Below, piece by piece: positions 1 through 64,000 of a DNA stretch of 64,000 bases. The DNA is taken from positions 1-64,000 of the forward strand of contig JAKOVQ010000019.1 in the NCBI GenBank assembly GCA_029781975.1, in the 5' to 3' direction. Both the position numbers and the translations under genes were made by a program. Every line of letters begins with the position of its first letter. Position 1 is the first letter of the stretch. Source of the DNA: Acidobacteriota bacterium (GTDB taxonomy: Bacteria > Acidobacteriota > Thermoanaerobaculia > UBA5066). The notes below the pieces were generated by a model. That model was not told the origin of the DNA. It worked only from the letters and a program-made list of their open reading frames with translations, and did no database searches.

Positions 1-203
1 GGGAGGAAGACCCCGTGGAACTCCTCGGCCTCCGGCAGGGCCGAGATCCTCACCGTCGCCTCGGTCAGGATCCCGAGCCTCCCCTCCGAGCCGAGGATCG
101 CCTCGCGCAGGTCCGGCCCCGCCGCCGAGGCGGGGAACGGCGGGAGGTCGAGGGTCCCCGCGGGGCTCTCCACGCGGCCCCCCGCGAAGAGCCGCTCGAT
201 CAA
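1..203 (-). pseudogene. FAD-linked oxidase fragment, cut by an IS end
   Basis: Read on the minus strand this stretch encodes a conserved piece of the FAD-binding PCMH domain: an 'LDLPPFPASAAGPDLREA' segment followed by the hallmark 'GSEGRLGILTEATVRI', as in glycolate oxidase GlcD, D-lactate dehydrogenases and alkyldihydroxyacetone-phosphate synthase. The 3' part lies beyond the window edge. The upstream (5') part is missing: the coding frame runs directly into the IS91-like end sequence at about 204, and no start codon or N-terminal FAD-binding half is seen. The gene is therefore probably disrupted by insertion, although its 5' half might lie elsewhere. Which member of the family it was cannot be told from about 67 residues. 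Confidence 0.6.
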
Positions 204-222
204 GGATAGGAAGTTTGATTCT
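204..222. repeat. IS end sequence, copy 1
   Basis: The 19-base GGATAGGAAGTTTGATTCT at 204-222 recurs with one mismatch at 3661-3679. Both copies lie on the 3' side of a minus-strand transposase remnant, which marks this as the common outer end of the element. A shorter shared CGGGCTCGAA follows in each copy. Confidence 0.7.
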
Positions 223-263
223 GCGCGACGGCGAGGCAGACGGTCGAAACGGGCTCGAAGGGT

Positions 264-300
264 GCCCGGGAGCGGCACCGGGGCGGTGCCGCTCCCGGGC
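264..300. repeat. Perfect 17-bp hairpin at IS origin end
   Basis: Positions 264-280 (GCCCGGGAGCGGCACCG) are exactly complementary to 284-300, separated by a GGG loop. The hairpin lies between the transposase stop codon (449) and the element end (204), where IS91-type elements have the subterminal secondary structure of oriIS. It could also act as a terminator, but there is no adjacent T-run on either strand. Confidence 0.65.
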
Positions 301-448
301 GGGAACGCTCAGGGAGCGTCGGACGCTTCCCGGGGCCAGTTGTGGAGGAGGGTGAGGGGAGCCTCTGCCTGCCGGGCGGTGGTGGAGACGAGGCTCGACC
401 GGGGGCCTCGCGCCGGATGGCTGGAGGGGGCGCCGGGCCGCAGGGGGC

Positions 449-1377
449 TCAGGGGAATGCGCGAGCGGGGGGGGCCGCAAGAGGGGGAGGGCGGCCTTGG
501 GTGGCGCGGCAAGGCGAGGCGGCAAGGTGGTCGAGGATGCGGCGGATGACGCGGGGCTCGGTGATGAAGGCGACCACGCGCATCACGCCGCGGCATCGGA
601 GACAGACGAGGGGATCGATCTCGTAGATCCTGCGAATGAGCTGGGCCCACCCGCGGAGAAGGGCGGGTGACGAGGGGGAAACCGAGGTGGGTGGCAGCGG
701 ACGAGGAGCGCCGGACCCGGAGGCGAGCGGCTCTGCTTGCTGGACCTGGCTCTGGGCCTTCAGCTTTCCGCGCACGACGTTGGAGTAGGCGCCGTAGTAG
801 TGGACCAGGTGCCTCTTTGGATCGGGGACGTGGGCGAGGAGACGGGCGACGAAGTCGAGGGCGTCGAGGGTCTCGACCTTCTGACCGTCGTGGCCGTCCC
901 GGGGCAGGTACGAGGCGGTCTCCGAGCCCGGCGTGAAGCGCAGGCAAGCGAGGCTCACTGGGTTGCGCAGGCAATGGCGTGCGAGAGCCTCGAGGGCGCG
1001 GCCGTCGCCGGCGGGGACGGTCACGGAGTTGTGGACCGAGAAGCCTGAGTTCCGCCAAGAGAGGAGGAGGCGCGTGCGGTTCTCGTCGAGCAGGCCGGTG
1101 CGCTGGAGGAGGCTGATGACCTTGTGCCGGAAGAGACGCTCGGCGGCCGAGGGGCTGACGTACGGCACGGGCACCCACTCGCCGGAGCCGGTCCAGCCGC
1201 CACGGGTCACGAGAGCGTGGACGTGGGGATGGAGATTGAGCTGGTCTCCGAACGTCCGGACGACGGCGACCATCCCGGGCCGAAAGCCTTTCTCCTCGCC
1301 GGCCGCCACGGCCATCAGCTCGCGGACGGTCTGCCAGGCCGCTGTGAAGAGCGGGCCGAGGAGCTCTCTGTGATGGA
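449..1377 (-). pseudogene. IS91-family Y2 transposase, N-terminally truncated
   Basis: The frame encodes the catalytic and C-terminal parts of a Y2_Tnp (PF04986-type) rolling-circle transposase. Typical pieces are 'FGDQLNLHPHVHALVTRGG' (the HxH metal motif), 'LARHCLRNPVSLACLRF', 'FVARLLAHVPDPKRHLVHYYGAYSNV' in two quoted halves, and the C-terminal CxxC 'DPLVCLRCRGVMRVVAF' with 'VIRRILDHL'. The frame is open upstream of the first methionine codon (1315) and still reads like the family ('LLGPLFTAAWQTVREL') up to about 1377. There it stops abruptly against unrelated sequence. The N-terminal zinc-binding domain of about 100 residues and any start codon are missing. Confidence 0.8.
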
Positions 1378-2055
1378 TGAAGGAGTCCGGTCTACCTCGG
1401 GGCCGCGCTCGGCGTCGTGCACGACCTCTGGCTCGTCAGGTCCGACCGCACCAAGCCCCTCGAGTACGCCCTCGTCCTCGGCATCCTCCTCGCCGCGCGC
1501 CTCGTCCCGCCCGTGGCCGAAGTTCTCCGCCGCTGGTCGGGGTCCGAGGTTCTCGCCGAATCGTCGGCGCAGCCGCGCGGAACGGGATCCGCGCGAGACC
1601 GGGTGGCGCTTCGCCCCCCTCGGCGCCGCGGGTCGCAGGCGACGTCCCCCGTCACCGTCGGCAGGGGTCCATGGGTCACGCCCCGGTTGAGGACGATCTG
1701 CCCGCGCCCGCGGAGCGCGCTCCCGTCGCCGGGGTCGGGCACTTCGAAGCGCGAGAAGAGGAGCGAATGGGCGGCGGCGCTGCCGCAGGCATCGTCGTAG
1801 ATCCACGCGGCGCTCTCGCAGCCGCAGCAGGTTTCGACCTGGAGCTCGACCTTTCCGCCCCGGACGTCGACGATCTCGAAGCCGCAGAAGAGGCCGCCGA
1901 AGATCAGGAACCGACCGTGCCTGCCGGGCGCCGGTCGGGGCAGCTCGAGCAGGAGCTCGCCGGTCCGCGGTCGCGGTCGAAGGCGTCGGCCACGCTGCTC
2001 GGAGCGGCTGCCGAGGTGAACCGGAGGTGAAACCGCGGCAGCGCCGCCGGGGGCC
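1378..2055. other. Scrambled stretch with gene remnants
   Basis: No intact gene is visible. On the plus strand, 1390-1560 reads as a membrane-protein-like fragment ('VYLGAALGVVHDLWLVRSD' then 'YALVLGILLAARLVPPVAEV'), cut on its left by the transposase remnant. On the minus strand, about 1995 down to 1650 gives an open, protein-like reading with 'RFLIFGGLFCGFEIVDVRGG' and a cysteine-rich 'ETCCGCESAAWIYDD', but no start or clean end. I recognise neither. The most economical explanation is deletion scarring next to the IS element. Confidence 0.4.
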
Positions 2056-3069
2056 TCAGGGCGCGGGCGGCTCGCCCGCGAGCACGGCGCGAAAGAACGC
2101 GATGATCTCGCGGTTGATCGGGTCGTCGGTGAAGTGTCCGGCGTGCGAGTAGGTGCGGAACGTCGCGTTCGCGCCCGCCTCCCGGTAGAGCGCCTGACAG
2201 CGCACCCAGCGGTCGGGCTGCATGCGGGCGCCCAGCGCGAAATCGACGATCGCCTTCTCGGCGGCGGTGTAGGCGTCGTCGTACTGCACGGCGTCGTTCT
2301 CGTCTTTCGCCCCCATGTAGTAGCGCTGCGGCACCCGCTTCCAGGTCTCGAGATCGAACGCGGCGCCGACGCGGTCGGCGAGGTCGGAGATGCCGAGCGG
2401 GTAGGGGAGGGCGATGCCGCCGAGCTCGGCGCGCGGGGCGATCAGGATGCCGTTGAGACCGCCCCCCGCGACGCCGAGGACGCGCTCGGGATGGAGCGCG
2501 GTGAAGCGGTTGACGAAGCTCCCCGAGGCCGAGAAGCCGGTCAGGAGGACCTTCTTCGGCAGCGCGATACCGCGCGCCGCGAGACGCTCGCGCGCCGCAG
2601 CGATCATCGCGAGGAGCTGCAGGTCGAGCCGCTGCATCGGTCCGGAGTCGATCCTGAGCGTGTCGGAGTCGAGCGCGTGCGTGTAGCGCTCCCAATCCGT
2701 CTTGGGGCGCGGGAAGACCGGCACCAGGAGCGGCAGGCCGAGCTCGCGCGCGACGTCCGAGCCGATCGCGTGGCGAGCGAGCTCGCGCGCCGCGGCGAGG
2801 TGCGCGGCGAGGTCGTCGTCCCCGCGCCCCGTGTTGTTGGGCTCGACGAGGAGCGCCCGCGCCGGCTCCGGCGCCAGCCGGGAAGGGAGCGAGAGCAGGA
2901 AGGGATACTGGAACCCCCGTGCGGGATCCGCGTCGACGAGCTCGAGGGCGGGTGCCTCGTCCGCGGCTCCCGCCCGGGCGACCGCCGCCGCGCCGAAGCC
3001 GCCGGCGAGCAGGATCGAAGCCAGCGCCAAGCGACCGGCGACCCGGTGAACTCCAAGGGTGTGTCGCAT
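2056..3069 (-). CDS. Exported alpha/beta hydrolase (PHB-depolymerase/esterase-like)
   Basis: This 337-residue protein has a Sec signal peptide ('MRHTLGVHRVAGRLALASIL' followed by GGFGAAAVARAGA). The fold is indicated by a central nucleophile elbow 'LLTGFSASGSFVNRF' (G-x-S-x-S/G), which sits about where serine esterases of the COG3509/COG4099 type have it. A candidate catalytic His is in 'YSHAGHFTDDP' near the C terminus. The ATG at 3069 is chosen over the in-frame upstream ATG at 3141 because a GGGAGA ribosome-binding site lies just before it and the signal peptide starts there. The substrate is unknown. It stands alone between the IS remnants, so it may be cargo of the transposition or deletion events. 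It prefers codons such as GCG and CGC slightly more than the genes downstream. Confidence 0.6.
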   Translation of the reverse strand: MRHTLGVHRVAGRLALASILLAGGFGAAAVARAGAADEAPALELVDADPARGFQYPFLLSLPSRLAPEPARALLVEPNNTGRGDDDLAAHLAAARELARHAIGSDVARELGLPLLVPVFPRPKTDWERYTHALDSDTLRIDSGPMQRLDLQLLAMIAAARERLAARGIALPKKVLLTGFSASGSFVNRFTALHPERVLGVAGGGLNGILIAPRAELGGIALPYPLGISDLADRVGAAFDLETWKRVPQRYYMGAKDENDAVQYDDAYTAAEKAIVDFALGARMQPDRWVRCQALYREAGANATFRTYSHAGHFTDDPINREIIAFFRAVLAGEPPAP

Positions 3070-3157
3070 CGAGGATCTCCCGAGTTGGTCCGCGCCCTGG
3101 CGACCTGGGATGCCGGGAGGGTAATCGCCGATCGTGTTCATGGCTCGTGGCCAGGCC

Positions 3158-3547
3158 TCACTTCAGACGCACCGGTTTCCCCTTGCGGCGCACGAGGTTC
3201 TCGTAGTCCCACTGGATGTCGCGCGCGTTGGCGAGCCAGCGCGCGAGGTCTCCCGCGTGCACCTGGGAGGCGGAAGTGTAGCGCGCCTCGGCGGCGCGAC
3301 AGCTCCCTTCCGGAGCGAGCCCCGCTTCGTGGAAGGACTGACCGCTCCAGAAGAGGAGACGGACGCACGCCTTGAGCTTGTCGTAGCCCACGACCGGATT
3401 GCCCTCGAGGCACCAGACCGGATGGGCGTGCCAGATCTTGTTCTCCGCCTCCGGCAGCCCGCGGTCGATCTCCCGGGCCAGGAGCTCGCAGATCTCCCGT
3501 TCCGGAGGCGCAAGGGAGTGGTTGTACTTCGCGGTGCCGGGGTGCAT
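3158..3547 (-). CDS. DUF1801 domain protein
   Basis: A 129-residue cytoplasmic protein of the DUF1801/YdhG-like family. The diagnostic stretch is the 'KIWHAHPVWCLEGNPVVGY' segment followed by 'KACVRLLFWSGQSF', corresponding to the beta-hairpin and core strand of the family. The function of the family is not established. A GGGAGG ribosome-binding site precedes the ATG at 3547. It lies 88 bases upstream of the hydrolase start on the same strand, so co-transcription is possible. The C-terminal extension ends in a basic 'RRKGKPVRLK' tail. Confidence 0.75.
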   Translation of the reverse strand: MHPGTAKYNHSLAPPEREICELLAREIDRGLPEAENKIWHAHPVWCLEGNPVVGYDKLKACVRLLFWSGQSFHEAGLAPEGSCRAAEARYTSASQVHAGDLARWLANARDIQWDYENLVRRKGKPVRLK

Positions 3548-3660
3548 GGGAGCCCTCCCGGTTGGCTGGACGATCGAGCTCGGAGAATCTCACGGACCGC
3601 ACGCGGCGTCACCATCGACGGACCACGCGAACGTCGTGCGTGCCCTGCCGGCGAGCCGAG

Positions 3661-3679
3661 GGATAGGAACTTTGATTCT
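3661..3679. repeat. IS end sequence, copy 2
   Basis: GGATAGGAACTTTGATTCT differs by one base from 204-222 and has the same orientation relative to its transposase remnant. Confidence 0.7.
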
Positions 3680-3771
3680 CGAGGGCCGTGCGCCTGAGGG
3701 CCGGGACGAGCTCGAGCGGGCTCGAACGCCCTGGGGCGGCGGCGGCGCGGCGGCGCCGGCCGTCCGGGGGA

Positions 3772-4056
3772 TCAGAGCGAACCAGGAAGCGGGGCGGCTG
3801 CGAGAGGCGGAGCACGGCCGTGGGAAGCACCGGTAGCTGAGGCGCCAAGATGGTCGAGGATGCGGCGGATGACGCGGCCTTCGGTGATGAAGGCGACCAC
3901 CCGCATCACGCACTGGCAGCCGGGACAGCGGATGCGGGAGAAGCCCCGCTCGAAGAGGTCCTCCCAGGCCCCCTTTGCCGTCTCGTAGAGGGAATCGAGC
4001 AGCGCGTAGAGGGGCGTCTCGGCCGGCCTGCGTGCTCGGTATACGGCAGCGTCCAA
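3772..4056 (-). pseudogene. Transposase with N- and C-terminal ends fused by deletion
   Basis: The 94-residue frame starts with the N-terminal signature of IS91-type transposases ('YRARRPAETPLYALLDSLYE' and 'LFERGFSRIRCPGC', the first zinc CxxC). It then passes without a break into the C-terminal signature 'CVMRVVAFITEGRVIRRILD'. In the longer copy the catalytic region of about 300 residues lies between these pieces. The join falls on the cysteine codons of the two CxxC motifs, so an in-frame deletion between short similar sequences is likely. The product cannot be an active transposase. Confidence 0.7.
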
Positions 4057-4339
4057 GGGACGAAGCCAGGGCGGGTTCCGTGCCGAAGGCCGGGAAACAG
4101 TGCAAGTGGCCGTGGGACAGAGGCGTCAGCGCGGTTGGGCGGAGCGACTCGGGGTCGGGGTGTCCGTGGGATCGGACAGGGCTGGAGACCTCGAGCACGC
4201 AAACGCCGCGGCTGCTGGGAGTTCGCTGACGACGACGAAGCCGGTCAGCGCTGACGGGCCTGCGTGTCGCCGACCCCGCGGAGCTCCTCTGCGCCGTCGA
4301 GGCAGCGGCTCGCGAGGCCTTCGCGCGCGGGCGGGCCTG
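4057..4339. other. Spacer with possible gene tail
   Basis: No complete gene is seen. A plus-strand reading from about 4245 ('LTGLRVADPAELLCAVEAAA') looks protein-like and runs to a stop at about 4392, inside the 3' end of the ABC-F gene. It has no upstream continuation or start and is probably a leftover. Confidence 0.3.
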
Positions 4340-5974
4340 CTACGCGTGGACGCCCGGCGCCTCGTGGCCGGAGCGGGCCACGTACTCCTCGTAGGTGCCG
4401 CCGTAGGAGACCGGCTTCCCGGTCCCGTCCTCCCCCCCGATCTCCAGGACCCGGTTGGCGAGGCCGCGGAGGAAGGTCCGGTCGTGGGAGACGAAGAGCA
4501 TCGTCCCCTCGAAGGCGTGGAGCGCCTCGACGAGCATCTCCTTCGTGGCGAGGTCGAGGTGGTTCGTCGGCTCGTCGAGGACGAGGAAGTTCGGGGGGTC
4601 GAAGAGCATCCGGGCGAGGACGAGGCGCGACTTCTCGCCGCCGGAGAGGACGCGGACCCGCTTGTCGACGTCGTCGCCGGAGAACTGGAACGCCCCGGCG
4701 AGGGTGCGCAGGACGCCGAGCCCCTCCATGGGGAAGTCGGCCTGGAGCTGCTCGATCACGGTGAGGTCGGGGTCGAGGAGGTCGAGCGACTGCTGGGCGA
4801 AGTAGCCCAGCTTCAGGCTCGCGCCGAGCCTCACCGTCCCGGCGTCCGGGTCGAGCGCGCCGGCGACGAGCTTCAGGAGCGTCGACTTGCCGGCGCCGTT
4901 CTTCCCCATGACGCACCAGCGCTCGCCACGCCTCACGAGGAGGTCGAAGCCGTCGTAGACGACGCGCGAGCCGTAGCGTTTGCCGACGCCGGAGAGGGCG
5001 ACGACGTCGTCGCCCGAGCGCGGGGGCTGCCGGAAGTCGAACTTCACCACCTTCCGCCGGCGCGGGAGCTCGATCTGCTCGATCTTCTCCAGCTTCTTCA
5101 CGCGGCTCTGCACCTGCGCGGCCTTGGCGGCGTGGGCCGAGAAGCGCTCGATGAAGCGCGACTCCTTGGCCAGCATCGCCTGCTGGCGGGCGTAGGCGGC
5201 CTCGCGCTGCGTTTCGCGCAGGGCGCGCTCGCGCTCGTAGAAGTCGTAGTTCCCCGACCAGGTGAAGATCTCGCCGCCGTCGACCTCGACGATCTTCGTG
5301 ACGACGCGGTTCAGGAAGTCGCGGTCGTGGCTCGTCATCAGGAGCGTCCCCTCGTAGCCGTGGAGGAACCGCTCGAGCCAGAGGATCGACTCGATGTCGA
5401 GGTGGTTCGTCGGCTCGTCCATCAGGAGGACGTCGGGCCGGCCCAGGAGGACCTTCGCCATCGCGACCCGCATCTTCCAGCCGCCCGAGAGGGCGCCGAC
5501 GTCGCCGTCCACGACCTCGGCCGGAAAGCCGAGTCCGTCGAGGACCTCGCGCGCCCGCGCCTCCAGCTCGTAGCCGCCGCGCTGCTGGTACTCGTGCTGG
5601 ACCTCGCCGAAGCGCTCGAGGACCGCCTCCATCTCGTCGGCGCGCTCCGGGTCCGCGAGGGCGTGCTCGAGGCCCATCAGCTCGTGGTGGAGGTCGCCGA
5701 GACGCCCGCTCCCGGCGATCGCCTCCTCGAGGACGGTCCGCCCCGACATCTCCTCCACGTCCTGCCGGAAGTACCCGATCGAGAGCTTCCGCGGGACGGC
5801 CACCTCGCCGTCGTCCGGGTGCTCCTCGCCCGCGATCATCCGGAAGACCGTCGTCTTCCCCGCGCCGTTCGGGCCGACGAGCCCGGCCTTCTCGCCGGGG
5901 TTGAGCTGGAACGAGGCGTCGACGAAGAGGACCTGCCGGCCGTACTGCTTGGAGACCTTCGAGAGCGAGATCAT
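4340..5974 (-). CDS. ABC-F family ATPase (ribosome-associated, YbiT/EttA-like)
   Basis: A 544-residue soluble protein with two ABC ATPase domains and no membrane segments. Domain 1 has Walker A 'GPNGAGKTTVFRM', signature 'LSGGWKMRVAMAK' and Walker B 'VLLMDEPTNHLD'. Domain 2 has 'GKNGAGKSTLLKL', 'LSGGEKSRLVLAR' and 'FLVLDEPTNHLD'. Between them lies the basic, helical P-site linker (about residues 240-310, with an 'ALRETQREAAYARQQ' stretch). ABC-F proteins bind the ribosomal E site and modulate translation; some protect against antibiotics, which the sequence alone cannot show. The start at 5974 fits the conserved 'MISLSKVSKQYGRQ' beginning. It is followed on the same strand by the glycosyltransferase gene's 3' end, with 52 bases between the two genes. 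Confidence 0.9.
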   Translation of the reverse strand: MISLSKVSKQYGRQVLFVDASFQLNPGEKAGLVGPNGAGKTTVFRMIAGEEHPDDGEVAVPRKLSIGYFRQDVEEMSGRTVLEEAIAGSGRLGDLHHELMGLEHALADPERADEMEAVLERFGEVQHEYQQRGGYELEARAREVLDGLGFPAEVVDGDVGALSGGWKMRVAMAKVLLGRPDVLLMDEPTNHLDIESILWLERFLHGYEGTLLMTSHDRDFLNRVVTKIVEVDGGEIFTWSGNYDFYERERALRETQREAAYARQQAMLAKESRFIERFSAHAAKAAQVQSRVKKLEKIEQIELPRRRKVVKFDFRQPPRSGDDVVALSGVGKRYGSRVVYDGFDLLVRRGERWCVMGKNGAGKSTLLKLVAGALDPDAGTVRLGASLKLGYFAQQSLDLLDPDLTVIEQLQADFPMEGLGVLRTLAGAFQFSGDDVDKRVRVLSGGEKSRLVLARMLFDPPNFLVLDEPTNHLDLATKEMLVEALHAFEGTMLFVSHDRTFLRGLANRVLEIGGEDGTGKPVSYGGTYEEYVARSGHEAPGVHA

Positions 5975-6026
5975 GGGCGGCGGACCATAGCATCCCGCCG
6001 GGAGCGGGGCGGGGCCGGGCGAAAGC

Positions 6027-7187
6027 TCAGCCGGCCGAGGCGCGGCCCTGGCGGCCCGTGACCTCGAGCAGGAGCCGCTCGTGCGCCTCGGCCGCCGCGT
6101 CGGGCGAGAAGAGGGCCTCGATCCGCCGCCGGTCGGGGCGGAGGCTCTCGCGTCTCTCCAGCGCCTCCGCCAGCGTCGCCGCGAGCGCCTCGGGAGAGCC
6201 GGGCGGGGCGAGGAGGCCGTAGCCCGTCTCCTTCACGAGGGTGCGCGCTCCCGGGACGTCCGAGACGACGACGGGAGTTCCCGCGAGCATCGCCTCCACC
6301 TGGACGAGGGCGAGCATGTCGGAGCGGCTCGGGAGGACGAAGACGTCGCAGAGGGCGTAGAAATCCGCGAGCGGCCGCTGGTCGCGGAGGAGGCCGAGGA
6401 TCGTCAGGCGGTCCCCGGCCGCCTCGACGAGCGGGCGGCACCTCTCGAAGGAGCGCTCGTAGAAGACGTTCGCCTCGCCGGCGAAGAGGAGGTGCGCGTT
6501 CGGGACGCGGCGGAGGAGGTGGGGGAGGGCGCGGAGGAGGACGTCGAATCCCTTCTCCTCGACCCACCGCCCCGCGAAGCCGACGACGGCCTTCCGTTCG
6601 AGCCCCAGCTCCGCGCGCCAGCGCGCGGCGGCTGCGACGTCGGGCTCGGGGAGGGTGACCGGCGGGCGGATCACGCGGACCTTCTCGGCGACCCCCGAGA
6701 GGAGGCGCGACGAGGCGGCGTAGTCCGCGCTGTACGAGGTGACGGCGGCGGCGAGTCGGGCGGCGCCCGTCAGGACGACGGACGCCGCGGCCTCGATCGC
6801 CTTCTCGCGCGGGCTCGCGGGCATGACGACGTCGCCGTGGTGGGTCATCACGAGCGGGACGCCGCGGAGGCGGGCGAGGAGGGCCGCGAGGAGCGCCTCG
6901 GGAAGCGGGGTGTGGATCTGGACGACGTCGCTTTCGCCCAGGAGGTCGAAGAGCCGCCGCGGGAAGGCGGGGGTGATCACGCCGCGGCTGAACGTCCCCG
7001 CCGTCTCGAGCCGGACGACGCGGACCCCGTCGACCCTCTCGTCCGACGCCAGCTCCGGCGCGTGGCGCGCCGTCAGGACGGTCACGGCGTGCCCGCGCCG
7101 CGCCAGCCCCTCGGCGATCCGGGCAGCGTGGACGGTGAGGCCCGTCCAGTGCGGCCGGTAGTAGGTGAGGACCTCGAGGACTCGAAT
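6027..7187 (-). CDS. GT4-type glycosyltransferase with apparent ATT start
   Basis: A 386-residue GT-B fold glycosyltransferase. The N-terminal Rossmann domain starts 'RVLEVLTYYRPHWTGLTVHA' with an 'AEGLARRGHAVTVLTARH' helix-strand. The C-terminal domain has 'VVGFAGRWVEEKGFDVLLRA' and the sugar-nucleotide E-x7-E region 'PSRSDMLALVQVEAMLAG'. The first standard start codon (GTG, 7085) would delete the first strand and donor loop. The reading continues back to an ATT at 7187-7185, which is preceded by GGAG with a 6-base spacing, so an AUU start is proposed. It is divergent from the methyltransferase gene, with 58 bases between. Likely roles are lipopolysaccharide, exopolysaccharide or glycolipid synthesis; the acceptor is unknown. 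Confidence 0.8.
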   Translation of the reverse strand: MRVLEVLTYYRPHWTGLTVHAARIAEGLARRGHAVTVLTARHAPELASDERVDGVRVVRLETAGTFSRGVITPAFPRRLFDLLGESDVVQIHTPLPEALLAALLARLRGVPLVMTHHGDVVMPASPREKAIEAAASVVLTGAARLAAAVTSYSADYAASSRLLSGVAEKVRVIRPPVTLPEPDVAAAARWRAELGLERKAVVGFAGRWVEEKGFDVLLRALPHLLRRVPNAHLLFAGEANVFYERSFERCRPLVEAAGDRLTILGLLRDQRPLADFYALCDVFVLPSRSDMLALVQVEAMLAGTPVVVSDVPGARTLVKETGYGLLAPPGSPEALAATLAEALERRESLRPDRRRIEALFSPDAAAEAHERLLLEVTGRQGRASAG

Positions 7188-7232
7188 GGGCGGCTCCGCG
7201 CGAGGGCGGGCAAGGTTAGCAGCGTCGCGGTC

Positions 7233-7238
7233 TAGACT
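7233..7238 (+). promoter_or_regulatory. -10 box for leaderless methyltransferase mRNA
   Basis: TAGACT ends 7 bases before the GTG start at 7246. There is no Shine-Dalgarno sequence in between and no convincing -35 element. Confidence 0.45.
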
Positions 7239-7245
7239 GCCGCGC

Positions 7246-8130
7246 GTGTCGAACGGAGGACGCGAGGCAGCCGGTGGCCCGGCAGGCGGCCCCCTCGAGG
7301 CCTTCCTCGCGGACGAGCTCGACCTGGCGTTCCGGAGGCGGCTGATCTGGCTCTTCGGCGCCCTCGACCTCGCGCCGGGCCTCCGGCTGCTGGACGTCGG
7401 CTGCGGGCCGGGCGTCCACCTCCGCGCCCTCGCCGCCGCGGCCCCCGGCGTCGCGGCGGTGGGGCTCGACCTGGGGGCCGAGCGCCTCGCTGCGGCGCGT
7501 GCCGCCGGGACGAGCTCCCCGGTGATCCGCGGCGACGCGGCGCTCCTCCCCTTCCCCGACGCCTCGTTCGACCGGGTCCTGATGAGCGAGGTCCTCGAGC
7601 ACCTCCCCGACGACCGGGCCGCCCTCGCCGAGGTGAGGCGCGTCCTCGCGCCGGGAGGGGTGGCCGCCTTCTCGGTCCCGCACGAGGACTACCCGTTCCT
7701 CTGGGACCCGGTCAACCGCCTCGTCACGGGGCTGGGGGGGCGGCCGATCCGGAGCGGCCCGCTCGTCGGGATCTGGACCGGGCACCAGAGGCTCTACCGG
7801 CCCGACGCCCTCGCGGCCGTCGTCCGGGCGGCGGGGTTCGAGGTCGAGGCGGTGGTGGAAGCGACGCACGCCTGCATCCCGTTCGCCCACCTCCTCCTCT
7901 ACGGCGTCGGGCGCGGCCTCGTGGAGAAGGGCCTCCTGCCGGAAGGGCTCCGGCGGAGGATCGGGAGGGGGGCGGCCCCCGCCACCCCCCGCGCGTCCCG
8001 TTCCCGTTTCGACCCCGTGGCGCCGCTGAAGGCGCTCCTGGAGGCGGTGGACCGCCGGAACGAGAGAGCGTCGGGAAGGCGCCCGCGGACGTTCGTCAAC
8101 GTCCTCCTGAAGGCCCGGCGCCCGGCCTGA
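7246..8130 (+). CDS. SAM-dependent class I methyltransferase
   Basis: A 294-residue protein of the Methyltransf_11 type. Motif I is 'LRLLDVGCGPGVHLRAL', the acidic end of strand 2 is 'VGLDLGAERL', motif II is 'GDAALLPFPDASFD' and 'VLMSEVLEHLPDDRAALAEV' follows. The C-terminal third ('LWDPVNRLV', 'IWTGHQRLYRPDALAAVVRA') resembles methyltransferases acting on lipid-linked or polyketide-like substrates. The GTG at 7246 is preferred over upstream in-frame starts because a -10 hexamer lies just before it and the domain begins soon after. Its divergent partner is a glycosyltransferase, which suggests a shared role in glycan or glycolipid modification. Confidence 0.8.
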   Translation: MSNGGREAAGGPAGGPLEAFLADELDLAFRRRLIWLFGALDLAPGLRLLDVGCGPGVHLRALAAAAPGVAAVGLDLGAERLAAARAAGTSSPVIRGDAALLPFPDASFDRVLMSEVLEHLPDDRAALAEVRRVLAPGGVAAFSVPHEDYPFLWDPVNRLVTGLGGRPIRSGPLVGIWTGHQRLYRPDALAAVVRAAGFEVEAVVEATHACIPFAHLLLYGVGRGLVEKGLLPEGLRRRIGRGAAPATPRASRSRFDPVAPLKALLEAVDRRNERASGRRPRTFVNVLLKARRPA

Positions 8131-8187
8131 CGCGGCACCTGCGAGCCGCCGGTCTTCCCGCGACCTGACAGGCGATCCCCGCGCGGA

Positions 8188-8223
8188 CGCAGGCGGCGGC
8201 GGGCGTCCCCGCCGCCGCCTGCG
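8188..8223. terminator. 16-bp perfect stem between convergent genes
   Basis: Positions 8188-8203 are fully complementary to 8208-8223 with a CGTC loop. The stem lies between the convergent methyltransferase (ends 8130) and tricorn-like protease (ends 8228). It could stop transcription from both sides, although neither strand has a T-run. Confidence 0.55.
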
Positions 8224-8227
8224 AAGG

Positions 8228-11200
8228 TCACTTCTTCGGGTAGGCCGGCTGCGGCGCGAAGGTGAAGGGCTTCTCGGCGATCTCCTTCTTCAGGACCTCG
8301 ATCGCCTTCTCGAGCTGCAGGTCCCTCCCCGCGGAGGCCGAGGCCGGGTCGTTGTCGACGAGGATGTCCGGGTCGGCGCCGTGGTTCTCGACGAGCCACT
8401 TCCCCTCGCGCCCCCAGAAGGCGTTGTTCGACTGCTGGACCGTCCCGCCGTCGACGGTCCTCTGGCCGTTGACGATCCCGACGAGCCCGCCCCACGACGG
8501 GACGCCGATGACGGTCCCGAGCTTGCGGTCCTTGAAGTGCTCGACGAACGCCTCGCCGTCCGAGCCGTTGTACTCGTTCGTCAGGACCGCCAGGTGCGCC
8601 GCGGAGGCGCCGGGCGGGTAGGGGAACGGCGTCATCTGCTTGAGGACGTTGAACGCCGACAGCTTCCGCTCGAGCTTGTCGATGACGAAGTACTCGGTCC
8701 AGCCGCCGCCGTTCCCCCTCACGTCGACGACGATCCCCTTCCGGTCGTGGAAGGCGCGCCAGAAGCGGTCGAACTGGGCGACGTTCTCGGCTCCCATCGC
8801 GGTCAGGTGGAGGTAGCCGATCTGGCCGCCGCTCGCCTTGTCCACCGCGGCGACGTTCCCGGCGACCCAGCGGTCGTAGCGGAGGGCCCGGTCGCTCCTC
8901 ACGGGCGTGACGTCGTACGTCCGCGGGGCCGAGCCGTCGGCCTTGGCGGAGACGGTGAGGCGGACCGTCTGCCCCTTCACCACCTGGAGGTGGCGATACG
9001 GGTTGTCGGGCGCCTTCACCTCCTCGCCGTCGATCGCGATCAGGTAGTCCCCCTCCTTCACGTCGACGTCGGGGCGGGCGAGCGGGGCCGTCAGCTCGCC
9101 GGTGTAGCCGGAGGGGCGGAAGACGGCCGCGAAGCGGTACCGGCCGCTCGCGTCGGCCGCCAGGTCGGCGCCGAGGAGGCCGGTGTAGGCCAGCTCCTCC
9201 GGGGGCTTCTCCGGCCCCGGGTCGCCGCCGCCGACGTACGTGTGCGAGACGCAGAGCTCGCCCACCATCTGCGACAGGAGCCAGTTGAGCTGGCCGCGCG
9301 ACGACAGCGACGGGACCATCTCGCGGTAGGCCGCGCCGATCGCCTTCCAGTCGCGCCCGTGCATCGCCGGGTCGTAGAAGAAGTCGCGGTACCAGCGCCA
9401 GGCGTCGTCGAAGACCTGCGCCCACTCGTCGGCGGGGACGACGGAGAGGGTCATCCGGGAGAGGTCGAGCTTCTCGCCGGCCGACTTCGTCGAGAAGAGC
9501 TTCTCGAGCGGCGTGACGGTGTACGTCTCCCCCTTCCGGATCACCACTTGCTCGCCGTTCGGCGAGAGGCGCCAGTCGGCGATCTTCCCGTCGAGCGCCG
9601 CCTCCTTCCGCGAGGCGACGTCGAAGAGGCGGAGCGACCAGTCGTCCTTCAGGGTGGGGTTCCAGACCTGCTCGATCTCGTCCTCGCCCCAGCCGTTCTC
9701 GGCCGCGGCCCAGGTGACGATCCCCTTCCCGGCCTTCAGGCGGAAGTAGTTCCCCGGCTTGACGGGGAGCGGGAAGACGCGCGAGGCGATCCCGTCGAGG
9801 TCGACGGTGACGTCGGGGAGGGACGGCGAAGCGGCGGCCTTCGGGGCTCCCTTTCCGCCTTTCACCGCTGTCGCGGCTGCCGCCTTCGCTCCCCGTGCCG
9901 GCTCACCCGCCTCGCCCGCCATCTTCCCCGACGGGGACGCCTCGTCCTTCGGGAGCTTCTCGAACGGCGGCGGCAGGCCCGCCTTCAGCTGGACGGCCAT
10001 CGGCTGGACCGGGTCGGGGACGATGGCGTCGTCCTCGAACGGGTCGATCCGCGCGGTGAAGTTCCGGTACGAGAGGAAGTAGAGGAGGTCCCCCTTCGCG
10101 TCGAACGACGGGTTGAGCGAGTCGTAGAAGCCGTCGGTGACGGGCGTCGCCTTGCCGTTCGCCAGCGAGTAGAGCCAGATCCGCGCGTTCCGGTTCGGCT
10201 CCACCTGGGAGTAGGCCACCCACTTCCCGTCCGGCGACCAGGCGTAGTCGCTCATCTCCCAGGAGAACTCGTCGTTCTTAAGCTGGCGCGACGTGGCGAT
10301 CCTGGTCAGCTTCTTCGTGGCGACGTCGAGGACGAAGAGCGAGAGGTCTTTGTCACCGAAGAGGAGCTTCGTCCCGTCCGGGGACCACTCGAGGCGGTAG
10401 ACGGTCCTGTCGAGCGTCGTCGTCAGCTGCTCCCACGGCTTCCCGCCCGCGACGTCGGTCCGGTAGATCTGGTACTCGCCGCTCCTGTCGGAGAGGAAGG
10501 CGACCTGCTTGCCGTCGGGGGAGAACGCCGGGAAGCGCTCGCGGCTCCTCGTCGTCCGGGTCAGGTCGCGCGTGGGGAGGACGTCGTCGGCCGGGACGAC
10601 GAAGACGTCGCCGCGCGCCTCGAAGGCGGCCCGCTTCCCGTCGCTCGCCACCGCCATCGACTGGATCCACTTCGTCGCGTTCACCGTCCGGGGCGCCAGC
10701 TCCCACCGGTCGCTCGGGACGTCGACGTCCACCTTCCGGACCTGTCCCGTCGCCACGTCCATCGCGTAGAGCCACCCCGCCCTTACGAAGACGAGGCTCT
10801 TCCCGTCGGTCGAGGGCATCTGGACGTCGAAGTCGCCGAACTCCGTCACCGGGGTGACGGCCTTCGTGGCGAAGGAGTAGCGGTAGAGGTTCGAGATCCC
10901 CTTCGGCCCGCGGTCGGAGACGAAGAGCATCGAGTCGCCGACCCACATCGGGTAGGCGTTCTTGCCGACGTAGTCGGTCAGGAGCTGGAACGTGTCGGCT
11001 TTGAAGTCGTGGAGCCAGATGTCCTGGTACTGGCCCCCCTTGTACCTCTTCCAGTAGTACTCCTCGTTCCCGCGGCGGTTGTAGACCATCTTCGTCCCGT
11101 CGGGCGAGAAGGAGCAGAGGACGCCGCGCTCGACGGGGAGGCGCTCGGGGAGCTCTCCCTCGGGGGAGACGGTGTAGAGCTTCACGATGGGGCGGAAGGT

Positions 11201-11629
11201 GTTCTCGCGCCCGGAGCGAAAGACGACCTTCTTGCCGTCCGGCGTCCAGGCGACGGGCATCGACCCGTCGCCGAACCAGGTGAGCCGCTTCGGCGGCCCC
11301 CCGGCGGCCGGCATCAGGTAGACGTCGGGGGCGCCGTCGTACGAGGCACGGAAGGCGATCCACTTCCCGTCGGGCGAGAGGCGCGGGCTGTCCTCGGTCC
11401 CCGGGTGCGTCGTCAGCCGGACGGCGACGCCTCCCGCGAGCGGGACGCGGAAGAGGTCTCCCTCGTAGCTGAAGACGACGGTCTCGCCGCGGACCTCGGG
11501 GTAGGTGAGGAACCGGGCGGGGGCCGCGGGGGCCGGACCCGCGGCGAGGGCCGCCGCCGCGAGGGCGAGGAGGGCCAGGACGGGGCGGGAGGACGGGGCG
11601 GGGAAGGGGGAGCGGCGGGTCTCTCTCAT
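8228..11629 (-). CDS. Exported tricorn-like S41 peptidase
   Basis: A 1133-residue protein with a signal peptide (about residues 1-40, hydrophobic 'PVLALLALAAAALAAGPAPA'). Residues 40-680 form WD40-like (PD40) beta-propellers, visible as repeats such as 'LSPDGKWIAFRASYDGAPDV', 'FSPDGTKMVYNRRGN' and 'WSPDGKWVAYSQVEPN'. A tricorn C1/PDZ and S41 core follows. The catalytic His is probably in 'CVSHTYVGGGD' (about 796) and the nucleophilic Ser in 'EYNGSDGEAFVEHF' (about 1023), with 'VVDVRGNGGGWTEYFV' and 'VENHGADPDILVDNDP' nearby. Tricorn proteases degrade oligopeptides; in Gram-negative bacteria this group is periplasmic. The ATG at 11629 gives the signal peptide, and the in-frame upstream extension has no protein-like character. 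Confidence 0.9.
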   Translation of the reverse strand: MRETRRSPFPAPSSRPVLALLALAAAALAAGPAPAAPARFLTYPEVRGETVVFSYEGDLFRVPLAGGVAVRLTTHPGTEDSPRLSPDGKWIAFRASYDGAPDVYLMPAAGGPPKRLTWFGDGSMPVAWTPDGKKVVFRSGRENTFRPIVKLYTVSPEGELPERLPVERGVLCSFSPDGTKMVYNRRGNEEYYWKRYKGGQYQDIWLHDFKADTFQLLTDYVGKNAYPMWVGDSMLFVSDRGPKGISNLYRYSFATKAVTPVTEFGDFDVQMPSTDGKSLVFVRAGWLYAMDVATGQVRKVDVDVPSDRWELAPRTVNATKWIQSMAVASDGKRAAFEARGDVFVVPADDVLPTRDLTRTTRSRERFPAFSPDGKQVAFLSDRSGEYQIYRTDVAGGKPWEQLTTTLDRTVYRLEWSPDGTKLLFGDKDLSLFVLDVATKKLTRIATSRQLKNDEFSWEMSDYAWSPDGKWVAYSQVEPNRNARIWLYSLANGKATPVTDGFYDSLNPSFDAKGDLLYFLSYRNFTARIDPFEDDAIVPDPVQPMAVQLKAGLPPPFEKLPKDEASPSGKMAGEAGEPARGAKAAAATAVKGGKGAPKAAASPSLPDVTVDLDGIASRVFPLPVKPGNYFRLKAGKGIVTWAAAENGWGEDEIEQVWNPTLKDDWSLRLFDVASRKEAALDGKIADWRLSPNGEQVVIRKGETYTVTPLEKLFSTKSAGEKLDLSRMTLSVVPADEWAQVFDDAWRWYRDFFYDPAMHGRDWKAIGAAYREMVPSLSSRGQLNWLLSQMVGELCVSHTYVGGGDPGPEKPPEELAYTGLLGADLAADASGRYRFAAVFRPSGYTGELTAPLARPDVDVKEGDYLIAIDGEEVKAPDNPYRHLQVVKGQTVRLTVSAKADGSAPRTYDVTPVRSDRALRYDRWVAGNVAAVDKASGGQIGYLHLTAMGAENVAQFDRFWRAFHDRKGIVVDVRGNGGGWTEYFVIDKLERKLSAFNVLKQMTPFPYPPGASAAHLAVLTNEYNGSDGEAFVEHFKDRKLGTVIGVPSWGGLVGIVNGQRTVDGGTVQQSNNAFWGREGKWLVENHGADPDILVDNDPASASAGRDLQLEKAIEVLKKEIAEKPFTFAPQPAYPKK

Positions 11630-11826
11630 CTCATTCGGTCCGACCGGGGACGATACTCCCGGCCGCCGGGAACGAGGCGAGGCGACGCGTTCCGACGGAA
11701 GGGTGACGCCCCTCACGCCGCGGGGACGAAAGACGCATGACCATGCGCTGGGCGGGGCGAGCGCCGGAGCCCAGATTGGGGGCTCCGGCAAGCCCGCCCG
11801 ACGGGCTCCCGGGGAGGCAGGCACCC

Positions 11827-12243
11827 GTGACCCCCACCCAGAAGACCCTCGTCCAGGAATCGTTCGCAAAGGTCCTCCCGATCGCCGACCTCGCGGCGGA
11901 GCTCTTCTACGGAAGGCTCTTCGAGCTGGAGCCGTCGGTGAGGCCCCTCTTCCGCGGGAGCCTGCGCGAGCAGGGGCGCAAGCTGATGACGATGCTCCAC
12001 GTCGCGGTCGCAGGGCTCGACCACCCCGAGCAGCTCCTTCCCGCGGTCGCCGACATGGGCCGGCGCCACGTCGCCTACGGCGTGAAGGAGAGCCACTACG
12101 ACGTCGTCGGCGAGGCGCTCCTCTGGACCCTCGAGCAGGGGCTGGGGGAGGCGTTCACCGGCGAGACGCGCGAGGCGTGGGCGGCGGTCTACGAGGTCCT
12201 CGCGGAGACGATGAAGGACGCCGCGGCGGAGAGGGCGGCCTGA
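11827..12243 (+). CDS. Single-domain globin (bacterial haemoglobin, Vgb-like)
   Basis: A 138-residue protein matching the globin domain of flavohaemoglobins. The N-terminal A helix is 'TPTQKTLVQESFAKVLP', followed by 'AAELFYGRLFELEPSVRPLF'. The E-F region has 'LHVAVAGLDHPEQLLPAVAD', and the proximal haem His lies in 'MGRRHVAYGVKESHYDVVGE'. No reductase domain follows, so it is a stand-alone oxygen- or NO-binding globin. The GTG at 11827 is chosen because a GGGGAGG ribosome-binding site precedes it; an upstream in-frame ATG at 11737 would add a proline/alanine-rich tail foreign to the family. It is divergent from the S41 peptidase. Confidence 0.85.
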   Translation: MTPTQKTLVQESFAKVLPIADLAAELFYGRLFELEPSVRPLFRGSLREQGRKLMTMLHVAVAGLDHPEQLLPAVADMGRRHVAYGVKESHYDVVGEALLWTLEQGLGEAFTGETREAWAAVYEVLAETMKDAAAERAA

Positions 12244-12251
12244 CGGATTGG

Positions 12252-12281
12252 GGGGCCCGGAGCTCGAACCCTCCGGGCCCC
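12252..12281 (+). terminator. 11-bp stem after the globin gene
   Basis: GGGGCCCGGAG (12252-12262) pairs with 12271-12281 across an 8-base loop, starting 9 bases past the globin stop. There is no T-run, so strength is uncertain. Confidence 0.5.
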
Positions 12282-12347
12282 GGCCGGGTTCCACCGGGCG
12301 GGTGCGATCGCCGATAATCCCTCCTCGCGAGAGAACGAGGAGACACC

Positions 12348-12980
12348 GTGACAGCGATCGACTTCACCGGGAATTACCAGGACCTCTCCACCGAGAAGGG
12401 TTACCAGTTCAAGTTCTACTGCGAGAAGTGCGGCAACGGCTACCTCTCGAGCTTCAAGCCGTCCGCGCTCGGCATGGCCACCTCGGCCGCCCAGGTCGCC
12501 TCGTCGATCTTCGGCGGGATCTTCGGCCGGGCCGCCAGCGGGGCCTACGAGGTCCAGCGCGCCGTCGGGGGGAAGGCCCACGACGAGGCCCTCCGGGAGG
12601 CGGTGACGGAGATCCGCCCCAAGTTCAAGCAGTGCACCCGCTGCGGGCAGTGGATCTGCGAGCCGATCTGCTTCAACAAGAAGGCGGGGCTCTGCGAGTC
12701 GTGCGCCCCCGACCTCGACGAGGAGATGGCCGCCGCGCAGGCCGAGGCCGCCCGCGAGCAGGTGCACCAGAAGGCGCGCGAGGTCGACTGGACGAAGCAG
12801 CGCGACGTCGCGACCGTCTCGGGGGCGATCTGCCCGGCGTGCGGCGCCAAGACCCAGGGGGGGAAGTTCTGCGGCGAGTGCGGGGCGTCGCTCCAGGCGA
12901 GGAAGAAGTGCGCCACCTGCGGGACGGAGGCCGACGGCAACCCGAAGTTCTGCCCCGAGTGCGGCGGGAAGATGGTCTGA
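12348..12980 (+). CDS. Zinc-ribbon protein
   Basis: A 210-residue cytoplasmic protein with four pairs of CxxC zinc knuckles: 'YCEKCGNGYLSSF' (about 25), 'CTRCGQW' to 'LCESC' (about 95-120), 'ICPACGAKTQGGKFCGECG' (about 165) and 'CATCGTEADGNPKFCPECGG' at the C terminus. A glycine/alanine-rich segment near 50-65 ('SSIFGGIFGRAASGAYEVQR') and a charged helical stretch separate the ribbons. GTG start at 12348 with GAGGAG just upstream. The function is unknown; similar double-ribbon proteins are often adaptors. It is followed 16 bases later by a partner gene on the same strand, so the two probably form an operon. Confidence 0.75.
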   Translation: MTAIDFTGNYQDLSTEKGYQFKFYCEKCGNGYLSSFKPSALGMATSAAQVASSIFGGIFGRAASGAYEVQRAVGGKAHDEALREAVTEIRPKFKQCTRCGQWICEPICFNKKAGLCESCAPDLDEEMAAAQAEAAREQVHQKAREVDWTKQRDVATVSGAICPACGAKTQGGKFCGECGASLQARKKCATCGTEADGNPKFCPECGGKMV

Positions 12981-12996
12981 GGGACCGGGCCTTCCG

Positions 12997-14100
12997 GTGA
13001 GCGGTCGTCCGTCCGCCGAGGAGCGGCGCGCCCCGTGCGCGTGGGAGGCCCGGGGGATCCCGGGGGTCCCCGCCTCGGGCGAGGGGGAGGCGGTCGTCAC
13101 CGACGACGGCCTCTCCGTCGGCCCCGTGGCGGTCGAGCACCTCGACCTCGACGGCCTGGCCGTCGAGGGACGGACGATCGTCCTCACCGTCTGGCCCGAG
13201 GGGGTCCTCCGGATCTCGCAGCTCGCCCGCCGGCACGACACCTTCGTCGCGGCGCTGCGCGGAGCCCGCGACGAGGCGCGCGTAGCAGGGCTCCTCGCCC
13301 ACGGGATCGAGGCCCCGCGGCGCTTCGCCGGGGCGGTCCGGCGGGGGGAGAGGCGGCTCGAGGCGAACCTCCTCCTCTGGCCGACGCACCTGACCGTCGT
13401 CCCCGTCGAGGGGGACCCGTTCCAGCTCCCGCTGGGCGACGTCGGCGCCCTGCGGCTCGACCCGGGGGCGCACGAGGTCGTCGTCCCCACCGGCGACGGG
13501 GCGTGGGCCTTCGGCCAGCTCGCGCGCCTCACCGACGACTTTCACCGTGCCCTCGCCGCGGCCCGCGACGCCGGGCTCGCGCTCCTCGCCGCAGCGACCG
13601 GCTCGACGGCCTTCGCCGACGGGCGGGCGGTGGCGGCCCGCGACCTCCCCGGCTTCGAGAACGTCCTCGCGGCCGTCACCGCGCCCGAGCGGGAGGCGAA
13701 CGCGGCGGCGATCCTCGCCCGGGCGCCGCGGGGCGAGACGCGGCTCGGTCTCGTCACCCTCCTCGACCCCGACTCCGAGGGGCTCGCCGCGAAGGTCCCC
13801 CTCCCGCCGAACGTCGCGGCCTTCCTCCTCGCGCCGCTCGGGGAGCGGGTCGTCCTCGAGCTCCTCTCGGGGCCGAGCGCGGCGACCTACCTCTTCCGCG
13901 GCGGGCTCGATTCCGTCGCGCGCGACCTGATGGCGCTCCACTTCCGCCGGCGCCCTCTCGCGCTGACGGCGGCCGAGGCGGCGGGGCCGGCGGGACGGCC
14001 GTACCGCCTCGCCCTCCGCCGGCTGGAGCCGCTCCGCAGGCTCCGCTCCGCCACCCTCGCCCGCGTGATCCACGACGAGCGCTGGGCCCTCCCCGCCTGA
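12997..14100 (+). CDS. Uncharacterised protein with two PH-like halves
   Basis: A 367-residue protein with no recognised family. The sequence suggests repeated beta-rich units followed by a helix: '[20 protein letters not shown]' then '[20 protein letters not shown]', and again '[20 protein letters not shown]' then '[20 protein letters not shown]'. This pattern resembles tandem PH or GRAM domains. A third region (about 235-340) is again strand-rich and ends in a basic helix. No signal peptide or membrane segment is seen. The GTG start at 12997 lies 16 bases after the zinc-ribbon gene, so joint expression and a shared function are likely. The PH-like reading is inference from secondary-structure pattern only. 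Confidence 0.6.
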
Positions 14101-14156
14101 ATCGGGCTCCTCGCCCCCGTCGTATCCTCGAAGCACGGCCTCGAGAGGAGGGAGCC

Positions 14157-14813
14157 ATGTGGTTCGACGACAAGAAGCTGAGGCTGCCGCGGCCGGGTGA
14201 CGAGCTGCCGGGCCGCGCCAACCCGATGCCCGTTCCCGCCGCCCACTTCGTCAAGGGGACGCCGCTTCTCCCCCCGTTCCCGGCGAGCCTCGAGCGCGCG
14301 GTCTTCGCGATGGGGTGCTTCTGGGGGGCGGAAAGGAAGTTCTGGCAGACGCCGGGCGTCTACACCACCGCGGCCGGGTACGCCGGCGGGCTGACGCCGA
14401 ACCCGCTCTACAAGGAGGTCTGCTCGGGGAAGACGGGGCACACGGAGGCGGTCCTCGTCGTCTTCGACCCGGCGCAGGTTTCGTACGAGGCGCTCCTGAA
14501 GGTCTTCTGGGAGGGGCACGACCCGACGCAGGGGATGCGGCAGGGGAACGACGTCGGGACGCAGTACCGGTCGGCGATCTACGCGTACGGCCCCGCGCAG
14601 CTCGCGCTCGCGCAGGCGTCGAAGGAGGTCTACCAGAGGGCGCTCCTGGAGGCGGGCGAGGGGATGATCACGACCGAGATCCGCGAGGCCCCCGACTTCT
14701 ACTACGCGGAGGAGAGCCACCAGCAGTACCTCGGCAAGAACCCCGACGGCTACTGCGGTCTGGGGGGGACGAAGATCGCCTGCCCCATCGGGCTGGTGAA
14801 GGTCTCGCGCTAG
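14157..14813 (+). CDS. msrA: Peptide methionine sulfoxide reductase A
   Basis: A 218-residue MsrA that reduces methionine-S-sulfoxide in proteins. The catalytic cysteine is in '[15 protein letters not shown]', followed by the conserved '[20 protein letters not shown]' segment, '[17 protein letters not shown]' and '[20 protein letters not shown]'. Candidate resolving cysteines are in the C-terminal '[15 protein letters not shown]'. No signal peptide is present, so it acts in the cytoplasm. An ideal GGAGGGAG ribosome-binding site precedes the ATG at 14157. The 3' end overlaps the convergent FAD-subunit gene by 4 bases. Confidence 0.95.
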
Positions 14814-15721
14814 GACGGCGCCCGGAGGCTCTCGAAGAAGCGGCGGACCAGGGCGACCGCGACGTGCCGCCGATAGGAGGCCGTCGACCGGACGTCGTCG
14901 ATCGGCGAGATCCCGGCGAGGGTGGCCGCGGCGAGGGCCTCGTCGTCGATCGAGGCGAGCGGCCGGCCGAGGCCGAGCGCGCGGACCTCGGGGAGGAACA
15001 CCACCGTCGGGGCGACCGAGGCCATCCCGAGGCCGAGCCGCGTGAGGCGCGCGCCGGGGCCTTCCGAACGGTCGAGCTCGGCGACCGCCGCGAGCGCCAC
15101 CTTCGAGATCGCCTGCGCCTGCCGCGTCCCGACCTTCCGCCACGCGAAGGGGCTCCCCGGCGCGGGCGGGACGACCTCGACGGCCGCGATCAGCTCGTCG
15201 GGGAGGAGGACGTTCCTCCTGTAGCCCGTGTAGAACGCGGCGATCGGGACGCGGCGCGTCCCGCGGACGCTCGCCAGCTCGAGGACCGCGTCGAGCGCGC
15301 CGAGCGCGGCCACGCCGTCGGCGGCGGGCGAGCCGGTGGCGAGGTTCCCGGCCAGCGTCCCGCGCGCCTGGATCTGGATCGCCCCCACGTCGCGCGCGGC
15401 GGCGGCGAGGAGCGGCAGCCGCGCGGTCACGAGCGGGTCGCGCCTCAGCTCGAGGAACGTCGTCCCGGCGCCGATCCGGATCGCGTCGCCCCGCTCGGCG
15501 ACCCCCCGGAGCTCGGCGAGGCGCGAGACGTCCGCGACGAGGGGGAGGGGCGCGTCCGCCGCCGGGGCCGGGGCGAGGTGCTGCTCGACGATCCAGTCGG
15601 TCCCGCCGGCGAGGAGGACGGTCCGCTCCCCCCGCGCCGCCCGCTCCGCCAGGAGGGCGCAGGCCTCGGCGAGCGAGCGGGGCGCCGCGAAGGGGTGGTC
15701 CGCGAGGGCGTGGAGGCTCAC
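14810..15721 (-). CDS. Molybdenum hydroxylase FAD subunit (CoxM/XdhB type)
   Basis: A 303-residue FAD-binding subunit of a xanthine-oxidase-family enzyme, passing electrons from the iron-sulfur subunit to the acceptor. FAD-binding motifs are '[17 protein letters not shown]' and '[20 protein letters not shown]'; the C-terminal CO_deh_flav_C domain follows from about residue 190 ('[20 protein letters not shown]'). The GTG start at 15721 overlaps the stop of the 2Fe-2S gene (GTGA), indicating translational coupling. It is the last gene of a large-small-medium operon on the minus strand. Confidence 0.85.
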
Positions 15722-16200
15722 GAGGCTCCCCGGGCCGCCGCGGCGTTCCTCACGGCCGCCGCGCGGACGCCGTCGACGATCTTCTGGTAGCCGGTGCAGC
15801 GGCAGATGTTCCCGGCGAGGGCCTCGCGGACCTCCGCGTCGGTCGGGACCCCGCCCCTCGAGAGGAGCGCGGCCGCCGAGACGAGGACGCCGGGGGTGCA
15901 GATGCCGCACTGGGCACCGCCGTGCGAGACGAGCTCCTCCTGGAGGGCCGAGAGCCGCTCGGCGCTTCCGAGCCCCTCCACCGTGACGACGCTCCGTCCG
16001 GCGCACTGTGCCGCCGCGACGAGGCAGGAGTTCACCGGCGTCCCGTCGAGGAGGACCGTGCAGGCCCCGCACTCCCCCTCGCCGCACCCCTCCTTCGTCC
16101 CGGTCAGGCCGAGCGTCTCGCGGATGACGTCGAGAAGCCGGGCCACGGGAGCGACGTCGACCTCGCGGACCGCGCCGTTGACGGTGAGGACGATCCTCAT
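15718..16200 (-). CDS. Molybdenum hydroxylase 2Fe-2S subunit
   Basis: A 160-residue protein with the two [2Fe-2S] clusters of the xanthine oxidase family. The plant-type ferredoxin cluster is in 'GCGEGECGACTVLLDG' with 'VNSC', and the C-terminal cluster in 'QCGICTPG' and 'NICRCTGYQKIVDG'. It links the molybdenum subunit to the FAD subunit. Its ATG overlaps the stop of the large-subunit gene (ATGA), and its own stop overlaps the start of the FAD gene. No Tat signal is seen, so a cytoplasmic complex is expected. Confidence 0.92.
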   Translation of the reverse strand: MRIVLTVNGAVREVDVAPVARLLDVIRETLGLTGTKEGCGEGECGACTVLLDGTPVNSCLVAAAQCAGRSVVTVEGLGSAERLSALQEELVSHGGAQCGICTPGVLVSAAALLSRGGVPTDAEVREALAGNICRCTGYQKIVDGVRAAAVRNAAAARGAS

Positions 16201-18416
16201 GCCGGGCCTCCCCCGGAGCGCGCCGCCCCGGACGCCTCGAAGAGATCCTCGGGGAGGAGCGGGAGCCGGTCGAGGACGAGCGAGGTCGCGTGCTCGACGG
16301 CGGCGGCGATCGCGGGGGCGCCGCCGTCCATCGGGAGCTCGCCCACCCCCTTGGCGCCGCCGCCGGGGCCGCGCGAGTAGGGCTCCTCGACGAGGAGCGT
16401 CGTGAACGGCGGGGCGTCGAGGCTCGTCGGGACGATGTAGTCGGTCATCCGGGGGTTCAGCACCTTCCCGCCGCGGGTGACGAGCTTCTCGGTCAGCGCC
16501 CAGCCGATCGCCTGGAGCGTCCCCCCCTCCACCTGCCCCGCGCAGAGGACGGGGTGAATCGCCCGGCCGACGTCGACGGCGGTCCAGAAGCCGGTCACCT
16601 TCGTCTCGAAGGTGTCGAGGTCCACCTCCACCTCCGCCACGTCGCATCCCCACCCGAAGACCGGGTAGGCGTCGCCGGTGTAGGTCGCGTCGTCCCAGGC
16701 GAGGCCCGGCGGCGGCTCGTACTGCTTCTCGCAGGTCGCCAGCGCCGGGGTCCCCGCGAGGCGCTCGTGGGCCTCGGCGCGGGTGGAGCCGCTCCGCTCC
16801 GCCTCCCGGCCCACCCGCTCGGCCAGCTCGCGCGCGGCGGCCTCGACGATGGAGCCGACGACCATCACCGTCCGCGAGGCGACGGTCGGCCCCGAGTCGG
16901 GGACGACGCGGGTCGAGGGGATGGCGAAGTCGACGGAGGCCATCGGGACGCCCAGCGCGTCGGCCGCGATCTGCCGGAAGACCGTCTCGGTCCCCTGGCC
17001 GATGTCGGTGGAGGCGGTCCGGATCCGGGCCTGCCCGCCGGGGAGGAGGTCGACGGCGACCCGCCCCTTCAGGTACCGCTCGCCCGAGCCGGTGAAGCCC
17101 GCGCCGTGCCAGAAGCAGGCGACGCCGACGCCGCGCGCCGTCCGCCCCGCGACGACGGGGCCCGCGCCACGCCGGTTCCTGTACCCGCTCGCCCACGTCG
17201 CCTCGTCGGCGCACCGCTGCGCGCCGACCGACTCGGCCAGGAGCTGGCCGGTGGCGGTCGTGTCCCCCGAGCGGAGGAGGTTCCTCAGGCGGAGGTCGAG
17301 CGGGTCGAGGTCGAGGGTCCGCGCGATCCGGTCGACGTGCCTCTCGACGGCCCACTGCGTCTGCGGCGCGCCGAAGCCGCGGAAGGCGCCGTTCGGCGGC
17401 GTGTTCGTCGCGACCGCGAGCGCTTCGACCGATACGTCGTCCCAGCGATAGGGCCCCGTGGCGTGGAGGGCGCCGCGGGAGAGGACGACGGGGGTCAGCG
17501 TCACGTAGGCGCCGCCGTCGAAGACGACGCGCGCGGCGAAGGCGCGGAAGGTCCCGTCCCGGTCGCAGCCGGTCGTGATCTCGACGACCGAGGGGTGCCG
17601 CTTCGTCGTCGCCTCCACGTCCTCCTTCCGGCCGTAGACGAGCTTCACGGGGCGGCCGCTCTTCCGCGCGAGGAGGAGCGCGTGGAGAGCCACCACCGTC
17701 GGGTACTCCTCCTTGCCGCCGAAGCCGCCCCCCGTCGTCGCCTGCGTCACGTCGACCCCGTCGTCGGCGAGGCCGAAGACGGTCTTGATCCCCTTCTGGA
17801 CGTAGTAGGGGCACTGGAGCGAGCCGACGACGTGCGCGTCGTCCCCCTCCCACCAGGCGAGCATCCCCTGGGGCTCGATGTAGACGTGCTCCTGCGCGCC
17901 CGTCTCGTAGCGTCCGGTGACGACCACCTCGCATCCCGTGAGGCCGTCTCGCCCCCGTCCCTTCGTGATGGCGTACCGCTTCATCACGTTGTCGGCGCCG
18001 TGGATCGCGGTCCGCGCCTCGAGCGCCTCGCCGATGGTCAGGACCGCCGGGAGCGGCTCGATCCGGGGCGTCAGGTGCGCGAGGGCCCGCTCGAGCCGGA
18101 GGCGGTCCTCGCAGGCGACGAGGGCGATCGGCTCGGCGACGTGGCGGACCTCGCCGGCCGCGAGGACGGGCTGGTCGCGCTCGATCGTGGCGACAACGTT
18201 GACCGGCACGTCCGCGGCGGTGACGACGGTGACCCCGCTCCAGTCGAACGAGGGGTCGCGGTCGACGCCGAGGAGGCGGCCGCGCGGGACCGGGCTCCGG
18301 AGCGTCGCCCCGAAGAGCATCCCGGGACGGGTGAGGTCGTCGACGTAGCGCGCCGAGCCGCTCGCCTTCGCGGGGCCGTCGACTCGGGGGACGGCCTGTC
18401 CGACCACCGGGGCCAT
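16197..18416 (-). CDS. Molybdenum hydroxylase large (Mo-cofactor) subunit, xanthine dehydrogenase-like
   Basis: A 739-residue catalytic subunit. The N-terminal Ald_Xan_dh_C hammerhead domain begins 'PRVDGPAKASGSARYVDDL'. Molybdopterin-binding loops include 'TGGGFGGKEEYPTVVALHAL', 'PNGAFRGFGAPQTQWAVERH' and 'TASTDIGQGTETVFRQIAAD'. The essential glutamate is in 'AKGVGELPMDGG' (about 693). The AFRGFG type loop is that of purine/aldehyde-type enzymes rather than the AYRCSFR loop of CO dehydrogenases, so xanthine or a related heterocycle is more likely than CO; the exact substrate cannot be assigned. Only the three structural genes are present, with no XdhC or cofactor genes nearby. The start ATG at 18416 lies 6 bases behind a -10 hexamer. 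Confidence 0.88.
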   Translation of the reverse strand: MAPVVGQAVPRVDGPAKASGSARYVDDLTRPGMLFGATLRSPVPRGRLLGVDRDPSFDWSGVTVVTAADVPVNVVATIERDQPVLAAGEVRHVAEPIALVACEDRLRLERALAHLTPRIEPLPAVLTIGEALEARTAIHGADNVMKRYAITKGRGRDGLTGCEVVVTGRYETGAQEHVYIEPQGMLAWWEGDDAHVVGSLQCPYYVQKGIKTVFGLADDGVDVTQATTGGGFGGKEEYPTVVALHALLLARKSGRPVKLVYGRKEDVEATTKRHPSVVEITTGCDRDGTFRAFAARVVFDGGAYVTLTPVVLSRGALHATGPYRWDDVSVEALAVATNTPPNGAFRGFGAPQTQWAVERHVDRIARTLDLDPLDLRLRNLLRSGDTTATGQLLAESVGAQRCADEATWASGYRNRRGAGPVVAGRTARGVGVACFWHGAGFTGSGERYLKGRVAVDLLPGGQARIRTASTDIGQGTETVFRQIAADALGVPMASVDFAIPSTRVVPDSGPTVASRTVMVVGSIVEAAARELAERVGREAERSGSTRAEAHERLAGTPALATCEKQYEPPPGLAWDDATYTGDAYPVFGWGCDVAEVEVDLDTFETKVTGFWTAVDVGRAIHPVLCAGQVEGGTLQAIGWALTEKLVTRGGKVLNPRMTDYIVPTSLDAPPFTTLLVEEPYSRGPGGGAKGVGELPMDGGAPAIAAAVEHATSLVLDRLPLLPEDLFEASGAARSGGGPA

Positions 18417-18422
18417 CGGGTC

Positions 18423-18428
18423 ACGTTA
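18423..18428 (-). promoter_or_regulatory. -10 box for molybdenum hydroxylase operon
   Basis: On the minus strand TAACGT, preceded by TGC (extended -10), ends 6 bases before the ATG at 18416. That places the expected transcription start at or next to the A of the start codon. Confidence 0.5.
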
Positions 18429-18452
18429 GCACGCGGGCGGGCCTTCCGGCCG

Positions 18453-19364
18453 TCAGCCCGGACGGCCCAGGATCCGGCGGAGCGCCTCCTCGAGGTCGGG
18501 GTGGCGGAACCCGTAGCCGAGCGCCTGGGCCTTCGCGGGGACGACCCGCGCGCTGTCGAGGACCGCGGTGGCCATCTCGCCGAGGACGGCCTTCAGGACG
18601 AACGCGGGGGCGGGCGCGAACGCCGGCCGGTGGAGGACGCGGCCCAGGGTCCGCGCGAGTTCGGCCATCCGGACCGGGTTCGGGGCGACCGCGTTCAGGG
18701 GCCCCCGGATCCGCGGGTCATCGACGGCGAGGAGGGCGAGGCCCGAGACGTCGTCGAGGTGGACCCACGGGACCCACTGCCGGCCGCTGCCGAGCGGCCC
18801 CCCCGCCCCGAAGCGGAACGGGAGGAGCATCTTCGGAAGCGCCCCTCCGCCTTCGCCCAGGACGACGCCGATCCTCAGCCGGACGATCCGGGGGACGAGG
18901 GGGGCGAGGCTCTCGGCCGCCTCCTCCCAGCGGCGGGTGGTCTCGGCGAGGAACCCCTTCCCGGCCGGGCTCTCCTCCGTCAGCTCCTCGTCGCCCCGGT
19001 CGCCGTAGAAGCCGACGGCGGAGGCGTTGACGAGGACGGCGGGGCGGACCGTCGCCCTCTCGACGGCGGCGCGCAGCCGCGCCGCAGCCTCGAGCCGGCT
19101 CGCGACGATCCGCTCCTTCGCCTCCGCGGTCCAGCGCTGCGCGACCGGCTCGCCCGCCAGGTTGACGAGCGCGCCCGCCCCGTCGACGAGGCGTTCCCAC
19201 GCGGTCGCCCCTCCTCCCCAGGCCTCCGCGCGCGCCCCGGCGGGGAGCGGCGCGGCGCGGCCCGGGTCGCGCGTCAGGACGACGGTCTCGTGCCCCGCCG
19301 ACGCCAGGCGGGCGACGAGGGCCTTCCCGAGGAACCCGGTCCCGCCGGTGACGACGACGCGCAT
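18453..19364 (-). CDS. TIGR01777 family SDR-type protein (YfcH-like)
   Basis: A 303-residue extended short-chain dehydrogenase-fold protein of the TIGR01777/YfcH (SDR39U1) family. The NAD(P)-binding start is 'MRVVVTGGTGFLGKALVARL'. Family marks are 'LVNLAGEPVAQRWTAEAKER', 'NASAVGFYGDRGDEELTEES' and 'QWVPWVHLDDVSGLALLAV', and the C-terminal DUF1731 region has 'ALGYGFRHPDLEEALR'. The reaction catalysed by this family is not established. It lies 36 bases downstream of the hydroxylase operon start on the opposite side of that promoter, with a small gene of the same strand 52 bases upstream. Confidence 0.88.
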   Translation of the reverse strand: MRVVVTGGTGFLGKALVARLASAGHETVVLTRDPGRAAPLPAGARAEAWGGGATAWERLVDGAGALVNLAGEPVAQRWTAEAKERIVASRLEAAARLRAAVERATVRPAVLVNASAVGFYGDRGDEELTEESPAGKGFLAETTRRWEEAAESLAPLVPRIVRLRIGVVLGEGGGALPKMLLPFRFGAGGPLGSGRQWVPWVHLDDVSGLALLAVDDPRIRGPLNAVAPNPVRMAELARTLGRVLHRPAFAPAPAFVLKAVLGEMATAVLDSARVVPAKAQALGYGFRHPDLEEALRRILGRPG

Positions 19365-19416
19365 CGCGGACCTCCCTTCCCGGCGCGGGGACTCCGGGCC
19401 GGCCGGCGGCTCTCCG

Positions 19417-19719
19417 TCAGCCCTCGCCCTTCCGGATTCCCGCGATCGCCCGGTCGCGGTCGGCCTCGATCCTCTCGCGGTCGATCCGGTACTCCTCCTC
19501 GGCCTTCTCGCGCTCCTTGGGGTCGAAGGTCCGCGCCATCGCGTCGCGGTGGAGGATCTCGCGCTCGGCCAGGCGGGAGGTGGCGACGGCCCGCGCCTCG
19601 GCGATCGCCCCCTTCTGCGCGTCGGTCAGGGGCGCCTCCTCGGACACGCCGGCGTCCCGGTCGGCGGCCTTCAGCCGTTCCATGGCGATCTCGAACGAGG
19701 ACTTGGGTCTGTCGCTCAT
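19417..19719 (-). CDS. Small charged helical protein
   Basis: A 100-residue hypothetical protein, almost entirely predicted helical and highly charged ('DPKEREKAEEEYRIDRERIE'), probably forming a coiled coil. There is no signal peptide, cysteine or known motif. Support for it being real: GC3-typical codon use, a -10 box 6 bases before its ATG, and no better frame on either strand. It may be co-transcribed with the TIGR01777 gene 52 bases downstream. Confidence 0.6.
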   Translation of the reverse strand: MSDRPKSSFEIAMERLKAADRDAGVSEEAPLTDAQKGAIAEARAVATSRLAEREILHRDAMARTFDPKEREKAEEEYRIDRERIEADRDRAIAGIRKGEG

Positions 19720-19725
19720 GGCGCA

Positions 19726-19753
19726 ATCGTACAGGCCGCGCCGGGCGTAACGT
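19726..19753. promoter_or_regulatory. Divergent -10 boxes
   Basis: On the minus strand TACGAT (19731-19726) ends 6 bases before the ATG at 19719. On the plus strand TAACGT (19748-19753) ends 8 bases before the ATG at 19762. The 42-base gap between the two start codons holds both promoters. Confidence 0.45.
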
Positions 19754-19761
19754 CCGGCAGG

Positions 19762-20658
19762 ATGGCCCGACGCCTCGTCCCCCTCCTCGCCCTCGTCGTG
19801 GCCGCCCTTCCGGCGGCCGCGCAGCCGCCCGAAGGGAGCGAGGACTTCCCGTTCGACCCGGTGGTCCTGGTCCGCGAGGTGGTGCGGGCGCAGCGCCGGT
19901 CCGACAAGTTCCTCACCGCCTACGCCTTCGACCAGGTGGAGGTGAGGACGACCTACGGGAAGGACGGACGGCCGAAGGAGGTGGAGCGCCGCCTCTACGC
20001 CTATACGTCGGGCGACGCCCCGAGCGAAGGGACACGCGAGCTGGTCGAGGTGGACGGGCGTCCCGCGACGGCCGACGAGAAGCGGAAGGTCGCCGAGGAG
20101 GACGAGAAGGGGAGGAGGCGGCAGCTCGAGCGGCGCGCGGCGGAGCGCGCCGCGAACCCGCCGCGCGCCGGAGGCGACGACGACGACCCGCTGATCGGCC
20201 CGCGCCGCCTCTCCGAGCTCCTCGACCGCTTCGACTACCGCGTGACCGGCTGGGAGGTGGTCGACGGGCGGCCCGCCTGGGTCCTCACGTTCGAGCCGCG
20301 GCCGGGGCTCGGCGCGGCGAGCCTCGCGGAGCGCGCGCTGAACCGGCTGGCGGGGACGGTCGTGATCGACGCGTCCGACTACCAGGTCCGCTCCGTCGAC
20401 GCGCGCCTCGTCGGCCCCGTGAAGATCGGAGGGGGGCTCGCGGCGAACGTGAAGGAGGGGTCGATCGCCTTCCGCGCCCAGCGGGTCCGGCCGGGGGCCT
20501 GGCTCCCGTGCACGGTCGACCTCCGCCTCGGCGGGAAGAAGGCCCTCCTCTTCCGCCTCGACGTCGGGGTCCGGTACGAGTTCGTCTCCTACCGGACCTT
20601 CGCGGTCGAGACGGAGACGGAGCTCGGCGCCCCCCCGCCCGCCGCGCCGAACCCCTAG
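19762..20658 (+). CDS. Exported protein, possibly LolA/LppX-fold
   Basis: A 298-residue protein with a Sec signal peptide ('RRLVPLLALVVAALPAAAQ'). The first half is helical and very charged ('EKRKVAEEDEKGRRRQLERR'). The second half is strand-rich with lines such as 'LLDRFDYRVTGWEVVDGRPA', 'WVLTFEPRPGLG' and 'VVIDASDYQVRSVDARLVGP'. This is reminiscent of outer-membrane lipoprotein-sorting-like proteins, in which a curved sheet reports on a previously measured property. I recognise no precise family. The ATG at 19762 is followed directly by the signal peptide. Its TAG stop overlaps the -10 box of the next gene. Confidence 0.6.
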   Translation: MARRLVPLLALVVAALPAAAQPPEGSEDFPFDPVVLVREVVRAQRRSDKFLTAYAFDQVEVRTTYGKDGRPKEVERRLYAYTSGDAPSEGTRELVEVDGRPATADEKRKVAEEDEKGRRRQLERRAAERAANPPRAGGDDDDPLIGPRRLSELLDRFDYRVTGWEVVDGRPAWVLTFEPRPGLGAASLAERALNRLAGTVVIDASDYQVRSVDARLVGPVKIGGGLAANVKEGSIAFRAQRVRPGAWLPCTVDLRLGGKKALLFRLDVGVRYEFVSYRTFAVETETELGAPPPAAPNP

Positions 20659-20661
20659 AAT
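20656..20661 (+). promoter_or_regulatory. -10 box overlapping a stop codon
   Basis: TAGAAT starts with the TAG stop codon of the preceding gene and ends 7 bases before the GTG at 20669. Confidence 0.45.
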
Positions 20662-20668
20662 CTGTCCC

Positions 20669-21241
20669 GTGACCGCCTCCCAGCGACGGCTCGTCTTCGG
20701 CTCTGCGATCCTCCTCGCCGGCGTCGCGTTCTACCTCTCGTTCCGGTCGTCGCTCGTCCCGGCCACCCACCCGGACCACGACCACGGGATCCTGAACATC
20801 GACGCCGGGGGGCATCTGGTGGTGCAGCGGCGGGACGGCTCGTCGCGGAACCTCGTCGGGGCGCCCGGCAAGGTCCTCGTCGTCCACTTCTTCGACCCGA
20901 AGGCCGCCGAGGCGGCTCCCGAGCTCCGGAGCCTCCTGAACTTCCAGGCGACGGTGAAGGCGGACGCCGGAGTCGACTTCGTCGTGATGGCGCGGAACAC
21001 CAGCTGGTCCGACCTCGACGCGTGGCTCGCGCGCAACGCCCTCGTCCCGCCGGTCCCGGCGAGCCTCTACCTCGATCCCGACGGCGACACGACCGGCCGC
21101 TTCAACAGCAAGCGGCCCGTCGAGACGATGTTCTTCGGCCCCCGGGGGAAGCTCGCGTCGCAGGCCCGTGGCCGCCTCGAGTGGGGGATGGAAGGGCTCG
21201 CCCGGATCGAGCAGGCCCGCGCGGGCGCGACGATCGAATAG
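20669..21241 (+). CDS. Membrane-anchored thioredoxin-fold protein lacking the CxxC
   Basis: A 190-residue protein with one N-terminal membrane anchor ('LVFGSAILLAGVAFYLSF') and a periplasmic domain. The domain reads like TlpA/redoxin: 'APGKVLVVHFFDPKAAEAAP' takes the place of the usual 'VLVNFWATWCPPC', followed by 'GVDFVVMARNTSWSDLDAWL', 'PPVPASLYLDPDGDTTGRF' (the cis-Pro region) and 'ETMFFGPRGKLASQARGRLE'. Both redox cysteines are absent; the protein has no cysteine at all. It may bind a partner or substrate rather than catalyse thiol exchange. GTG start; the 8-residue N-terminal tail precedes the anchor. Confidence 0.6.
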   Translation: MTASQRRLVFGSAILLAGVAFYLSFRSSLVPATHPDHDHGILNIDAGGHLVVQRRDGSSRNLVGAPGKVLVVHFFDPKAAEAAPELRSLLNFQATVKADAGVDFVVMARNTSWSDLDAWLARNALVPPVPASLYLDPDGDTTGRFNSKRPVETMFFGPRGKLASQARGRLEWGMEGLARIEQARAGATIE

Positions 21242-21257
21242 CCCGGGCGCGGCTTCG

Positions 21258-21959
21258 CTACCTCCACCCCGTCCAGGGAGCGCCGGCCACCGGAGGCTCC
21301 TCGCACCAGGTCCAGCCCCCGTGGAAGGCGCTCCCCTCGAACACGAGGCGGAGCTGCCCGCGGCGGGTCCGGCCCGAGGCGTCGGGCGCGCAGCGCGATC
21401 CGCCCCCGGACTCGCTCCAGCTCCCCGTCAGGACGTTCCCGTCGAGGGTGCCGGAGATCCTGCCGTCCCGCGTCCCGTAGGTCCCGCGGACGAACGTCCC
21501 GTCCTGCTCGAGGACGAGCTCCCCCTCGCTGCTGTTCCACCGTCCCGAGACGTCGACGAGCGGGCGCGAGGCCCGCGCGACCCGCGTTCCCGTCCAGGGG
21601 CGCCCCCCGGCCGGGTCGTCGGCGCAGAAGCTCCAGGAGCCGTCGAAGGAGTCCCCGACGAAGGTCAGCCGGACGCGCCCCCAGGACCAGCGCCCCCCGC
21701 GCGGCTCCGAGCAGGGGGGCTGCCCCTGCTCCTCGCTCCAGAACCCCTCGAGGACCGCCCCGTCCAGCGTCCCCCAGACCCGCCCCCCCTCGGTCCCGTA
21801 GGTCCCGGAGACGGCCTCGCCCACCTGCCGGAGGACCAGGCTCCCCTCGGACGTCCGCCACGTCCCGGCGACGTCGATCGAGGCGGGCGGGGCAGGGCCC
21901 GGCCGCGCGGCCGGGACTCCCAGGCCCAGGAAGAGGACGATGGCGAGGCTCGTGAGCGT
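21258..21959 (-). CDS. Exported two-repeat beta protein with non-standard start
   Basis: About 233 residues made of two copies of a roughly 95-residue beta-rich unit: 'IDVAGTWRTSEGSLVLRQ...' and 'VDVSGRWNSSEGELVLEQ...'. Each continues with 'GTYGT..GR..GTLDG..L.G.WSE' and a cysteine-bearing 'SFDGSWSFCADDP' or 'AFHGGWTWCEEPP'. The first standard start codon (GTG at 21824) lies inside repeat 1, yet the homology to repeat 2 extends further upstream and is preceded by a signal peptide ('TSLAIVLFLGLGVPAA'). No ATG, GTG or TTG is in frame there; an ACG at 21959, 6 bases after GGAGG, is the best candidate. A sequencing indel is the alternative. The function is unknown. Confidence 0.55.
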   Translation of the reverse strand, partial: TLTSLAIVLFLGLGVPAARPGPAPPASIDVAGTWRTSEGSLVLRQVGEAVSGTYGTEGGRVWGTLDGAVLEGFWSEEQGQPPCSEPRGGRWSWGRVRLTFVGDSFDGSWSFCADDPAGGRPWTGTRVARASRPLVDVSGRWNSSEGELVLEQDGTFVRGTYGTRDGRISGTLDGNVLTGSWSESGGGSRCAPDASGRTRRGQLRLVFEGSAFHGGWTWCEEPPVAGAPWTGWR

Positions 21960-22041
21960 GGCGCACCTCCGCCGACCGGAGCTCCTCCTTCAACTTAGGG
22001 CCGCGAGGGCCTCCCGGGCAACCGCCTCCGGGCGGTCGCCC

Positions 22042-23820
22042 CTACCGGCCGACCTCGACGTCGGGCATCGTCAGGACGCCCCCCTCCCCGTCGCCGAGGA
22101 GGCCCGCCGCGGCGAGGCGCTTCAGGATCGGCCGGACCGTCTCGAGGGCCCGGACGCTCTCGGTCCTGGCCGCGTCGGCGGAATCGTCGTCCTCGCCCGC
22201 GAGCTTCGCTGCCAGCGTCTCGAACGGCGTCCTCTGCCGCGGGTAGACGACGAGCTTCACGTCCTGGGACGCCGGGATCTTCGCCTCCTTCTTGGCGAGG
22301 GCGAGGGCCGTCCTCATCCCGCCCAGCTCGTCGACGAGGCCGAGGCCCTTCGCGTCGGCGCCCGACCAGATCCGCCCCTTGGCGATCTCGAGGACGCGCT
22401 CCTTCGGGAGCTTCCTCCCCTCGGCCACCTTCGAGGTGAAGTCGACGTAGACCCGGTCGAGCCAGGCCTGGAAGCGCTGCCACTCGGCGGGGGAGAAGTC
22501 CTTCGAGGCGTTCCACATGTTCGCGTTCGCCCCCTCCTGGACCTGGTCGAACGTGATCCCGAGCTTCTCCCAGAGGGCGGGCGTCACCATCTTCCCGCCG
22601 AGGACGCCGATCGAGCCGGTGATCGTGGCGGGCTCGGCGACGATCCGGCTCGCCGCCATCGCCACGAAGTAGCCGCCCGAGCCGGCGACGTCGCCCATGG
22701 AGACGACGACCGGCTTGCCCGCCTTCTTCGCGCGGACCGTCTCGCGCCAGATGGTGTCGGACGCGACGTAGGAGCCGCCCGGGCTGGAGACGCGGAAGAG
22801 GATCGCCTTGACGTCGGGGTCGTCGATCGCCTTGCGGAAGGCTCCCGCCACGGTCTCGGAGCCCATCGCCTGCCCGCCCGTGACCGGGTTGAAGGAGCTC
22901 TTCCCGCGCTGGACGCCGCCCACCCCGTAGATCAAGGCGACCGTCGGGCCCGAGCCGTCGTGCGGCCGTCCGGCCGCCTTCAGGTACTTCCCGAGAGCCA
23001 GCCGCTGCGCGCCGGAGCCCCCGCGGCGACCCAGCTCGTCGAGCGCCTCGTCCCAGTAGGCGAGCGAGTCGACGAGCTTCTCCTTCAGCGCCTCGGGGCC
23101 GAGGAAGGGACCCCGGTCGACGAGAGCCTTCACCTCGTCCGGCGTCTTCCCGCGCCCCTGGGCGATCCCGGAGACGATCTGGTCGTAGAACGAGCCGATC
23201 ACCTTCCCGAGCGCCTCCCGGTGAGGCTCGGTCATCTTCGTCTCGGTGAAGGTGTTCATCGCGTTCTTGTACTCGTAGCGGTGGTCGAACTCCGGCCGGA
23301 CGCCGAGCTTGTCGAGCGCGCCGCGGAGGAAGACCGACTCGGCGACGAGGCCGTTCAGCCCGACGTCGCCCGAGGGCTGGAGGATCACCCGGTCGAACGC
23401 GGTGGCGAGGTAGTACGACGAGTTCCCCGGCCCGAACTCCCCGAACGTCTCCGAGTAGGCGATCGCCCACTTCTTCTTCGCCCGGAAGGCCGTGACGGCG
23501 TCCCGCACCTCCTGCACCTGGGCGAGGCCGATCGGCGCCGCGCCGATCCGCGCCACCAGGCCGACCACCTTCGGGTCGTCGCCCCCCTTCTCGAGGGCGT
23601 CGACGACGTCGCGCAGCGTCAGCTTCTGCGAGGAGAAGACGGAGAACGGGTCGTCGGACTCCATCTCGGGGAGCGACGTCTCGAGGTTCAGCTCGAGGAT
23701 GGTCCGCGACGGGACGGTCCCCTTTCGCCCCCCGAACGTCAGGAAGACGCCGGCGACGAAGAGGAGGAGGACGAGGGCGCAGCCCCCGCCGACGAAGAGC
23801 CTGGTTCCGTTCTTGGCCAT
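22042..23820 (-). CDS. sppA: Signal peptide peptidase SppA, long form
   Basis: A 592-residue S49 membrane protease that degrades cleaved signal peptides. It has one N-terminal anchor (about residues 8-30) and two tandem S49 domains, as in the 67-kDa E. coli type. The catalytic Lys is in 'RYEYKNAMNTFTETK' (about 185) and the Ser in 'SMGDVAGSGGYFVAMAA' (about 380), with the 'SIGVLGGKM' loop after it. Upstream is an AAAGGGG ribosome-binding site and an AT-rich GATAAT about 30 bases before the start. It lies downstream of the NlpC/P60 fusion gene on the same strand, 66 bases away. Confidence 0.92.
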   Translation of the reverse strand: MAKNGTRLFVGGGCALVLLLFVAGVFLTFGGRKGTVPSRTILELNLETSLPEMESDDPFSVFSSQKLTLRDVVDALEKGGDDPKVVGLVARIGAAPIGLAQVQEVRDAVTAFRAKKKWAIAYSETFGEFGPGNSSYYLATAFDRVILQPSGDVGLNGLVAESVFLRGALDKLGVRPEFDHRYEYKNAMNTFTETKMTEPHREALGKVIGSFYDQIVSGIAQGRGKTPDEVKALVDRGPFLGPEALKEKLVDSLAYWDEALDELGRRGGSGAQRLALGKYLKAAGRPHDGSGPTVALIYGVGGVQRGKSSFNPVTGGQAMGSETVAGAFRKAIDDPDVKAILFRVSSPGGSYVASDTIWRETVRAKKAGKPVVVSMGDVAGSGGYFVAMAASRIVAEPATITGSIGVLGGKMVTPALWEKLGITFDQVQEGANANMWNASKDFSPAEWQRFQAWLDRVYVDFTSKVAEGRKLPKERVLEIAKGRIWSGADAKGLGLVDELGGMRTALALAKKEAKIPASQDVKLVVYPRQRTPFETLAAKLAGEDDDSADAARTESVRALETVRPILKRLAAAGLLGDGEGGVLTMPDVEVGR

Positions 23821-23886
23821 GGGCGAACCCCTTTCCGAAACGGGGAATTATCGCCCGCCCGGGTCGGGGGGCGCGCCGACGGCCGT

Positions 23887-25725
23887 TCAGCCCTCCGTCC
23901 GCGGCGCGATCATCGCCTTCCACGCCGCGCGCGACATCTTCCGCGTCGTCTCGATCACCCGCTCCCGCCCCTTCTCGCCGCCGAAGTCGGTCGCGAGGAG
24001 GACGAGGACGTACTCCCTCCCGTCGGGCAGCCGCACGATCGCGGCGTCGTGCTGGACGGTCGAGATGCTGCCGGTCTTGTGGGCGACGACCGCCCCCGCC
24101 TGCGCCGGGATGCCCGCCGGGATCTGGTCGTTGAAGGCCTGCGACGTCAGGATCTCCCACACCTTCGCGCGCGCGGCGTCCGAGAGGAGCGTCGTCCTCA
24201 CGCACGCCTTCATCAGCGCCGCCATCCCGGCGGCGTCGGTCTCGTTGGAGAAGCCGGCCTCGAAGGCCTTCTCGTCCTCGACCCCCCGCCGCACCTTCAC
24301 GGTGGGCGCCCCGAGCCGGTCGCACAGCTCCTGGACCGGCTTCGCCCCGACGAGGCCGATCAGGGTGTTGGTGGCGAAGTTCGACGAGTGCCGGATCATC
24401 TCCGTGGCGAGGAGCTCGACGGAGGCGGTCTTCCCGACCCGCCCGGCGAGGACCCCCTCGGACTCCGGGTCGAGCGTGATCCGGAAGGGCGACCCGTCGA
24501 AGGCGCTCCGGAACTCGTTGACGAGAGGGACCTCGTCCGTCAGCCGGAGCGTCCCGGTGTCCACCCGCCGCATCACCTCGAGGAGGACGGCGGTCTTCAT
24601 CGTGCTGGCGGCGTGCATCGTCCGGTGCGCGCCGATCTCGACCCTCCCCCCGCCCGCGAGGTCCTCGAAGACGATCCCGTAGGTCGCCGCTCCCTCCTTC
24701 GCGAGCGCCTCGAGCCTCTCCTTCAGGGCGGCGAGGGCCGAGGGGCCCAGCGGGCCGGGCTTCGGGGCGGAGGGGAGGAGGGCGAGCCGGCGGGCGTAGC
24801 GGAAGCGGGGCTTCAGGCGCGCGTCGTCCCACGGCGTCACCTTCGTCGACGGGACGCCGTACGAGGTCGCCTGCAGGACCGTGCCGTCCCCCACCCACAT
24901 CCCCATGTGGTCGATCTTGTCCTCGGTGCCGAAGAAGAGGAGGTCTCCCGGCTCGAGCCGCGAAGGGTCGACCGCGACGAGCTGCGGGTCGCGGAAGCAC
25001 ATCTGCGAGCTGTTCCGGGCGAGGAGGACGCCGTGGCGGCGGAGGATCGTCTGGACGAGGCCGGAGCAGTCGAAGCCGAAGGGCGTCACGCCGCCCCAGG
25101 TGTAGGGGGCGCCGAGGAAGCGCCTGCCGAGCGCGATCCAGCCGGCGGGCGTCCCGAGCTCGGGCCGGACCCCGGGCGTCACGAAGGCGGCGTCCTCGCG
25201 CCTCAGCCACGCGACCCGCGCGTCGGGGAGGCGGACCTTCAGCCAGGGATGGCCCTCCCTCTCCAGCTCGCCGACGACCCCGACGCGCGCCCCGAGCGGC
25301 GCGGTGAGGAGGGGCCGGGACGAGGTGACGTCGGGGTCCCGGTAGACGTGGGCGACGGGCGACGTCACCTCGACCTGACGCAATGCCTCTTCCGGGGGGC
25401 CGCGCCGCAGCGCCTCCGTGGCGACCCACCCCGTCTCCCCGTCGTCGCCCCGGACCCGGGCGAAGCCGGCGGTCTCCTCGAGGACCGTGACGCGCTCGCC
25501 GAGGATCACCTGGTCGTCGACCGGCGCGGTGGCGTCGGGGCGGACGAAGACGTCCTCGACGGCGGAGACGACGACCGCCCCGGCCGGCGGGGCCGGCGCG
25601 GAGGGGGCCGGCGTTCCGGCGAGGGCGAGAGGCGCGGCGAGCGCCGCCACCAGGACGGCGGCGGGGAAGGGGGCGAGGACGAGGGCGAGGACCGGGACGG
25701 GGGAGCGGCGGTTCCGCGGTCGCAT
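23887..25725 (-). CDS. SH3b-NlpC/P60 endopeptidase fused to a beta-lactamase-fold domain
   Basis: A 612-residue exported protein with a signal peptide (residues 1-36). Two bacterial SH3 domains follow (about 50-105 'VFVRPDATAPVDDQVILGER' and 115-170), then NlpC/P60 (about 190-320). Its catalytic Cys is in 'GFDCSGLVQTILRRHG' (220) and its His in 'DKIDHMGMWVGDGTV'. This order is that of YkfC, which cleaves gamma-D-Glu-diamino acid bonds in murein peptides. From about 340 to the end is a class-A beta-lactamase-like serine hydrolase: S-x-x-K in 'MHAASTMKTAVLLEV' (Ser 374), 'HSSNFATNTLIGLVG' (SSN in place of SDN) and 'VAHKTGSIST' (KTG). It is divergent from a dipeptide epimerase, the usual next step after YkfC. 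A -10 box ends 6 bases before the ATG. Confidence 0.85.
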   Translation of the reverse strand: MRPRNRRSPVPVLALVLAPFPAAVLVAALAAPLALAGTPAPSAPAPPAGAVVVSAVEDVFVRPDATAPVDDQVILGERVTVLEETAGFARVRGDDGETGWVATEALRRGPPEEALRQVEVTSPVAHVYRDPDVTSSRPLLTAPLGARVGVVGELEREGHPWLKVRLPDARVAWLRREDAAFVTPGVRPELGTPAGWIALGRRFLGAPYTWGGVTPFGFDCSGLVQTILRRHGVLLARNSSQMCFRDPQLVAVDPSRLEPGDLLFFGTEDKIDHMGMWVGDGTVLQATSYGVPSTKVTPWDDARLKPRFRYARRLALLPSAPKPGPLGPSALAALKERLEALAKEGAATYGIVFEDLAGGGRVEIGAHRTMHAASTMKTAVLLEVMRRVDTGTLRLTDEVPLVNEFRSAFDGSPFRITLDPESEGVLAGRVGKTASVELLATEMIRHSSNFATNTLIGLVGAKPVQELCDRLGAPTVKVRRGVEDEKAFEAGFSNETDAAGMAALMKACVRTTLLSDAARAKVWEILTSQAFNDQIPAGIPAQAGAVVAHKTGSISTVQHDAAIVRLPDGREYVLVLLATDFGGEKGRERVIETTRKMSRAAWKAMIAPRTEG

Positions 25726-25731
25726 GCCGCG

Positions 25732-25762
25732 ATTCTGCGCGTGGTTGGTCCCCCATGATAAT
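25732..25762. promoter_or_regulatory. Back-to-back leaderless promoters
   Basis: The 43-base gap holds CAGAAT on the minus strand (25737-25732), 6 bases from the ATG at 25725, and GATAAT on the plus strand (25757-25762), 6 bases from the ATG at 25769. Neither gene has room for a ribosome-binding site. Confidence 0.55.
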
Positions 25763-25768
25763 GCGGGC

Positions 25769-26899
25769 ATGGACCTGACGCGCCGGACCCTCCTCGCCTC
25801 CACCGGAGCCCTCGCCGCCGCCTCGCTCGCGCCCGACGTCCTCGCCGGCCCGGGCGCCCCCGCCGCCGCCGGCTCCGGGCCGGTCGACCTCGAGCTCGTC
25901 CCGATGCAGCTGAAGCTGAGGCACACCTGGACGATCTCCCGCAACTCGTCGAACGAGAAGAAGAACGGGCTCGTCAAGCTGACGGCGGGCGGCATCACCG
26001 GCTACGGCGAGTCCGCCGCGAACGTCCGCTACTCCCAGAGCTGGGAGTCGGGCGAGGCGGCCTTCGCGAAGGTGAAGGCGGCCGTCGCGGGGCTCTCCCC
26101 GTGGGAGCACCTCGCCTGGCTCGAGAGGGCCGAGGCGGAGGCGGGGAAGGACTCCGACATCGTCGCCGCCGTCGACATGGCGCTCTGGGACTGGAAGGGG
26201 AAGGCCGTCGGCCAGCCGGTCCACCGGCTCCTCGGGATCCCGTCGGGGAGGATGCCGGTCACCACCTTCTCCATCGGCATCGACACCGCCGAGGTGATGC
26301 AGCAGAAGGTGAAGGAGGCCGCTCCCTACCCGCGGCTGAAGGTGAAGGTGGGGCTGCCGGGGGACGAGGCGAACGTGAAGGCGATCCGCGCCGTCACCGA
26401 CAAGCCGATCCGCGTCGACGCGAACGAGGGGTGGAAGACGGTCGCCGAGGCCGTCGAGCGGATCAACTGGCTCAAGACGCAGGGGATCGAGTTCGTCGAG
26501 CAGCCGCTCCCGGCGGCGATGGACGCCGACATGAAGGCGATCCACGCGAAGTCGCCGCTGCCGCTCGTCGCGGACGAGTCGGTCCTCCACCCGGCCGACG
26601 TCCCGAAGCTCGTCGGCCTCTTCGACGGAATCAACGTCAAGCTGGCCAAGTGCGGCGGGATCACCCGCGCCTACGAGATGGCCGCGATCGGCCGCGCGCT
26701 CGGCTTCAAGCTGATGCTCGGCTGCATGATCGAGTCGTCCGTCGGGATCGCGGCGGCCATCGCGGTGGCGCCGCTCTACGACTGGCTCGACCTCGACGGC
26801 AACCTCCTCGTCGCGAACGACCCCTTCAAGGGGCTCTCGATCAAGGACGGCGTCTGGGCGCTGCCGGACGGGCCGGGGCTGGGCGTCGTGCCGGTGTAG
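25769..26899 (+). CDS. Tat-exported dipeptide (L-Ala-D/L-Glu) epimerase
   Basis: A 376-residue enolase-superfamily enzyme of the muconate lactonising subgroup, matching L-Ala-D/L-Glu epimerases (YkfB/YcjG), which convert the murein dipeptide into L-Ala-L-Glu. The first catalytic Lys is in 'RLKVKVGLPG', metal ligands are in 'RVDANEGWKT', 'IEFVEQPLP' and 'PLVADESVLHP', and the second Lys is in 'INVKLAKCGGI'. Unlike known cytoplasmic members it starts with a twin-arginine signal ('MDLTRRTLLASTGALAAASL'), so it should act in the periplasm after folding with its metal. It is divergent from the NlpC/P60 fusion and convergent with the amidase fusion, 7 bases away. Confidence 0.85.
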   Translation: MDLTRRTLLASTGALAAASLAPDVLAGPGAPAAAGSGPVDLELVPMQLKLRHTWTISRNSSNEKKNGLVKLTAGGITGYGESAANVRYSQSWESGEAAFAKVKAAVAGLSPWEHLAWLERAEAEAGKDSDIVAAVDMALWDWKGKAVGQPVHRLLGIPSGRMPVTTFSIGIDTAEVMQQKVKEAAPYPRLKVKVGLPGDEANVKAIRAVTDKPIRVDANEGWKTVAEAVERINWLKTQGIEFVEQPLPAAMDADMKAIHAKSPLPLVADESVLHPADVPKLVGLFDGINVKLAKCGGITRAYEMAAIGRALGFKLMLGCMIESSVGIAAAIAVAPLYDWLDLDGNLLVANDPFKGLSIKDGVWALPDGPGLGVVPV

Positions 26900-26906
26900 C
26901 GACGGC

Positions 26907-28514
26907 TCAGCCCGGCGGCGGGACGTCCTTCTCGAGCCGGTGGGCCAGCTCGAGGCCGCGGCGCATGACGTCGTTCCAGGGGAAGAGGACGCCCGGGTCG
27001 ACCTTCCTCACGGGGGCTATGTCCTCGTGCCCGGCGACGTTCGGCGCCGTGATGCCGAACTGCGCCACGAGGACGCCGACGAGGCGTGAGACGGTCTCGA
27101 TCTGCGCCGGCGTGTAGGGAGCCCGGTTCCCGTTCCCGGTGATCTCGACGCCGATCGAGAAGCGGTTGAGCGCCGCGCGGCCGTGGAGGAGCGACTCCCC
27201 CGCGTGCCAGGCGCGGTCCTCGAGCGAGACGAACTGGTAGAGGCGGCCGTCGCGGCCGACGAGGAAGTGCGAGCTGACGAAGCTCGCGGGGTCGAGGAAG
27301 AGCTCGATGCACCCCTCGTCGGTGTCGATCGCGGTGTGGTGGAGGACGAGGGTCGTGATCGGCTGGATCTTCTGCGGCGAGTCGCCGGCCCACCAGGAGT
27401 TGGGCATCGGGATCAGGCAGGCGTCCGAGAGGTCGCCCCCCGCCTCGGCCCAGAGCTTCCAGAAGAGCCGGTCGGCCGGCCCCCAGACGCGCTCGAGGAA
27501 GGGCCCTCCGGCCCGCGCCTCGAGCGGCGTCAGCTCGACGCGCGGGAGGGCGGGCGCCGTCTGCCGCGGCGGGTGGTAGGGGGTGAAGGGGCGGTCCGGG
27601 AGGTCGCGCGACCAGGTCGTCACGATCAGCTTCGCGATCTCGCCCATCGTCTGGTTCACGAAGATCGTCGCGCCGGGGCGGTCGGGGATCCGGTCGGCGA
27701 ACATCACGAGGACGAAGCGTCCCTTCGGCGTCGTCAGGATCCCCGAGTCGTTCCTCACCGCGTGCATCGTCCCGGTCTTTCCGGCCCAGGTCACCCCCTC
27801 CCCGAGGAGGAGACGCGGGATCCGGTTGCGGGTCTCGGGCTGCGAGAGGAGGCCGAGGGCGAGGCGGCTGCGCGGACGGTCGAAGAGGCTCTCCGTCGCG
27901 ATCCGCCGCCAGAGCTCGGCGGTGTCGCGCGGGGTCATCCGGCCGAGCTTCAGCCCCTTCCAGCGCTGGTCCTCGGTCTCGAGCGGCTCGCGGTCGGGGA
28001 TCCGGCCGACGAGCTGGATCCCCGAAAGCCCCAGCTGCGACATCCGGCAGTTGACGGCGTCCTGCCCGAAGGTGTCGATGAAGTGGTTGGCCGCGGTGTT
28101 GTCGGAGAGGGCGAGCATCAGCCGGAGGAGGTCGCGGTTGGTCGGCATCAGCCCCGGGTCGAACTCGTCGAGGATCCCCGAGCCCGACGCGACCGAACGC
28201 CGGAAGAGCTTCCAGCGGTCGTCGAGGTCGAGGCTGTCGTCCGGGAGCCGCCCGAGCGCCTCGGAGAGGAGCGAGAGCTTGATGACGCTCGCCGCCTCGA
28301 AGCTCTCCCGGTCGTTCCAGCGGAGCTCGCGCCCGCTCTCGACGTGGAGCGCCACGATCCCCATCCGCGCGCCGGTCCTTTCGGCGAGCCTGGCCACGCG
28401 CGCGGCGAGCGCGTCCTCCCTCGGGACGGTCGTCAGGCCCGGCGGCGGGGCCGAGGCGCACCCGGCGAGGAGGACCAGGAGGGGACCGGCGAGGAGGGTT
28501 CTGGATCCAGGCAT
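26907..28514 (-). CDS. Lipoprotein: beta-lactamase-fold domain fused to amidase
   Basis: A 535-residue lipoprotein (lipobox 'LLVLLAGCAS'). Residues 35-300 form a class-A beta-lactamase-like domain with 'EAASVIKLSLL' (S-x-x-K, Ser 76), 'LALSDNTAANHFIDTFG' (SDN) and 'WAGKTGTMHAV' (KTG). The E-x-x-L-N omega-loop of true beta-lactamases is not evident, so a peptidase or esterase role is more likely than antibiotic hydrolysis. Residues 380-535 are an Amidase_2 (N-acetylmuramoyl-L-alanine amidase, AmiD-like) with zinc ligands in 'LVLHHTAIDTDEG' (about 392) and 'NVAGHEDIAPVRKVDPG'. 'DRAWHAGESLLHGRAALNRF' contains the substrate-binding loop. It probably sits in the outer membrane and removes peptides from murein fragments. 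Confidence 0.85.
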   Translation of the reverse strand: MPGSRTLLAGPLLVLLAGCASAPPPGLTTVPREDALAARVARLAERTGARMGIVALHVESGRELRWNDRESFEAASVIKLSLLSEALGRLPDDSLDLDDRWKLFRRSVASGSGILDEFDPGLMPTNRDLLRLMLALSDNTAANHFIDTFGQDAVNCRMSQLGLSGIQLVGRIPDREPLETEDQRWKGLKLGRMTPRDTAELWRRIATESLFDRPRSRLALGLLSQPETRNRIPRLLLGEGVTWAGKTGTMHAVRNDSGILTTPKGRFVLVMFADRIPDRPGATIFVNQTMGEIAKLIVTTWSRDLPDRPFTPYHPPRQTAPALPRVELTPLEARAGGPFLERVWGPADRLFWKLWAEAGGDLSDACLIPMPNSWWAGDSPQKIQPITTLVLHHTAIDTDEGCIELFLDPASFVSSHFLVGRDGRLYQFVSLEDRAWHAGESLLHGRAALNRFSIGVEITGNGNRAPYTPAQIETVSRLVGVLVAQFGITAPNVAGHEDIAPVRKVDPGVLFPWNDVMRRGLELAHRLEKDVPPPG

Positions 28515-28521
28515 CCTCCGC

Positions 28522-28565
28522 AGTGTAGCGGCCGGGCCGGTCGGCGCCGCCCGCCCGCCTACAAT
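28522..28565. promoter_or_regulatory. Divergent promoter pair
   Basis: TACACT on the minus strand (28527-28522) ends 7 bases before the ATG at 28514. TACAAT on the plus strand (28560-28565) ends 8 bases before a CTG at 28574, the first residue of the conserved reading. Confidence 0.45.
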
Positions 28566-28573
28566 CCCCCGGT

Positions 28574-29704
28574 CTGAACGAGCCGACCCTCCCCCCGGGC
28601 GGAAGCCAGCGCCTCGTCTCCCTCGACGTCTTCCGGGGGGCGACGGTGGCGGCGATGATCTTCGTGAACGACCCGGGCGACTGGGGGCACGTCCTGCCGC
28701 CGTTCGACCACGCGGCGTGGCACGGCTGGACGCCGACCGACCTGATCTTCCCGTTCTTCCTCTTCATCGTTGGGACGGCCGGCGTCTTCTCGATGGCGCG
28801 GCGCGAGGCCGGAGGCGCCACCCGCGCCCAGCTGGCGCGGCACGCCGTGACCCGCGGCTTCACGATCGTCCTCGTCGGCTGGCTCCTGGCGGCCTGGCCC
28901 TTCAACCCGGCGCGGCTCCTCCACCTCCGGATCCCCGGCGTCCTCCCGCGGATCGGCGTCGTCTACGCCCTCGGGACGCTCCTTCTCCTCGCGTTCGGCA
29001 AGCGGCGCCCGCTCGGCGCGGCGGCGGTCGCCGCGGCCCTCCTCGCGCTCCACACGGCGATCCTCTTCCTGCCGGGCTACGACCTGACGAAGGAGGGGAA
29101 CGTCCAGGTGGCGGTCGACCTGGCGCTCCTGAAGGGGCACCTCTGGAAGCCGGCGTGGGACCCGGAGGGGATCGTCTCGACCCTCTCGGCGATCGCCACG
29201 ATGCTGACGGGCGCCCTCGCGGGCTTCCTCCTCGTCTCGAAGCGGACGACGGCGCGGAAGGCGATTCTCCTGGCGGCGTGGGGCGCGGCCGGGGCGGCCG
29301 CCGGGCTCCTCTGGCAGGCGGCCGGCCTCCCGGTCAACAAGGGGCTCTGGACGGGGTCGTACGTCCTCCTGACCTCGGGGCTGGCGTCGCTCTCCGTCGC
29401 GCTCTCGCTCCTCCTCGTCGACGTCGCGGGGTGGAGGAGGCCGTTCCGCGCCTTCGTGACGTTCGGGACGAACCCGCTCCTCGCCTTCGTCCTCTCCGGC
29501 TTCCTCGCGAAGAACCTGGGACTGGTGAAGTGGACGGCCGCCGACGGGAAGGTCGTCTCGCTCCACGCCTTCCTCTACCGGACGCTCCTCTCCTGGATCG
29601 GCGACCCGTACCTCCGCTCCCACGCCTGGGCCGTGGCCTTCGTCGCCGTCTGCTGGGCGGTCCTCCGCCTCTGCGAGACGCGCGGCTGGTACTGGAAGGT
29701 CTGA
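28574..29704 (+). CDS. COG4299/DUF5009 membrane protein (NagX/MurT-like)
   Basis: A polytopic inner-membrane protein (376 residues from the CTG at 28574) with about ten hydrophobic segments. The family start 'SQRLVSLDVFRGATVAAMIF' is followed by 'HGWTPTDLIFPFFLFIVGTA' and, later, 'LRIPGVLPRIGVVYALGTLL'. Relatives are annotated as heparan-alpha-glucosaminide N-acetyltransferase-like. NagX of N-acetylglucosamine regulons and, as I recall, the proposed MurNAc transporter MurT of Tannerella belong to this group. The first standard codon (GTG, 28646) would remove the conserved N terminus, so an upstream CTG start is proposed. In this setting, transport or acetylation of amino sugars released from murein is the best guess. 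Confidence 0.75.
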   Translation: MNEPTLPPGGSQRLVSLDVFRGATVAAMIFVNDPGDWGHVLPPFDHAAWHGWTPTDLIFPFFLFIVGTAGVFSMARREAGGATRAQLARHAVTRGFTIVLVGWLLAAWPFNPARLLHLRIPGVLPRIGVVYALGTLLLLAFGKRRPLGAAAVAAALLALHTAILFLPGYDLTKEGNVQVAVDLALLKGHLWKPAWDPEGIVSTLSAIATMLTGALAGFLLVSKRTTARKAILLAAWGAAGAAAGLLWQAAGLPVNKGLWTGSYVLLTSGLASLSVALSLLLVDVAGWRRPFRAFVTFGTNPLLAFVLSGFLAKNLGLVKWTAADGKVVSLHAFLYRTLLSWIGDPYLRSHAWAVAFVAVCWAVLRLCETRGWYWKV

Positions 29705-29711
29705 CTCGCGC

Positions 29712-30965
29712 TCAGCGGGGCGGGGCGGGCGACGGCTCGATCTCCTCCGCCACCGCGAGGCTCCGCAAGGCGCCCGCTTCGTCCTTCGCCTGCCGCCGCT
29801 CGGCGGGGACGTAGAACGCGGCGCGGACGCGAAGGGCGGCGAGGATCCGCCGCGCCGCGAGGCGTGCCTCGGGGTCCGCGTCCGACTCCGCCTGCCGCTT
29901 CAGGTCGGGGATGCCGAGGTCGCGGACGATCCGGGCGGGAGGGACGTCGGGCGCGGCGAGGCGGCGTTCGAGGAGGGCGAGGCGCTCCTCGAGGTCCCGC
30001 CCGTCCCGCTCCCGGCGCCTGGCGAGCTTCCGCGAGCGCTTCTGCAGGTCCTTCGGGTCGCCGAGCGACGCGACGAAGGAGCGCGTCGCGGCGAGGGCGT
30101 CGTCGCCGACGAGGCCGTCGAAATCGCGAAGGAGGGCGCCCGCGCGGCGGAAAGCCTCGAGGACGTCGCCCCCGTCGCCCGCCGCGCGGGCCCGGGCGAG
30201 GTCGGCGGAGAGGATCGCGGCCAGGTGGTCGGGGTCGCGGGGCGCGGCGCCGGTCCGCTCGGCGAGGAGCTCGAGCCAGTCGAGGGCCTCGGCGGCGACC
30301 TCCTCGGGGGGCCAGCGGTGCCCGCCGGCGAAGACCGCCAGGCGGTTCGGGACGCCGAGCGCGTCGAGCGTCCCCGCGAGCGCCATCACCTCGTAGAAGT
30401 TGAAGTCGGCGTCCCCGACGGCCGCGAAGACGGGGACCTTCCGCCCCTTCTCCGGGGGGGACTCCGCCGGGAACCCGGCCCCGGCGAGGAGGACGGCGAA
30501 GGGGGGCTGCCTGAGCGCCGAGCCGAGGAACGCCGCGGTCCGCGCGCCTCCGGAGAAACCGCCGACGACGAGCCGGGCGTCGTCGAGGGGGACGCGGGCG
30601 CGGAGGTCGTCGAGCGTGGCGACGAAGGCCCGGAGGGTCGGCTCGATCGGGGCGTCGCTCCGCGAGTCGTTCGACGAGGCGACGACGACGCCGAGCCTCC
30701 CGGCTGCCGCCACGAACGGTCCGGCCGCCGCCGCGCCCCGCCCGCGCGCGTCGAGGAGGACGAGGGCGGGCCAGCCGCGCGCCGGCCGGGCGCCGGTAGG
30801 GACGAAGAGCGCGTAGCTCAGGTCGGGCTGCGCCCGGCAGGAGACGTGCGGAACGAGGGCGCCGGGCGTGGGGAAGTCGCCGGCCGCGAGGACGGCCGGG
30901 AGGACGGCCGAGAGGACGGCCGGGACGGCCCGGGCGAGGGCGCCGGCCTGGCGACGAGCCGTCAC
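29712..30965 (-). CDS. Exported alpha/beta hydrolase with long helical tail
   Basis: A 417-residue protein. The signal peptide contains a 4-residue repeat ('AVLSAVLPAVLAAGD') encoded by a 12-base tandem repeat. The esterase/PHB-depolymerase-like domain (about 30-235) has the nucleophile elbow 'RLVVGGFSGGARTAAFLGSA' and a likely catalytic His in 'LAVFAGGHRWPPEEVAAEAL'. The C-terminal 180 residues are helical and charged, without a known family. The GTG start overlaps the stop of the NagA-like gene (GTGA), so it is translationally coupled to the amino-sugar operon. It may deacylate or de-esterify imported or extracellular glycan fragments; this is inference from position. Confidence 0.65.
   Translation of the reverse strand: MTARRQAGALARAVPAVLSAVLPAVLAAGDFPTPGALVPHVSCRAQPDLSYALFVPTGARPARGWPALVLLDARGRGAAAAGPFVAAAGRLGVVVASSNDSRSDAPIEPTLRAFVATLDDLRARVPLDDARLVVGGFSGGARTAAFLGSALRQPPFAVLLAGAGFPAESPPEKGRKVPVFAAVGDADFNFYEVMALAGTLDALGVPNRLAVFAGGHRWPPEEVAAEALDWLELLAERTGAAPRDPDHLAAILSADLARARAAGDGGDVLEAFRRAGALLRDFDGLVGDDALAATRSFVASLGDPKDLQKRSRKLARRRERDGRDLEERLALLERRLAAPDVPPARIVRDLGIPDLKRQAESDADPEARLAARRILAALRVRAAFYVPAERRQAKDEAGALRSLAVAEEIEPSPAPPR
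30888..30923. repeat. 12-base tandem repeat in a signal peptide
   Basis: Three copies of GAGGACGGCCGG (one with a terminal A) lie in frame within the signal-peptide coding region of the esterase gene, followed by a partial fourth copy. Confidence 0.75.
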
Positions 30966-31867
30966 CCGGCCGCCAGGAGCCGCTGGGGCGTCTCGGCCGC
31001 CGCGGATTCGGCCTCGCCTTCCGGCCAGCCGCTCGCGGCCGCGTTCGCCACGCAGGCGGGGAGGAGAGCCGCGCTCCCCGCGAGGTTCCCCGAGCCGTTC
31101 CTCACGCAGCCGGCGGAGAGGCGGAGCGGCTCCCCCCAGACCTCGTAGGCGCCGTCGGGGAGCCCCGCGGGCGGGACGGCGTCGCTGATCAGGACGACGC
31201 GCCCGGGGCCCTTGGCGCGCCGGAGGAGCCGGAGCATCTCCGGCGAGACGTGGTGGAGGTCGGCGATCACGTCGACCGAGACCCCGTCCCGGTCGAGCCC
31301 CCACCCGATCGGCCCCGGGTCGCGGTGGTGGAGCGGGCTCATCGCGTTGCCGAAGTGGGTCATGTGGCGGGCGCCGCGGCGGAGCGCCTCGTCGAGCGTC
31401 GCGGCGTCGGCGGCGGTGTGGCCGATGGAGACGACGAAGCCGCGGCGCGCGAAGGCCGAGACGAGGTCGAGGCCGCCCGGGATCTCGGGGGCGAGGGTCA
31501 CCATCGGGCGTCCCGGGAGCTCCCCGACCGCCTCGAAGAACGCGTCGACGCGGCGCCGGTCGCTTCCGTCGAGGAGCGCGTCGCGGTGGAGGGCGCCGCT
31601 CCGCGCGGGCGAGACGAACGGCCCCTCGAGGTGGAGGCCGAGCGGGACGGCGCCGCGCCCGTCCCCCGCCTTCCGGCCCCGGATCCACGCCGAGAGGCGC
31701 GCCACGAGCGGCGGGAGGCCGGCGAGAGGGACCGGGACGAGCGTCGGGAGGAACGCCTCGACGCCGGCCGCCGCGAGCCCCTTCGCGAGGAAGTCGAGCG
31801 CCGCCTCGTCGGCGGTGAGGAGGTCGACGCCGAACGCGCCGTGGATGTGGAGGTCGATCAGCCCCAT
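30962..31867 (-). CDS. nagA: Compact N-acetylglucosamine-6-phosphate deacetylase
   Basis: A 301-residue amidohydrolase that should deacetylate GlcNAc-6-phosphate. The metal site pieces are 'GLIDLHIHGAFG' (HxH), 'LGLHLEGPFVSPARSGALH' (bridging Glu), 'VSIGHTAADAATLDEAL', 'HMTHFGNAMSPLHHRDPG' and the catalytic Asp in 'VVLISDAVPPAGLPDG'. It begins directly at the first barrel strand and lacks the usual N-terminal strands and the C-terminal 'APG.DADLVVLD' part, so the beta-sandwich domain of typical NagA (about 380 residues) is missing. The ATG at 31867 overlaps the murQ 3' end by 10 bases; the stop overlaps the esterase start. Part of a kinase-murQ-nagA-esterase operon. Confidence 0.82.
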   Translation of the reverse strand: MGLIDLHIHGAFGVDLLTADEAALDFLAKGLAAAGVEAFLPTLVPVPLAGLPPLVARLSAWIRGRKAGDGRGAVPLGLHLEGPFVSPARSGALHRDALLDGSDRRRVDAFFEAVGELPGRPMVTLAPEIPGGLDLVSAFARRGFVVSIGHTAADAATLDEALRRGARHMTHFGNAMSPLHHRDPGPIGWGLDRDGVSVDVIADLHHVSPEMLRLLRRAKGPGRVVLISDAVPPAGLPDGAYEVWGEPLRLSAGCVRNGSGNLAGSAALLPACVANAAASGWPEGEAESAAAETPQRLLAAG

Positions 31868-32709
31868 CGCGGCTCCTCGTCCAGCGCGCGGGCGACGTTC
31901 CCTCCGCGGGAGGCGAGCCACGCGCGTCCCCGAACCACGTCGAGGCCCCACCGCGCGCTGACGAGCGCGGCCGGGAGGTCCCACCCGGCCTCCTCGAGGA
32001 TCCGTTCGGCGGCCTCCGGCGCGAGCGACGCGAGGTCGCTCACGATCCGGACCGCCCGGAGCCTCAGCTTCCTGTTCGTCGGCCGCATCGCGACCATCTC
32101 GTCCCGCCAGACGAGGCCGCGGCGCGCCATCACCGCCGTCGAGAGCATGTTGAGGAGGAGCTTCTGCGCCGTCCCGGCCTTCATCCGCGTGGAGCCGCGG
32201 AGGACCTCGGGTCCCGTCTCGGCGACGATCGCGAGGTCGGCCAGCTCCGCGAGGGGGGACGGCGCCGCGCAGACGAGCGCCACCGTGAGCGCGCCGACCC
32301 CCTTCGCGAACCGGAGCGCCCCCGCGACGTAGGGCGTGGAACCGCTCGCCGCGACGCCGACGACCGCGTCGCGGGGCGTGAGCCCGGCGGCCGCGAGGTC
32401 CTCGCCCCCGCGCGCCTCGTCGTCCTCCGCCCCCTCGACGGCCGTGAAGAAGGCGCCCGCGCCTCCGGCCATCAGCGTCGTCACGAGGCCCGGGTCGACC
32501 CCGAACGTCGGGGGAAGCTCGGCGGCGTCGAGGGCGGCGATCCGCCCGCTCGTCCCCGCGCCGACGTTCAGCCAGCGTCCCCCGGCGTCGAGCCGCGCGG
32601 CGATCGCCTCGGCCGCGCTGGCGACGGCGGGGAGCGCCCTCCCGGTCGCCTCCACGGCCTCGCGGTCGGCGGCGTGGATCCTCTCGAGGAGCTCTCCGAC
32701 GTCAGCCAT
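31858..32709 (-). CDS. murQ: N-acetylmuramic acid 6-phosphate etherase
   Basis: A 283-residue cytoplasmic SIS-domain lyase that splits the D-lactyl ether of MurNAc-6-phosphate to give GlcNAc-6-phosphate. Family signatures are 'NVGAGTSGRIAALDAAELPP', the catalytic Glu in 'FFTAVEGAEDDEARGGEDL', 'VVGVAASGSTPYVAGALRFA' and 'GPEVLRGSTRMKAGTAQKLL'. The start overlaps the end of the kinase gene, and the product feeds directly into NagA encoded downstream. The order kinase, etherase, deacetylase follows the pathway. Confidence 0.93.
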   Translation of the reverse strand: MADVGELLERIHAADREAVEATGRALPAVASAAEAIAARLDAGGRWLNVGAGTSGRIAALDAAELPPTFGVDPGLVTTLMAGGAGAFFTAVEGAEDDEARGGEDLAAAGLTPRDAVVGVAASGSTPYVAGALRFAKGVGALTVALVCAAPSPLAELADLAIVAETGPEVLRGSTRMKAGTAQKLLLNMLSTAVMARRGLVWRDEMVAMRPTNRKLRLRAVRIVSDLASLAPEAAERILEEAGWDLPAALVSARWGLDVVRGRAWLASRGGNVARALDEEPRWG

Positions 32710-33646
32710 CCAGGTCGCCCCAGCGCGCCACGGCGAGCCGGACGGCGCCGAGCTCGGGGGGGAACGGGGGAGGGCCGAGGTGGACCTTCGGCGCCACGCC
32801 CAGGATCCGTTCGCGCAGGGTCCCGAGGATCAGCTCCCCGGCCGAGAAGACGCCGCCGACCGTCGCCACCGGGATGGCCTCGTCGGCCAGCCCCAGCTTG
32901 CGGAGGAGGGTGATGGTCGTCCTCGCGAGCTCCTCGGCGGCCCAGTCGAGGATCCCCCGGGCGACCGGGTCCCCGGCGTGCGCCGCGTCGATCACGAGCG
33001 GGACGTAGGCGGCGATGTCGGCCGGGGAGGCGCCGGGCTGGACGAGCCTCTGGAGCGTCCCCGCCGCCGAGCGGGTCCCCTCGGAGGCGTGGAGCGCCTC
33101 GCGCATGGCCGTCCGGGGGCCGCGGCCGTCGACGTCGCGCGCGATGGCGGCGAGGCAGCGGCGGCCGATCTCGGCCCCGGAGCCCTCGTCGCCGATCACG
33201 GCGCCCCACCCTCCGACACGCTCCTCGAGGCCGTGACGGTTCCGGCCGAAGGCGACCGCGCCGGTCCCGGCGATGAGGACCGCGCCGGCGCCGTGGACGG
33301 GGTCGCCGACGGAGCCGGCGAGCGCGATCCGGGCGTCGGTGGTGACGAGAACGGGCCTGCCGGAGAAGGTCGACTCGAGGGCCGCCGTCAGCCGCCCCTC
33401 CTGGGCGGCCGCCTCGACCCCGGCGATCCCGCACGCGATCGCCGAGACGTCCCTCGGCCGGACCGCGGCGGCGGCGAGCGCGTCCTCGATCGCCTCGGCG
33501 ATCGCCTGGACGACGCGGGGGACCGGGGTCTGGGAGGCGTTGGCGGCGCCCGAGGCCCCCCGGCCGAGGACGACGAGGTCGCTGCCGGAGACGACCGCGC
33601 GGGTCCGGGTCCCGCCGACGTCGACGCCGACGAAGAGGCTCGGCAT
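32702..33646 (-). CDS. BadF/BcrA-family amino-sugar kinase (MurK/NagK-like)
   Basis: A 314-residue ASKHA-fold kinase. The first phosphate loop is 'SLFVGVDVGGTRTRAVVSG', the second 'GAVLIAGTGAVAFGRN', and 'GGWGAVIGDEGSGAEIGRRC' and 'VATVGGVFSAGELI' are typical of BadF/BadG/BcrA N-acetylglucosamine/N-acetylmuramic acid kinases. Coupled translation with murQ suggests that MurNAc (perhaps also GlcNAc) is the substrate, supplying the 6-phosphate needed by MurQ. This implies import of unphosphorylated sugar without a phosphotransferase system. The ATG at 33646 is preferred because a TACGAT box ends 6 bases before it; upstream in-frame codons add only low-complexity sequence. Confidence 0.88.
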   Translation of the reverse strand: MPSLFVGVDVGGTRTRAVVSGSDLVVLGRGASGAANASQTPVPRVVQAIAEAIEDALAAAAVRPRDVSAIACGIAGVEAAAQEGRLTAALESTFSGRPVLVTTDARIALAGSVGDPVHGAGAVLIAGTGAVAFGRNRHGLEERVGGWGAVIGDEGSGAEIGRRCLAAIARDVDGRGPRTAMREALHASEGTRSAAGTLQRLVQPGASPADIAAYVPLVIDAAHAGDPVARGILDWAAEELARTTITLLRKLGLADEAIPVATVGGVFSAGELILGTLRERILGVAPKVHLGPPPFPPELGAVRLAVARWGDLDG

Positions 33647-33652
33647 GGGGGG

Positions 33653-33658
33653 ATCGTA
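33653..33658 (-). promoter_or_regulatory. -10 box for kinase-murQ-nagA-esterase operon
   Basis: On the minus strand TACGAT ends 6 bases before the ATG at 33646; the intervening bases are CCCCCC, with no ribosome-binding site. Confidence 0.5.
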
Positions 33659-33726
33659 ACGCCGCGCCCGTCCCCGCGCGGCGCCCCGGCGCCTTCCCGC
33701 GCCGGTGCGCACGGAGGGCGGGAACG

Positions 33727-33757
33727 AAAAAGGGCCCGCGGATCTCTCCGCGGGCCC
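33727..33757 (-). terminator. Rho-independent terminator of the receptor gene
   Basis: GGGCCCGCGGA pairs with TCCGCGGGCCC (11 bp) across a 4-base loop and, on the minus strand, is followed by TTTTT. It lies 23 bases past the stop of the TonB-dependent receptor and separates it from the kinase operon. Confidence 0.9.
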
Positions 33758-33779
33758 CCGTCGTTCGGCGCGACGCCGG

Positions 33780-36704
33780 CTAGAACTCGACCCTGAGCGC
33801 GAACTGGAAGCGACGCGGGTCGAAGAACGTCTGGTACGTCCCGGGATTCGCCGAGTGGACGTTGTACTGGACGTTGTACCCCGTCTGGCTGTTGAAGACG
33901 TTGAAGCAGTCGATCCGGGCCTCCACCCTGAAGGTGTCGCCCAGCGGGATGGTCTGCGTGTAGTTCAGGTCGAGCTGGTAGTGGTCGGGGGTCACGTGCG
34001 ACCCCGCCGGCTCGGCGTAGCGGTTGGTGTCGATGGTGCTCGTCGTCTGCGAGATGTAGGGCTCGTAGCTGTGGTACTCCCACGGCTGCCCCGACTGGTA
34101 GATCGCGTAGGCGCCGACGGAGCCCTTCCAGTTGAAGCTGTACGAGCCGTACACCTTGAACTGGTGCCGGCGGTCGCCGCGGAGGTTGCCGTACTTGTAG
34201 TTCCAGAGCTGGCGGCCGGCGCCGTCGCCGATGTTCGACGAGCCGATGAAGATGTTGCTGTCGTTCGCGGTGGCGCCGCTGGCGCTGTTGTCCTGGTCGA
34301 AGTTGCCGTAGTAGTGGCTCCAGACGTACGAGCCTCGGAGGTAGGCGTTGCGGCCGTGCCATTCGGCCTCGAGGCCGGCCTCGTAGTACTTGGTGAAGGC
34401 GCCGTCGAGCGCGGCGATGACGTACGTCGATCCGCCGATCTCCTTGCGGATCGCGGCCAGGTTCGGGATGTAGAGCGCCCGCGGGATGTCCGGCGGGGGG
34501 TCGAAGAGGATCCGCGCGTCGTTGTTGGTGTCTTCCCAGAAGCCCTTGGAGAAGCGGTAGCGGGCGTGAACGCGGCCGCTCCAGCCCTTGCCGAGGTCCT
34601 TGGTCGTGCCGATCAGGTACTCGTCGGTGTGGCGGGGCTTGATGCCGTCCACGAACATCTTGCCCGACGACGAGGCCTCGGGGGTGGAGCCGATGAACGT
34701 GCCGTTGGCGTCGAAGTAGGCGTTGATCGTCACCGCGGAGTTGCGGGCCCACGACGCGGCGCGCGGGAGCGAGCCCGCCTGCGGGACGTAGCGGGCGAAG
34801 TTCGCGTAGACGGTGTTCGACCCCTGGTATGCCCAGACGATGCCCAGCCTGGGCTGGAGCGCGTCCTGGAACTTGATCTCGTGCATCAGGTACTTGTTGC
34901 CGGGAGCGACCTCGAACCCCGAGACCGTGCCGTCCTTCTCCCTCAGCCCCTGGCCGTAGAGCAGGTCGTCGCTCGCGATCAGGCCGACGTTGACGGTGAG
35001 GTTGGACCACCGGATCGAGTCGTTCAGCTCGATGTTGTGCGACACGTACTGGGAGTTGATGGTGGGGACGCCGAGGATCCCCTGCTGTTGCACCTGCGCC
35101 TGGTAGTACACCGGCTGCCCGGAGCACGCGGCGGTCGTCGGGCACTTGATGCGGCCGCCGGGCACGGTGACGACGCCCCACCCGTTCGAGGTCCGGTACA
35201 GGTCCTCCTGGTCCTTGGAGAACTGGTAGCCGACGTGCAGGTTGTGGATCACGGTCTTGCCCAGGGTGAGGTCGTAGGCGACCTGGAAGCTCTGGCGGTA
35301 GAAGTCGTCGTTGTCGAAGATGGACCCGCCGCCGATGACGCCGCCGCCCTTGCTCACGCCGTTCTGGACGTACCCGTAGCGCGAGATGATGGGGGCGATG
35401 AAGGCGTTGTAGGCGTCCTGGCCCGCGACCGGGACGGGGAGGGTGACGTACCCCATCCTGTCGAGCGCGTTCGGGTCGATGTTGACGCTGCCGTCGAGCG
35501 CCGGCACGAGGCCGAGCACGTTGTCCGGCCTCCCCTGGTTCGGGTTCCTGAAGTCGGTGACCTTGAGCGTCGCGTAGCTCTGGTTGTTGATGACCCAGGA
35601 GCCCTCCAGGATCGCGATCTTCTGCTTGGCACCGTAGCCGTTGCTCGTCGAGGCGGCGGAGGACTCGCCCGAGACGCTCGCGTGCTCCTGGTCGTGCTTC
35701 GAGGTCCGGTACGAGCCGTTCAGGAGGATCGACTCGGTCGGCGAGTACGTGAGCTTGCCGAAGAACTCGTTCCGCGTGTCGTCGTAGTCCGGGACGTCGC
35801 CGTAGAGGTTGGACCGGTTCTGGCGCGTGCTCGTCGGGCGGTAGTAGGACGCGTAGAAGAAGAGGCGGTCCTTCACGATCGGCCCGCCGAAGTTGGCGAC
35901 CGCCCAGTTCTTGTCCTCCTCGAAGACCGAGGCGCTGGTGGTCGTGCGGGTGGCGACCGTGCCGGAGGGCTGGATCTGGAAGGAGAGGGCGCCGTGGAAG
36001 GCGTTCGACCCGGATCGGCTGACGGTGTTGATCGTGATCCCGCCGGCGCGGTTGAAGTCCGTGGCGTCGGCGCCCCCCTTCACGACCGCGACCTGCTCGA
36101 TGTCGTACGACGCCGGCTCGGCCGAGAGCGTGCCGAAGAGCGGCAGGGTCACGTTCACGCCGTCGAAGCTGTAGACGTTGTCCTGACCGCTTCCGCCGGC
36201 GCTCGGTCCGCGGACGGAATCCTCCGTGTACTGGACGCCGGGCACGAGCTTGACGAGGTCGCGGTACTCCTGGCCGACCGGCAGGGCCTTGATGACGCTG
36301 TCGTTCACCGAGGCCTTGAGCGCGGGCGACTCGGTGTCGAGCAGCGTCGCCTGCGCGACGACCGTGACCCCTTCCGTCACGGACGAGAGCGCGAGGGTCG
36401 CGTTGAGGATCGTGTCCTGCTGCAGGACGACGGCGGCCGTGCGCTTCACGGTTCCCATCCCCTGGAGGGCGAACGTCACCTGGTACGTGCCGGGCGGCAG
36501 CAACGGCAGCCGGTAGTCGCCGGCGGCGCCCGAGACGGAGTGCCGCGGCTGCGGCAGGACGCTCGACGTCGCCGTGACCGAGACCCCGGGCAGCGTCGAC
36601 CCGTCGGCCATCGTGACCTTGCCGACGATGGTTCCGGTCTGCTGAGCGAGCGCCGGCGTCGCGAACAGCAGCAGCAAGGACAGCCCCCCGAGAATCCGTT
36701 TCAT
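33780..36704 (-). CDS. Oar-like TonB-dependent outer-membrane receptor
   Basis: A 974-residue outer-membrane protein. The signal peptide is 'MKRILGGLSLLLLFATPALA'. A carboxypeptidase-regulatory-like domain follows (about 24-110: 'TGTIVGKVTMADGSTLPGVS', 'GDYRLPLLPPGTYQVTFALQ'), then a plug (about 120-240: 'DNVYSFDGVNVTLPLFGTLS', 'IEQVAVVKGGADATDFNRAG'). A large beta-barrel ends in 'FQFALRVEF' with the C-terminal Phe needed for insertion. Such receptors are abundant in Acidobacteriota and import or bind glycans and other polymers. It is transcribed towards the amino-sugar operon and could supply murein fragments or other glycans, but no substrate can be read from the sequence. GGGAGGAG lies upstream of the ATG, with a 7-bp inverted repeat (36730-36744) in the leader. 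Confidence 0.85.
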   Translation of the reverse strand: MKRILGGLSLLLLFATPALAQQTGTIVGKVTMADGSTLPGVSVTATSSVLPQPRHSVSGAAGDYRLPLLPPGTYQVTFALQGMGTVKRTAAVVLQQDTILNATLALSSVTEGVTVVAQATLLDTESPALKASVNDSVIKALPVGQEYRDLVKLVPGVQYTEDSVRGPSAGGSGQDNVYSFDGVNVTLPLFGTLSAEPASYDIEQVAVVKGGADATDFNRAGGITINTVSRSGSNAFHGALSFQIQPSGTVATRTTTSASVFEEDKNWAVANFGGPIVKDRLFFYASYYRPTSTRQNRSNLYGDVPDYDDTRNEFFGKLTYSPTESILLNGSYRTSKHDQEHASVSGESSAASTSNGYGAKQKIAILEGSWVINNQSYATLKVTDFRNPNQGRPDNVLGLVPALDGSVNIDPNALDRMGYVTLPVPVAGQDAYNAFIAPIISRYGYVQNGVSKGGGVIGGGSIFDNDDFYRQSFQVAYDLTLGKTVIHNLHVGYQFSKDQEDLYRTSNGWGVVTVPGGRIKCPTTAACSGQPVYYQAQVQQQGILGVPTINSQYVSHNIELNDSIRWSNLTVNVGLIASDDLLYGQGLREKDGTVSGFEVAPGNKYLMHEIKFQDALQPRLGIVWAYQGSNTVYANFARYVPQAGSLPRAASWARNSAVTINAYFDANGTFIGSTPEASSSGKMFVDGIKPRHTDEYLIGTTKDLGKGWSGRVHARYRFSKGFWEDTNNDARILFDPPPDIPRALYIPNLAAIRKEIGGSTYVIAALDGAFTKYYEAGLEAEWHGRNAYLRGSYVWSHYYGNFDQDNSASGATANDSNIFIGSSNIGDGAGRQLWNYKYGNLRGDRRHQFKVYGSYSFNWKGSVGAYAIYQSGQPWEYHSYEPYISQTTSTIDTNRYAEPAGSHVTPDHYQLDLNYTQTIPLGDTFRVEARIDCFNVFNSQTGYNVQYNVHSANPGTYQTFFDPRRFQFALRVEF

Positions 36705-36925
36705 TCGCCTCTCCTCCCTTTAGGGTGGTCGCGCCGACGGCGCGGATTGAGTCGGCCCGGGAACGTGGACAGGGTACTCAGAGCTAGTCTAGCCGACAGC
36801 CGCGGAAATGGTGAGCACCAACTTCGATCGAAGGAGAGCGTCGAGGGGGCGGGGGCCGGGCGATCGGACCGCGAAGACCAGGACGAGCGGGCGAGAGGGA
36901 ACGCGGCGGGGGGCCCGGCGGGGCC

Positions 36926-38971
36926 TCAGGGGACCATGCCGGCGAAGAGGCGCTCTCCGGCGATGAGCCGGCGGGTCGCCGGGTCGGCGCGCTCCCAGGC
37001 CGCACGGATGCGCGCACGGCTGTCCGGCTCGCCGAGCAAAACGCTCACCTGCGCCCGTTTGAAGAGGGCCATCGCCGCCGCCGGGTCGTCGGCCGGAACG
37101 CGGTCGAGCGCGGCCCGGGCTTCATCGTACTGCCGGGCCGCGAGATAGAGAACGCCGAGCTCGAGGTTCCGCCGGAACGCCGGGCCCTGCAAGCCGCGCG
37201 CCCGTTCGAGAGCCGTGATGGCCGGACCGGTTTCGCCGAGCTCCATCCGCAGGAGACCGACCTCGACGAGGCGTGCTCCCGGGTCGCGGGTGAGAGGGAC
37301 GGCGCGCTCGAGGAGCGCCGCGGCCTCCGCCAGCCGGCCCTGGCGGGCCCTGATCTTCGCCAGGCCCTCGAGCGCCGCCAGGCGATCGGGCTGGGCGCCC
37401 AGCACCTTCTCGAAGAGCGGGGCGGCGAGCTCGTCCTGGCCGTTCTTCAGGTAGTGCATGCCGAGGTAGTGGCTCACCTCGATCGAACGGGGATCGATCC
37501 GCTTCGCGAGGTCGAACGCGGCGAGCGCGGCCCGCTCCTGGCCGAGCATCGACCGGCAGACCGCCAGCCGCACGGCCGTCATCAGGTTTCCCGGATCGCG
37601 GGCGAGGATCCCCTCGAAGGCTCTCGCCGCGACCGCCCAGCGTTCCTCGGTGAAGGCGAGGGCACCGGCGTCGAGATCGCCGAAGAGTCCCGTCATGTCC
37701 GCGGCGCGCGGCGCGTCGGCGGGCACGCTCGCGGGCGCCCCCTCCGAGACGAGGTAGCCGAGGCTCGCCAGGCGCCGCCGATCCTCGTCGCCGACGGGGG
37801 CCGCAGTGGGGGCGGCCCCACCCTGACCCGGCAGCGGGTACCCGGCGACCGCCCGGACGAGCCCCCGAGGCGGCGGGCCGGGCTTCGCCAGGTCGTGTTC
37901 CTCCCGTGGATCGTCGACCACGTCGTAGAGCTCGAGGCGGCCCGAGCGGATCAGCTTCTGCCGTCCGGCGACCGCCATCACCTGCGGCTGCCAGCGGTAG
38001 TTGAGGAACGGCTGCATCGCCTCGGCGAGCGCCGGTTGGTCGACCGGGGCGAGAAGCCCTCCCGGGGTCCCCTCGCCGGCCCAGCCGAGGAGCGTCGCGT
38101 GGATCTGGCGAAGGCTCACCGGATCGGAGCGCGTGCCCGGCGGGATGCCGTCGCCGACGACGACGAGAGGGACCCGCATGACGCCCTGGTAGAGGAGGTT
38201 CCCGTGCAGCATCTCGCCGTGATCGCCGCGCCCCTCGCCGTGGTCGGCCGCCACGATGATCCGGACCTCGCGTCCGCCCCGCGCGCCCTCGAACGCGGCG
38301 ATCAGCCGGCCGAGCTCGTGGTCCATGGCCGCGATCTCGCCCCGGTAGGGGTCCGACGGGAACCGGCTGCGGTAGGGCTCCGGCGGCGCGTACGGCTCGT
38401 GCGGGTCGTAGTAGTGAACCCAGAGGAACCGCGGCCGCGAATCGGCCGCCGCCAGCCAGGCGAGCGCGCGGTCGGTCGTCTCGCGCGAGCTCCGCTCGAC
38501 CTTTCCGGGTCCGAACGCGTCGTCGTAGACCTCAAATCCGCGAGCGAGCCCGCACGGACGCTCGAGCGGGAACCCCGAGACGAAGGCGGCCGTCCGATAG
38601 CCGAGCTGCGCCAGGCGTTCGGCGACGACCGGGACGCGGTCGGAGAGCCTGCGGCCGTTCTCGTGGACGCCGTGCTCGGACGGATAGAGCCCCGTGAGCA
38701 TCGACGTGTGCGACGGGAGCGTCGTCGGCGCGGTGGCGTAGGCCTGGGAAAAGCGGATCCCGCGCGCGGCGAGCGCGGCGAAGCTGGGCGTCGCGGAGGC
38801 CTCGGCCTCGGGCGCGAGCGCGTCGGCGCGCGTCGTGTCGAGCGTGACCAGGAGCAGCTCCGGGCGAGGCGGCGGGGACTCGGCCCTCTCGGCCTTGCGA
38901 GCGCACCCGGCGGCGAAGGCCAGCGCCGCCGCCGCGACGGCGCCCCGCAAGCGAGGGCTGCGAATGCCCAT
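36926..38971 (-). CDS. Sulfatase/alkaline-phosphatase-fold lipoprotein with TPR tail
   Basis: A 681-residue lipoprotein ('AAALAFAAGCARKAE'). Residues 35-400 have the alkaline phosphatase superfamily fold: metal site 'LLLVTLDTTRADAL', nucleophile loop 'APTTLPSHTSMLTGLYPSEH' and 'IIVAADHGEGRGDHGEMLHG'. In true sulfatases the loop reads C/S-x-P-S-R; here Thr takes the nucleophile position and His replaces Arg, so formylglycine-dependent sulfatase activity is doubtful and a phosphatase or phosphoethanolamine-transferase-like role is possible. Residues 430-660 are tetratricopeptide repeats ('SHYLGMHYLKNGQDELAAPL'), probably for docking. It is divergent from the GDPD gene. Confidence 0.8.
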   Translation of the reverse strand: MGIRSPRLRGAVAAAALAFAAGCARKAERAESPPPRPELLLVTLDTTRADALAPEAEASATPSFAALAARGIRFSQAYATAPTTLPSHTSMLTGLYPSEHGVHENGRRLSDRVPVVAERLAQLGYRTAAFVSGFPLERPCGLARGFEVYDDAFGPGKVERSSRETTDRALAWLAAADSRPRFLWVHYYDPHEPYAPPEPYRSRFPSDPYRGEIAAMDHELGRLIAAFEGARGGREVRIIVAADHGEGRGDHGEMLHGNLLYQGVMRVPLVVVGDGIPPGTRSDPVSLRQIHATLLGWAGEGTPGGLLAPVDQPALAEAMQPFLNYRWQPQVMAVAGRQKLIRSGRLELYDVVDDPREEHDLAKPGPPPRGLVRAVAGYPLPGQGGAAPTAAPVGDEDRRRLASLGYLVSEGAPASVPADAPRAADMTGLFGDLDAGALAFTEERWAVAARAFEGILARDPGNLMTAVRLAVCRSMLGQERAALAAFDLAKRIDPRSIEVSHYLGMHYLKNGQDELAAPLFEKVLGAQPDRLAALEGLAKIRARQGRLAEAAALLERAVPLTRDPGARLVEVGLLRMELGETGPAITALERARGLQGPAFRRNLELGVLYLAARQYDEARAALDRVPADDPAAAMALFKRAQVSVLLGEPDSRARIRAAWERADPATRRLIAGERLFAGMVP

Positions 38972-39102
38972 GGCGCGCGGGAGTGTAGCGTGCCGCGGCG
39001 CGGTGGAGGCCCCGTCCGGAGGCGCGAACCAGGGATCCTGAGAACCGCGAGCTGCGGGTCCTCGAGGCGTCGTTCCGGCGAGGCTGACAGAATCGTCGGT
39101 CG
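38972..39102. promoter_or_regulatory. Intergenic region with divergent -10 candidates
   Basis: TACACT on the minus strand (38987-38982) lies 10 bases before the ATG at 38971. CAGAAT on the plus strand (39088-39093) lies 9 bases before the ATG at 39103. The spacing is slightly longer than for the clear leaderless cases. Confidence 0.35.
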
Positions 39103-39876
39103 ATGAAGAGCTCCCCCGCGGGCCGTCCCGCGCCGCCCGCCGGCCTCTCCCTCTCCCTTCCGGGCCGGGGGATGCCGTACGTCATCGCGCACCGCGGGAA
39201 CCGGGTCGCGTGCCCGGAGAACACGCTCGCCTCCTTCCGACGGGCGCTCGCGGACGGCGCGGACATCCTCGAGACGGACCTCTGGCTCTCGGCGGACGGC
39301 GCCTTCGTCTGCATCCACGACGCGACCCTCGAGAGGACGACCGACGGCTCGGGACCCGTCGAGGCGCGCAAGCTTTCTGAGCTCAAAGCGTTACGGGCTT
39401 CGTCCGGGCGGGAGGGCTTCGAGGCGGAGCGGATCCCGACCCTCGCCGAGGTGGCGGCGCTCCTCCCCCCCGACCGGGGGCTCGCGGTCGAGCTCAAGAG
39501 CGACCGCTTCCTCGACCCGGCGACGGGGAGCCGCCTGCGGGACGAGCTGGCCGCGGCCGGCGTCCTCGACCGGACGGTCGCCCTCTCGTTCTCGGCGGAA
39601 CGGCTCCGCGCCCTCCGGGTCGCGGCGCCCGAGGTCCCGCTCGGCTGGATCACGCTCAAGGAGGCGCGGCCGCCCTCGGGCTTCGAGCTGCTCGGCCCGT
39701 TCTGGCCGCTCCTCCTCGTCAACCCGCTCTACGCCGTCCGGGCCCACCGGCGCGGCCAGAGGGTCGCCCCGCTCGACCCGACGCCCGACCGGCGGCTCTG
39801 GCTCTACCGACTCCTGGGGTGCGACGCGGTCCTCACCGACGACCCCGCCTCCACCCTCCGGCGGCTGGGGCGCTGA
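39103..39876 (+). CDS. Glycerophosphodiester phosphodiesterase
   Basis: A 257-residue GDPD that hydrolyses glycerophosphodiesters to glycerol-3-phosphate and an alcohol. Family motifs are 'VIAHRGNRVACPENTLASFR' (HR and EN), 'ADILETDLWLSADGAFVCIH' (E-x-D and the catalytic His), 'DATLERTTDGSG' and 'LAVELKSDRFLD'. The C-terminal part ends 'LLGCDAVLTDDPASTLRRLG', the standard final strand. No signal peptide is apparent, so the protein should be cytoplasmic (UgpQ-like). The E1 gene follows 71 bases later on the same strand. Confidence 0.88.
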   Translation: MKSSPAGRPAPPAGLSLSLPGRGMPYVIAHRGNRVACPENTLASFRRALADGADILETDLWLSADGAFVCIHDATLERTTDGSGPVEARKLSELKALRASSGREGFEAERIPTLAEVAALLPPDRGLAVELKSDRFLDPATGSRLRDELAAAGVLDRTVALSFSAERLRALRVAAPEVPLGWITLKEARPPSGFELLGPFWPLLLVNPLYAVRAHRRGQRVAPLDPTPDRRLWLYRLLGCDAVLTDDPASTLRRLGR

Positions 39877-39947
39877 GAGAAGGGCCCTCCCGCTCCTCGC
39901 CTCGCCGGTGGACCCCGGGCGCGTCCCAGTCCAGAATCCGCGGTTTC

Positions 39948-42005
39948 ATGAGCGTCGAGCTCCCGATCGAGCGCGCGGAGGCGGCCGAGGGCGTCGCCGC
40001 GGAGGAGGCCGTGGCGCCTCCGGAGGAGCTCCTGCGGCTCCACGAGGCCCTCCTCTTTCCGCGCCTCGTCGAGGAGAAGATGCTGATCCTCCTCCGGCAG
40101 GGGCGCCTGTCGAAGTGGTTCTCCGGGATCGGCCAGGAGGCGATCGCCGTCGGCGTCGCGACGGCCCTCCGCCCCTCCGACTGGATCCTCCCGTCGCACC
40201 GGAACCTCGGCGTCTTCACGGCGCGGGGGCTCGACCTGACGACCCTCCTCTGCCAGCTCATGGGGAAGGGGGAAGGCTTCACGAAGGGACGCGAGCGGAG
40301 CTTCCACTTCGGCCACCTGCCGTCGCGGATCGTCGGGATGATCAGCCACCTCGGGGCGATGCTCCCGGTGGCGTGCGGGCTCGCCCTCGCGGCGCGGTTG
40401 AAGGGGGAGGAGACGGTCGCCGCGGCCTTCACCGGGGACGGCGCCTCGAGCGAGGGGGAGGTCCACGAGGCGATGAACCTCGCCGCCGTCTGGAAGCTCC
40501 CCGTCCTCTTCGTCCTCGAGAACAACGGCTACGGCCTCTCGACGCCGGTCTCCGAGCAGTACGCCTGCGCCCGCCTCGCCGACCGCGGCGCGGGGTACGG
40601 GATGCCCGCGGAGCGCGTCGACGGGAACGACCTCCTCGCGGTCCGCGACGCCGTGTCGCGGGCCGCCGCGCGGGCCCGCCGCGGCGACGGGCCGACGCTC
40701 CTCGAGCTCGTCACGTTCCGGATGCGCGGCCACGAGGAGGCGTCGGGGACCGCGTACGTCCCGAAGGAGCTCTTCGAGGAGTGGCGGCCGCGCGATCCCG
40801 TCGCCCGGTTCGAGCGGCTGCTGCTCGAGGGAGGCGCGACGGACCCGGCGGCCCTCGCGGCGGTCCGGGCGCGGCTGAAGGGCCTCGTCGACGAGACCGT
40901 CGAGAGGGTCCTCGCGGTCCCCGATCCCCGCTTCGACGAGGCCGTCGAGCTCGCCGGCGTCCACGCGCCGGGCGCGGCGGGGGGCCCGCTCCGCGGGCTC
41001 GAGGAGGAGGAGGCGCTCCGGCTCCTCCCCGGCGCCGAGGAGGTCCGCTACGTCGACGCCGTCTCGGACGCCCTCCGCCTCGCGCTCCGCGAGGTGCCGC
41101 GCTCGCTCCTCCTCGGGCAGGACGTCGCGGAGTACGGCGGCGCGTTCAAGGTGACGCAGGGGTTCGTCGGCGAGTTCGGGAAGGAGCGGGTGAGGAACAC
41201 GCCGATCATCGAGGCGGGAGCCCTCGGCGCCGCGCTCGGCCTCGCGCTCGACGGCTTCGTCCCGGTCGTGGAGATGCAGTTCGGGGACTTCGTCTCCTGC
41301 GGCTTCAACCAGATCGTCAACAACCTCGCCAAGACGCGGTACCGCTGGGGCGCGGGAGTCCCGGTCGTCGTCCGCTGCCCCGTCGGCGGCGGCGTCGGGG
41401 CGGGGCCGTTCCACTCGCAGAACGTCGAGAGCTACTTCGCGAACGTCCCGGGGCTGAAGATCGTCGCGCCGGCGACGCCGTTCGACGCGAAGGGACTCCT
41501 CCTCTCCGCGCTCGAGGACGGGAACCCCGTCCTCTACCTGGAGCACAAGGTCCTCTACCGGTCGGCGAAGGGGGCGGTGCCGGAGGGGTGGTACCGCGTC
41601 CCGATCGGCCGGGCGCGGCTCGCGCGCGCCGGCCGCGACGCGACGGTCGTCACCTGGGGGGTCGGCGTCGGCTGGGCCCTCGACGCGGCGGCGCGGCTCG
41701 CCGCGGAGGGGAGCGAGGTGGAGGTGGTCGACCTGAGGTCGCTCCTCCCGTGGGACGAGGAGGCGGTCCTGGCGTCGGTGCGGCGGACCGGCCGGCTCCT
41801 CGTCCTCCACGAGGCGACGCGGACGGGCGGCTTCGGCGGCGAGGTGGCGGCGACGGTGGCCGAGAAGGCGTTCCCCTGGCTCGACGCGCCGCCGGCGCGG
41901 CTCGGCGCGCTCGACACGCCCGTCCCCTTCAGCCGGGCGCTGGAGGAGGGGTTCTCGCCGAAGGGGCGCCTCCTCGCCGCGCTCCGCGAGCTCCTCTCGT
42001 TCTGA
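39948..42005 (+). CDS. Fused branched-chain 2-oxoacid dehydrogenase E1 (alpha-beta)
   Basis: A 685-residue fusion of the E1 alpha and beta chains of a 2-oxoisovalerate-type dehydrogenase. The alpha part (about 25-345) has the thiamine diphosphate motif 'AAFTGDGASSEGEVHEAMNL' to 'FVLENNGYGLSTPV' and 'SFHFGHLPSRIVGMISHLGA'. The beta part (about 365-685) has 'LLLGQDVAEYGGAFKVTQGF', 'RNTPIIEAGALGAALGLALD' and 'GAGPFHSQNVESYFANVPGL'. It oxidatively decarboxylates branched-chain 2-oxoacids and transfers the acyl group to an E2 lipoyl protein, which is not in this window. The ATG at 39948 lies 10 bases after CAGAAT. The hydrolase gene follows 7 bases after the stop. Confidence 0.9.
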   Translation: MSVELPIERAEAAEGVAAEEAVAPPEELLRLHEALLFPRLVEEKMLILLRQGRLSKWFSGIGQEAIAVGVATALRPSDWILPSHRNLGVFTARGLDLTTLLCQLMGKGEGFTKGRERSFHFGHLPSRIVGMISHLGAMLPVACGLALAARLKGEETVAAAFTGDGASSEGEVHEAMNLAAVWKLPVLFVLENNGYGLSTPVSEQYACARLADRGAGYGMPAERVDGNDLLAVRDAVSRAAARARRGDGPTLLELVTFRMRGHEEASGTAYVPKELFEEWRPRDPVARFERLLLEGGATDPAALAAVRARLKGLVDETVERVLAVPDPRFDEAVELAGVHAPGAAGGPLRGLEEEEALRLLPGAEEVRYVDAVSDALRLALREVPRSLLLGQDVAEYGGAFKVTQGFVGEFGKERVRNTPIIEAGALGAALGLALDGFVPVVEMQFGDFVSCGFNQIVNNLAKTRYRWGAGVPVVVRCPVGGGVGAGPFHSQNVESYFANVPGLKIVAPATPFDAKGLLLSALEDGNPVLYLEHKVLYRSAKGAVPEGWYRVPIGRARLARAGRDATVVTWGVGVGWALDAAARLAAEGSEVEVVDLRSLLPWDEEAVLASVRRTGRLLVLHEATRTGGFGGEVAATVAEKAFPWLDAPPARLGALDTPVPFSRALEEGFSPKGRLLAALRELLSF

Positions 42006-42012
42006 GGCCGTC

Positions 42013-42684
42013 GTGCCGGCGCTCGTCTACCTCCACGGTCTCGCCTCCTCCCCAAGGGGGCGGAAGGTGGCCGTCCTGACGAAGCGCTTCAGCCCCGACG
42101 GGTGGGAGGTCGTCGCCCCGGACCTCAACGTCCCCTCCTTCGCGAGGCTGAGCTTCGCGGCGATCGTCGAGCGGGCCCGCGCCGCCGTCGTCGCGGCGCG
42201 ACCCGCCGCCGTCGTCGGGAGCTCCCTCGGCGCGCTGGCGGCCCTCGCCGTCGCGGACGGGGAGGGGCCGGACGGCCCCCCGCTCCTCCTGATCGCCCCG
42301 GCCCTCGGCTTCGGCGCCCGCTGGAAGGAGAAGCTCCCGCAGGGCGACCCGCTCACCCTCTTCCACCACGGGGAGGAGCGCGACCTGCCGATCCACCGGG
42401 CGTTCTTCCTGGAGATGGCCTCCGTCCGCGCGGGCGAGGCGCCGCCGCCGGTCCCCGTCGCGGTCGTGATGGGGACGGACGACGCCTCGGTCCCGTTCGA
42501 CCAGGTCCGCGGGACGTGGGGGGCGTGGGAGGCCTCCGGGGAGCTCGTCCCAGGGTCGCGATTCCACGCGGTCCCGGGAGGAGACCACGGCCTCGTCGAG
42601 CGGGGCGACGCGATCGAGGCCGCGCTGCGCGGGCTCCTGCGCCGGACGGCGACGACGCGTGGGACGCACGAGGGGGCCGCGTGA
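42013..42684 (+). CDS. YqiA-like alpha/beta hydrolase
   Basis: A 223-residue cytoplasmic hydrolase of the UPF0227/YqiA esterase type: oxyanion region 'PALVYLHGLASSPRGRKVAV', nucleophile elbow 'AAVVGSSLGALAALAVADGE', an Asp in 'VAVVMGTDDASVPFDQV' and the catalytic His in 'AVPGGDHGLVER'. The GTG start lies 7 bases after the E1 stop, and the stop overlaps the next gene's GTG, so it is in an operon with the E1 and sugar-dehydrogenase-like genes. Esters of CoA or small acyl groups are typical substrates; the true one is unknown. Confidence 0.78.
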   Translation: MPALVYLHGLASSPRGRKVAVLTKRFSPDGWEVVAPDLNVPSFARLSFAAIVERARAAVVAARPAAVVGSSLGALAALAVADGEGPDGPPLLLIAPALGFGARWKEKLPQGDPLTLFHHGEERDLPIHRAFFLEMASVRAGEAPPPVPVAVVMGTDDASVPFDQVRGTWGAWEASGELVPGSRFHAVPGGDHGLVERGDAIEAALRGLLRRTATTRGTHEGAA

Positions 42685-45359
42685 GCGCGCGCGGGACCGA
42701 TCGGTCTGGCCGGGGCGGACCGGCGCGACACCTTCGGGCCGCCCTCGCGCTCGGGGTCCTGCTGGCGGTGACCGCGGCGGCTCCCGCGTCCGCGCAGCCA
42801 CGCTGGGTCCTCGTGGCGTCGGGGCTCGCCGGGCCGGTCGCGGCGACGGCCCCGGCGGGCGACGCCGGCCGCCTCTTCGTCGTGGAGCGGGCGGGGCGGA
42901 TCCGGATCGTGAGGGACGGCGTCCTCCTCGGCCGGCCGTTCCTCGACCTGACGGGAAAGGTCTCGTCCGGCGGCGAGCGCGGACTCCTCGGCCTCGCGTT
43001 CCACCCGCGCTACGCGGAGAACGGCCGCTTCTTCGTCGACTACACCGACCTCGCCGGCAACACGGTCGTCGCCGAGTTCCGGGTCTCGGCCGATCCGGAC
43101 CTCGCCGACCCCTCGTCGGCGCGGACGGTCCTGACGCAGGTGCAGCCCTTCGCGAACCACAACGGCGGGAACCTCGCGTTCTCGCCGCTCGACGGGACTC
43201 TCTACGTCGGGCTGGGCGACGGCGGGAGCGGAGGGGACCCGCTGAACAACTCCCAGAACGACGGGACCTGGCTCGGGAAAATGCTGCGGGTCGACGTCGA
43301 CCGCCAGGACGCCGGGAAGGGGTACGCCGTCCCGCCCGACAACCCGTTCGCGGGACGCACCCTCCCCCTGCCGGAGATCTGGGCGAAGGGGCTCCGCAAC
43401 CCGTGGCGCTACGCCTTCGACCGGAGGACCGGCGACCTCTGGATCGGCGACGTCGGGCAGGACCTCTGGGAGGAGGTCGACTTCCAGCCGGCGGGCTCTC
43501 CCGGCGGGGAAAACTACGGATGGCGGCTGATGGAGGGGACGCACTGCTACCTCCCCTCCTCCGGGTGCAACCCCCAGGGACTCCTGACGCTGCCCGTCCT
43601 CGACTACGCGCACGGCGGCAGCGCGTCGCGCTGCTCGGCCACGGGCGGCGTCGTCGTCAGGGCGCCGCGCGTCCCCGAGGCCGCGGGGCGGTACCTCTTC
43701 GGCGACTTCTGCTCCGGCGAGGTCTTCAGCGCCTCGCTCCGCGGAGGCGTCGTCGAGGACCTGAGGAACGAGACGGCGGGGTGGGCCCCGGGCGGCGGCC
43801 GTCCGATCGGCCAGGTCGCCAGCTTCGGCGAGGACGCCGACGGCGAGGTCTACCTCTGCGACTTCTCGGACGGCGAGGTCTACCGGCTCGAGACGACGGC
43901 GCCGTCCGCGGAGCGGGTCGTCCCGATCGTCCTCGACGCCACCGGCCGGTTCGGGTCGCGCTTCTCGACCGAGCTGACGCTCCTGAACGCGGGGACGAGC
44001 CGCGCCGACGTGACCCTCACGTACGTCCCGGCGGCGGTCCTCGGCGCCAGCGGCGGGGGAAGGGCGTCGACGAGCCTCGGTGCCGGCGAGGAGCGGACCC
44101 TCCCCGACGTCCTGGCCTGGCTCCGGAGCCGGGGCCTCCCGATCCCGACGGAGGGGGCGCAGGGGGGGACGCTCCGCCTCTCCTTCACGGGGCTCTCGTC
44201 CGCCCCCGATGCGATGGCGGTCTCCCGGACGACGACGCCGGCCGGTCCGGGGAGGGCCGGCCTGGCGACCGACGCCCCGCGCGCGGGCGACCTCTTCACC
44301 GAGCGGGCCCACGTCTTCGGCCTGCGCGAGACGGCGGCGGACCGGAGCAACCTCGCCCTCCTGAACGCCGGGACGACGGGGACGGTGACGCTCCGCGTGA
44401 CGCTCGTCGCGGCGGGGCGGCGGGTCGTCCTTCCCGAGACGTACACCCTCGGCCCCGGCGCGTGGACGCAGCTCGACTCCGTCCTGGCGAGGGCGGGCCT
44501 CTCGAACGGCTGGGCGGTGGTGGAGCGCGTCGCGGGGACGGCCCCCTTCTCGGCCTACGCGGCGTTCAACGACAACGTGACGAACGACGGGTCGTACGTC
44601 CCGGCGGTCCTCCCGGTGAGGCCCTCCGAGCCGCAGGTGGTCCCCGCCGTGGTCGAGACGCCGGCCTTCGAGAGCGAGGTGGTCCTCGCGAACCCCACGG
44701 ACGGGCCGGTGACGGCGGAGCTCGTCTACGTGGAGTCGCTCTCCGCCTCGGCGGGGGCGCGCTTCGAGACGACCGAGCCGCTCGCAGCGGGGGAGCAGCG
44801 CCTCCTGCCGTCGTTCCTCGATACGCTCCGCCGCCGGGGAGCCGGCCTCGGCGGCCGCGGCGGGAGGTACGCGGGCTCGCTCTTCGTCACCTTCCGCAGG
44901 CCCGACGGCCGTCTCGCTCCGGGCTTCGCCGGCGCGAGGACGGCCGCCGCGGCGGCGACGGGCGGCGCCTACGGCCTCTTCACGCCCGGCGTCGGCCTCT
45001 CGGCGACGGCCTTCCACGAGGCGTGGCTGCCCGGGCTCCGCCAGGACGGGACGGTGCGGACGAACCTGGCGCTCGTCAACGCGGAGCCGGACGGGGCACC
45101 GCTGATTCTGGCCTACGAGCTCTTCGACGCGGCGACGGGGCTTCGCGTCGCGCAGTCGGCGCCGCTCACCCTCCCGCCGGGCAGGTGGCTCCAGGTCGAC
45201 TCCGTCCTGCGCGACGTCGTCCTGAGGGAGGGGTACGCGAAGGTGTCGCGCCTCTCCGGAAGCGGCCGGTTCCTGGCCTACGCGGTCGTCAACGACGGCG
45301 GGACGCCGGGCGCGGGGACGGACGACGGGAGCTACGTCGCGATGGAGCGGCCGCGGTAG
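42681..45359 (+). CDS. Secreted PQQ-type sugar dehydrogenase with shared C-terminal module
   Basis: An 892-residue exported protein with a signal peptide (about residues 15-38). Residues 40-405 form a six-bladed glucose/sorbosone dehydrogenase (GSDH) propeller: 'VVERAGRIRIVRDG', 'GERGLLGLAFHPRYAENGRF', the catalytic-region 'FANHNGGNLAFSPLDGTLYV', 'GLRNPWRYAFDRRTGDLWIG' and 'GGENYGWRLMEGTHCY'. Related enzymes (YliI/Asd) oxidise aldose sugars with PQQ. Residues 413-892 are four beta-sandwich-like units closely related to the C terminus of the metalloprotease at 54844-57855. GTG start overlapping the previous stop (GTGA). Confidence 0.85.
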   Translation: MSARGTDRSGRGGPARHLRAALALGVLLAVTAAAPASAQPRWVLVASGLAGPVAATAPAGDAGRLFVVERAGRIRIVRDGVLLGRPFLDLTGKVSSGGERGLLGLAFHPRYAENGRFFVDYTDLAGNTVVAEFRVSADPDLADPSSARTVLTQVQPFANHNGGNLAFSPLDGTLYVGLGDGGSGGDPLNNSQNDGTWLGKMLRVDVDRQDAGKGYAVPPDNPFAGRTLPLPEIWAKGLRNPWRYAFDRRTGDLWIGDVGQDLWEEVDFQPAGSPGGENYGWRLMEGTHCYLPSSGCNPQGLLTLPVLDYAHGGSASRCSATGGVVVRAPRVPEAAGRYLFGDFCSGEVFSASLRGGVVEDLRNETAGWAPGGGRPIGQVASFGEDADGEVYLCDFSDGEVYRLETTAPSAERVVPIVLDATGRFGSRFSTELTLLNAGTSRADVTLTYVPAAVLGASGGGRASTSLGAGEERTLPDVLAWLRSRGLPIPTEGAQGGTLRLSFTGLSSAPDAMAVSRTTTPAGPGRAGLATDAPRAGDLFTERAHVFGLRETAADRSNLALLNAGTTGTVTLRVTLVAAGRRVVLPETYTLGPGAWTQLDSVLARAGLSNGWAVVERVAGTAPFSAYAAFNDNVTNDGSYVPAVLPVRPSEPQVVPAVVETPAFESEVVLANPTDGPVTAELVYVESLSASAGARFETTEPLAAGEQRLLPSFLDTLRRRGAGLGGRGGRYAGSLFVTFRRPDGRLAPGFAGARTAAAAATGGAYGLFTPGVGLSATAFHEAWLPGLRQDGTVRTNLALVNAEPDGAPLILAYELFDAATGLRVAQSAPLTLPPGRWLQVDSVLRDVVLREGYAKVSRLSGSGRFLAYAVVNDGGTPGAGTDDGSYVAMERPR
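43917..45359 (+). other. C-terminal beta-sandwich module, copy A
   Basis: 480 residues in two halves, each with a 'FSTELTLLNAGT'-type segment, a '.LPD.L..LR..G' segment, a 'GLRET..DRSNLALLNAGT' segment and a final '...NDGSYV' strand. It is similar along its whole length to the module at 54844-56313. No known domain was recognised. Confidence 0.7.
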
Positions 45360-45409
45360 GGGCGAGCCGCGTTGACGGGCCGGGCGCCGAAGCTCATCGT
45401 TCGTCCCCG

Positions 45410-46816
45410 ATGTCGTCCCACCGTCGATTCCGCCTCGCTTCGCCCCGCCCGTCGCAGGTCGCCTTCCTCCTCGCCTCGCTCCTCCTCGCGCCGGTGGCCT
45501 CCTCCGGACAGGGGGGACAGACGCCCGCCCCGGTCACCACGACCGCGGCGTGGGTTGCCGCCGCGCTCCGGCGCGCCGATTACGCCTCCGTCACGGGCCG
45601 CTTCTCTCCCGAGGTGGCCCGGGTCCTCGACGCCGCGAGGCTGAAGGCCGTCTGGGAGTCGCTCCCCGCGCAGGTCGGGTTCCTCCGGTCGGTCGGAGCG
45701 CCCGTCTCCCGGATCGTCGGCGGACGGCAGGTCGCGTACGTCCCTCTCGACTTCGAGAAGGCGCCTCTCTCCCTCCTCGTCTCGCAGGACGGGAAGGGGC
45801 TGATCGACGGGCTCAGGATCGTCCCCGGGCCGCCCCCCGCGGAGTGGACGCCGCCGGCCTACGCGGACCCCGCGGCCTACGCGGAGAGCGACGTCACCGT
45901 CGGCCCGGGGGAGTGGGCCCTCCCCGGGACGCTCGCGCTCCCGAAGGGGGCACGGGGAGTCCCGGCCGTGGTCCTCGTCCACGGGTCGGGGCCGAACGAC
46001 AGGAACGAGACGGTCGGAGGCGTCCGCGTCTTCGCGGACCTTGCGGCCGGGCTCGCCTCGCGCGGGATCGCCGTCCTGAGGTACGAGAAGCGGACGAAGG
46101 TGTACGGCGCGCGGATGGCCGGGTCGACGACCCTCACCGTGAACGAGGAGACGGTCGACGACGCGCTTGCGGCCGCCGCGCTCCTCCGCCGGACCCCGGG
46201 GGTCGACCCGGCGCGCGTCGTCGTCCTCGGGCACAGCCTCGGCGGGATGATGGCGCCCCGGATCGGGACGCGCGACCCGGCCCTCGCGGGGCTTGTCGTG
46301 ATGGCCGGCAACACGCGGCCGCTGCCCGACCTCGTCGTCGAGCAGGTGGCGTACCTCGCCGCCGCCGGGGCGGGCGCGGAAGCGGCCGCGAAAGGAGAGG
46401 AGCTGAAGGCCGAGGCGGAGAAGGTCCGCGCTCTCGACCCGAGGAACCCGCCTCCCGCCGGGACGCGCCTCCTCTTCGCGCCCGTCTCGTACTGGCTGGA
46501 CCTCGCCGGCTACCGGCCCGCCGAGGTGGCGAAGGGGCTGCGGATGCCGATGCTGGTCCTCCAGGGGGGGCGCGACTACCAGGTGACCGCGAAGGACTTC
46601 GAGGGGTGGCGGGCCGCGCTGGGAGGCGAGTCGTGGGTGACGCTCCGCCTTTTCCCGCAGCTGAACCACCTCTTCGTCGCCGGGGAGGGGCCGTCCACCC
46701 CGGCGGAGTACGAGAGGCCGGGGCACGTCGCGGCGGAAGTGGTCGAGGCCGTGGCCTCGTGGGTCCGGGCGCTTCCGGCGGCACCGGCGGCACCGGCCCC
46801 CCTCCCGCGCCTCTAG
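45410..46816 (+). CDS. Exported DUF3887-alpha/beta hydrolase
   Basis: A 468-residue protein with a signal peptide ('PSQVAFLLASLLLAPVASSG'), an N-terminal DUF3887-like domain (about 45-150: 'ALRRADYASVTGRFSPEVAR') and an alpha/beta hydrolase domain. Hydrolase motifs are 'VVLVHGSGPNDRNETVGGVR' (oxyanion loop), 'VVVLGHSLGGMMAPRIGTRD' (nucleophile Ser), 'PMLVLQGGRDYQVTAKDFEG' (Asp) and 'FPQLNHLFVAGEGPS' (His). This arrangement is known from BAAT-type acyl hydrolases that are exported; the substrate is unknown. It follows the sugar-dehydrogenase gene by 50 bases on the same strand. Confidence 0.82.
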   Translation: MSSHRRFRLASPRPSQVAFLLASLLLAPVASSGQGGQTPAPVTTTAAWVAAALRRADYASVTGRFSPEVARVLDAARLKAVWESLPAQVGFLRSVGAPVSRIVGGRQVAYVPLDFEKAPLSLLVSQDGKGLIDGLRIVPGPPPAEWTPPAYADPAAYAESDVTVGPGEWALPGTLALPKGARGVPAVVLVHGSGPNDRNETVGGVRVFADLAAGLASRGIAVLRYEKRTKVYGARMAGSTTLTVNEETVDDALAAAALLRRTPGVDPARVVVLGHSLGGMMAPRIGTRDPALAGLVVMAGNTRPLPDLVVEQVAYLAAAGAGAEAAAKGEELKAEAEKVRALDPRNPPPAGTRLLFAPVSYWLDLAGYRPAEVAKGLRMPMLVLQGGRDYQVTAKDFEGWRAALGGESWVTLRLFPQLNHLFVAGEGPSTPAEYERPGHVAAEVVEAVASWVRALPAAPAAPAPLPRL

Positions 46817-46958
46817 ACTCCGGGGATGGCGCTCGGGCCGGGCTCCTCCCGCTCTGGAGGCCTCACCAGGACGGCGGGTTGCCGCTCCTGGGGAACTCCC
46901 AGTCGGCGCTCGGCTCGCGGCGCCGAGGCGCCGTGGCGGCGCACCGGGCCGCGAGCCG

Positions 46959-47729
46959 CTATCGGCGGTAGCTGGCCGGGCGCCGGTCGCTCAGGACCGG
47001 GAAGCGGCGGCGCGCCTCCGCGACCTTCTCCGGGGCGACCTCCCCGAGGAGGACCGCCTCCTCGCCTTCGGCGGTCACGAGCGCCTCGCCCCAGGGGCCG
47101 ACGAGGGCCGAGTCGCCGAGGTAGGTCTGGCCGTTCCCCTCGCCGACGCGGTTGACGCCGGCGACGTAGGCGAGGTTCTCGACGGCCCGGGCGAGAAGGA
47201 GCCCCTTCCAGTGCGCGCGCCGCCTGTCGGGCCAGTTCGCGATGACGGCGTAGAGGTCGGTCTCCGCGGCGGCGAGCCGGAACGGCTCGGGGAAGCGGAG
47301 GTCGTAGCAGACGAACGGCGTGACGCGGACCCCCTCGACGTCCCAGGTGACGACGCGGTCTCCCGCCCCCATCACCTTCTCCTCGCCGGCGAAGGAGAAG
47401 GGGTGGAGCTTGGCGGTGCGCCTCACCTCCCCCTCGGGCGAGACGAGGAGCGCCTCGTTCAGCGGGAGGGGCGTGGCGCGGGTGGCCACGCCCCCGAGGA
47501 CGTGGATCCCCAGGGCGCGAGCCGTCGAGACGAGGAACGACTCGGTGGGGCCGCCGGGAGGCTGCGCGATCCGCGAGGCGTCCATCGAGTACCCGGTCGA
47601 GAACATCTCGGGGAGGATCGCGAGGCGCGCTCCCTGGTCGGCGGCCTGCTTCAGGCGCGCGGCGGCGCGGGCGTGGTTCGCGGGGACGTCCTCCCACGCG
47701 AGGTCGAGCTGGAGAAGGGCGACCCTCAT
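46959..47729 (-). CDS. Nitrilase-superfamily omega-amidase (YafV-like)
   Basis: A 256-residue cytoplasmic C-N hydrolase. The Glu-Lys-Cys triad lies in 'LAILPEMFSTGYSMDA' (Glu), 'VRRTAKLHPFSFAGEE' (Lys) and 'VTPFVCYDLRFPEPFR' (Cys). The CYDLRFPE form and the size are those of omega-amidases that hydrolyse 2-oxoglutaramate and 2-oxosuccinamate, the keto acids left after methionine-salvage transamination. This is of interest because the neighbouring divergent genes encode a MetPS-type methionine transporter. A GAGAAT box ends 6 bases before the ATG at 47729. Confidence 0.85.
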   Translation of the reverse strand: MRVALLQLDLAWEDVPANHARAAARLKQAADQGARLAILPEMFSTGYSMDASRIAQPPGGPTESFLVSTARALGIHVLGGVATRATPLPLNEALLVSPEGEVRRTAKLHPFSFAGEEKVMGAGDRVVTWDVEGVRVTPFVCYDLRFPEPFRLAAAETDLYAVIANWPDRRRAHWKGLLLARAVENLAYVAGVNRVGEGNGQTYLGDSALVGPWGEALVTAEGEEAVLLGEVAPEKVAEARRRFPVLSDRRPASYRR

Positions 47730-47735
47730 GCGCGC

Positions 47736-47741
47736 ATTCTC
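47736..47741 (-). promoter_or_regulatory. -10 box for leaderless nitrilase mRNA
   Basis: On the minus strand GAGAAT ends 6 bases before the ATG at 47729, with GCGCGC between. Confidence 0.45.
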
Positions 47742-47817
47742 GCGCCGAGAGCGAGGAACGGCGTTTGACGCCGCGCCCGGGCGGCGGGTAGCCTCGCCCG
47801 GCGAGGGGAGGAGGGCC

Positions 47818-49458
47818 ATGTCCCGGAGCCGCGAAGGGTGGGCGTCGCGCGTCGGGCTCGTCCTGGCGATGGCCGGCAACGCCGTCGGCCTGGGGAACTT
47901 CCTGCGGTTCCCGGCCCAGGCGGCGCAGAACGGGGGCGGGGCCTTCCTCGTCCCGTACCTCGTCTCGTTCGTCCTGATGGGGATCCCGCTCCTCTGGGTG
48001 GAGTGGGCCATGGGGCGCTACGGCGGGCAGTTCGGCCACCACTCGGCGCCGGGGATCCTCGACCGGATGGGACGGTACCGCTGGCTCAAGTACGTCGGGG
48101 TCTTCGGCCTCTTCACCAACGTGACCGTCGCGGCGTACTACTGCTACATCGAGTCGTGGACGCTGGCCTACGTCTGGCACTCGATCGTCGGGACGTTCCG
48201 GCGGGTCGAGCCGACGACCTTCTTCCCCCGGTACCTCGGGCAGCACGCCGACTCGCTCTTCGCGGTCCCGCCCGAGGCGGCGTTCTTCTTCTTCGTCACG
48301 CTGGCCCTGAACGTCTGGATCCTCTCGCGGGGCCTCGCGAAGGGGATCGAGGTGGCCGCCAAGATCGGGATGCCTCTCCTGGTCCTCTTCGGGATCGTCC
48401 TCGTCGTCCGCGGCCTGACGGTCCACGTCGGCGACCCCGGCGTCGTCCAGAGCCCGCTCGCGGGACTGAACTTCGTCTGGAAGCCCGACCTGTCGGGGCT
48501 GGCCCAGCCGAAGGTCTGGCTCGCGGCGGCGGGGCAGATCTTCTTCACCCTGTCGGCGGGGATGGGGACGATCCACTGCTACGCGGCCTACGTGAGGAAG
48601 AACCAGGACGTGGCGCTCAACGCGGCGAGCGCCGGCTGGATGAACGAGTTCGTCGAGGTGGTCCTCGGCGGCTCGCTCCTGATCCCGATCGCCACGGCCT
48701 ACCTGGGGCTCTCGGCCGTCCAGGGCGCGACGTCGGGGGGGAGCGGCTTCTCGCTCGGGTTCCTCGCCCTGCCGACCCTCTTCAACAACTGGGGCTGGTT
48801 CGCGCCTCTCGCGGGGGCGATGTGGTTCGGCCTCCTCTTCTTCGCGGGGATCACGTCGTCCCTGGCGATGGGGCAGCCGATCCTCGCGTACCTCGAGGAC
48901 GAGCTCGGCGTCCGGCGGGCCCGCGCGGCGCTGACCTTCGGCTTCGTGACGGCCCTCCTCGGGTTCTTCTGCGTCTGGCTCTACCCCGGCGGGGCGTTCG
49001 ACGAGTTCGACTACTGGAGCGGCACCTTCTCCCTCGTGGTCTTCGCGCTCCTCGAGTCGATCGTCTTCGCGTTCGTCTTCGGGATGGAGCGCGGCTGGGA
49101 GGAGATCACCCGCGGGGCGGACATCGCCGTCCCGCGCGTCTTCCGCTTCGTCATCCAGTGGGTCACCCCCGCGTTCCTCCTCGCGGTCTTCGTCGGCTCG
49201 CTCGTCCAGCCCGCCGCGGGCGACTGGGGGGCGGCGTTCCGGTCGCTCTTCTCGGGGGGCGGCTGGCCGCTCGACGCCGGGAGCGTCCTGGGAAAGGTCC
49301 TCCACCGGGGGGACGCGACGGCGTGGTTCGGCCCCGACGGCCGCGCGACGCCGAAGCTCGTCAAGGACGTCTCGCGGCTCCTCCTCTGCGGGGTCTTCCT
49401 GGCGTGCTCGGCGCTCGTGGCCTGGACGTGGCGCCGGAAGGCGAGGGAGGCACGATGA
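47818..49458 (+). CDS. Sodium-dependent NSS/SNF transporter (MetP-like)
   Basis: A 546-residue polytopic protein of the neurotransmitter:sodium symporter family with about 12 membrane segments. The first unwound helix that binds sodium and substrate is 'RVGLVLAMAGNAVGLGNFLR', followed by 'PAQAAQNGGGAFLVPYLVSF'; helix 6 has 'QIFFTLSAGMGTIHCYAAY'. A tiny single-span protein gene overlaps its 3' end, as in the MetPS methionine/alanine importer of Corynebacterium, so amino acid uptake driven by sodium is likely. A strong GAGGGGAGGAGG ribosome-binding site precedes the ATG, unlike the leaderless genes. Confidence 0.9.
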   Translation: MSRSREGWASRVGLVLAMAGNAVGLGNFLRFPAQAAQNGGGAFLVPYLVSFVLMGIPLLWVEWAMGRYGGQFGHHSAPGILDRMGRYRWLKYVGVFGLFTNVTVAAYYCYIESWTLAYVWHSIVGTFRRVEPTTFFPRYLGQHADSLFAVPPEAAFFFFVTLALNVWILSRGLAKGIEVAAKIGMPLLVLFGIVLVVRGLTVHVGDPGVVQSPLAGLNFVWKPDLSGLAQPKVWLAAAGQIFFTLSAGMGTIHCYAAYVRKNQDVALNAASAGWMNEFVEVVLGGSLLIPIATAYLGLSAVQGATSGGSGFSLGFLALPTLFNNWGWFAPLAGAMWFGLLFFAGITSSLAMGQPILAYLEDELGVRRARAALTFGFVTALLGFFCVWLYPGGAFDEFDYWSGTFSLVVFALLESIVFAFVFGMERGWEEITRGADIAVPRVFRFVIQWVTPAFLLAVFVGSLVQPAAGDWGAAFRSLFSGGGWPLDAGSVLGKVLHRGDATAWFGPDGRATPKLVKDVSRLLLCGVFLACSALVAWTWRRKAREAR

Positions 49459-49610
49459 CGGCCGGCGCCTGGACGATGCTTGGCGTCACCTGGAGCGTGA
49501 TCGTCCTCTTCGCCGCCCGGTTCTTCTGGAAGGTCCTGACGACGCCCCCGCGGCCGGACGAGCCCGGGGAGGGCGCGGACCGGGGCAGCGGGGCCGGCCC
49601 GCCGGGCTGA
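49455..49610 (+). CDS. MetS-like small transporter subunit
   Basis: A 51-residue protein with a single membrane span ('TMLGVTWSVIVLFAARFFW') and a short proline/glycine-rich cytoplasmic tail. The ATG overlaps the transporter stop (ATGA). The size, topology and position match the small MetS subunit required by MetP-type NSS transporters. The 'GVTWSVIV..FF' span resembles the family, so the call is fairly secure. Confidence 0.8.
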   Translation: MTAGAWTMLGVTWSVIVLFAARFFWKVLTTPPRPDEPGEGADRGSGAGPPG

Positions 49611-49613
49611 CCC

Positions 49614-50219
49614 TCAGACGGAGCCGGCGACCTTCGCGGCGGCCGTCTCGTGGGCCTTCTGGATCTCGGAGGCGATGGCGGCGAGGGCGGCCTCCTCCTC
49701 GGCCGAGACCTTCCCGAACCCGAGGATCCCGCCGGAGGCCTCCGCGATCGCGCGGCACGCCTGGGAGAGGTCTCCCTCCCACGAGTCGCGCTGCACCTCC
49801 GGGAGGTCGACGAGGAGGGCGCGGATGACCGTGAGCGCCTTCGCGAAGAGCTCCTCGCCCGGGCTGACCTCGAGCCAGGCGGAGAGCTGGGCGTGAGCGG
49901 GGGTCCCGGGCAGCACGCCGCGTGCCGCCGCCGCCGCCAGGATCCCCTCCCGCTCCTTGCCGGAGATCGCCCCGTCCGCCCACGCCACCATCAGGAGGGG
50001 CATCAACGGGAAGACCATGACGGTCTCCTTCTCGAAGCCCATCTCCATCAGGATCTCGAGGGCCTCCTGGTCCTGGACCCCGATCTTCTCTGCCATCCGC
50101 GCGCGGAGCCCCTCGCGGCGGGCCTTGTCGCGCATCTTCTCGATCAGCTCGGCCTCGCGCTGCCGGAAGAACTCCTCTTCCTGCTTGCGCTTCGCTCCGT
50201 AGGGGTCGGTGTCGGCCAT
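49614..50219 (-). CDS. TerB-like domain protein
   Basis: A 201-residue soluble protein. Residues 1-55 are charged and helical ('QEEEFFRQREAELIEKMRDK'). Residues 70-195 resemble the TerB/tellurite-resistance-like all-helical domain, with the typical 'LPLLMVAWADGAISGKEREG'-type segment (here beginning 'FPLMPLL') that carries acidic residues for metal binding. It ends 3 bases from the convergent MetS-like gene. The ATG at 50219 has GGAGGGAG upstream. The biological role is unknown. Confidence 0.7.
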   Translation of the reverse strand: MADTDPYGAKRKQEEEFFRQREAELIEKMRDKARREGLRARMAEKIGVQDQEALEILMEMGFEKETVMVFPLMPLLMVAWADGAISGKEREGILAAAAARGVLPGTPAHAQLSAWLEVSPGEELFAKALTVIRALLVDLPEVQRDSWEGDLSQACRAIAEASGGILGFGKVSAEEEAALAAIASEIQKAHETAAAKVAGSV

Positions 50220-50323
50220 TCGCTCCCTCCGTCGTCTCGCGCGCCGTCCGCGCAGGTGATCGAACGCGGACGATCCTCCCCGATATTCCCCTCCCCGACA
50301 AGCCCGGTCCCGTGGTCCCCGGG

Positions 50324-52852
50324 CTACGGCTCCTCGGGGTAGAGGAGGTACCGGGCGCGCCTCAGCTCGAACTCCATGACCGCGGCGACGGACCCGGAGA
50401 GGATCTGCGACGCCGAGTCGCCGCGTTGGAAGCGGGCGAGCGAGGAGGCGTTCGCGAGGAGGTCGCCGAAGCGGGTCTGGTCCCAGCCGGCGCCCTCGAG
50501 GTCGCGGAGGGCGGTGGCGATCTCCAGGCCGAGCGCCACCGGCCGGACCGCCTTCCGGTCGGTCACCGCGATCCGGATTCCGTGGCAGGTCTTCCCCGCG
50601 TGCGTCGACGAGGACGGGACGAAGTCGACCGGCGCGAAGCGGACGCCGCCGATCCCGCGCTGGTTCAGGGTCCGCGCGAGCCGGACGCCGTCGATGAACG
50701 GGGCGCCAACCAGCTCGAACGGCGCGTCGGTCCCCCGGCCGACCGAGACGTTCGTCGGCTCGAGAAGGGCGACGCCCGGGTAGAGGAGCGCCTCGGTGAC
50801 CGACCTCAGGTTCGGCGAGGGGTTCACCCACGCGAGCCCCGTCTCGTCGTAGAAGAGCGACCGGCGGTAGCCCTGCATCGGCACGACGGTCAGCGCCGCC
50901 TTCGGCGCGCGCGCGTCGGCGAAGAGGCGCGCGAGCTCCCCGATGGTCATGGAGGTCCGGATCGGGATCGGGTGGTACGCCGTGAACGACAGGCGGTCGG
51001 CGTCGGCGAGCGGCCCCTCGGGAGAGACGGCGCCGATCGGGTCCGGCCGGTCGAGGACGACGACCGCGACGTTCGCCTTCTCCGCCTCCTCCAGGAGGTA
51101 GCCGAGCGTCGTGAGGTAGGTGTAGAAGCGGCAGCCGGCGTCCTGCAGGTCGACGACGACGGCGTCGAGGCCGGCGAGGTCTTCGGGCGCGGGGCGGCGT
51201 TTCTCCCCGTAGAGGGAGACGACGGGGAGCCCGGTCGCCGCGTCGGTGCCGTCGGGGACCTTCTCGTCGAGGGCTCCCCCGGGCCCGTGCTCCGGGGAGA
51301 AGAGCCGGACGAGCGTCACGCCGGCCTTCCGGGCCGCCTCGGACGTCAGGACCGACGCGTCGGGCCTCCCGTCGCGGGTCCGCCCGGTCTGGTTCGTGAG
51401 GAGGCCGATCCGCTTGCCGGCCACCTGGGCGAAGCCGCCGGCCTCGAGGACGTCGATGCCGGCCTTCACGTCGAACGTGGGAGGGGGCGGCGCCGGGGCG
51501 GGATGCGGCGCGGCGCGGACGGACGCGATCGCCGCGGCGACGATCGCCTCGAGCGGCTCGGAGGCGTGGACCAGGGCGGCGGGCGTCACGTCGGTGACCG
51601 CGGAGGCGGCGATCGAGGCGACCTCGCCGCGGAGCGGGATCGCGTTCCCCCGGGCGTCCGGGTGGTCGCGGTTCGTCAGGACCACGACGAAGACGCCGGT
51701 GACGGGGTCGACCCAGAGCGAGGTCCCCGTCCAGCCGGTGTGCCCCCAGGAGCCGAGCGGGAAGAGGTCGCCCCGGTTCGACGAGAAGTGGCTGGAAACG
51801 TCCCACCCGAGGGCGCGCACGTCCGCGTCGCCCCAGGCGCGCGGGCGCGTCATCGCCGCGACGCCGGCCGGGGAGAGGACCCCCTTGCCGCCGGCGAGGA
51901 GCGCCTGGGCGAAGCGGGCGACGTCGTCGGCCGTGGAGAAGAGGCCGGCGTGCCCGGCGACGCCCCCGAGCGCGCGGGCGCGCGGGTCGTGGACGACGCC
52001 GCGGAGCGGGACGCCGTCGAGGAGCTCGGTCGGCGCGATCCGCGAGACGGGGAGCCTCCCCTTCCCGCCGGGGCGGAACTCCGTCTCGGTCATCCCGAGC
52101 GGGCCGAAGACGGCCCTTTCGGCGTAGCGGTCGAGGCTCTCGCCCGTCACCTTCGCCACCAGCTCGCCGAGCGTCTCGTAGCCGGCGTCGGAGTAAGAGA
52201 AGCGGCTCCCCGGCGCCGAGACGAGCGGCTCGCGGTACTTGCGGGCGAAGATCTCCGACGGGGTGCCGAGGTAGAGCGACATCGGGTCGTCGGGCGCGAG
52301 CCCCGCGCGGTGCGTGAGGAGCTCCTCGACGGTCACCGTCTCCCGCAGGCCCCCTCCCGCGCCGAAGGCGGGGAGGAGCTTGACGACGGGGTCGGCGAGG
52401 CGGACGAGGCCCCGCTCCACGAGCGTCATCACGGAGATCGCCGTCGCGAGCGGCTTGGTGAGCGACGCCATGTCGAAGACGGTGTCGTCCGTCATCGCCT
52501 CCGGCGCCGGGACGATCGCCCGCCTGCCGTACGCCTTCCGGAAGACGACCGAGCCGTTCCTTCCGACGAGGACGACGGCGCCGGGGACGTCCTGCCGCGC
52601 GATCGCGGCGGCCACCGGGACGTCGATCCGCGCGAGCCGCTCCGCCGACATCCCGACCGACGCCGGGGGGACGACGGGGAGCCGGGGCGCGATGGCGGCG
52701 GCGGGAGCGCTGCGCTCCCCGGCCCTCCCGGCCGCCGTGGCGACGGGGGAGAAGAGCGTGACGGCCGTGGCAAGCGTGGCAACCTTGGCAACCTTGGCAA
52801 CCTTGGCAATCGTGGCCGAGACGGCCGCTGCACGGGCGAGGGGCGATCTCAT
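50324..52852 (-). CDS. Serine hydrolase (AmiE-like) fused to NamZ exo-muramidase (DUF1343)
   Basis: An 842-residue exported protein. The signal peptide carries a 3-residue repeat ('AKVAKVAKVATLAT'). Residues 70-430 form a beta-lactamase/S12 serine hydrolase: 'MASLTKPLATAISVMTLVER' (S-x-x-K, Ser 130), 'FSYSDAGYETLGELV' (Y-x-N position) and 'SWGHTGWTGTSLWVDP' (HTG). Residues 460-842 are DUF1343, the family of NamZ, an exo-beta-N-acetylmuramidase: 'RIGLLTNQTGRTRDGRPDAS', 'LFSPEHGPGG' and 'VVDLQDAGCRFYTYLTTLGY'. In Bacillus subtilis the serine hydrolase AmiE (YbbE) and NamZ (YbbC) are separate products of the murein-recycling operon with NagZ. Here they are one protein, and its ATG overlaps the nagZ stop. 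Confidence 0.88.
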   Translation of the reverse strand: MRSPLARAAAVSATIAKVAKVAKVATLATAVTLFSPVATAAGRAGERSAPAAAIAPRLPVVPPASVGMSAERLARIDVPVAAAIARQDVPGAVVLVGRNGSVVFRKAYGRRAIVPAPEAMTDDTVFDMASLTKPLATAISVMTLVERGLVRLADPVVKLLPAFGAGGGLRETVTVEELLTHRAGLAPDDPMSLYLGTPSEIFARKYREPLVSAPGSRFSYSDAGYETLGELVAKVTGESLDRYAERAVFGPLGMTETEFRPGGKGRLPVSRIAPTELLDGVPLRGVVHDPRARALGGVAGHAGLFSTADDVARFAQALLAGGKGVLSPAGVAAMTRPRAWGDADVRALGWDVSSHFSSNRGDLFPLGSWGHTGWTGTSLWVDPVTGVFVVVLTNRDHPDARGNAIPLRGEVASIAASAVTDVTPAALVHASEPLEAIVAAAIASVRAAPHPAPAPPPPTFDVKAGIDVLEAGGFAQVAGKRIGLLTNQTGRTRDGRPDASVLTSEAARKAGVTLVRLFSPEHGPGGALDEKVPDGTDAATGLPVVSLYGEKRRPAPEDLAGLDAVVVDLQDAGCRFYTYLTTLGYLLEEAEKANVAVVVLDRPDPIGAVSPEGPLADADRLSFTAYHPIPIRTSMTIGELARLFADARAPKAALTVVPMQGYRRSLFYDETGLAWVNPSPNLRSVTEALLYPGVALLEPTNVSVGRGTDAPFELVGAPFIDGVRLARTLNQRGIGGVRFAPVDFVPSSSTHAGKTCHGIRIAVTDRKAVRPVALGLEIATALRDLEGAGWDQTRFGDLLANASSLARFQRGDSASQILSGSVAAVMEFELRRARYLLYPEEP
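52767..52811. repeat. 9-base tandem repeat in a signal peptide
   Basis: Five in-frame copies of a 9-base unit (consensus TTGGCAACC) encode the repeated Ala-Lys-Val/Ala-Thr-Leu of the NamZ-fusion signal peptide. Confidence 0.8.
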
Positions 52853-54687
52853 CGGACGGCCTCCTTCCGGATCCCCGTCCCGCGCGGGAAGAGGCCGGGA
52901 ACGGTGACGGGGAGCTTCCCCTCGATCGGCGCCTCGCCGAAAAGGGCGCGGACCGCGGCGGCCTGGACGATAGGCTGCGGGCCGTACCCGCAGAGGAAGG
53001 TCCCGGCGCCCGGCGTGTCGGTGACGAGGTACGGGCTCCCGAACGCGACGGCGACGACGGGCTTGGCGAGCGCGCGGAGCCTCTCGAGGGCCGCCTTCCC
53101 CGGGTCGGGGATCGCGATCTTCCCGGCCCCCGAGCGGGCCCGGACGAAGAGCGAGACGAGGACGACGTCGGCCTTCGCCGCGGCCTCGACCGCGGCCGCC
53201 ACGTCGGCGTCGCACGAGCCGGGGTCGAGCCGGACGGTCGGCACCTCGCCGAGCCGCGCCTTCAGCTCGGCTCGCAGGCGCGCCTCGGGGCCGGGGAACG
53301 TCTTCTCGTCGAGGACGACCACGTGCGCGAGGGACCTTCCGGGCCCGAGGGGGAGGACGCCCGCCTCCTCGCGGTAGAGCGTCAGCGAGCGCCTCGCGAT
53401 CTCCTCCTCCACGGCGAGGTGGGGCCGCGTCGCCACGACGGAGGGGATGGCGTCGACCGGCGCCGTCCTCTCGCGGAAGAGCCCCAGCCTCTCCTTCTCG
53501 GCGAGGATCCGCGCGACCGACCGGTCGATCCGCGCCTCTGGGATCCGCCCGCTCCTCGCCGCCGCGAGGACGGCGGCGACGGCGCCCCGCGTGTCGGGCG
53601 AGAGGATGACGAGGTCGCACCCGGCGAGGATCGCGCGGACGGCGGCCTCTCCCGGCTCGAAGTGGGCGACGACGCCCCCCATCGTCATCGCGTCGGTGAC
53701 GACGAGGCCGTCGAAGCCGAGGTCGCGGCGGAGGAGCTCGCCCGTGAGGACGGGGGAGAGGGTCGCGGGGAGCGTCGCGGCCTTCTGGACGTCGGTGACG
53801 TCAGGCGTGAAGACGTCGTTGCGCTCGGGGGCGGCGAGGACGGGGGCGGGGGTGGGGTCGAGCCTCGGGACGGCGATGTGGGCCACCATCACCTGCCGGG
53901 CCCCGGCGGCGATCCCGGCCCGGAACGGGACGAGCTCGACCTTCTCGAGGCGCGCGCGGTCGACGTCGAGGACGGGGAGCGAGCGGTGCGAGTCGGTGGC
54001 CGTGTCGCCGTGGCCGGGGAAGTGCTTGAGGGTGGCGGTCACGCCCCCCTCCTGGAGCCCCTTCACGGTCGCGACGACGAAGCGGGCGACGTCGGAGGGG
54101 TCCTCGCCGAAGCTCCGGACGTTGATGACCGGGTTCGCGGGGTTCACGTTGACGTCCGCCACCGGCGCGTAGACCTGGTTGATGCCGAGGGCGCGCGCCT
54201 CGACGGCCGTGATCCGCGCCCTCCGCTCGGCGAGCGCGACGTCGCCCGTCGCCGCGAGGGCCATGTCGTACGGCCCCCAGACCGCGCGGGGGAAGCGCAT
54301 CCCGAGCCCCGACTCGAGGTCGGCCGCCACGAAGAGAGGGACCCGGGCCTTCGCCTGGAGGCGGGCGTCGAGGAGCGCGGTGTCGCCCACCTCGGACTGG
54401 AACCAGACGACGCCGCCGATCCCCGTCTCCTCCACGAGCCGGAGGAGGTCGACGAACTCGGGGTCGTCGTCGGCGCGGTAGACGCCGGTCCCGCCGACGA
54501 GGAAGAGCTGTCCCACCTTCTCCTCGAGCGAGAGCGAGGCGAGGGACCGCACCCCGGCGGCGCGAGCGGCGCCCGGGGAGGCCGCGGCGGCCCCCGGTCC
54601 GCCGGGATGCGCGGCGGGTGTCGAGCTACAGCCGGCGGAGACGAGAACGAGCGCGGCGAGACCCGCGGATGCGACGGGGAGCTTCAC
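52849..54687 (-). CDS. nagZ: Lipoprotein beta-N-acetylglucosaminidase (GH3, NagZ)
   Basis: A 612-residue GH3 glycosidase expected to remove terminal GlcNAc from muropeptides. The lipobox is 'LVLVSAGCSS'. The NagZ signature with the catalytic His/Asp is 'ATLKHFPGHGDTATDSHRSL', and the nucleophile Asp is in 'LVVTDAMTMGGVVAHF' (332). A C-terminal domain (about 420-612) like that of the secreted B. subtilis NagZ is present. The GTG at 54687 has GGAGGAG upstream and starts the lipoprotein signal. Translational coupling (ATGA) to the AmiE/NamZ fusion implies that GlcNAc and MurNAc are released in turn outside the cytoplasm. Confidence 0.9.
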   Translation of the reverse strand: MKLPVASAGLAALVLVSAGCSSTPAAHPGGPGAAAASPGAARAAGVRSLASLSLEEKVGQLFLVGGTGVYRADDDPEFVDLLRLVEETGIGGVVWFQSEVGDTALLDARLQAKARVPLFVAADLESGLGMRFPRAVWGPYDMALAATGDVALAERRARITAVEARALGINQVYAPVADVNVNPANPVINVRSFGEDPSDVARFVVATVKGLQEGGVTATLKHFPGHGDTATDSHRSLPVLDVDRARLEKVELVPFRAGIAAGARQVMVAHIAVPRLDPTPAPVLAAPERNDVFTPDVTDVQKAATLPATLSPVLTGELLRRDLGFDGLVVTDAMTMGGVVAHFEPGEAAVRAILAGCDLVILSPDTRGAVAAVLAAARSGRIPEARIDRSVARILAEKERLGLFRERTAPVDAIPSVVATRPHLAVEEEIARRSLTLYREEAGVLPLGPGRSLAHVVVLDEKTFPGPEARLRAELKARLGEVPTVRLDPGSCDADVAAAVEAAAKADVVLVSLFVRARSGAGKIAIPDPGKAALERLRALAKPVVAVAFGSPYLVTDTPGAGTFLCGYGPQPIVQAAAVRALFGEAPIEGKLPVTVPGLFPRGTGIRKEAVR

Positions 54688-54794
54688 CTCTCCTCCTCCC
54701 GCGCGTCGGGACGCGCGGCGCGCCCTCCGGGAAGGGCGGGGCCAGAGGATAGAACGCCACGCCCCGGGGGAAGCTCCACGGCGAAGGCCCCGGA

Positions 54795-54819
54795 GGGCCG
54801 CCGGCACCGCCAGCGGCCC
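54795..54819 (-). terminator. Hairpin after the metalloprotease gene
   Basis: GGGCCGC (54795-54801) pairs with GCGGCCC (54813-54819) across an 11-base loop, 25 bases beyond the stop codon. There is no T-run. Confidence 0.4.
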
Positions 54820-54843
54820 CCCGGGAGAGGCTGCGGGTCCTCT

Positions 54844-56313
54844 CTACTTCGAGACGACCATCGAGACGTAGCTCCCGTCGCTCGTGCCGGTGTTGGGGGC
54901 CGGCCCGTCGTTCACGACGCCGTAGGCGAAGAAGGTGCCGTCCCCCGAGACGACGGTCAGGCGGGCGTATCCGTTCGTCACGCCGGGGGCGTAGGTCAGG
55001 AGGACGCGATCGTACTGTAGCCATTCGTTCGGCTGGAGAGGCTCCAGCGTCTGCCTCTTCACGAGGGCGCCGGTGTCGCCGTCGTAGACCTCCAGCCGGA
55101 CCGTGATCGGCGTGTTGGTCGTGGCCGCGTTGACGACGGCAAGGTTGGTCCGGGTGGACGCGTTCTGCTGGAGGCCGTAGACCCAGGCGTCGCGAGCGGA
55201 GGAGGTGAAGGGGTCGCCGGCGTAGAAGAGGCCGAACCGGCCCGGCGTGGTGATCGACGGGTTCGAGGTCCTCACGCCGGCCAGGCCCGGGACGAGCTGG
55301 TCCTGCGCGGAGAAGAGGACGGTGAGCGAGCCGGCGTACGCCGCCCCCTTCGGGCCGATGTCGCCGCCGACCTGCCGCATCTGGTCGACGACGTCCGGGA
55401 GGATCACCTGCTCGAGCGGGTCGAGGTCGACGGAGAAGACGCCGGCCGACGCGCCTCCCTTGTGCGCGAGCGACTCGACGAACTCGAAGTAGGCCTGCGC
55501 CGGCTTGTCCGTCAGGTTCGTCAGCATCAGCTCGCTCGAGTACTTGTCGCCGATCTCGACGACGGCGGGGATGCCGAGGAGGGCGTCTACCTTGCTGTCG
55601 GCGATGGCCCCGACGAACGAGCCGTCGTCCGTCCCCCGGCCGGGCGCGGCGCCGTCGTTGAAGACGCCGTAGGCCAGGTACGGAACGCCCGTCGTGACGG
55701 GGTCGACGAGGATCCACCCCTCGTCGAGCCCGGGCGAGGCCTGGGTGAGGATGTTCCCGTACTGGTCCCACTGCCCCGGCTGGAGGGTGATCGGGTCGAA
55801 CTGGAACGAGCCGGTGCCGTCCCCCTTCACGACGTAGACGTTCAGCGTCACGGGGCTCGTCGTGGAGGCGTTGACGAGGGCGAAGTTGCTCCGGTCGGTG
55901 GAGTTCTGGCGCAGGCCGAAGACGGCCACGGGCTCGGTGAAGGCCTGCGTCACGTCGACGCCCGGGTAGGAGAGCCCGGCCCGCCCGACGCCGGCGATCG
56001 GCGCCGTCGTCCGGGCCGAGGCGTAGCCGGCGCCGGCGTTCGAGAGCCCCTCGAACTCGACCCTCAGGGACCCGCCCTGCGTCGAGCCGGTCGGGATCGG
56101 GAGCCCCTTCTGCCTCAGGAAGGCGAGGGTGTCAGGGATCACCGTCTGGCGCCCCGGGCCGAGCGTGAAGGTGGCCGTCCCGCTCCCGGTCGCTCCGAGC
56201 GCGGTCGCCGCCGTGTAGCGGAGGCGGACGGTGGCCGTCGTCGTCCCGCTGTTGGCGACCGTCAGCTCCGAGAGGAAGCGGCCGGGGATGTCGAGGACGA
56301 CCGGGACGAGGAG
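54844..56313 (-). other. C-terminal beta-sandwich module, copy B
   Basis: 489 residues collinear with the module at 43917-45359: 'VPVVLDIPGRFLSELTVANS' against 'VPIVLDATGRFGSRFSTELT' at the start, 'LRQKGLPIPTGSTQGGSLRV' against 'LRSRGLPIPTEGAQGGTLRL', 'VFGLRQNSTDRSNFALVNAS' against 'VFGLRETAADRSNLALLNAG', and a common end 'DGSYVSM' against 'DGSYVAM'. Confidence 0.75.
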
Positions 56314-57855
56314 GGCGGACGAAGTCACTCCCCCGCCTGGCTTGGCGGAGACGACGACCTGCCGCGTCGTCGAGCTCGACGTCGCGCCCGACTTCGAGAC
56401 GGTGAGCCGCACCGTGTACGTCCCCGCCTGCTGGTAGGCGTGCTCGGGGTTCTGGGTGGTCGAGGCGTTCGCCCCGCCCGACGAGGGGTCGCCGAAGTCC
56501 CACTGCCATCCCGTCGGCGTGCCGCGAGAGAGGTCCTGGAAGCCGACCGCCTGCCCGGCCTGCGGGGAGGAGGGGGCGAACTGGAAGTCGGCCGCCAGCG
56601 GCGTCCCTCCCCCCGAGCCCTGGAGGACTCGGAAGACCGTCGGCTCGGTGTGCCCGACGAGGAACCGGTTGTTGTTCGGCTTGCCGACCTGGTAGGCGGA
56701 GTCCTCCTGGCCGTTCACCGTGGCGATGGCCCCCACCCAGTAGTCGCCGGCCGCGGCGTTCGCCGGCACGACGAGCGGGGTGGCGTTCATCTCCTGCTCG
56801 GCGTCGACGGGCGCGCCCCCTCCGAAGTCGACGCTCCCGATCGCCGTGTCCGTCGGCTGCGGGTACTTCCGCCCCCCGGTCGGGACGAGGTAGAAGGTGA
56901 TCCGGATGGGGCCCGTGGCCTGGCTCCCGACGTTCTGGACGAGCCAGTTGCTGACGGTGAGCCCCTCGCCCGGGAGGGCCGAGCCCTTCGACAGGGCGGC
57001 GTAGGTCTGGTCGTACCGCTTGTTGCCGTAGACGAACGGGTAGACGCCGACGTCGACGAGCGAGCGGGCGGCGCCGGAGTACTCGGTCCGGATCGTCTTG
57101 GCGTCCATCCGGGTGAGGTACTTCCCGACGTCGTCGTTCAGGTAGTTCATCGTGGAGAGGCTGTTGCCGTAGCCCGCACCCTGCGCCAGGTCGAAGACGT
57201 GGTGGAGGCCGAGCGTGTGCCCCACCTCGTGGAGGACGGTCGCCTGGACCATCGCCGTCCCGCCGGTCGAGTCGTTGCCGGTGGCGTACCAGTCCCCCGT
57301 CCAGCCGGTGGGGAACGCGGCGTTGACGACGACGTCGGTCTCGTTGAAGGGGCCGCAGCCCGACGGGTCGAACTCCTTGCACTGGTTGAACTGGCCGAAG
57401 CCCGAGTCGGGGAACATCACGGCGACGCCGAAGACGCTCGATTCCAGCTCGATGCCGTAGCGCGCCACGGAGTCGGCGCTGGAGATGAGAACGTTCACCT
57501 CGTTGACGCCGTTCTGGCTCCCGAGGCTCGAGGAGGAGTCGACCGTCACGTTGAAGAGGTTCGCGTAACGGTTCCACTCCCGGATCATGTCGGCCGCCGC
57601 CTCCTTCTGCGAGGCGCTGCTTCCGACGCCGCGGATGACGTAGCTCCTGACGACGTTCGTCTGGTAGCCGCACCAGCACCCCTCGTTCCCGGGGTGCCCC
57701 GCGCTCGAGCTCGCCTGCGCGTGGAGGGCGGGAGCGGGGACGAGGAGCGCCGCGGCGACGGCCACGACGGCGACGGCGACGGAGGAGGCGGAGGAGACGG
57801 AGGAGGCGAAAGAGGCGAAAGAGGCGAAGGAGGCGAGGCGGGCGATCGTCTTCAC
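54844..57855 (-). CDS. Secreted matrixin-like metalloprotease with PKD and shared C-terminal module
   Basis: A 1003-residue exported protein. The signal peptide contains repeated Phe-Ala-Ser. The metzincin zinc site is 'TVLHEVGHTLGLHHVFDLAQ' (HExxHxxGxxH, first His about 209), with the Met-turn 'NSLSTMNYLND' after it. Residues 265-410 resemble a CARDB-type strand domain. Residues 425-500 are a PKD domain ('PTGWQWDFGDPSSGG', 'PEHAYQQAGTYTVRLTVSKS'). Residues 515-1003 are the four-unit module also found at the end of the sugar-dehydrogenase-like protein. It probably degrades extracellular proteins. GTG start with GGGAGG, 13 bases after the stop of a small exported protein gene. Confidence 0.85.
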   Translation of the reverse strand: MKTIARLASFASFASFASSVSSASSVAVAVVAVAAALLVPAPALHAQASSSAGHPGNEGCWCGYQTNVVRSYVIRGVGSSASQKEAAADMIREWNRYANLFNVTVDSSSSLGSQNGVNEVNVLISSADSVARYGIELESSVFGVAVMFPDSGFGQFNQCKEFDPSGCGPFNETDVVVNAAFPTGWTGDWYATGNDSTGGTAMVQATVLHEVGHTLGLHHVFDLAQGAGYGNSLSTMNYLNDDVGKYLTRMDAKTIRTEYSGAARSLVDVGVYPFVYGNKRYDQTYAALSKGSALPGEGLTVSNWLVQNVGSQATGPIRITFYLVPTGGRKYPQPTDTAIGSVDFGGGAPVDAEQEMNATPLVVPANAAAGDYWVGAIATVNGQEDSAYQVGKPNNNRFLVGHTEPTVFRVLQGSGGGTPLAADFQFAPSSPQAGQAVGFQDLSRGTPTGWQWDFGDPSSGGANASTTQNPEHAYQQAGTYTVRLTVSKSGATSSSTTRQVVVSAKPGGGVTSSALLVPVVLDIPGRFLSELTVANSGTTTATVRLRYTAATALGATGSGTATFTLGPGRQTVIPDTLAFLRQKGLPIPTGSTQGGSLRVEFEGLSNAGAGYASARTTAPIAGVGRAGLSYPGVDVTQAFTEPVAVFGLRQNSTDRSNFALVNASTTSPVTLNVYVVKGDGTGSFQFDPITLQPGQWDQYGNILTQASPGLDEGWILVDPVTTGVPYLAYGVFNDGAAPGRGTDDGSFVGAIADSKVDALLGIPAVVEIGDKYSSELMLTNLTDKPAQAYFEFVESLAHKGGASAGVFSVDLDPLEQVILPDVVDQMRQVGGDIGPKGAAYAGSLTVLFSAQDQLVPGLAGVRTSNPSITTPGRFGLFYAGDPFTSSARDAWVYGLQQNASTRTNLAVVNAATTNTPITVRLEVYDGDTGALVKRQTLEPLQPNEWLQYDRVLLTYAPGVTNGYARLTVVSGDGTFFAYGVVNDGPAPNTGTSDGSYVSMVVSK
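57803..57838. repeat. 9-base tandem repeat in a signal peptide
   Basis: Four in-frame copies of GAGGCGAAA-like units encode Phe-Ala-Ser repeats in the metalloprotease signal peptide. Confidence 0.8.
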
Positions 57856-57868
57856 GTCGGACCTCCCC

Positions 57869-58636
57869 TCAGCGCCCCGTCCGCTCGCGGGCGGCGAGGA
57901 CCCCCTGGACGGCCTGCCTCAGGGCGGAGCGGGTGAGCGGCTTCCCTCCCGTGGCGGCGCCGCGGGACGCGGCGGCCGCGAGCGAAGGCCCGTTCGCGGG
58001 CGCGGGGAGCGGGTTCCCGGAGCCGTCGGAGTAGACGGGCTCGCCGATTCCCCTCGGCGCCGCCCGCTCCGTCGCGGTGGGGCCGACCCTCGGGGCGTCG
58101 CGCCGGAGGGTCACGGCGTCGAACCCGTCGGCCGCCTCCGTCGGCGCCAGGCGGGTCAGCTCGCCGTCGGGGCCGAGCGCGACGGCCCACCCCTCGGCGT
58201 CGAGGAGGATCCGCTCGCCGGTCGCCTCCTCGGTCACCTCGCGGAAGAGGCCCTGCTCGGCGCCGACGACCGGCGAGGCGTAGAGCCGTCGGAGGTCGTT
58301 CAGCGAGAGGACGTAGGTCGCCCCGACCTCGAGGCGCGGGACGTGCGACACGAGGATCGACCGGCCGTCCACGGTCCCTCCGGCGAAGCTCAGGACGACG
58401 GAGCGGAGGGAGGTCCCCTTCCAGGTCTCCTCGACCGTGACCTCGTAGTCGGTCCAGATCATCTTGTGCCCCTCGCCCCACCGGGTGGAGGAGGAGACGA
58501 CCGTCCCGACCAGGATCGTCCTTCCTCTGTCGACGACCTCCCCGAAGGTGAGCCTGCGGGCCAGGGCGGCCGCCGGCGGGGCGGTCGCGAGGACGACGAG
58601 CAGAGACAGCGCCAGGGCGCCGCGAGGGATCTTCAT
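57869..58636 (-). CDS. Exported protein, possibly NTR/TIMP-like fold
   Basis: A 255-residue protein with a clear signal peptide ('ALALSLLVVLATAPPAAALA'). The first half reads as a five-stranded barrel: 'RGRTILVGTVVSSSTRWGEG', 'TDYEVTVEETWKGTSLRSVV' and 'PRLEVGATYVLSLND'. This pattern of G-x-V strand, Y-x-V-x-V-E-x-x-W-K-G strand and Y-V-L strand is that of NTR/OB-like domains, the fold of TIMP inhibitors. The usual TIMP cysteines are absent, so the call is tentative. The second half is low-complexity and alanine-rich. It is co-transcribed with the metalloprotease 13 bases downstream. TATACT (58666-58661) and AAGGAGG lie upstream of the ATG. Confidence 0.5.
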   Translation of the reverse strand: MKIPRGALALSLLVVLATAPPAAALARRLTFGEVVDRGRTILVGTVVSSSTRWGEGHKMIWTDYEVTVEETWKGTSLRSVVLSFAGGTVDGRSILVSHVPRLEVGATYVLSLNDLRRLYASPVVGAEQGLFREVTEEATGERILLDAEGWAVALGPDGELTRLAPTEAADGFDAVTLRRDAPRVGPTATERAAPRGIGEPVYSDGSGNPLPAPANGPSLAAAASRGAATGGKPLTRSALRQAVQGVLAARERTGR

Positions 58637-58690
58637 ACCGGCCTCCTTGAAGGTGGCCGGAGTATAGGGAAGGGACCCCGATCGGACGAC

Positions 58691-58740
58691 GTCCGGCGTC
58701 GCCGAGCCCCGGGGTCGGCCCCGGGGGCGGCGACGCGGAC
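58691..58740 (-). terminator. Nested hairpin after the DAP decarboxylase gene
   Basis: GTCCG/CGGAC and CGTCGCC/GGCGACG form an outer stem around an inner GGGG-TCGG-CCCC stem. It begins 12 bases past the decarboxylase stop. There is no T-run. Confidence 0.5.
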
Positions 58741-58751
58741 GCCGGGGAGGC

Positions 58752-60170
58752 CTACCTCTTCGGGGCGGTGCCGCCGGCGGGGCGCGCGGGGCGGGCTCGC
58801 TCCTCGCCGCGGAAGAGGTCGTCGAAGGTCCCGCGGCGGCGGATGACGCGGACCGAGTCGCCGTCGACGAGGACCTCGGCCGGGAGCGGCCGGGAGTTGT
58901 ACTCGCTGGCCATCGAGAAGCCGTAGGCGCCCGCGTCGAGGATGACCATCAGGTCCCCGTCCTTGGCGGGAGGAAGCATCCGGTCGGCCCCGAGGATGTC
59001 GACCGTCTCGCAGACGTCGCCCGCCACGTCGACCTTCTCGAGCGGGCCGGTCTCGCCGACGAGGCGGATCCGGTGGTAGGCCTGGTACATCGCCGGCCGG
59101 ACGAGGGTGTTGAAGCCCGAGTCGACGTTGACGAAGGTCTTCACGGGCGTCTTCTTGATCGAGTTGACGCGGGTGACGAGGAAGCCCGACTGGGCGACGA
59201 GGAAGCGCCCCGGCTCGATCCAGAGGGCCGGCTCGTACCCCATCGCCTTCACCCCCTCGTCCCAGATCGGCTTCAGCGCCTTCGCCAGGTCGTCGGGCGT
59301 CATGACGGTCTCGCCGTCGTGGTAGGGGATGCCGATCCCTCCCCCGAGGTCGATGAAGCCGAGGGTGATGCCGAGCTTCTCCTTCAGCTCGGCCGCGAAG
59401 GCGAGCATCTTCTTCGCGGTCGCCTCGTAGCCCTCGGTCTCGGTGATCTGCGACCCGATGTGGCAGTGGGCCCCGACGATCTCGACGTGGGGGAGGGCCT
59501 TGGCCCGCTCGTAGGCGGAGAAGGCGATCCCCCCCTCGAGGTGCAGGCCGAACTTCGACTCGGAGATCCCGGTGTTGATCTGGTGGATCGTGTGCGGGTC
59601 GACCCCCGGGTTGATCCGGAAGGAGATCCGGGCCTTCCGCTTCAGGCGCGCGGCCGCGGCCTCGATCTGCTCGAGCTCCTCGCGCGAGTCGACGTTGAGG
59701 ATCGCCCCGCCCTTCACCGCCATCTCGATCTCGGCGGGGTTCTTCGAGGAGCTGGTGAAGAGGACGTCGCTCTCCTTCGCGCCGGCGGCGAGGGAGGCGA
59801 GGATCTCCCCCCTGGAGATGACCTCGGGAGCGAACCCCTCGTGGAAGAGGATCCTGAGGATCGCGAGGTTCGTGTTCGCCTTGACGGCGTAGTGGATCTT
59901 CAGCTTCGGGAAGCGGGAGGAGAAGGCGGCCTTCAGCTCGGCGGCCCGGGCGCGGATCGTCGCCGCGTCGTAGACGTAGAGCGGCGTCCCGAACTCCTTC
60001 GCGAGGCGTGTCGCCGCGGCGACGGCGGCGGGGCTCGCGGCGTCGTCGGCCCGGAGCCGCTCGAGCCCGTCGTGGAGCGTCGGCGGAGCTCCTCCGCGGG
60101 CGGGGGGCGCCAGGCAGACGGCGGCGGCCAGGACGGTGGCGATCGAGGTGACGAGGGCGAGTCGACGCAC
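58752..60170 (-). CDS. Diaminopimelate decarboxylase with a signal peptide
   Basis: A 472-residue PLP fold-III decarboxylase. The PLP lysine is in 'KIHYAVKANTNLAILRILF' (97). Other family motifs are 'HCHIGSQITETEGYEATAKK', 'GFIDLGGGIGIPYHDG', 'WIEPGRFLVAQSGFLVTRVN' and 'VAGDVCETVDILGADR' (active-site Cys, with the CES variant as CET). The end 'DAGAYGFSMASEYNSRPLPA' is typical of LysA. It starts with 'RRLALVTSIATVLAAAVCLA' plus PPARGGA, a convincing Sec signal absent from ordinary LysA. Periplasmic DAP released from murein peptides is the logical substrate. GTG at 60170 with AAGGAGG upstream. The lysA symbol is withheld because a biosynthetic role is doubtful. Confidence 0.85.
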   Translation of the reverse strand: MRRLALVTSIATVLAAAVCLAPPARGGAPPTLHDGLERLRADDAASPAAVAAATRLAKEFGTPLYVYDAATIRARAAELKAAFSSRFPKLKIHYAVKANTNLAILRILFHEGFAPEVISRGEILASLAAGAKESDVLFTSSSKNPAEIEMAVKGGAILNVDSREELEQIEAAAARLKRKARISFRINPGVDPHTIHQINTGISESKFGLHLEGGIAFSAYERAKALPHVEIVGAHCHIGSQITETEGYEATAKKMLAFAAELKEKLGITLGFIDLGGGIGIPYHDGETVMTPDDLAKALKPIWDEGVKAMGYEPALWIEPGRFLVAQSGFLVTRVNSIKKTPVKTFVNVDSGFNTLVRPAMYQAYHRIRLVGETGPLEKVDVAGDVCETVDILGADRMLPPAKDGDLMVILDAGAYGFSMASEYNSRPLPAEVLVDGDSVRVIRRRGTFDDLFRGEERARPARPAGGTAPKR

Positions 60171-60244
60171 GGGACCTCCTTGCACGGACGGTCGGTATTC
60201 TGGGGGCTCCACGCGCCGCGTGCCAGGGCGGCGGCGGGGCGCCC

Positions 60245-60250
60245 TAGAAT
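60245..60250 (+). promoter_or_regulatory. -10 box for leaderless LD-carboxypeptidase mRNA
   Basis: TAGAAT ends 7 bases before the ATG at 60258; CCGCGGA lies between and there is no ribosome-binding site. Confidence 0.5.
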
Positions 60251-60257
60251 CCGCGGA

Positions 60258-61370
60258 ATGCAGAGCCGCCGTCGATTCCTCGGGCACGCGACCCTCGCCT
60301 CGGTCGGAGCCTCGCTCGGCTCCGCCGCCGCCCCGTCCCTCGTCCCCGCCCTCTCCGCGGCCCTCGCCTCCTCCTCGCCCGCGGCGGCCGCCCCCGCCGT
60401 CCCGTCCGTCCGGCCGAAGGCGCTGGCGCCCGGGGCCACGGTGGCCCTCGTGTCACCGTCGAGCCCGGGGCGCGAGCCGGAGGTGACGGCCATCGCCGCC
60501 GAGGTCGTCGCTTCGCTGGGCTACAAGCCGAAGATGATGCCGCACGCCCTCGAGGAGACGATGTACCTCGCCGGGGCCGACGCCGACCGCGCCTCGGACC
60601 TGAACGCGGCCTTCAGGGACGACTCGGTCGACGCGGTCTGGTGCATCCGCGGGGGCTACGGCTCGAGCCGGATCCTCCCTCTCCTCGACTACGACGTCAT
60701 CCGGAAGAACCCCAAGCCGCTCCTCGGGTACAGCGACATCACGGCGCTCCTGAACGGCATCCACGCGAAGACGGGGCTCGTGACGTTCCACGGTCCGACG
60801 GCATCGGAGAACCTCTCCGAGTACACCGTCGCAGAGATGAAGAAGGTGATGACGCGGGTCGAGCCGGCCGGCGTCATCGCGGCCGCGCCCGCACCCTTTC
60901 CGCGGGAGGGCTTCGTCGACCGGGAGGACCGCCTCCGCCGGATCGTCCGAGGGAAGGCGCGCGGGATGCTGGTGGGCGGGAACATCTCCGTCTTCGACAC
61001 GCTCGTCGGGACGCCGTGGGAGCCCGACCTCAGGGGCCGGATCCTCTTCCTCGAGGAGGTGGGCGAGGAGCCCTACCGGATCGACCGCTGGCTGACCCAC
61101 CTCGTCCTGACGGGGCGGCTCCGGGGGCTCGCGGGGGTCGTCCTGGGGAAGTTCAAAGACTGCGGCCCGAAGGAGTTCCAGCCGAGCTTCAACGGCACCT
61201 GGTCGTGGCAGGAGGTGGCCGGCGACCGCTTCGGAGGTCTCGGGGTGCCCGTCCTCGCGGGGCTGAGGTTCGGCCACGTGACCGACAAGGCGACCCTGCC
61301 AGTCGGCTGCCTCGCCGAGCTCGACGTGGACGCCGGGACCCTCTCGCTCCTCGAGCCGGCCGTCAGCTGA
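60258..61370 (+). CDS. Tat-exported LD-carboxypeptidase (S66, LdcA/MccF family)
   Basis: A 370-residue serine peptidase of family S66. The twin-arginine signal is 'MQSRRRFLGHATLASVG'. The nucleophile Ser is in 'WCIRGGYGSSRILPLLDYDV' (136), followed by 'KPLLGYSDITALLNGIHAKT', 'GMLVGGNISVFDTLVGTPWE', the Glu in 'RILFLEEVGEEPYRIDRWLT' and the His in 'LRFGHVTDKATLPVGC'. LdcA removes D-Ala from murein tetrapeptides in the cytoplasm; export through Tat would move this step to the periplasm. It is divergent from the exported DAP decarboxylase and directly abuts the M28 peptidase gene. Confidence 0.88.
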   Translation: MQSRRRFLGHATLASVGASLGSAAAPSLVPALSAALASSSPAAAAPAVPSVRPKALAPGATVALVSPSSPGREPEVTAIAAEVVASLGYKPKMMPHALEETMYLAGADADRASDLNAAFRDDSVDAVWCIRGGYGSSRILPLLDYDVIRKNPKPLLGYSDITALLNGIHAKTGLVTFHGPTASENLSEYTVAEMKKVMTRVEPAGVIAAAPAPFPREGFVDREDRLRRIVRGKARGMLVGGNISVFDTLVGTPWEPDLRGRILFLEEVGEEPYRIDRWLTHLVLTGRLRGLAGVVLGKFKDCGPKEFQPSFNGTWSWQEVAGDRFGGLGVPVLAGLRFGHVTDKATLPVGCLAELDVDAGTLSLLEPAVS

Positions 61371-62804
61371 ATGGAGAGGGGCCGCCGACCGCTTCGCGCG
61401 GGCCTCGCGCTCGCCGCCGTCCTCCTTCCCGCTCCGGTCCCGGCGTGGGGGGCGGAGCCGCTGCCGTCCGCGACCCTCCGGGCGGCCGAGGCGCTCCGCG
61501 ACCGGGCGCTGGCCGAGGGGCGCGCGGCCGAATGGGCCCGCCGCCTCACGGACGAGGTGGGGCCGCGCCCGGCCGGATCGTCGGGGGACCGGGCGGCGGT
61601 GGCGTGGGGCGTGGCGCTCTTCCGGGAGCTGGGGTTCTCCGGCGTGCGGGCCGAGCCGGTCCCCGTGAAGGTCTGGACGCGGGGAGTCGAGACCGGTGAG
61701 ATCGTCGCCCCGTTCCCCCAGAGGCTCGTCCTGACGGCGCTCGGAGGGAGCGTCCCGACGCCGGAGGGCGGCCTCGAGGCGCAGGTCGTGAGGGTCGGCT
61801 CGCTCGAGGAGCTCGAGATGCGGGCCGCCGAGGCGCCGGACGCGTTTCGCGGCCGGATCGTCTTCATCGACCGGAGGACCGAGCGGACCGGCTCGGGCAT
61901 GGCCGGCTACGGGACGACCGTCGCCGTCCGGACGACGGGGGCGGCGAAGGCGGCGGCGCACGGCGCCGTGGGGGTCCTGATCCGGTCGATCGGCACCGAT
62001 TCGAACCGCCTCCCGCACACCGGGGTGATGGAGTACGCGGAGGGGGTGCCGAAGGTCCCGGCGGCGGCGCTCTCGGGCCCCGACGCGGACCTCCTCGCGC
62101 GGACGCTGCAGACGGGGCGGCCGGTCCGGGTCCGGCTCGTCCTGGGCTGTCACGACGAGCCGGACGGGGTCTCGGCCAACGTGGTCGGCGACGTGCCGGG
62201 ACGCGAGAGGCCCGAGGAGATCGTCCTCCTCGGCTGCCACCTCGACTCCTGGGACCTCGGGACGGGCGCGATCGACGACGCCGCCGGGTGCGGCATCGTC
62301 ATCGAGGCGGCGCGGCTCGTCGCCGCGAGCCCCCGCCGGCCGCTCCGGACGGTCCGCGTCGTCCTCTTCGCCGACGAGGAGAAGGGCGGGGCCGGCGGGC
62401 GGGCGTACCCGCGCGCCCACGCGGCCGAGCTCCCGCGGCACGTGGCCGCCTTCGAGGCCGACAGCGGGACCGGGCGCCCCCTCGGCCTCGGCTGGACCGC
62501 CGGGCCTCTCGCCGAGCCGTTCCTGGCGCAGGTCGCCGAGCTCCTCGCCCCTCTCGGCGCCGGCCGGCTGATCCCCGGGGGCGGGGGGGCGGACGTCTCG
62601 CCGCTGCGCGGCGCCGGGGTCCCGCTCCTTGGGCTCGACCAGGAGACGACGACGTACTTCGACGTCCACCACACGGCCAACGACACCTTCGACAAGATCG
62701 ACCCGGAGGCGCTCGCGAAGGACGCCGCCGCCCTGGTCGCGGCCGTCTACGCCGTCGCGGACGCTCCGGCGCCCCTCCCGAGGATCCCGCCGAAGGCCCC
62801 TTGA
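61371..62804 (+). CDS. Exported M28 aminopeptidase/carboxypeptidase Q-like
   Basis: A 477-residue zinc peptidase with a signal peptide ('AGLALAAVLLPAPVPAWGAE'). A PA domain is inserted at about 130-250 ('GRIVFIDRRTERTGSGMAGY'). The M28 core has 'VLLGCHLDSWDLGTGAIDDA' (His and bridging Asp), 'VVLFADEEKGGAGGRAY' (catalytic Glu pair), 'FEADSGTG' and 'TYFDVHHTANDTFDKIDPE' (last His ligand). Closest in layout to plasma glutamate carboxypeptidase, which cleaves dipeptides and small peptides. The ATG follows the LD-carboxypeptidase stop without a gap, so they form one operon and may act one after the other on short peptides. Confidence 0.88.
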   Translation: MERGRRPLRAGLALAAVLLPAPVPAWGAEPLPSATLRAAEALRDRALAEGRAAEWARRLTDEVGPRPAGSSGDRAAVAWGVALFRELGFSGVRAEPVPVKVWTRGVETGEIVAPFPQRLVLTALGGSVPTPEGGLEAQVVRVGSLEELEMRAAEAPDAFRGRIVFIDRRTERTGSGMAGYGTTVAVRTTGAAKAAAHGAVGVLIRSIGTDSNRLPHTGVMEYAEGVPKVPAAALSGPDADLLARTLQTGRPVRVRLVLGCHDEPDGVSANVVGDVPGRERPEEIVLLGCHLDSWDLGTGAIDDAAGCGIVIEAARLVAASPRRPLRTVRVVLFADEEKGGAGGRAYPRAHAAELPRHVAAFEADSGTGRPLGLGWTAGPLAEPFLAQVAELLAPLGAGRLIPGGGGADVSPLRGAGVPLLGLDQETTTYFDVHHTANDTFDKIDPEALAKDAAALVAAVYAVADAPAPLPRIPPKAP

Positions 62805-62822
62805 CGGGCGGCGGCGGGGTCT

Positions 62823-62839
62823 ATACCCTTGGGGGGTAT
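62823..62839. promoter_or_regulatory. CsoR-type copper operator
   Basis: ATACCC, five bases, GGGTAT: a perfect inverted repeat of the kind bound by CsoR repressors. It overlaps a TATACC -10 box and the csoR start codon, as expected for autoregulation relieved by Cu(I). Confidence 0.7.
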
Positions 62840-63134
62840 GGTACACGCCTCCGCCCGCCACGGCTCCCCTCCCGAAGACGTCCTCCCGCGCCTCTCCCGG
62901 ATCGAAGGGCAGGTCCGCGGCATCGCCCGGATGGTCGAGGAGAAGCGGTGGTGCCCCGACGTCCTGACGCAGATCTCCGCGGTGGAGGCGGCGCTCGCCC
63001 GCGTCAAGGAGCGGCTCCTCGAGGGCCATCTCGACCACTGCGTCGCCCGGATCCTCGCCACGGGCGAGGCGTCCGAGAAGAAGGCGGTGGTGGCGGAGGT
63101 CCTCGAGACGCTCAAGCGGGCGAACCCGAGGTGA
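62838..63134 (+). CDS. csoR: Copper-sensing repressor CsoR (DUF156)
   Basis: A 98-residue all-helical repressor. The DUF156 signature is 'RLSRIEGQVRGIARMVEEKR'. Cu(I) ligands are the Cys in 'KRWCPDVLTQISAVEAAL' and the H-x3-C of 'LLEGHLDHCVARIL', giving the Cys-His-Cys set of copper sensors rather than that of nickel or formaldehyde sensors. The ATG at 62838 is preferred over an upstream TTG because the operator overlaps it. The copper ATPase gene starts 9 bases after its stop, so CsoR should control both. Confidence 0.92.
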   Translation: MVHASARHGSPPEDVLPRLSRIEGQVRGIARMVEEKRWCPDVLTQISAVEAALARVKERLLEGHLDHCVARILATGEASEKKAVVAEVLETLKRANPR

Positions 63135-63142
63135 GGTGAATC

Positions 63143-64000
63143 GTGTCCACGAACGGTCTCCCGTCGCTCTCCGCGCTCCCGTCCCTCCCCGCGGCCGCAT
63201 CTCCCGGCGGAGCCGCGCCGCCGCCCGCCTTCGACGCGGGCCCGACCGTCGACCTCACCGTCGGCGGGATGCACTGCGCCTCCTGCGTCGCCCGGATCGA
63301 GAAGGCGCTCCAGGCGGTCCCCGGCGTCTCGGTCGCGGCGGTCGACCTCGTCTCCGGCCGCGCCCACGTCCGCCTGAAGGCGCCCGGGTCCTCCGGCGCC
63401 CTCCCGCCGCCCGAAGCGCTCGTCGCCGCGGTGAAGGACGCCGGGTACGACGCCGCGATCGTCGCGGCCGGCGCCGAGCCGGCCGCGGAGGCCGACGCGG
63501 AGCAGGCCGAGCGGGCGGCGCGCCTCGCCGACCTGAGGGGGCGCCTCGCCGTCGCCCTCGCGGTCGCGCTCCCCGTCGCGGCGCTCTCGATGCTGGACGT
63601 GACGTTCCCCGGCCGGAACGGCCTCTTCCTCGTCCTGACGGCGGTCGTCCTCGGCTACTCCGGGCGCGACTTCTTCGTCTCGGGACTTTCGGCCGCGCTC
63701 CGCGGGGCGCCGGACATGAACTCCCTCGTCGCCCTCGGCACGGGGACGGCGTTCCTGACGTCGGCGGCGGCGACCGTCGCCCCGGCGCTCTTCGCGGCGC
63801 ACGGCGCCCACGCGCCGGTCTACTACGAGGCCGCCGTCGTCGTCGTGGCCCTCGTCCTCCTCGGCCGCTTCCTCGAGGAGCGGGCGAAGGGGAAGGCGGG
63901 GGAGGCGATCCGCAGGCTCGCGTCGCTCGGCGCGCGGACGGCCCGCGTCGTGCGCGGCGGGGCGGAGACAGAGGTCCCGGCGGAGCGCGTCGCGAAGGGC
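63143..64000 (+). CDS. copA: Copper-translocating P-type ATPase, N-terminal part
   Basis: The first 286 codons of a P1B ATPase; the rest lies outside the window. After a proline/alanine-rich start there is one heavy-metal-associated domain with 'LTVGGMHCASCVARIEKALQ' (Cu(I) site CxxC). The first membrane segments then follow ('LAVALAVALPVAALSMLDV', 'GLFLVLTAVVLGYSG'), with the conserved 'GAPDMNSLVALGTGTAFLTS' and 'YYEAAVVVVALVLLGRFLEE' entering the actuator domain. The transmembrane CPC motif, the DKTG phosphorylation site and the ATP domain are not reached. It exports cytoplasmic copper. GTG start with GAGGTG upstream; in operon with csoR. Confidence 0.92.
   Translation, partial: MSTNGLPSLSALPSLPAAASPGGAAPPPAFDAGPTVDLTVGGMHCASCVARIEKALQAVPGVSVAAVDLVSGRAHVRLKAPGSSGALPPPEALVAAVKDAGYDAAIVAAGAEPAAEADAEQAERAARLADLRGRLAVALAVALPVAALSMLDVTFPGRNGLFLVLTAVVLGYSGRDFFVSGLSAALRGAPDMNSLVALGTGTAFLTSAAATVAPALFAAHGAHAPVYYEAAVVVVALVLLGRFLEERAKGKAGEAIRRLASLGARTARVVRGGAETEVPAERVAKG

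Follow-up and report, generated by a model that had tools for sequence, protein, structure and literature searches.

Murein-peptide catabolism, including the steps of the dipeptide epimerase and the diaminopimelate (DAP) decarboxylase, is regarded as cytoplasmic in model bacteria. Genes for enzymes of these classes lie together in a genome of the Acidobacteriota (class Thermoanaerobaculia, assembly GCA_029781975.1, referred to here as G000) and appear to encode exported proteins, which raises the question of where, and on what, this bacterium uses them. We analysed positions 1 to 64,000 of contig JAKOVQ010000019.1, a stretch of 64,000 nucleotides that we call the window, and for which an initial annotation had proposed that peptidoglycan is broken down completely outside the cytoplasm. 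Genes were placed via homologous starts and identified via Pfam and NCBIfam, and export signals were read by eye and with a simple motif rule. All genes named in the initial annotation were recovered by gene placement and domain searches at or near the positions it gave. We suggest, with a probability of roughly 70 % on the sequence evidence, that the locus serves periplasmic or extracellular utilisation of peptidoglycan.

Glycan and amino-sugar enzymes

The gene at 50324-52852 (minus strand) encodes a predicted exported protein in which an AmiE/PBP4B-type Beta-lactamase domain is fused to the exo-muramidase NamZ (GH171; Pfam and NCBIfam, with NamZ_N and NamZ_C both above cut-off). The initial annotation had listed AmiE/NamZ; both domain types are present, in one fused ORF. 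This ORF overlaps by 4 bases the gene for a NagZ-type GH3 lipoprotein (52849-54687, minus strand; Pfam; lipobox VSAGC). The gene at 54844-57855, between NagZ and LysA, encodes a PKD-domain protein in which an HExxH motif of zinc proteases (VLHEVGHTLGLHH) is present. A large peptidase, a Tricorn-type S41 protease with a beta-propeller that may belong to a wider use of peptides, is encoded elsewhere in the window, at 8228-11869.

The enzymes for the liberated sugars are encoded on the minus strand by a BadF-type amino-sugar kinase gene (NagK; 32702-33646; Pfam and NCBIfam), the product of which has as its nearest solved structure 8zo3, a MurNAc/GlcNAc kinase, by the gene for the N-acetylmuramic acid 6-phosphate etherase MurQ (31858-32709; Pfam and NCBIfam, 330.7 bits on NF003915 with a subfamily cut-off of 168), and by a gene for a short form of the NagA-type N-acetylglucosamine-6-phosphate deacetylase (30962-31867; NCBIfam). 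These are followed by a gene for a predicted exported serine-hydrolase-like (esterase-like) protein with no Pfam match (29712-30965, minus strand), which overlaps NagA by 4 bases. Neighbours overlap by a few bases along this series and the four genes look like a single operon. Both ends of NagA, which would build the small beta domain, are missing, and alignments with relatives from the family span an equal length (65-73 % identity). The DUF5009 membrane protein at 28613-29704 (plus strand) is present as described and now scores as an HGSNAT/NagX-like acyltransferase (NCBIfam); it matches human HGSNAT as well as NagX and probably acetylates glucosamine across the membrane. Its start codon is non-standard: in the stretch 28529-28646, no ATG, GTG or TTG precedes the conserved N terminus RLVSLDVFRG, which points to an uncommon start codon or to an error in the sequence.

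With regard to transport, no AmpG-family match above noise was detected in G000 or in the genera g2, g3 and g7, and no MurNAc importer was identified. A SNF-family Na+ symporter (47818-49458, plus strand) is a possible amino-acid importer, associated with the locus by its position only. An uptake of only sugars and amino acids would be consistent with the lack of an AmpG match in G000. However, AmpG is present in family f36 and in most of genus g5 alongside exported epimerase and S66 proteins, and its absence was rejected as the driver of export, which is thus not a simple replacement of AmpG.

In the murQRP-amiE-nagZ-namZ system of Bacillus subtilis, NagZ, AmiE and NamZ (GH3 and GH171 among them) are exported and MurQ is located inside the cell. 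The window resembles this system in its exported NagZ, its AmiE-type beta-lactamase-fold amidase, its NamZ and an internal MurQ, but differs in that the AmiE-type domain and NamZ are fused, no PTS transporter MurP was seen, and a BadF-type kinase is found instead. In Tannerella forsythia, a murTKQ operon with AmpG provides a MurNAc kinase and MurQ for the catabolism of scavenged MurNAc (PMC7670621, PMC10465942, PMC5388701). A putative MurNAc kinase and MurQ are likewise found here; unlike in T. forsythia, there is no AmpG match, MurT was not identified, NagA is part of the operon and an exported peptide branch is added.

The NlpC/P60 protein and the Beta-lactamase2 domains

The protein encoded at 23887-25725 (minus strand; Pfam) carries a predicted Sec signal, SH3b and NlpC/P60 domains with the catalytic residues Cys238 and His291, and a Beta-lactamase2 domain (PF13354, E 8.5e-47); no other NlpC/P60 protein was found in G000. 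A second Beta-lactamase2 domain (E 9.5e-49) is joined to Amidase_2 in the lipoprotein at 26907-28514 (minus strand; Pfam; lipobox LLAGC), an AmpDh2/AmiD-like N-acetylmuramoyl-L-alanine amidase. The initial annotation had named both proteins and overlooked these additional domains. The motifs SxxK, S(D/S)N and K(T/S)G are kept across the family of the window (f1), and in family f36 a similar domain is a separate exported protein, the gene of which adjoins NlpC; fusion in the one family and neighbourhood in the other suggest a single pathway. That it provides a D,D-peptidase activity is a guess.

Two residues that contact the free amine of L-Ala, Asp256 and, in the SH3b domain, Tyr118, define the YkfC subfamily of NlpC/P60 enzymes and make it selective for free L-Ala-D-Glu peptides (PMC2954226). 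At position 256, the window protein and all f1 copies have Asn, and Asp is found in NlpC proteins encoded beside Tat-epimerases elsewhere wherever the position aligned; at position 118, Glu is found in the window, Glu or Thr in f1, and Tyr in every aligned NlpC outside f1. The six f36 proteins checked have the YkfC-type RD motif and both hallmarks. The domain architecture and the catalytic residues of the window protein are those of the YkfC subfamily, and both specificity residues are missing. The f1 endopeptidase has been altered at these positions and may tolerate a different N terminus, and the Tat-epimerase/NlpC module outside f1 looks like an exported YkfBC pair. A compensation of Asn256 by Glu118 was considered and is not general, since genera g2 and g5 carry Thr.

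Predicted export of the dipeptide epimerase

The gene at 25769-26899 (plus strand; Pfam, structure match 3iji) encodes an enolase-superfamily (MR_MLE) protein with a predicted Tat signal (TRRTLLAS), and TatC is encoded in the same genome. The invariant residues K191/K193 (KxK), the metal ligands D217, E244 and D269, the second lysine K291 and D341/D343 (DxD) are all in place, the DLDGN motif is conserved, and the active-site residues align with those of solved epimerase structures, the closest of which is 3iji from Bacteroides thetaiotaomicron. Dipeptide specificities within the enolase superfamily are diverse, and at 147.9 bits the protein stays below the cut-off of 343 of the NCBIfam L-Ala-D/L-Glu epimerase equivalog. 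We regard it as a dipeptide epimerase of the YkfB/YcjG/3iji type, for which L-Ala-D-Glu would be the substrate.

An RR Tat motif followed by a hydrophobic stretch is present in all family f1 members that have the gene (12/12), with leader sequences that differ from each other. We also scanned GTDB genomes for the best 80 relatives outside the family, and these, chosen by similarity to the query so that the rate is biased, include about 71 with a Tat-like leader, with RR or, mainly in the Calditrichota/KSB1 group, RK; the others are three near misses with RR, one protein at a contig edge and five without leader. They come from Acidobacteriota, Calditrichota, KSB1, Planctomycetota, Marinimicrobia, Ignavibacteriota and one Bacteroidota bin, and in the nearest relatives an NlpC/P60 gene often adjoins the Tat-epimerase gene. 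L051, a distant relative with no evident leader, was likewise picked up by the motif rule. Export as a quirk of a single genome is ruled out by these family members and relatives. Homologues at about 45 % identity in G051 and G022, encoded beside a kinase gene, are leaderless, as are paralogues at about 28 % identity, and in a quick tree of 102 rows the export state changes six times.

The S66 and M28 peptidases

Two adjacent plus-strand genes encode an S66 peptidase of the LdcA/MccF family (60258-61370; Pfam, with both N and C domains) and an M28 metallopeptidase (61371-62804; Pfam), a predicted Sec-exported candidate dipeptidase. The S66 protein has a predicted Tat signal (SRRRFLG), and a Tat leader is found in every window-type copy of family f1 with a readable start, in 8/8 copies of f36, in 2/2 copies of f75 and in one copy of G051. 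Second S66 copies in f1 genomes, 30-37 % identical, have no evident leader. The protein scores 165.9 bits, with a PRK11253 equivalog cut-off of 378. Its nearest solved relatives are MccF-like, so that LD-carboxypeptidase activity is not assured and the substrate of this protein is less certain than its location.

A predicted exported LysA

LysA, the DAP decarboxylase, is encoded at 58752-60170 (minus strand; Pfam), reaches 469 bits on TIGR01048 (cut-off 297.9), and its PLP- and substrate-binding residues align with those of structure 1tuf. It is read from a GTG codon preceded by the Shine-Dalgarno sequence AAGGAGGT, with no further ATG, GTG or TTG before the conserved core, and begins with a predicted Sec signal peptide. 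Hydrophobic leaders are found in 12 sequences from two families, namely in G000, G001 and G006 of f1 and in 9/9 genomes of f36, and these leaders have little sequence in common. A misplaced start was ruled out by the lack of an alternative start, by the Shine-Dalgarno sequence and by the leaders in twelve genomes. Seven genomes from genera g3 and g5 have a LysA that begins straight at the conserved core without a leader, and where enough flanking DNA is available S66 or NagZ is still next door.

A second, leaderless LysA (clade B) is present in G000, G001 and others, while the clade A protein is the only LysA found in G004, G011 and G013 and is leaderless there. This fits a rule, drawn from draft genomes, by which export of LysA is confined to genomes with another copy that remains inside; G382 is a possible exception, and G006 is an uncertain case with respect to its second copy. 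Ambiguous hydrophobic N termini were also seen in LysA of families f75 and f65. For two f75 genomes, no LysA was found other than the protein with such an N terminus (L212 and L213); this protein either stays inside, or these genomes make lysine in an unusual way. In Calditrichota and relatives (L099, L103 and L104), a LysA-like gene directly precedes NlpC and the epimerase; the start of L103 is readable and has no leader.

Among 396 genomes of the phylum searched for LysA relatives, nine close ones (63-65 %) were found, all in family f36 and all with a leader. In the f36 loci that were read, LysA adjoins the amidase and lies about 2-5 kb from the Tat-epimerase, with an exported NlpC in most and Bla-NamZ in several. 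The f36 proteins (L201-L209) fall inside the f1 group of the LysA tree, with a fork support just under the star level, although the epimerases of the two families, which share the phylum only, are only about 45 % identical. This suggests tentatively that the exported LysA has been transferred horizontally from one lineage to another, into a similar type of locus.

Conservation of the locus

The three segments of the window are joined into one locus by G001, from another genus of f1, in which NlpC, epimerase, NagX, MurQ, NagK, the Oar-like receptor, NamZ, LysA and S66 lie within one run of about 20 kb. This contiguity, together with partial contiguity in the distant family f36, rules out a chance assembly of unrelated genes. 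The amidase-epimerase-NlpC group is retained in most of f1, and genera g4 and g6 (G003 and G005) lack the exported epimerase; S66 adjoins LysA in genus g5 and part of g3, with M28 near both in g5. The window also encodes an Oar-like receptor (CarboxypepD_reg with an outer-membrane barrel; 33780-36704, minus strand; Pfam), relatives of which at 50-55 % identity are found near MurQ or LysA in other families. Oar-type receptors are close to several of the loci, including that of G001, which mildly favours imported peptidoglycan.

In the f36 genome G158, a distant version of the locus (L236:5350-17286) encodes Bla-NamZ, Amidase_2, an exported LysA, an M15 peptidase and an alanine racemase, as well as an exported Beta-lactamase2 protein, an exported NlpC with the YkfC hallmarks, a Tat-epimerase and an exported C26 peptidase. 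This locus is a cleaner experimental system than the window.

Discussion

From the gene identities, motifs, signals and linkage described above, we infer the substrates, the order of the steps, their location in the cell and the origin of the peptidoglycan. According to the pathway that we propose, the lipoprotein amidase and the Bla-NamZ/NagZ pair would cut the peptides from the glycan and degrade the latter to the free sugars MurNAc and GlcNAc. The Tat-exported S66 protein would then trim the terminal D-Ala from the freed peptide, the exported NlpC/P60 protein would cut between D-Glu and mDAP, the Tat-exported epimerase would convert L-Ala-D-Glu to L-Ala-L-Glu, and the exported M28 protein could split this dipeptide. 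In the genus of the window, the exported LysA would in addition convert mDAP to L-Lys. The sugars would be phosphorylated and then degraded inside by the kinase, MurQ and NagA, and NagX would re-acetylate glucosamine at the membrane.

The exported peptide branch envisaged at the outset holds for the epimerase and S66, the signals of which are conserved across genera; the LysA leader, present in two families, is variable. Sister genomes that keep the gene context and lack the signal exist for LysA, in g3 and g5, and none was found for the epimerase or S66. The branch is also not exported to the exclusion of an internal one, which has not been replaced, since LysA, S66 and the epimerase all retain cytoplasmic paralogues. 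For a broader proposal, the odds appear to us to be even: that in several phyla the whole murein-peptide branch, comprising LD-carboxypeptidase, D-Glu-mDAP endopeptidase and epimerase, and in some Acidobacteriota also DAP decarboxylase, is extracytoplasmic, so that what the cell takes up from peptidoglycan would be free sugars, L-Ala, L-Glu and L-Lys.

An alternative explanation is that these enzymes serve the turnover of the cell's own wall, muropeptides being finished in the periplasm where AmpG is lacking and no food coming from outside. The genomes without an AmpG match would indeed need another route of disposal, NagZ, the amidase and NlpC all belong to the cell envelope, and the last of these, being the sole NlpC/P60 protein, may also have a housekeeping role. 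However, g5 and f36 keep AmpG as well as the exported epimerase and S66, a receptor of the Oar type would not be needed for periplasmic self-turnover, and the catabolic MurQ/NagA route suits feeding equally well; we therefore consider this explanation unlikely, though it is the strongest of the alternatives. Predation, necromass feeding and self-recycling are indistinguishable from sequence.

It is improbable, in our view, that only the glycan enzymes serve peptidoglycan catabolism and that the targets of the exported epimerase, S66 and M28 are different peptides or compounds, as in MccF-like detoxification or the processing of protein dipeptides. The MccF-like structural relatives of S66, the equivalog scores of S66 and the epimerase and the varied specificities of the enolase superfamily would agree with such roles; against them stand the 3iji match and conserved DLDGN motif of the epimerase, the many lineages in which an NlpC/P60 protein with both YkfC hallmarks is encoded beside it, and the fact that in G001 the epimerase is part of one run with NamZ, MurQ and the kinase. 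That the LysA signal peptide is a start-site artefact of an ordinary cytoplasmic lysine-biosynthesis enzyme is very improbable, for while seven orthologues start at the core and the protein is the sole LysA detected in three genomes, GTG is the only possible start in the window and follows AAGGAGGT, leaders recur in two families despite their dissimilar sequences, and G000 and G001 retain a second leaderless copy.

Peptidoglycan utilisation by exported enzymes, the reading we prefer, can be compared with the Ykf pathway of bacilli. The association of ykfB and ykfC is known in Acidobacterium, Solibacter and Bacteroides, and in Bacillus cereus YkfC is exported and YkfB is located inside; the Bacillus epimerase lacks a signal peptide, and the dipeptide is presumed to enter the cell beforehand (PMC2954226). 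The window encodes the same classes of enzymes as B. subtilis YkfABC(D) and B. cereus YkfBC (S66, epimerase and SH3b-NlpC/P60), with adjacent epimerase and NlpC genes, but here the epimerase and S66 have Tat signals, an exported DAP decarboxylase is added, and NlpC is without the YkfC specificity residues. Our search, which covered the open-access literature, returned no publication describing Tat export of a dipeptide epimerase or export of a DAP decarboxylase.

If the proposed pathway is correct, Acidobacteriota, Calditrichota and Planctomycetota of soils and sediments would be able to take free L-Lys, L-Ala and L-Glu from necromass without muropeptide permeases, which would bear on the turnover of microbial necromass and on cross-feeding. 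The exported LysA would join the few known PLP enzymes that function outside the cytoplasm, and a Tat-epimerase gene beside NlpC, or a LysA with a signal peptide, could serve as genomic markers for peptidoglycan feeders.
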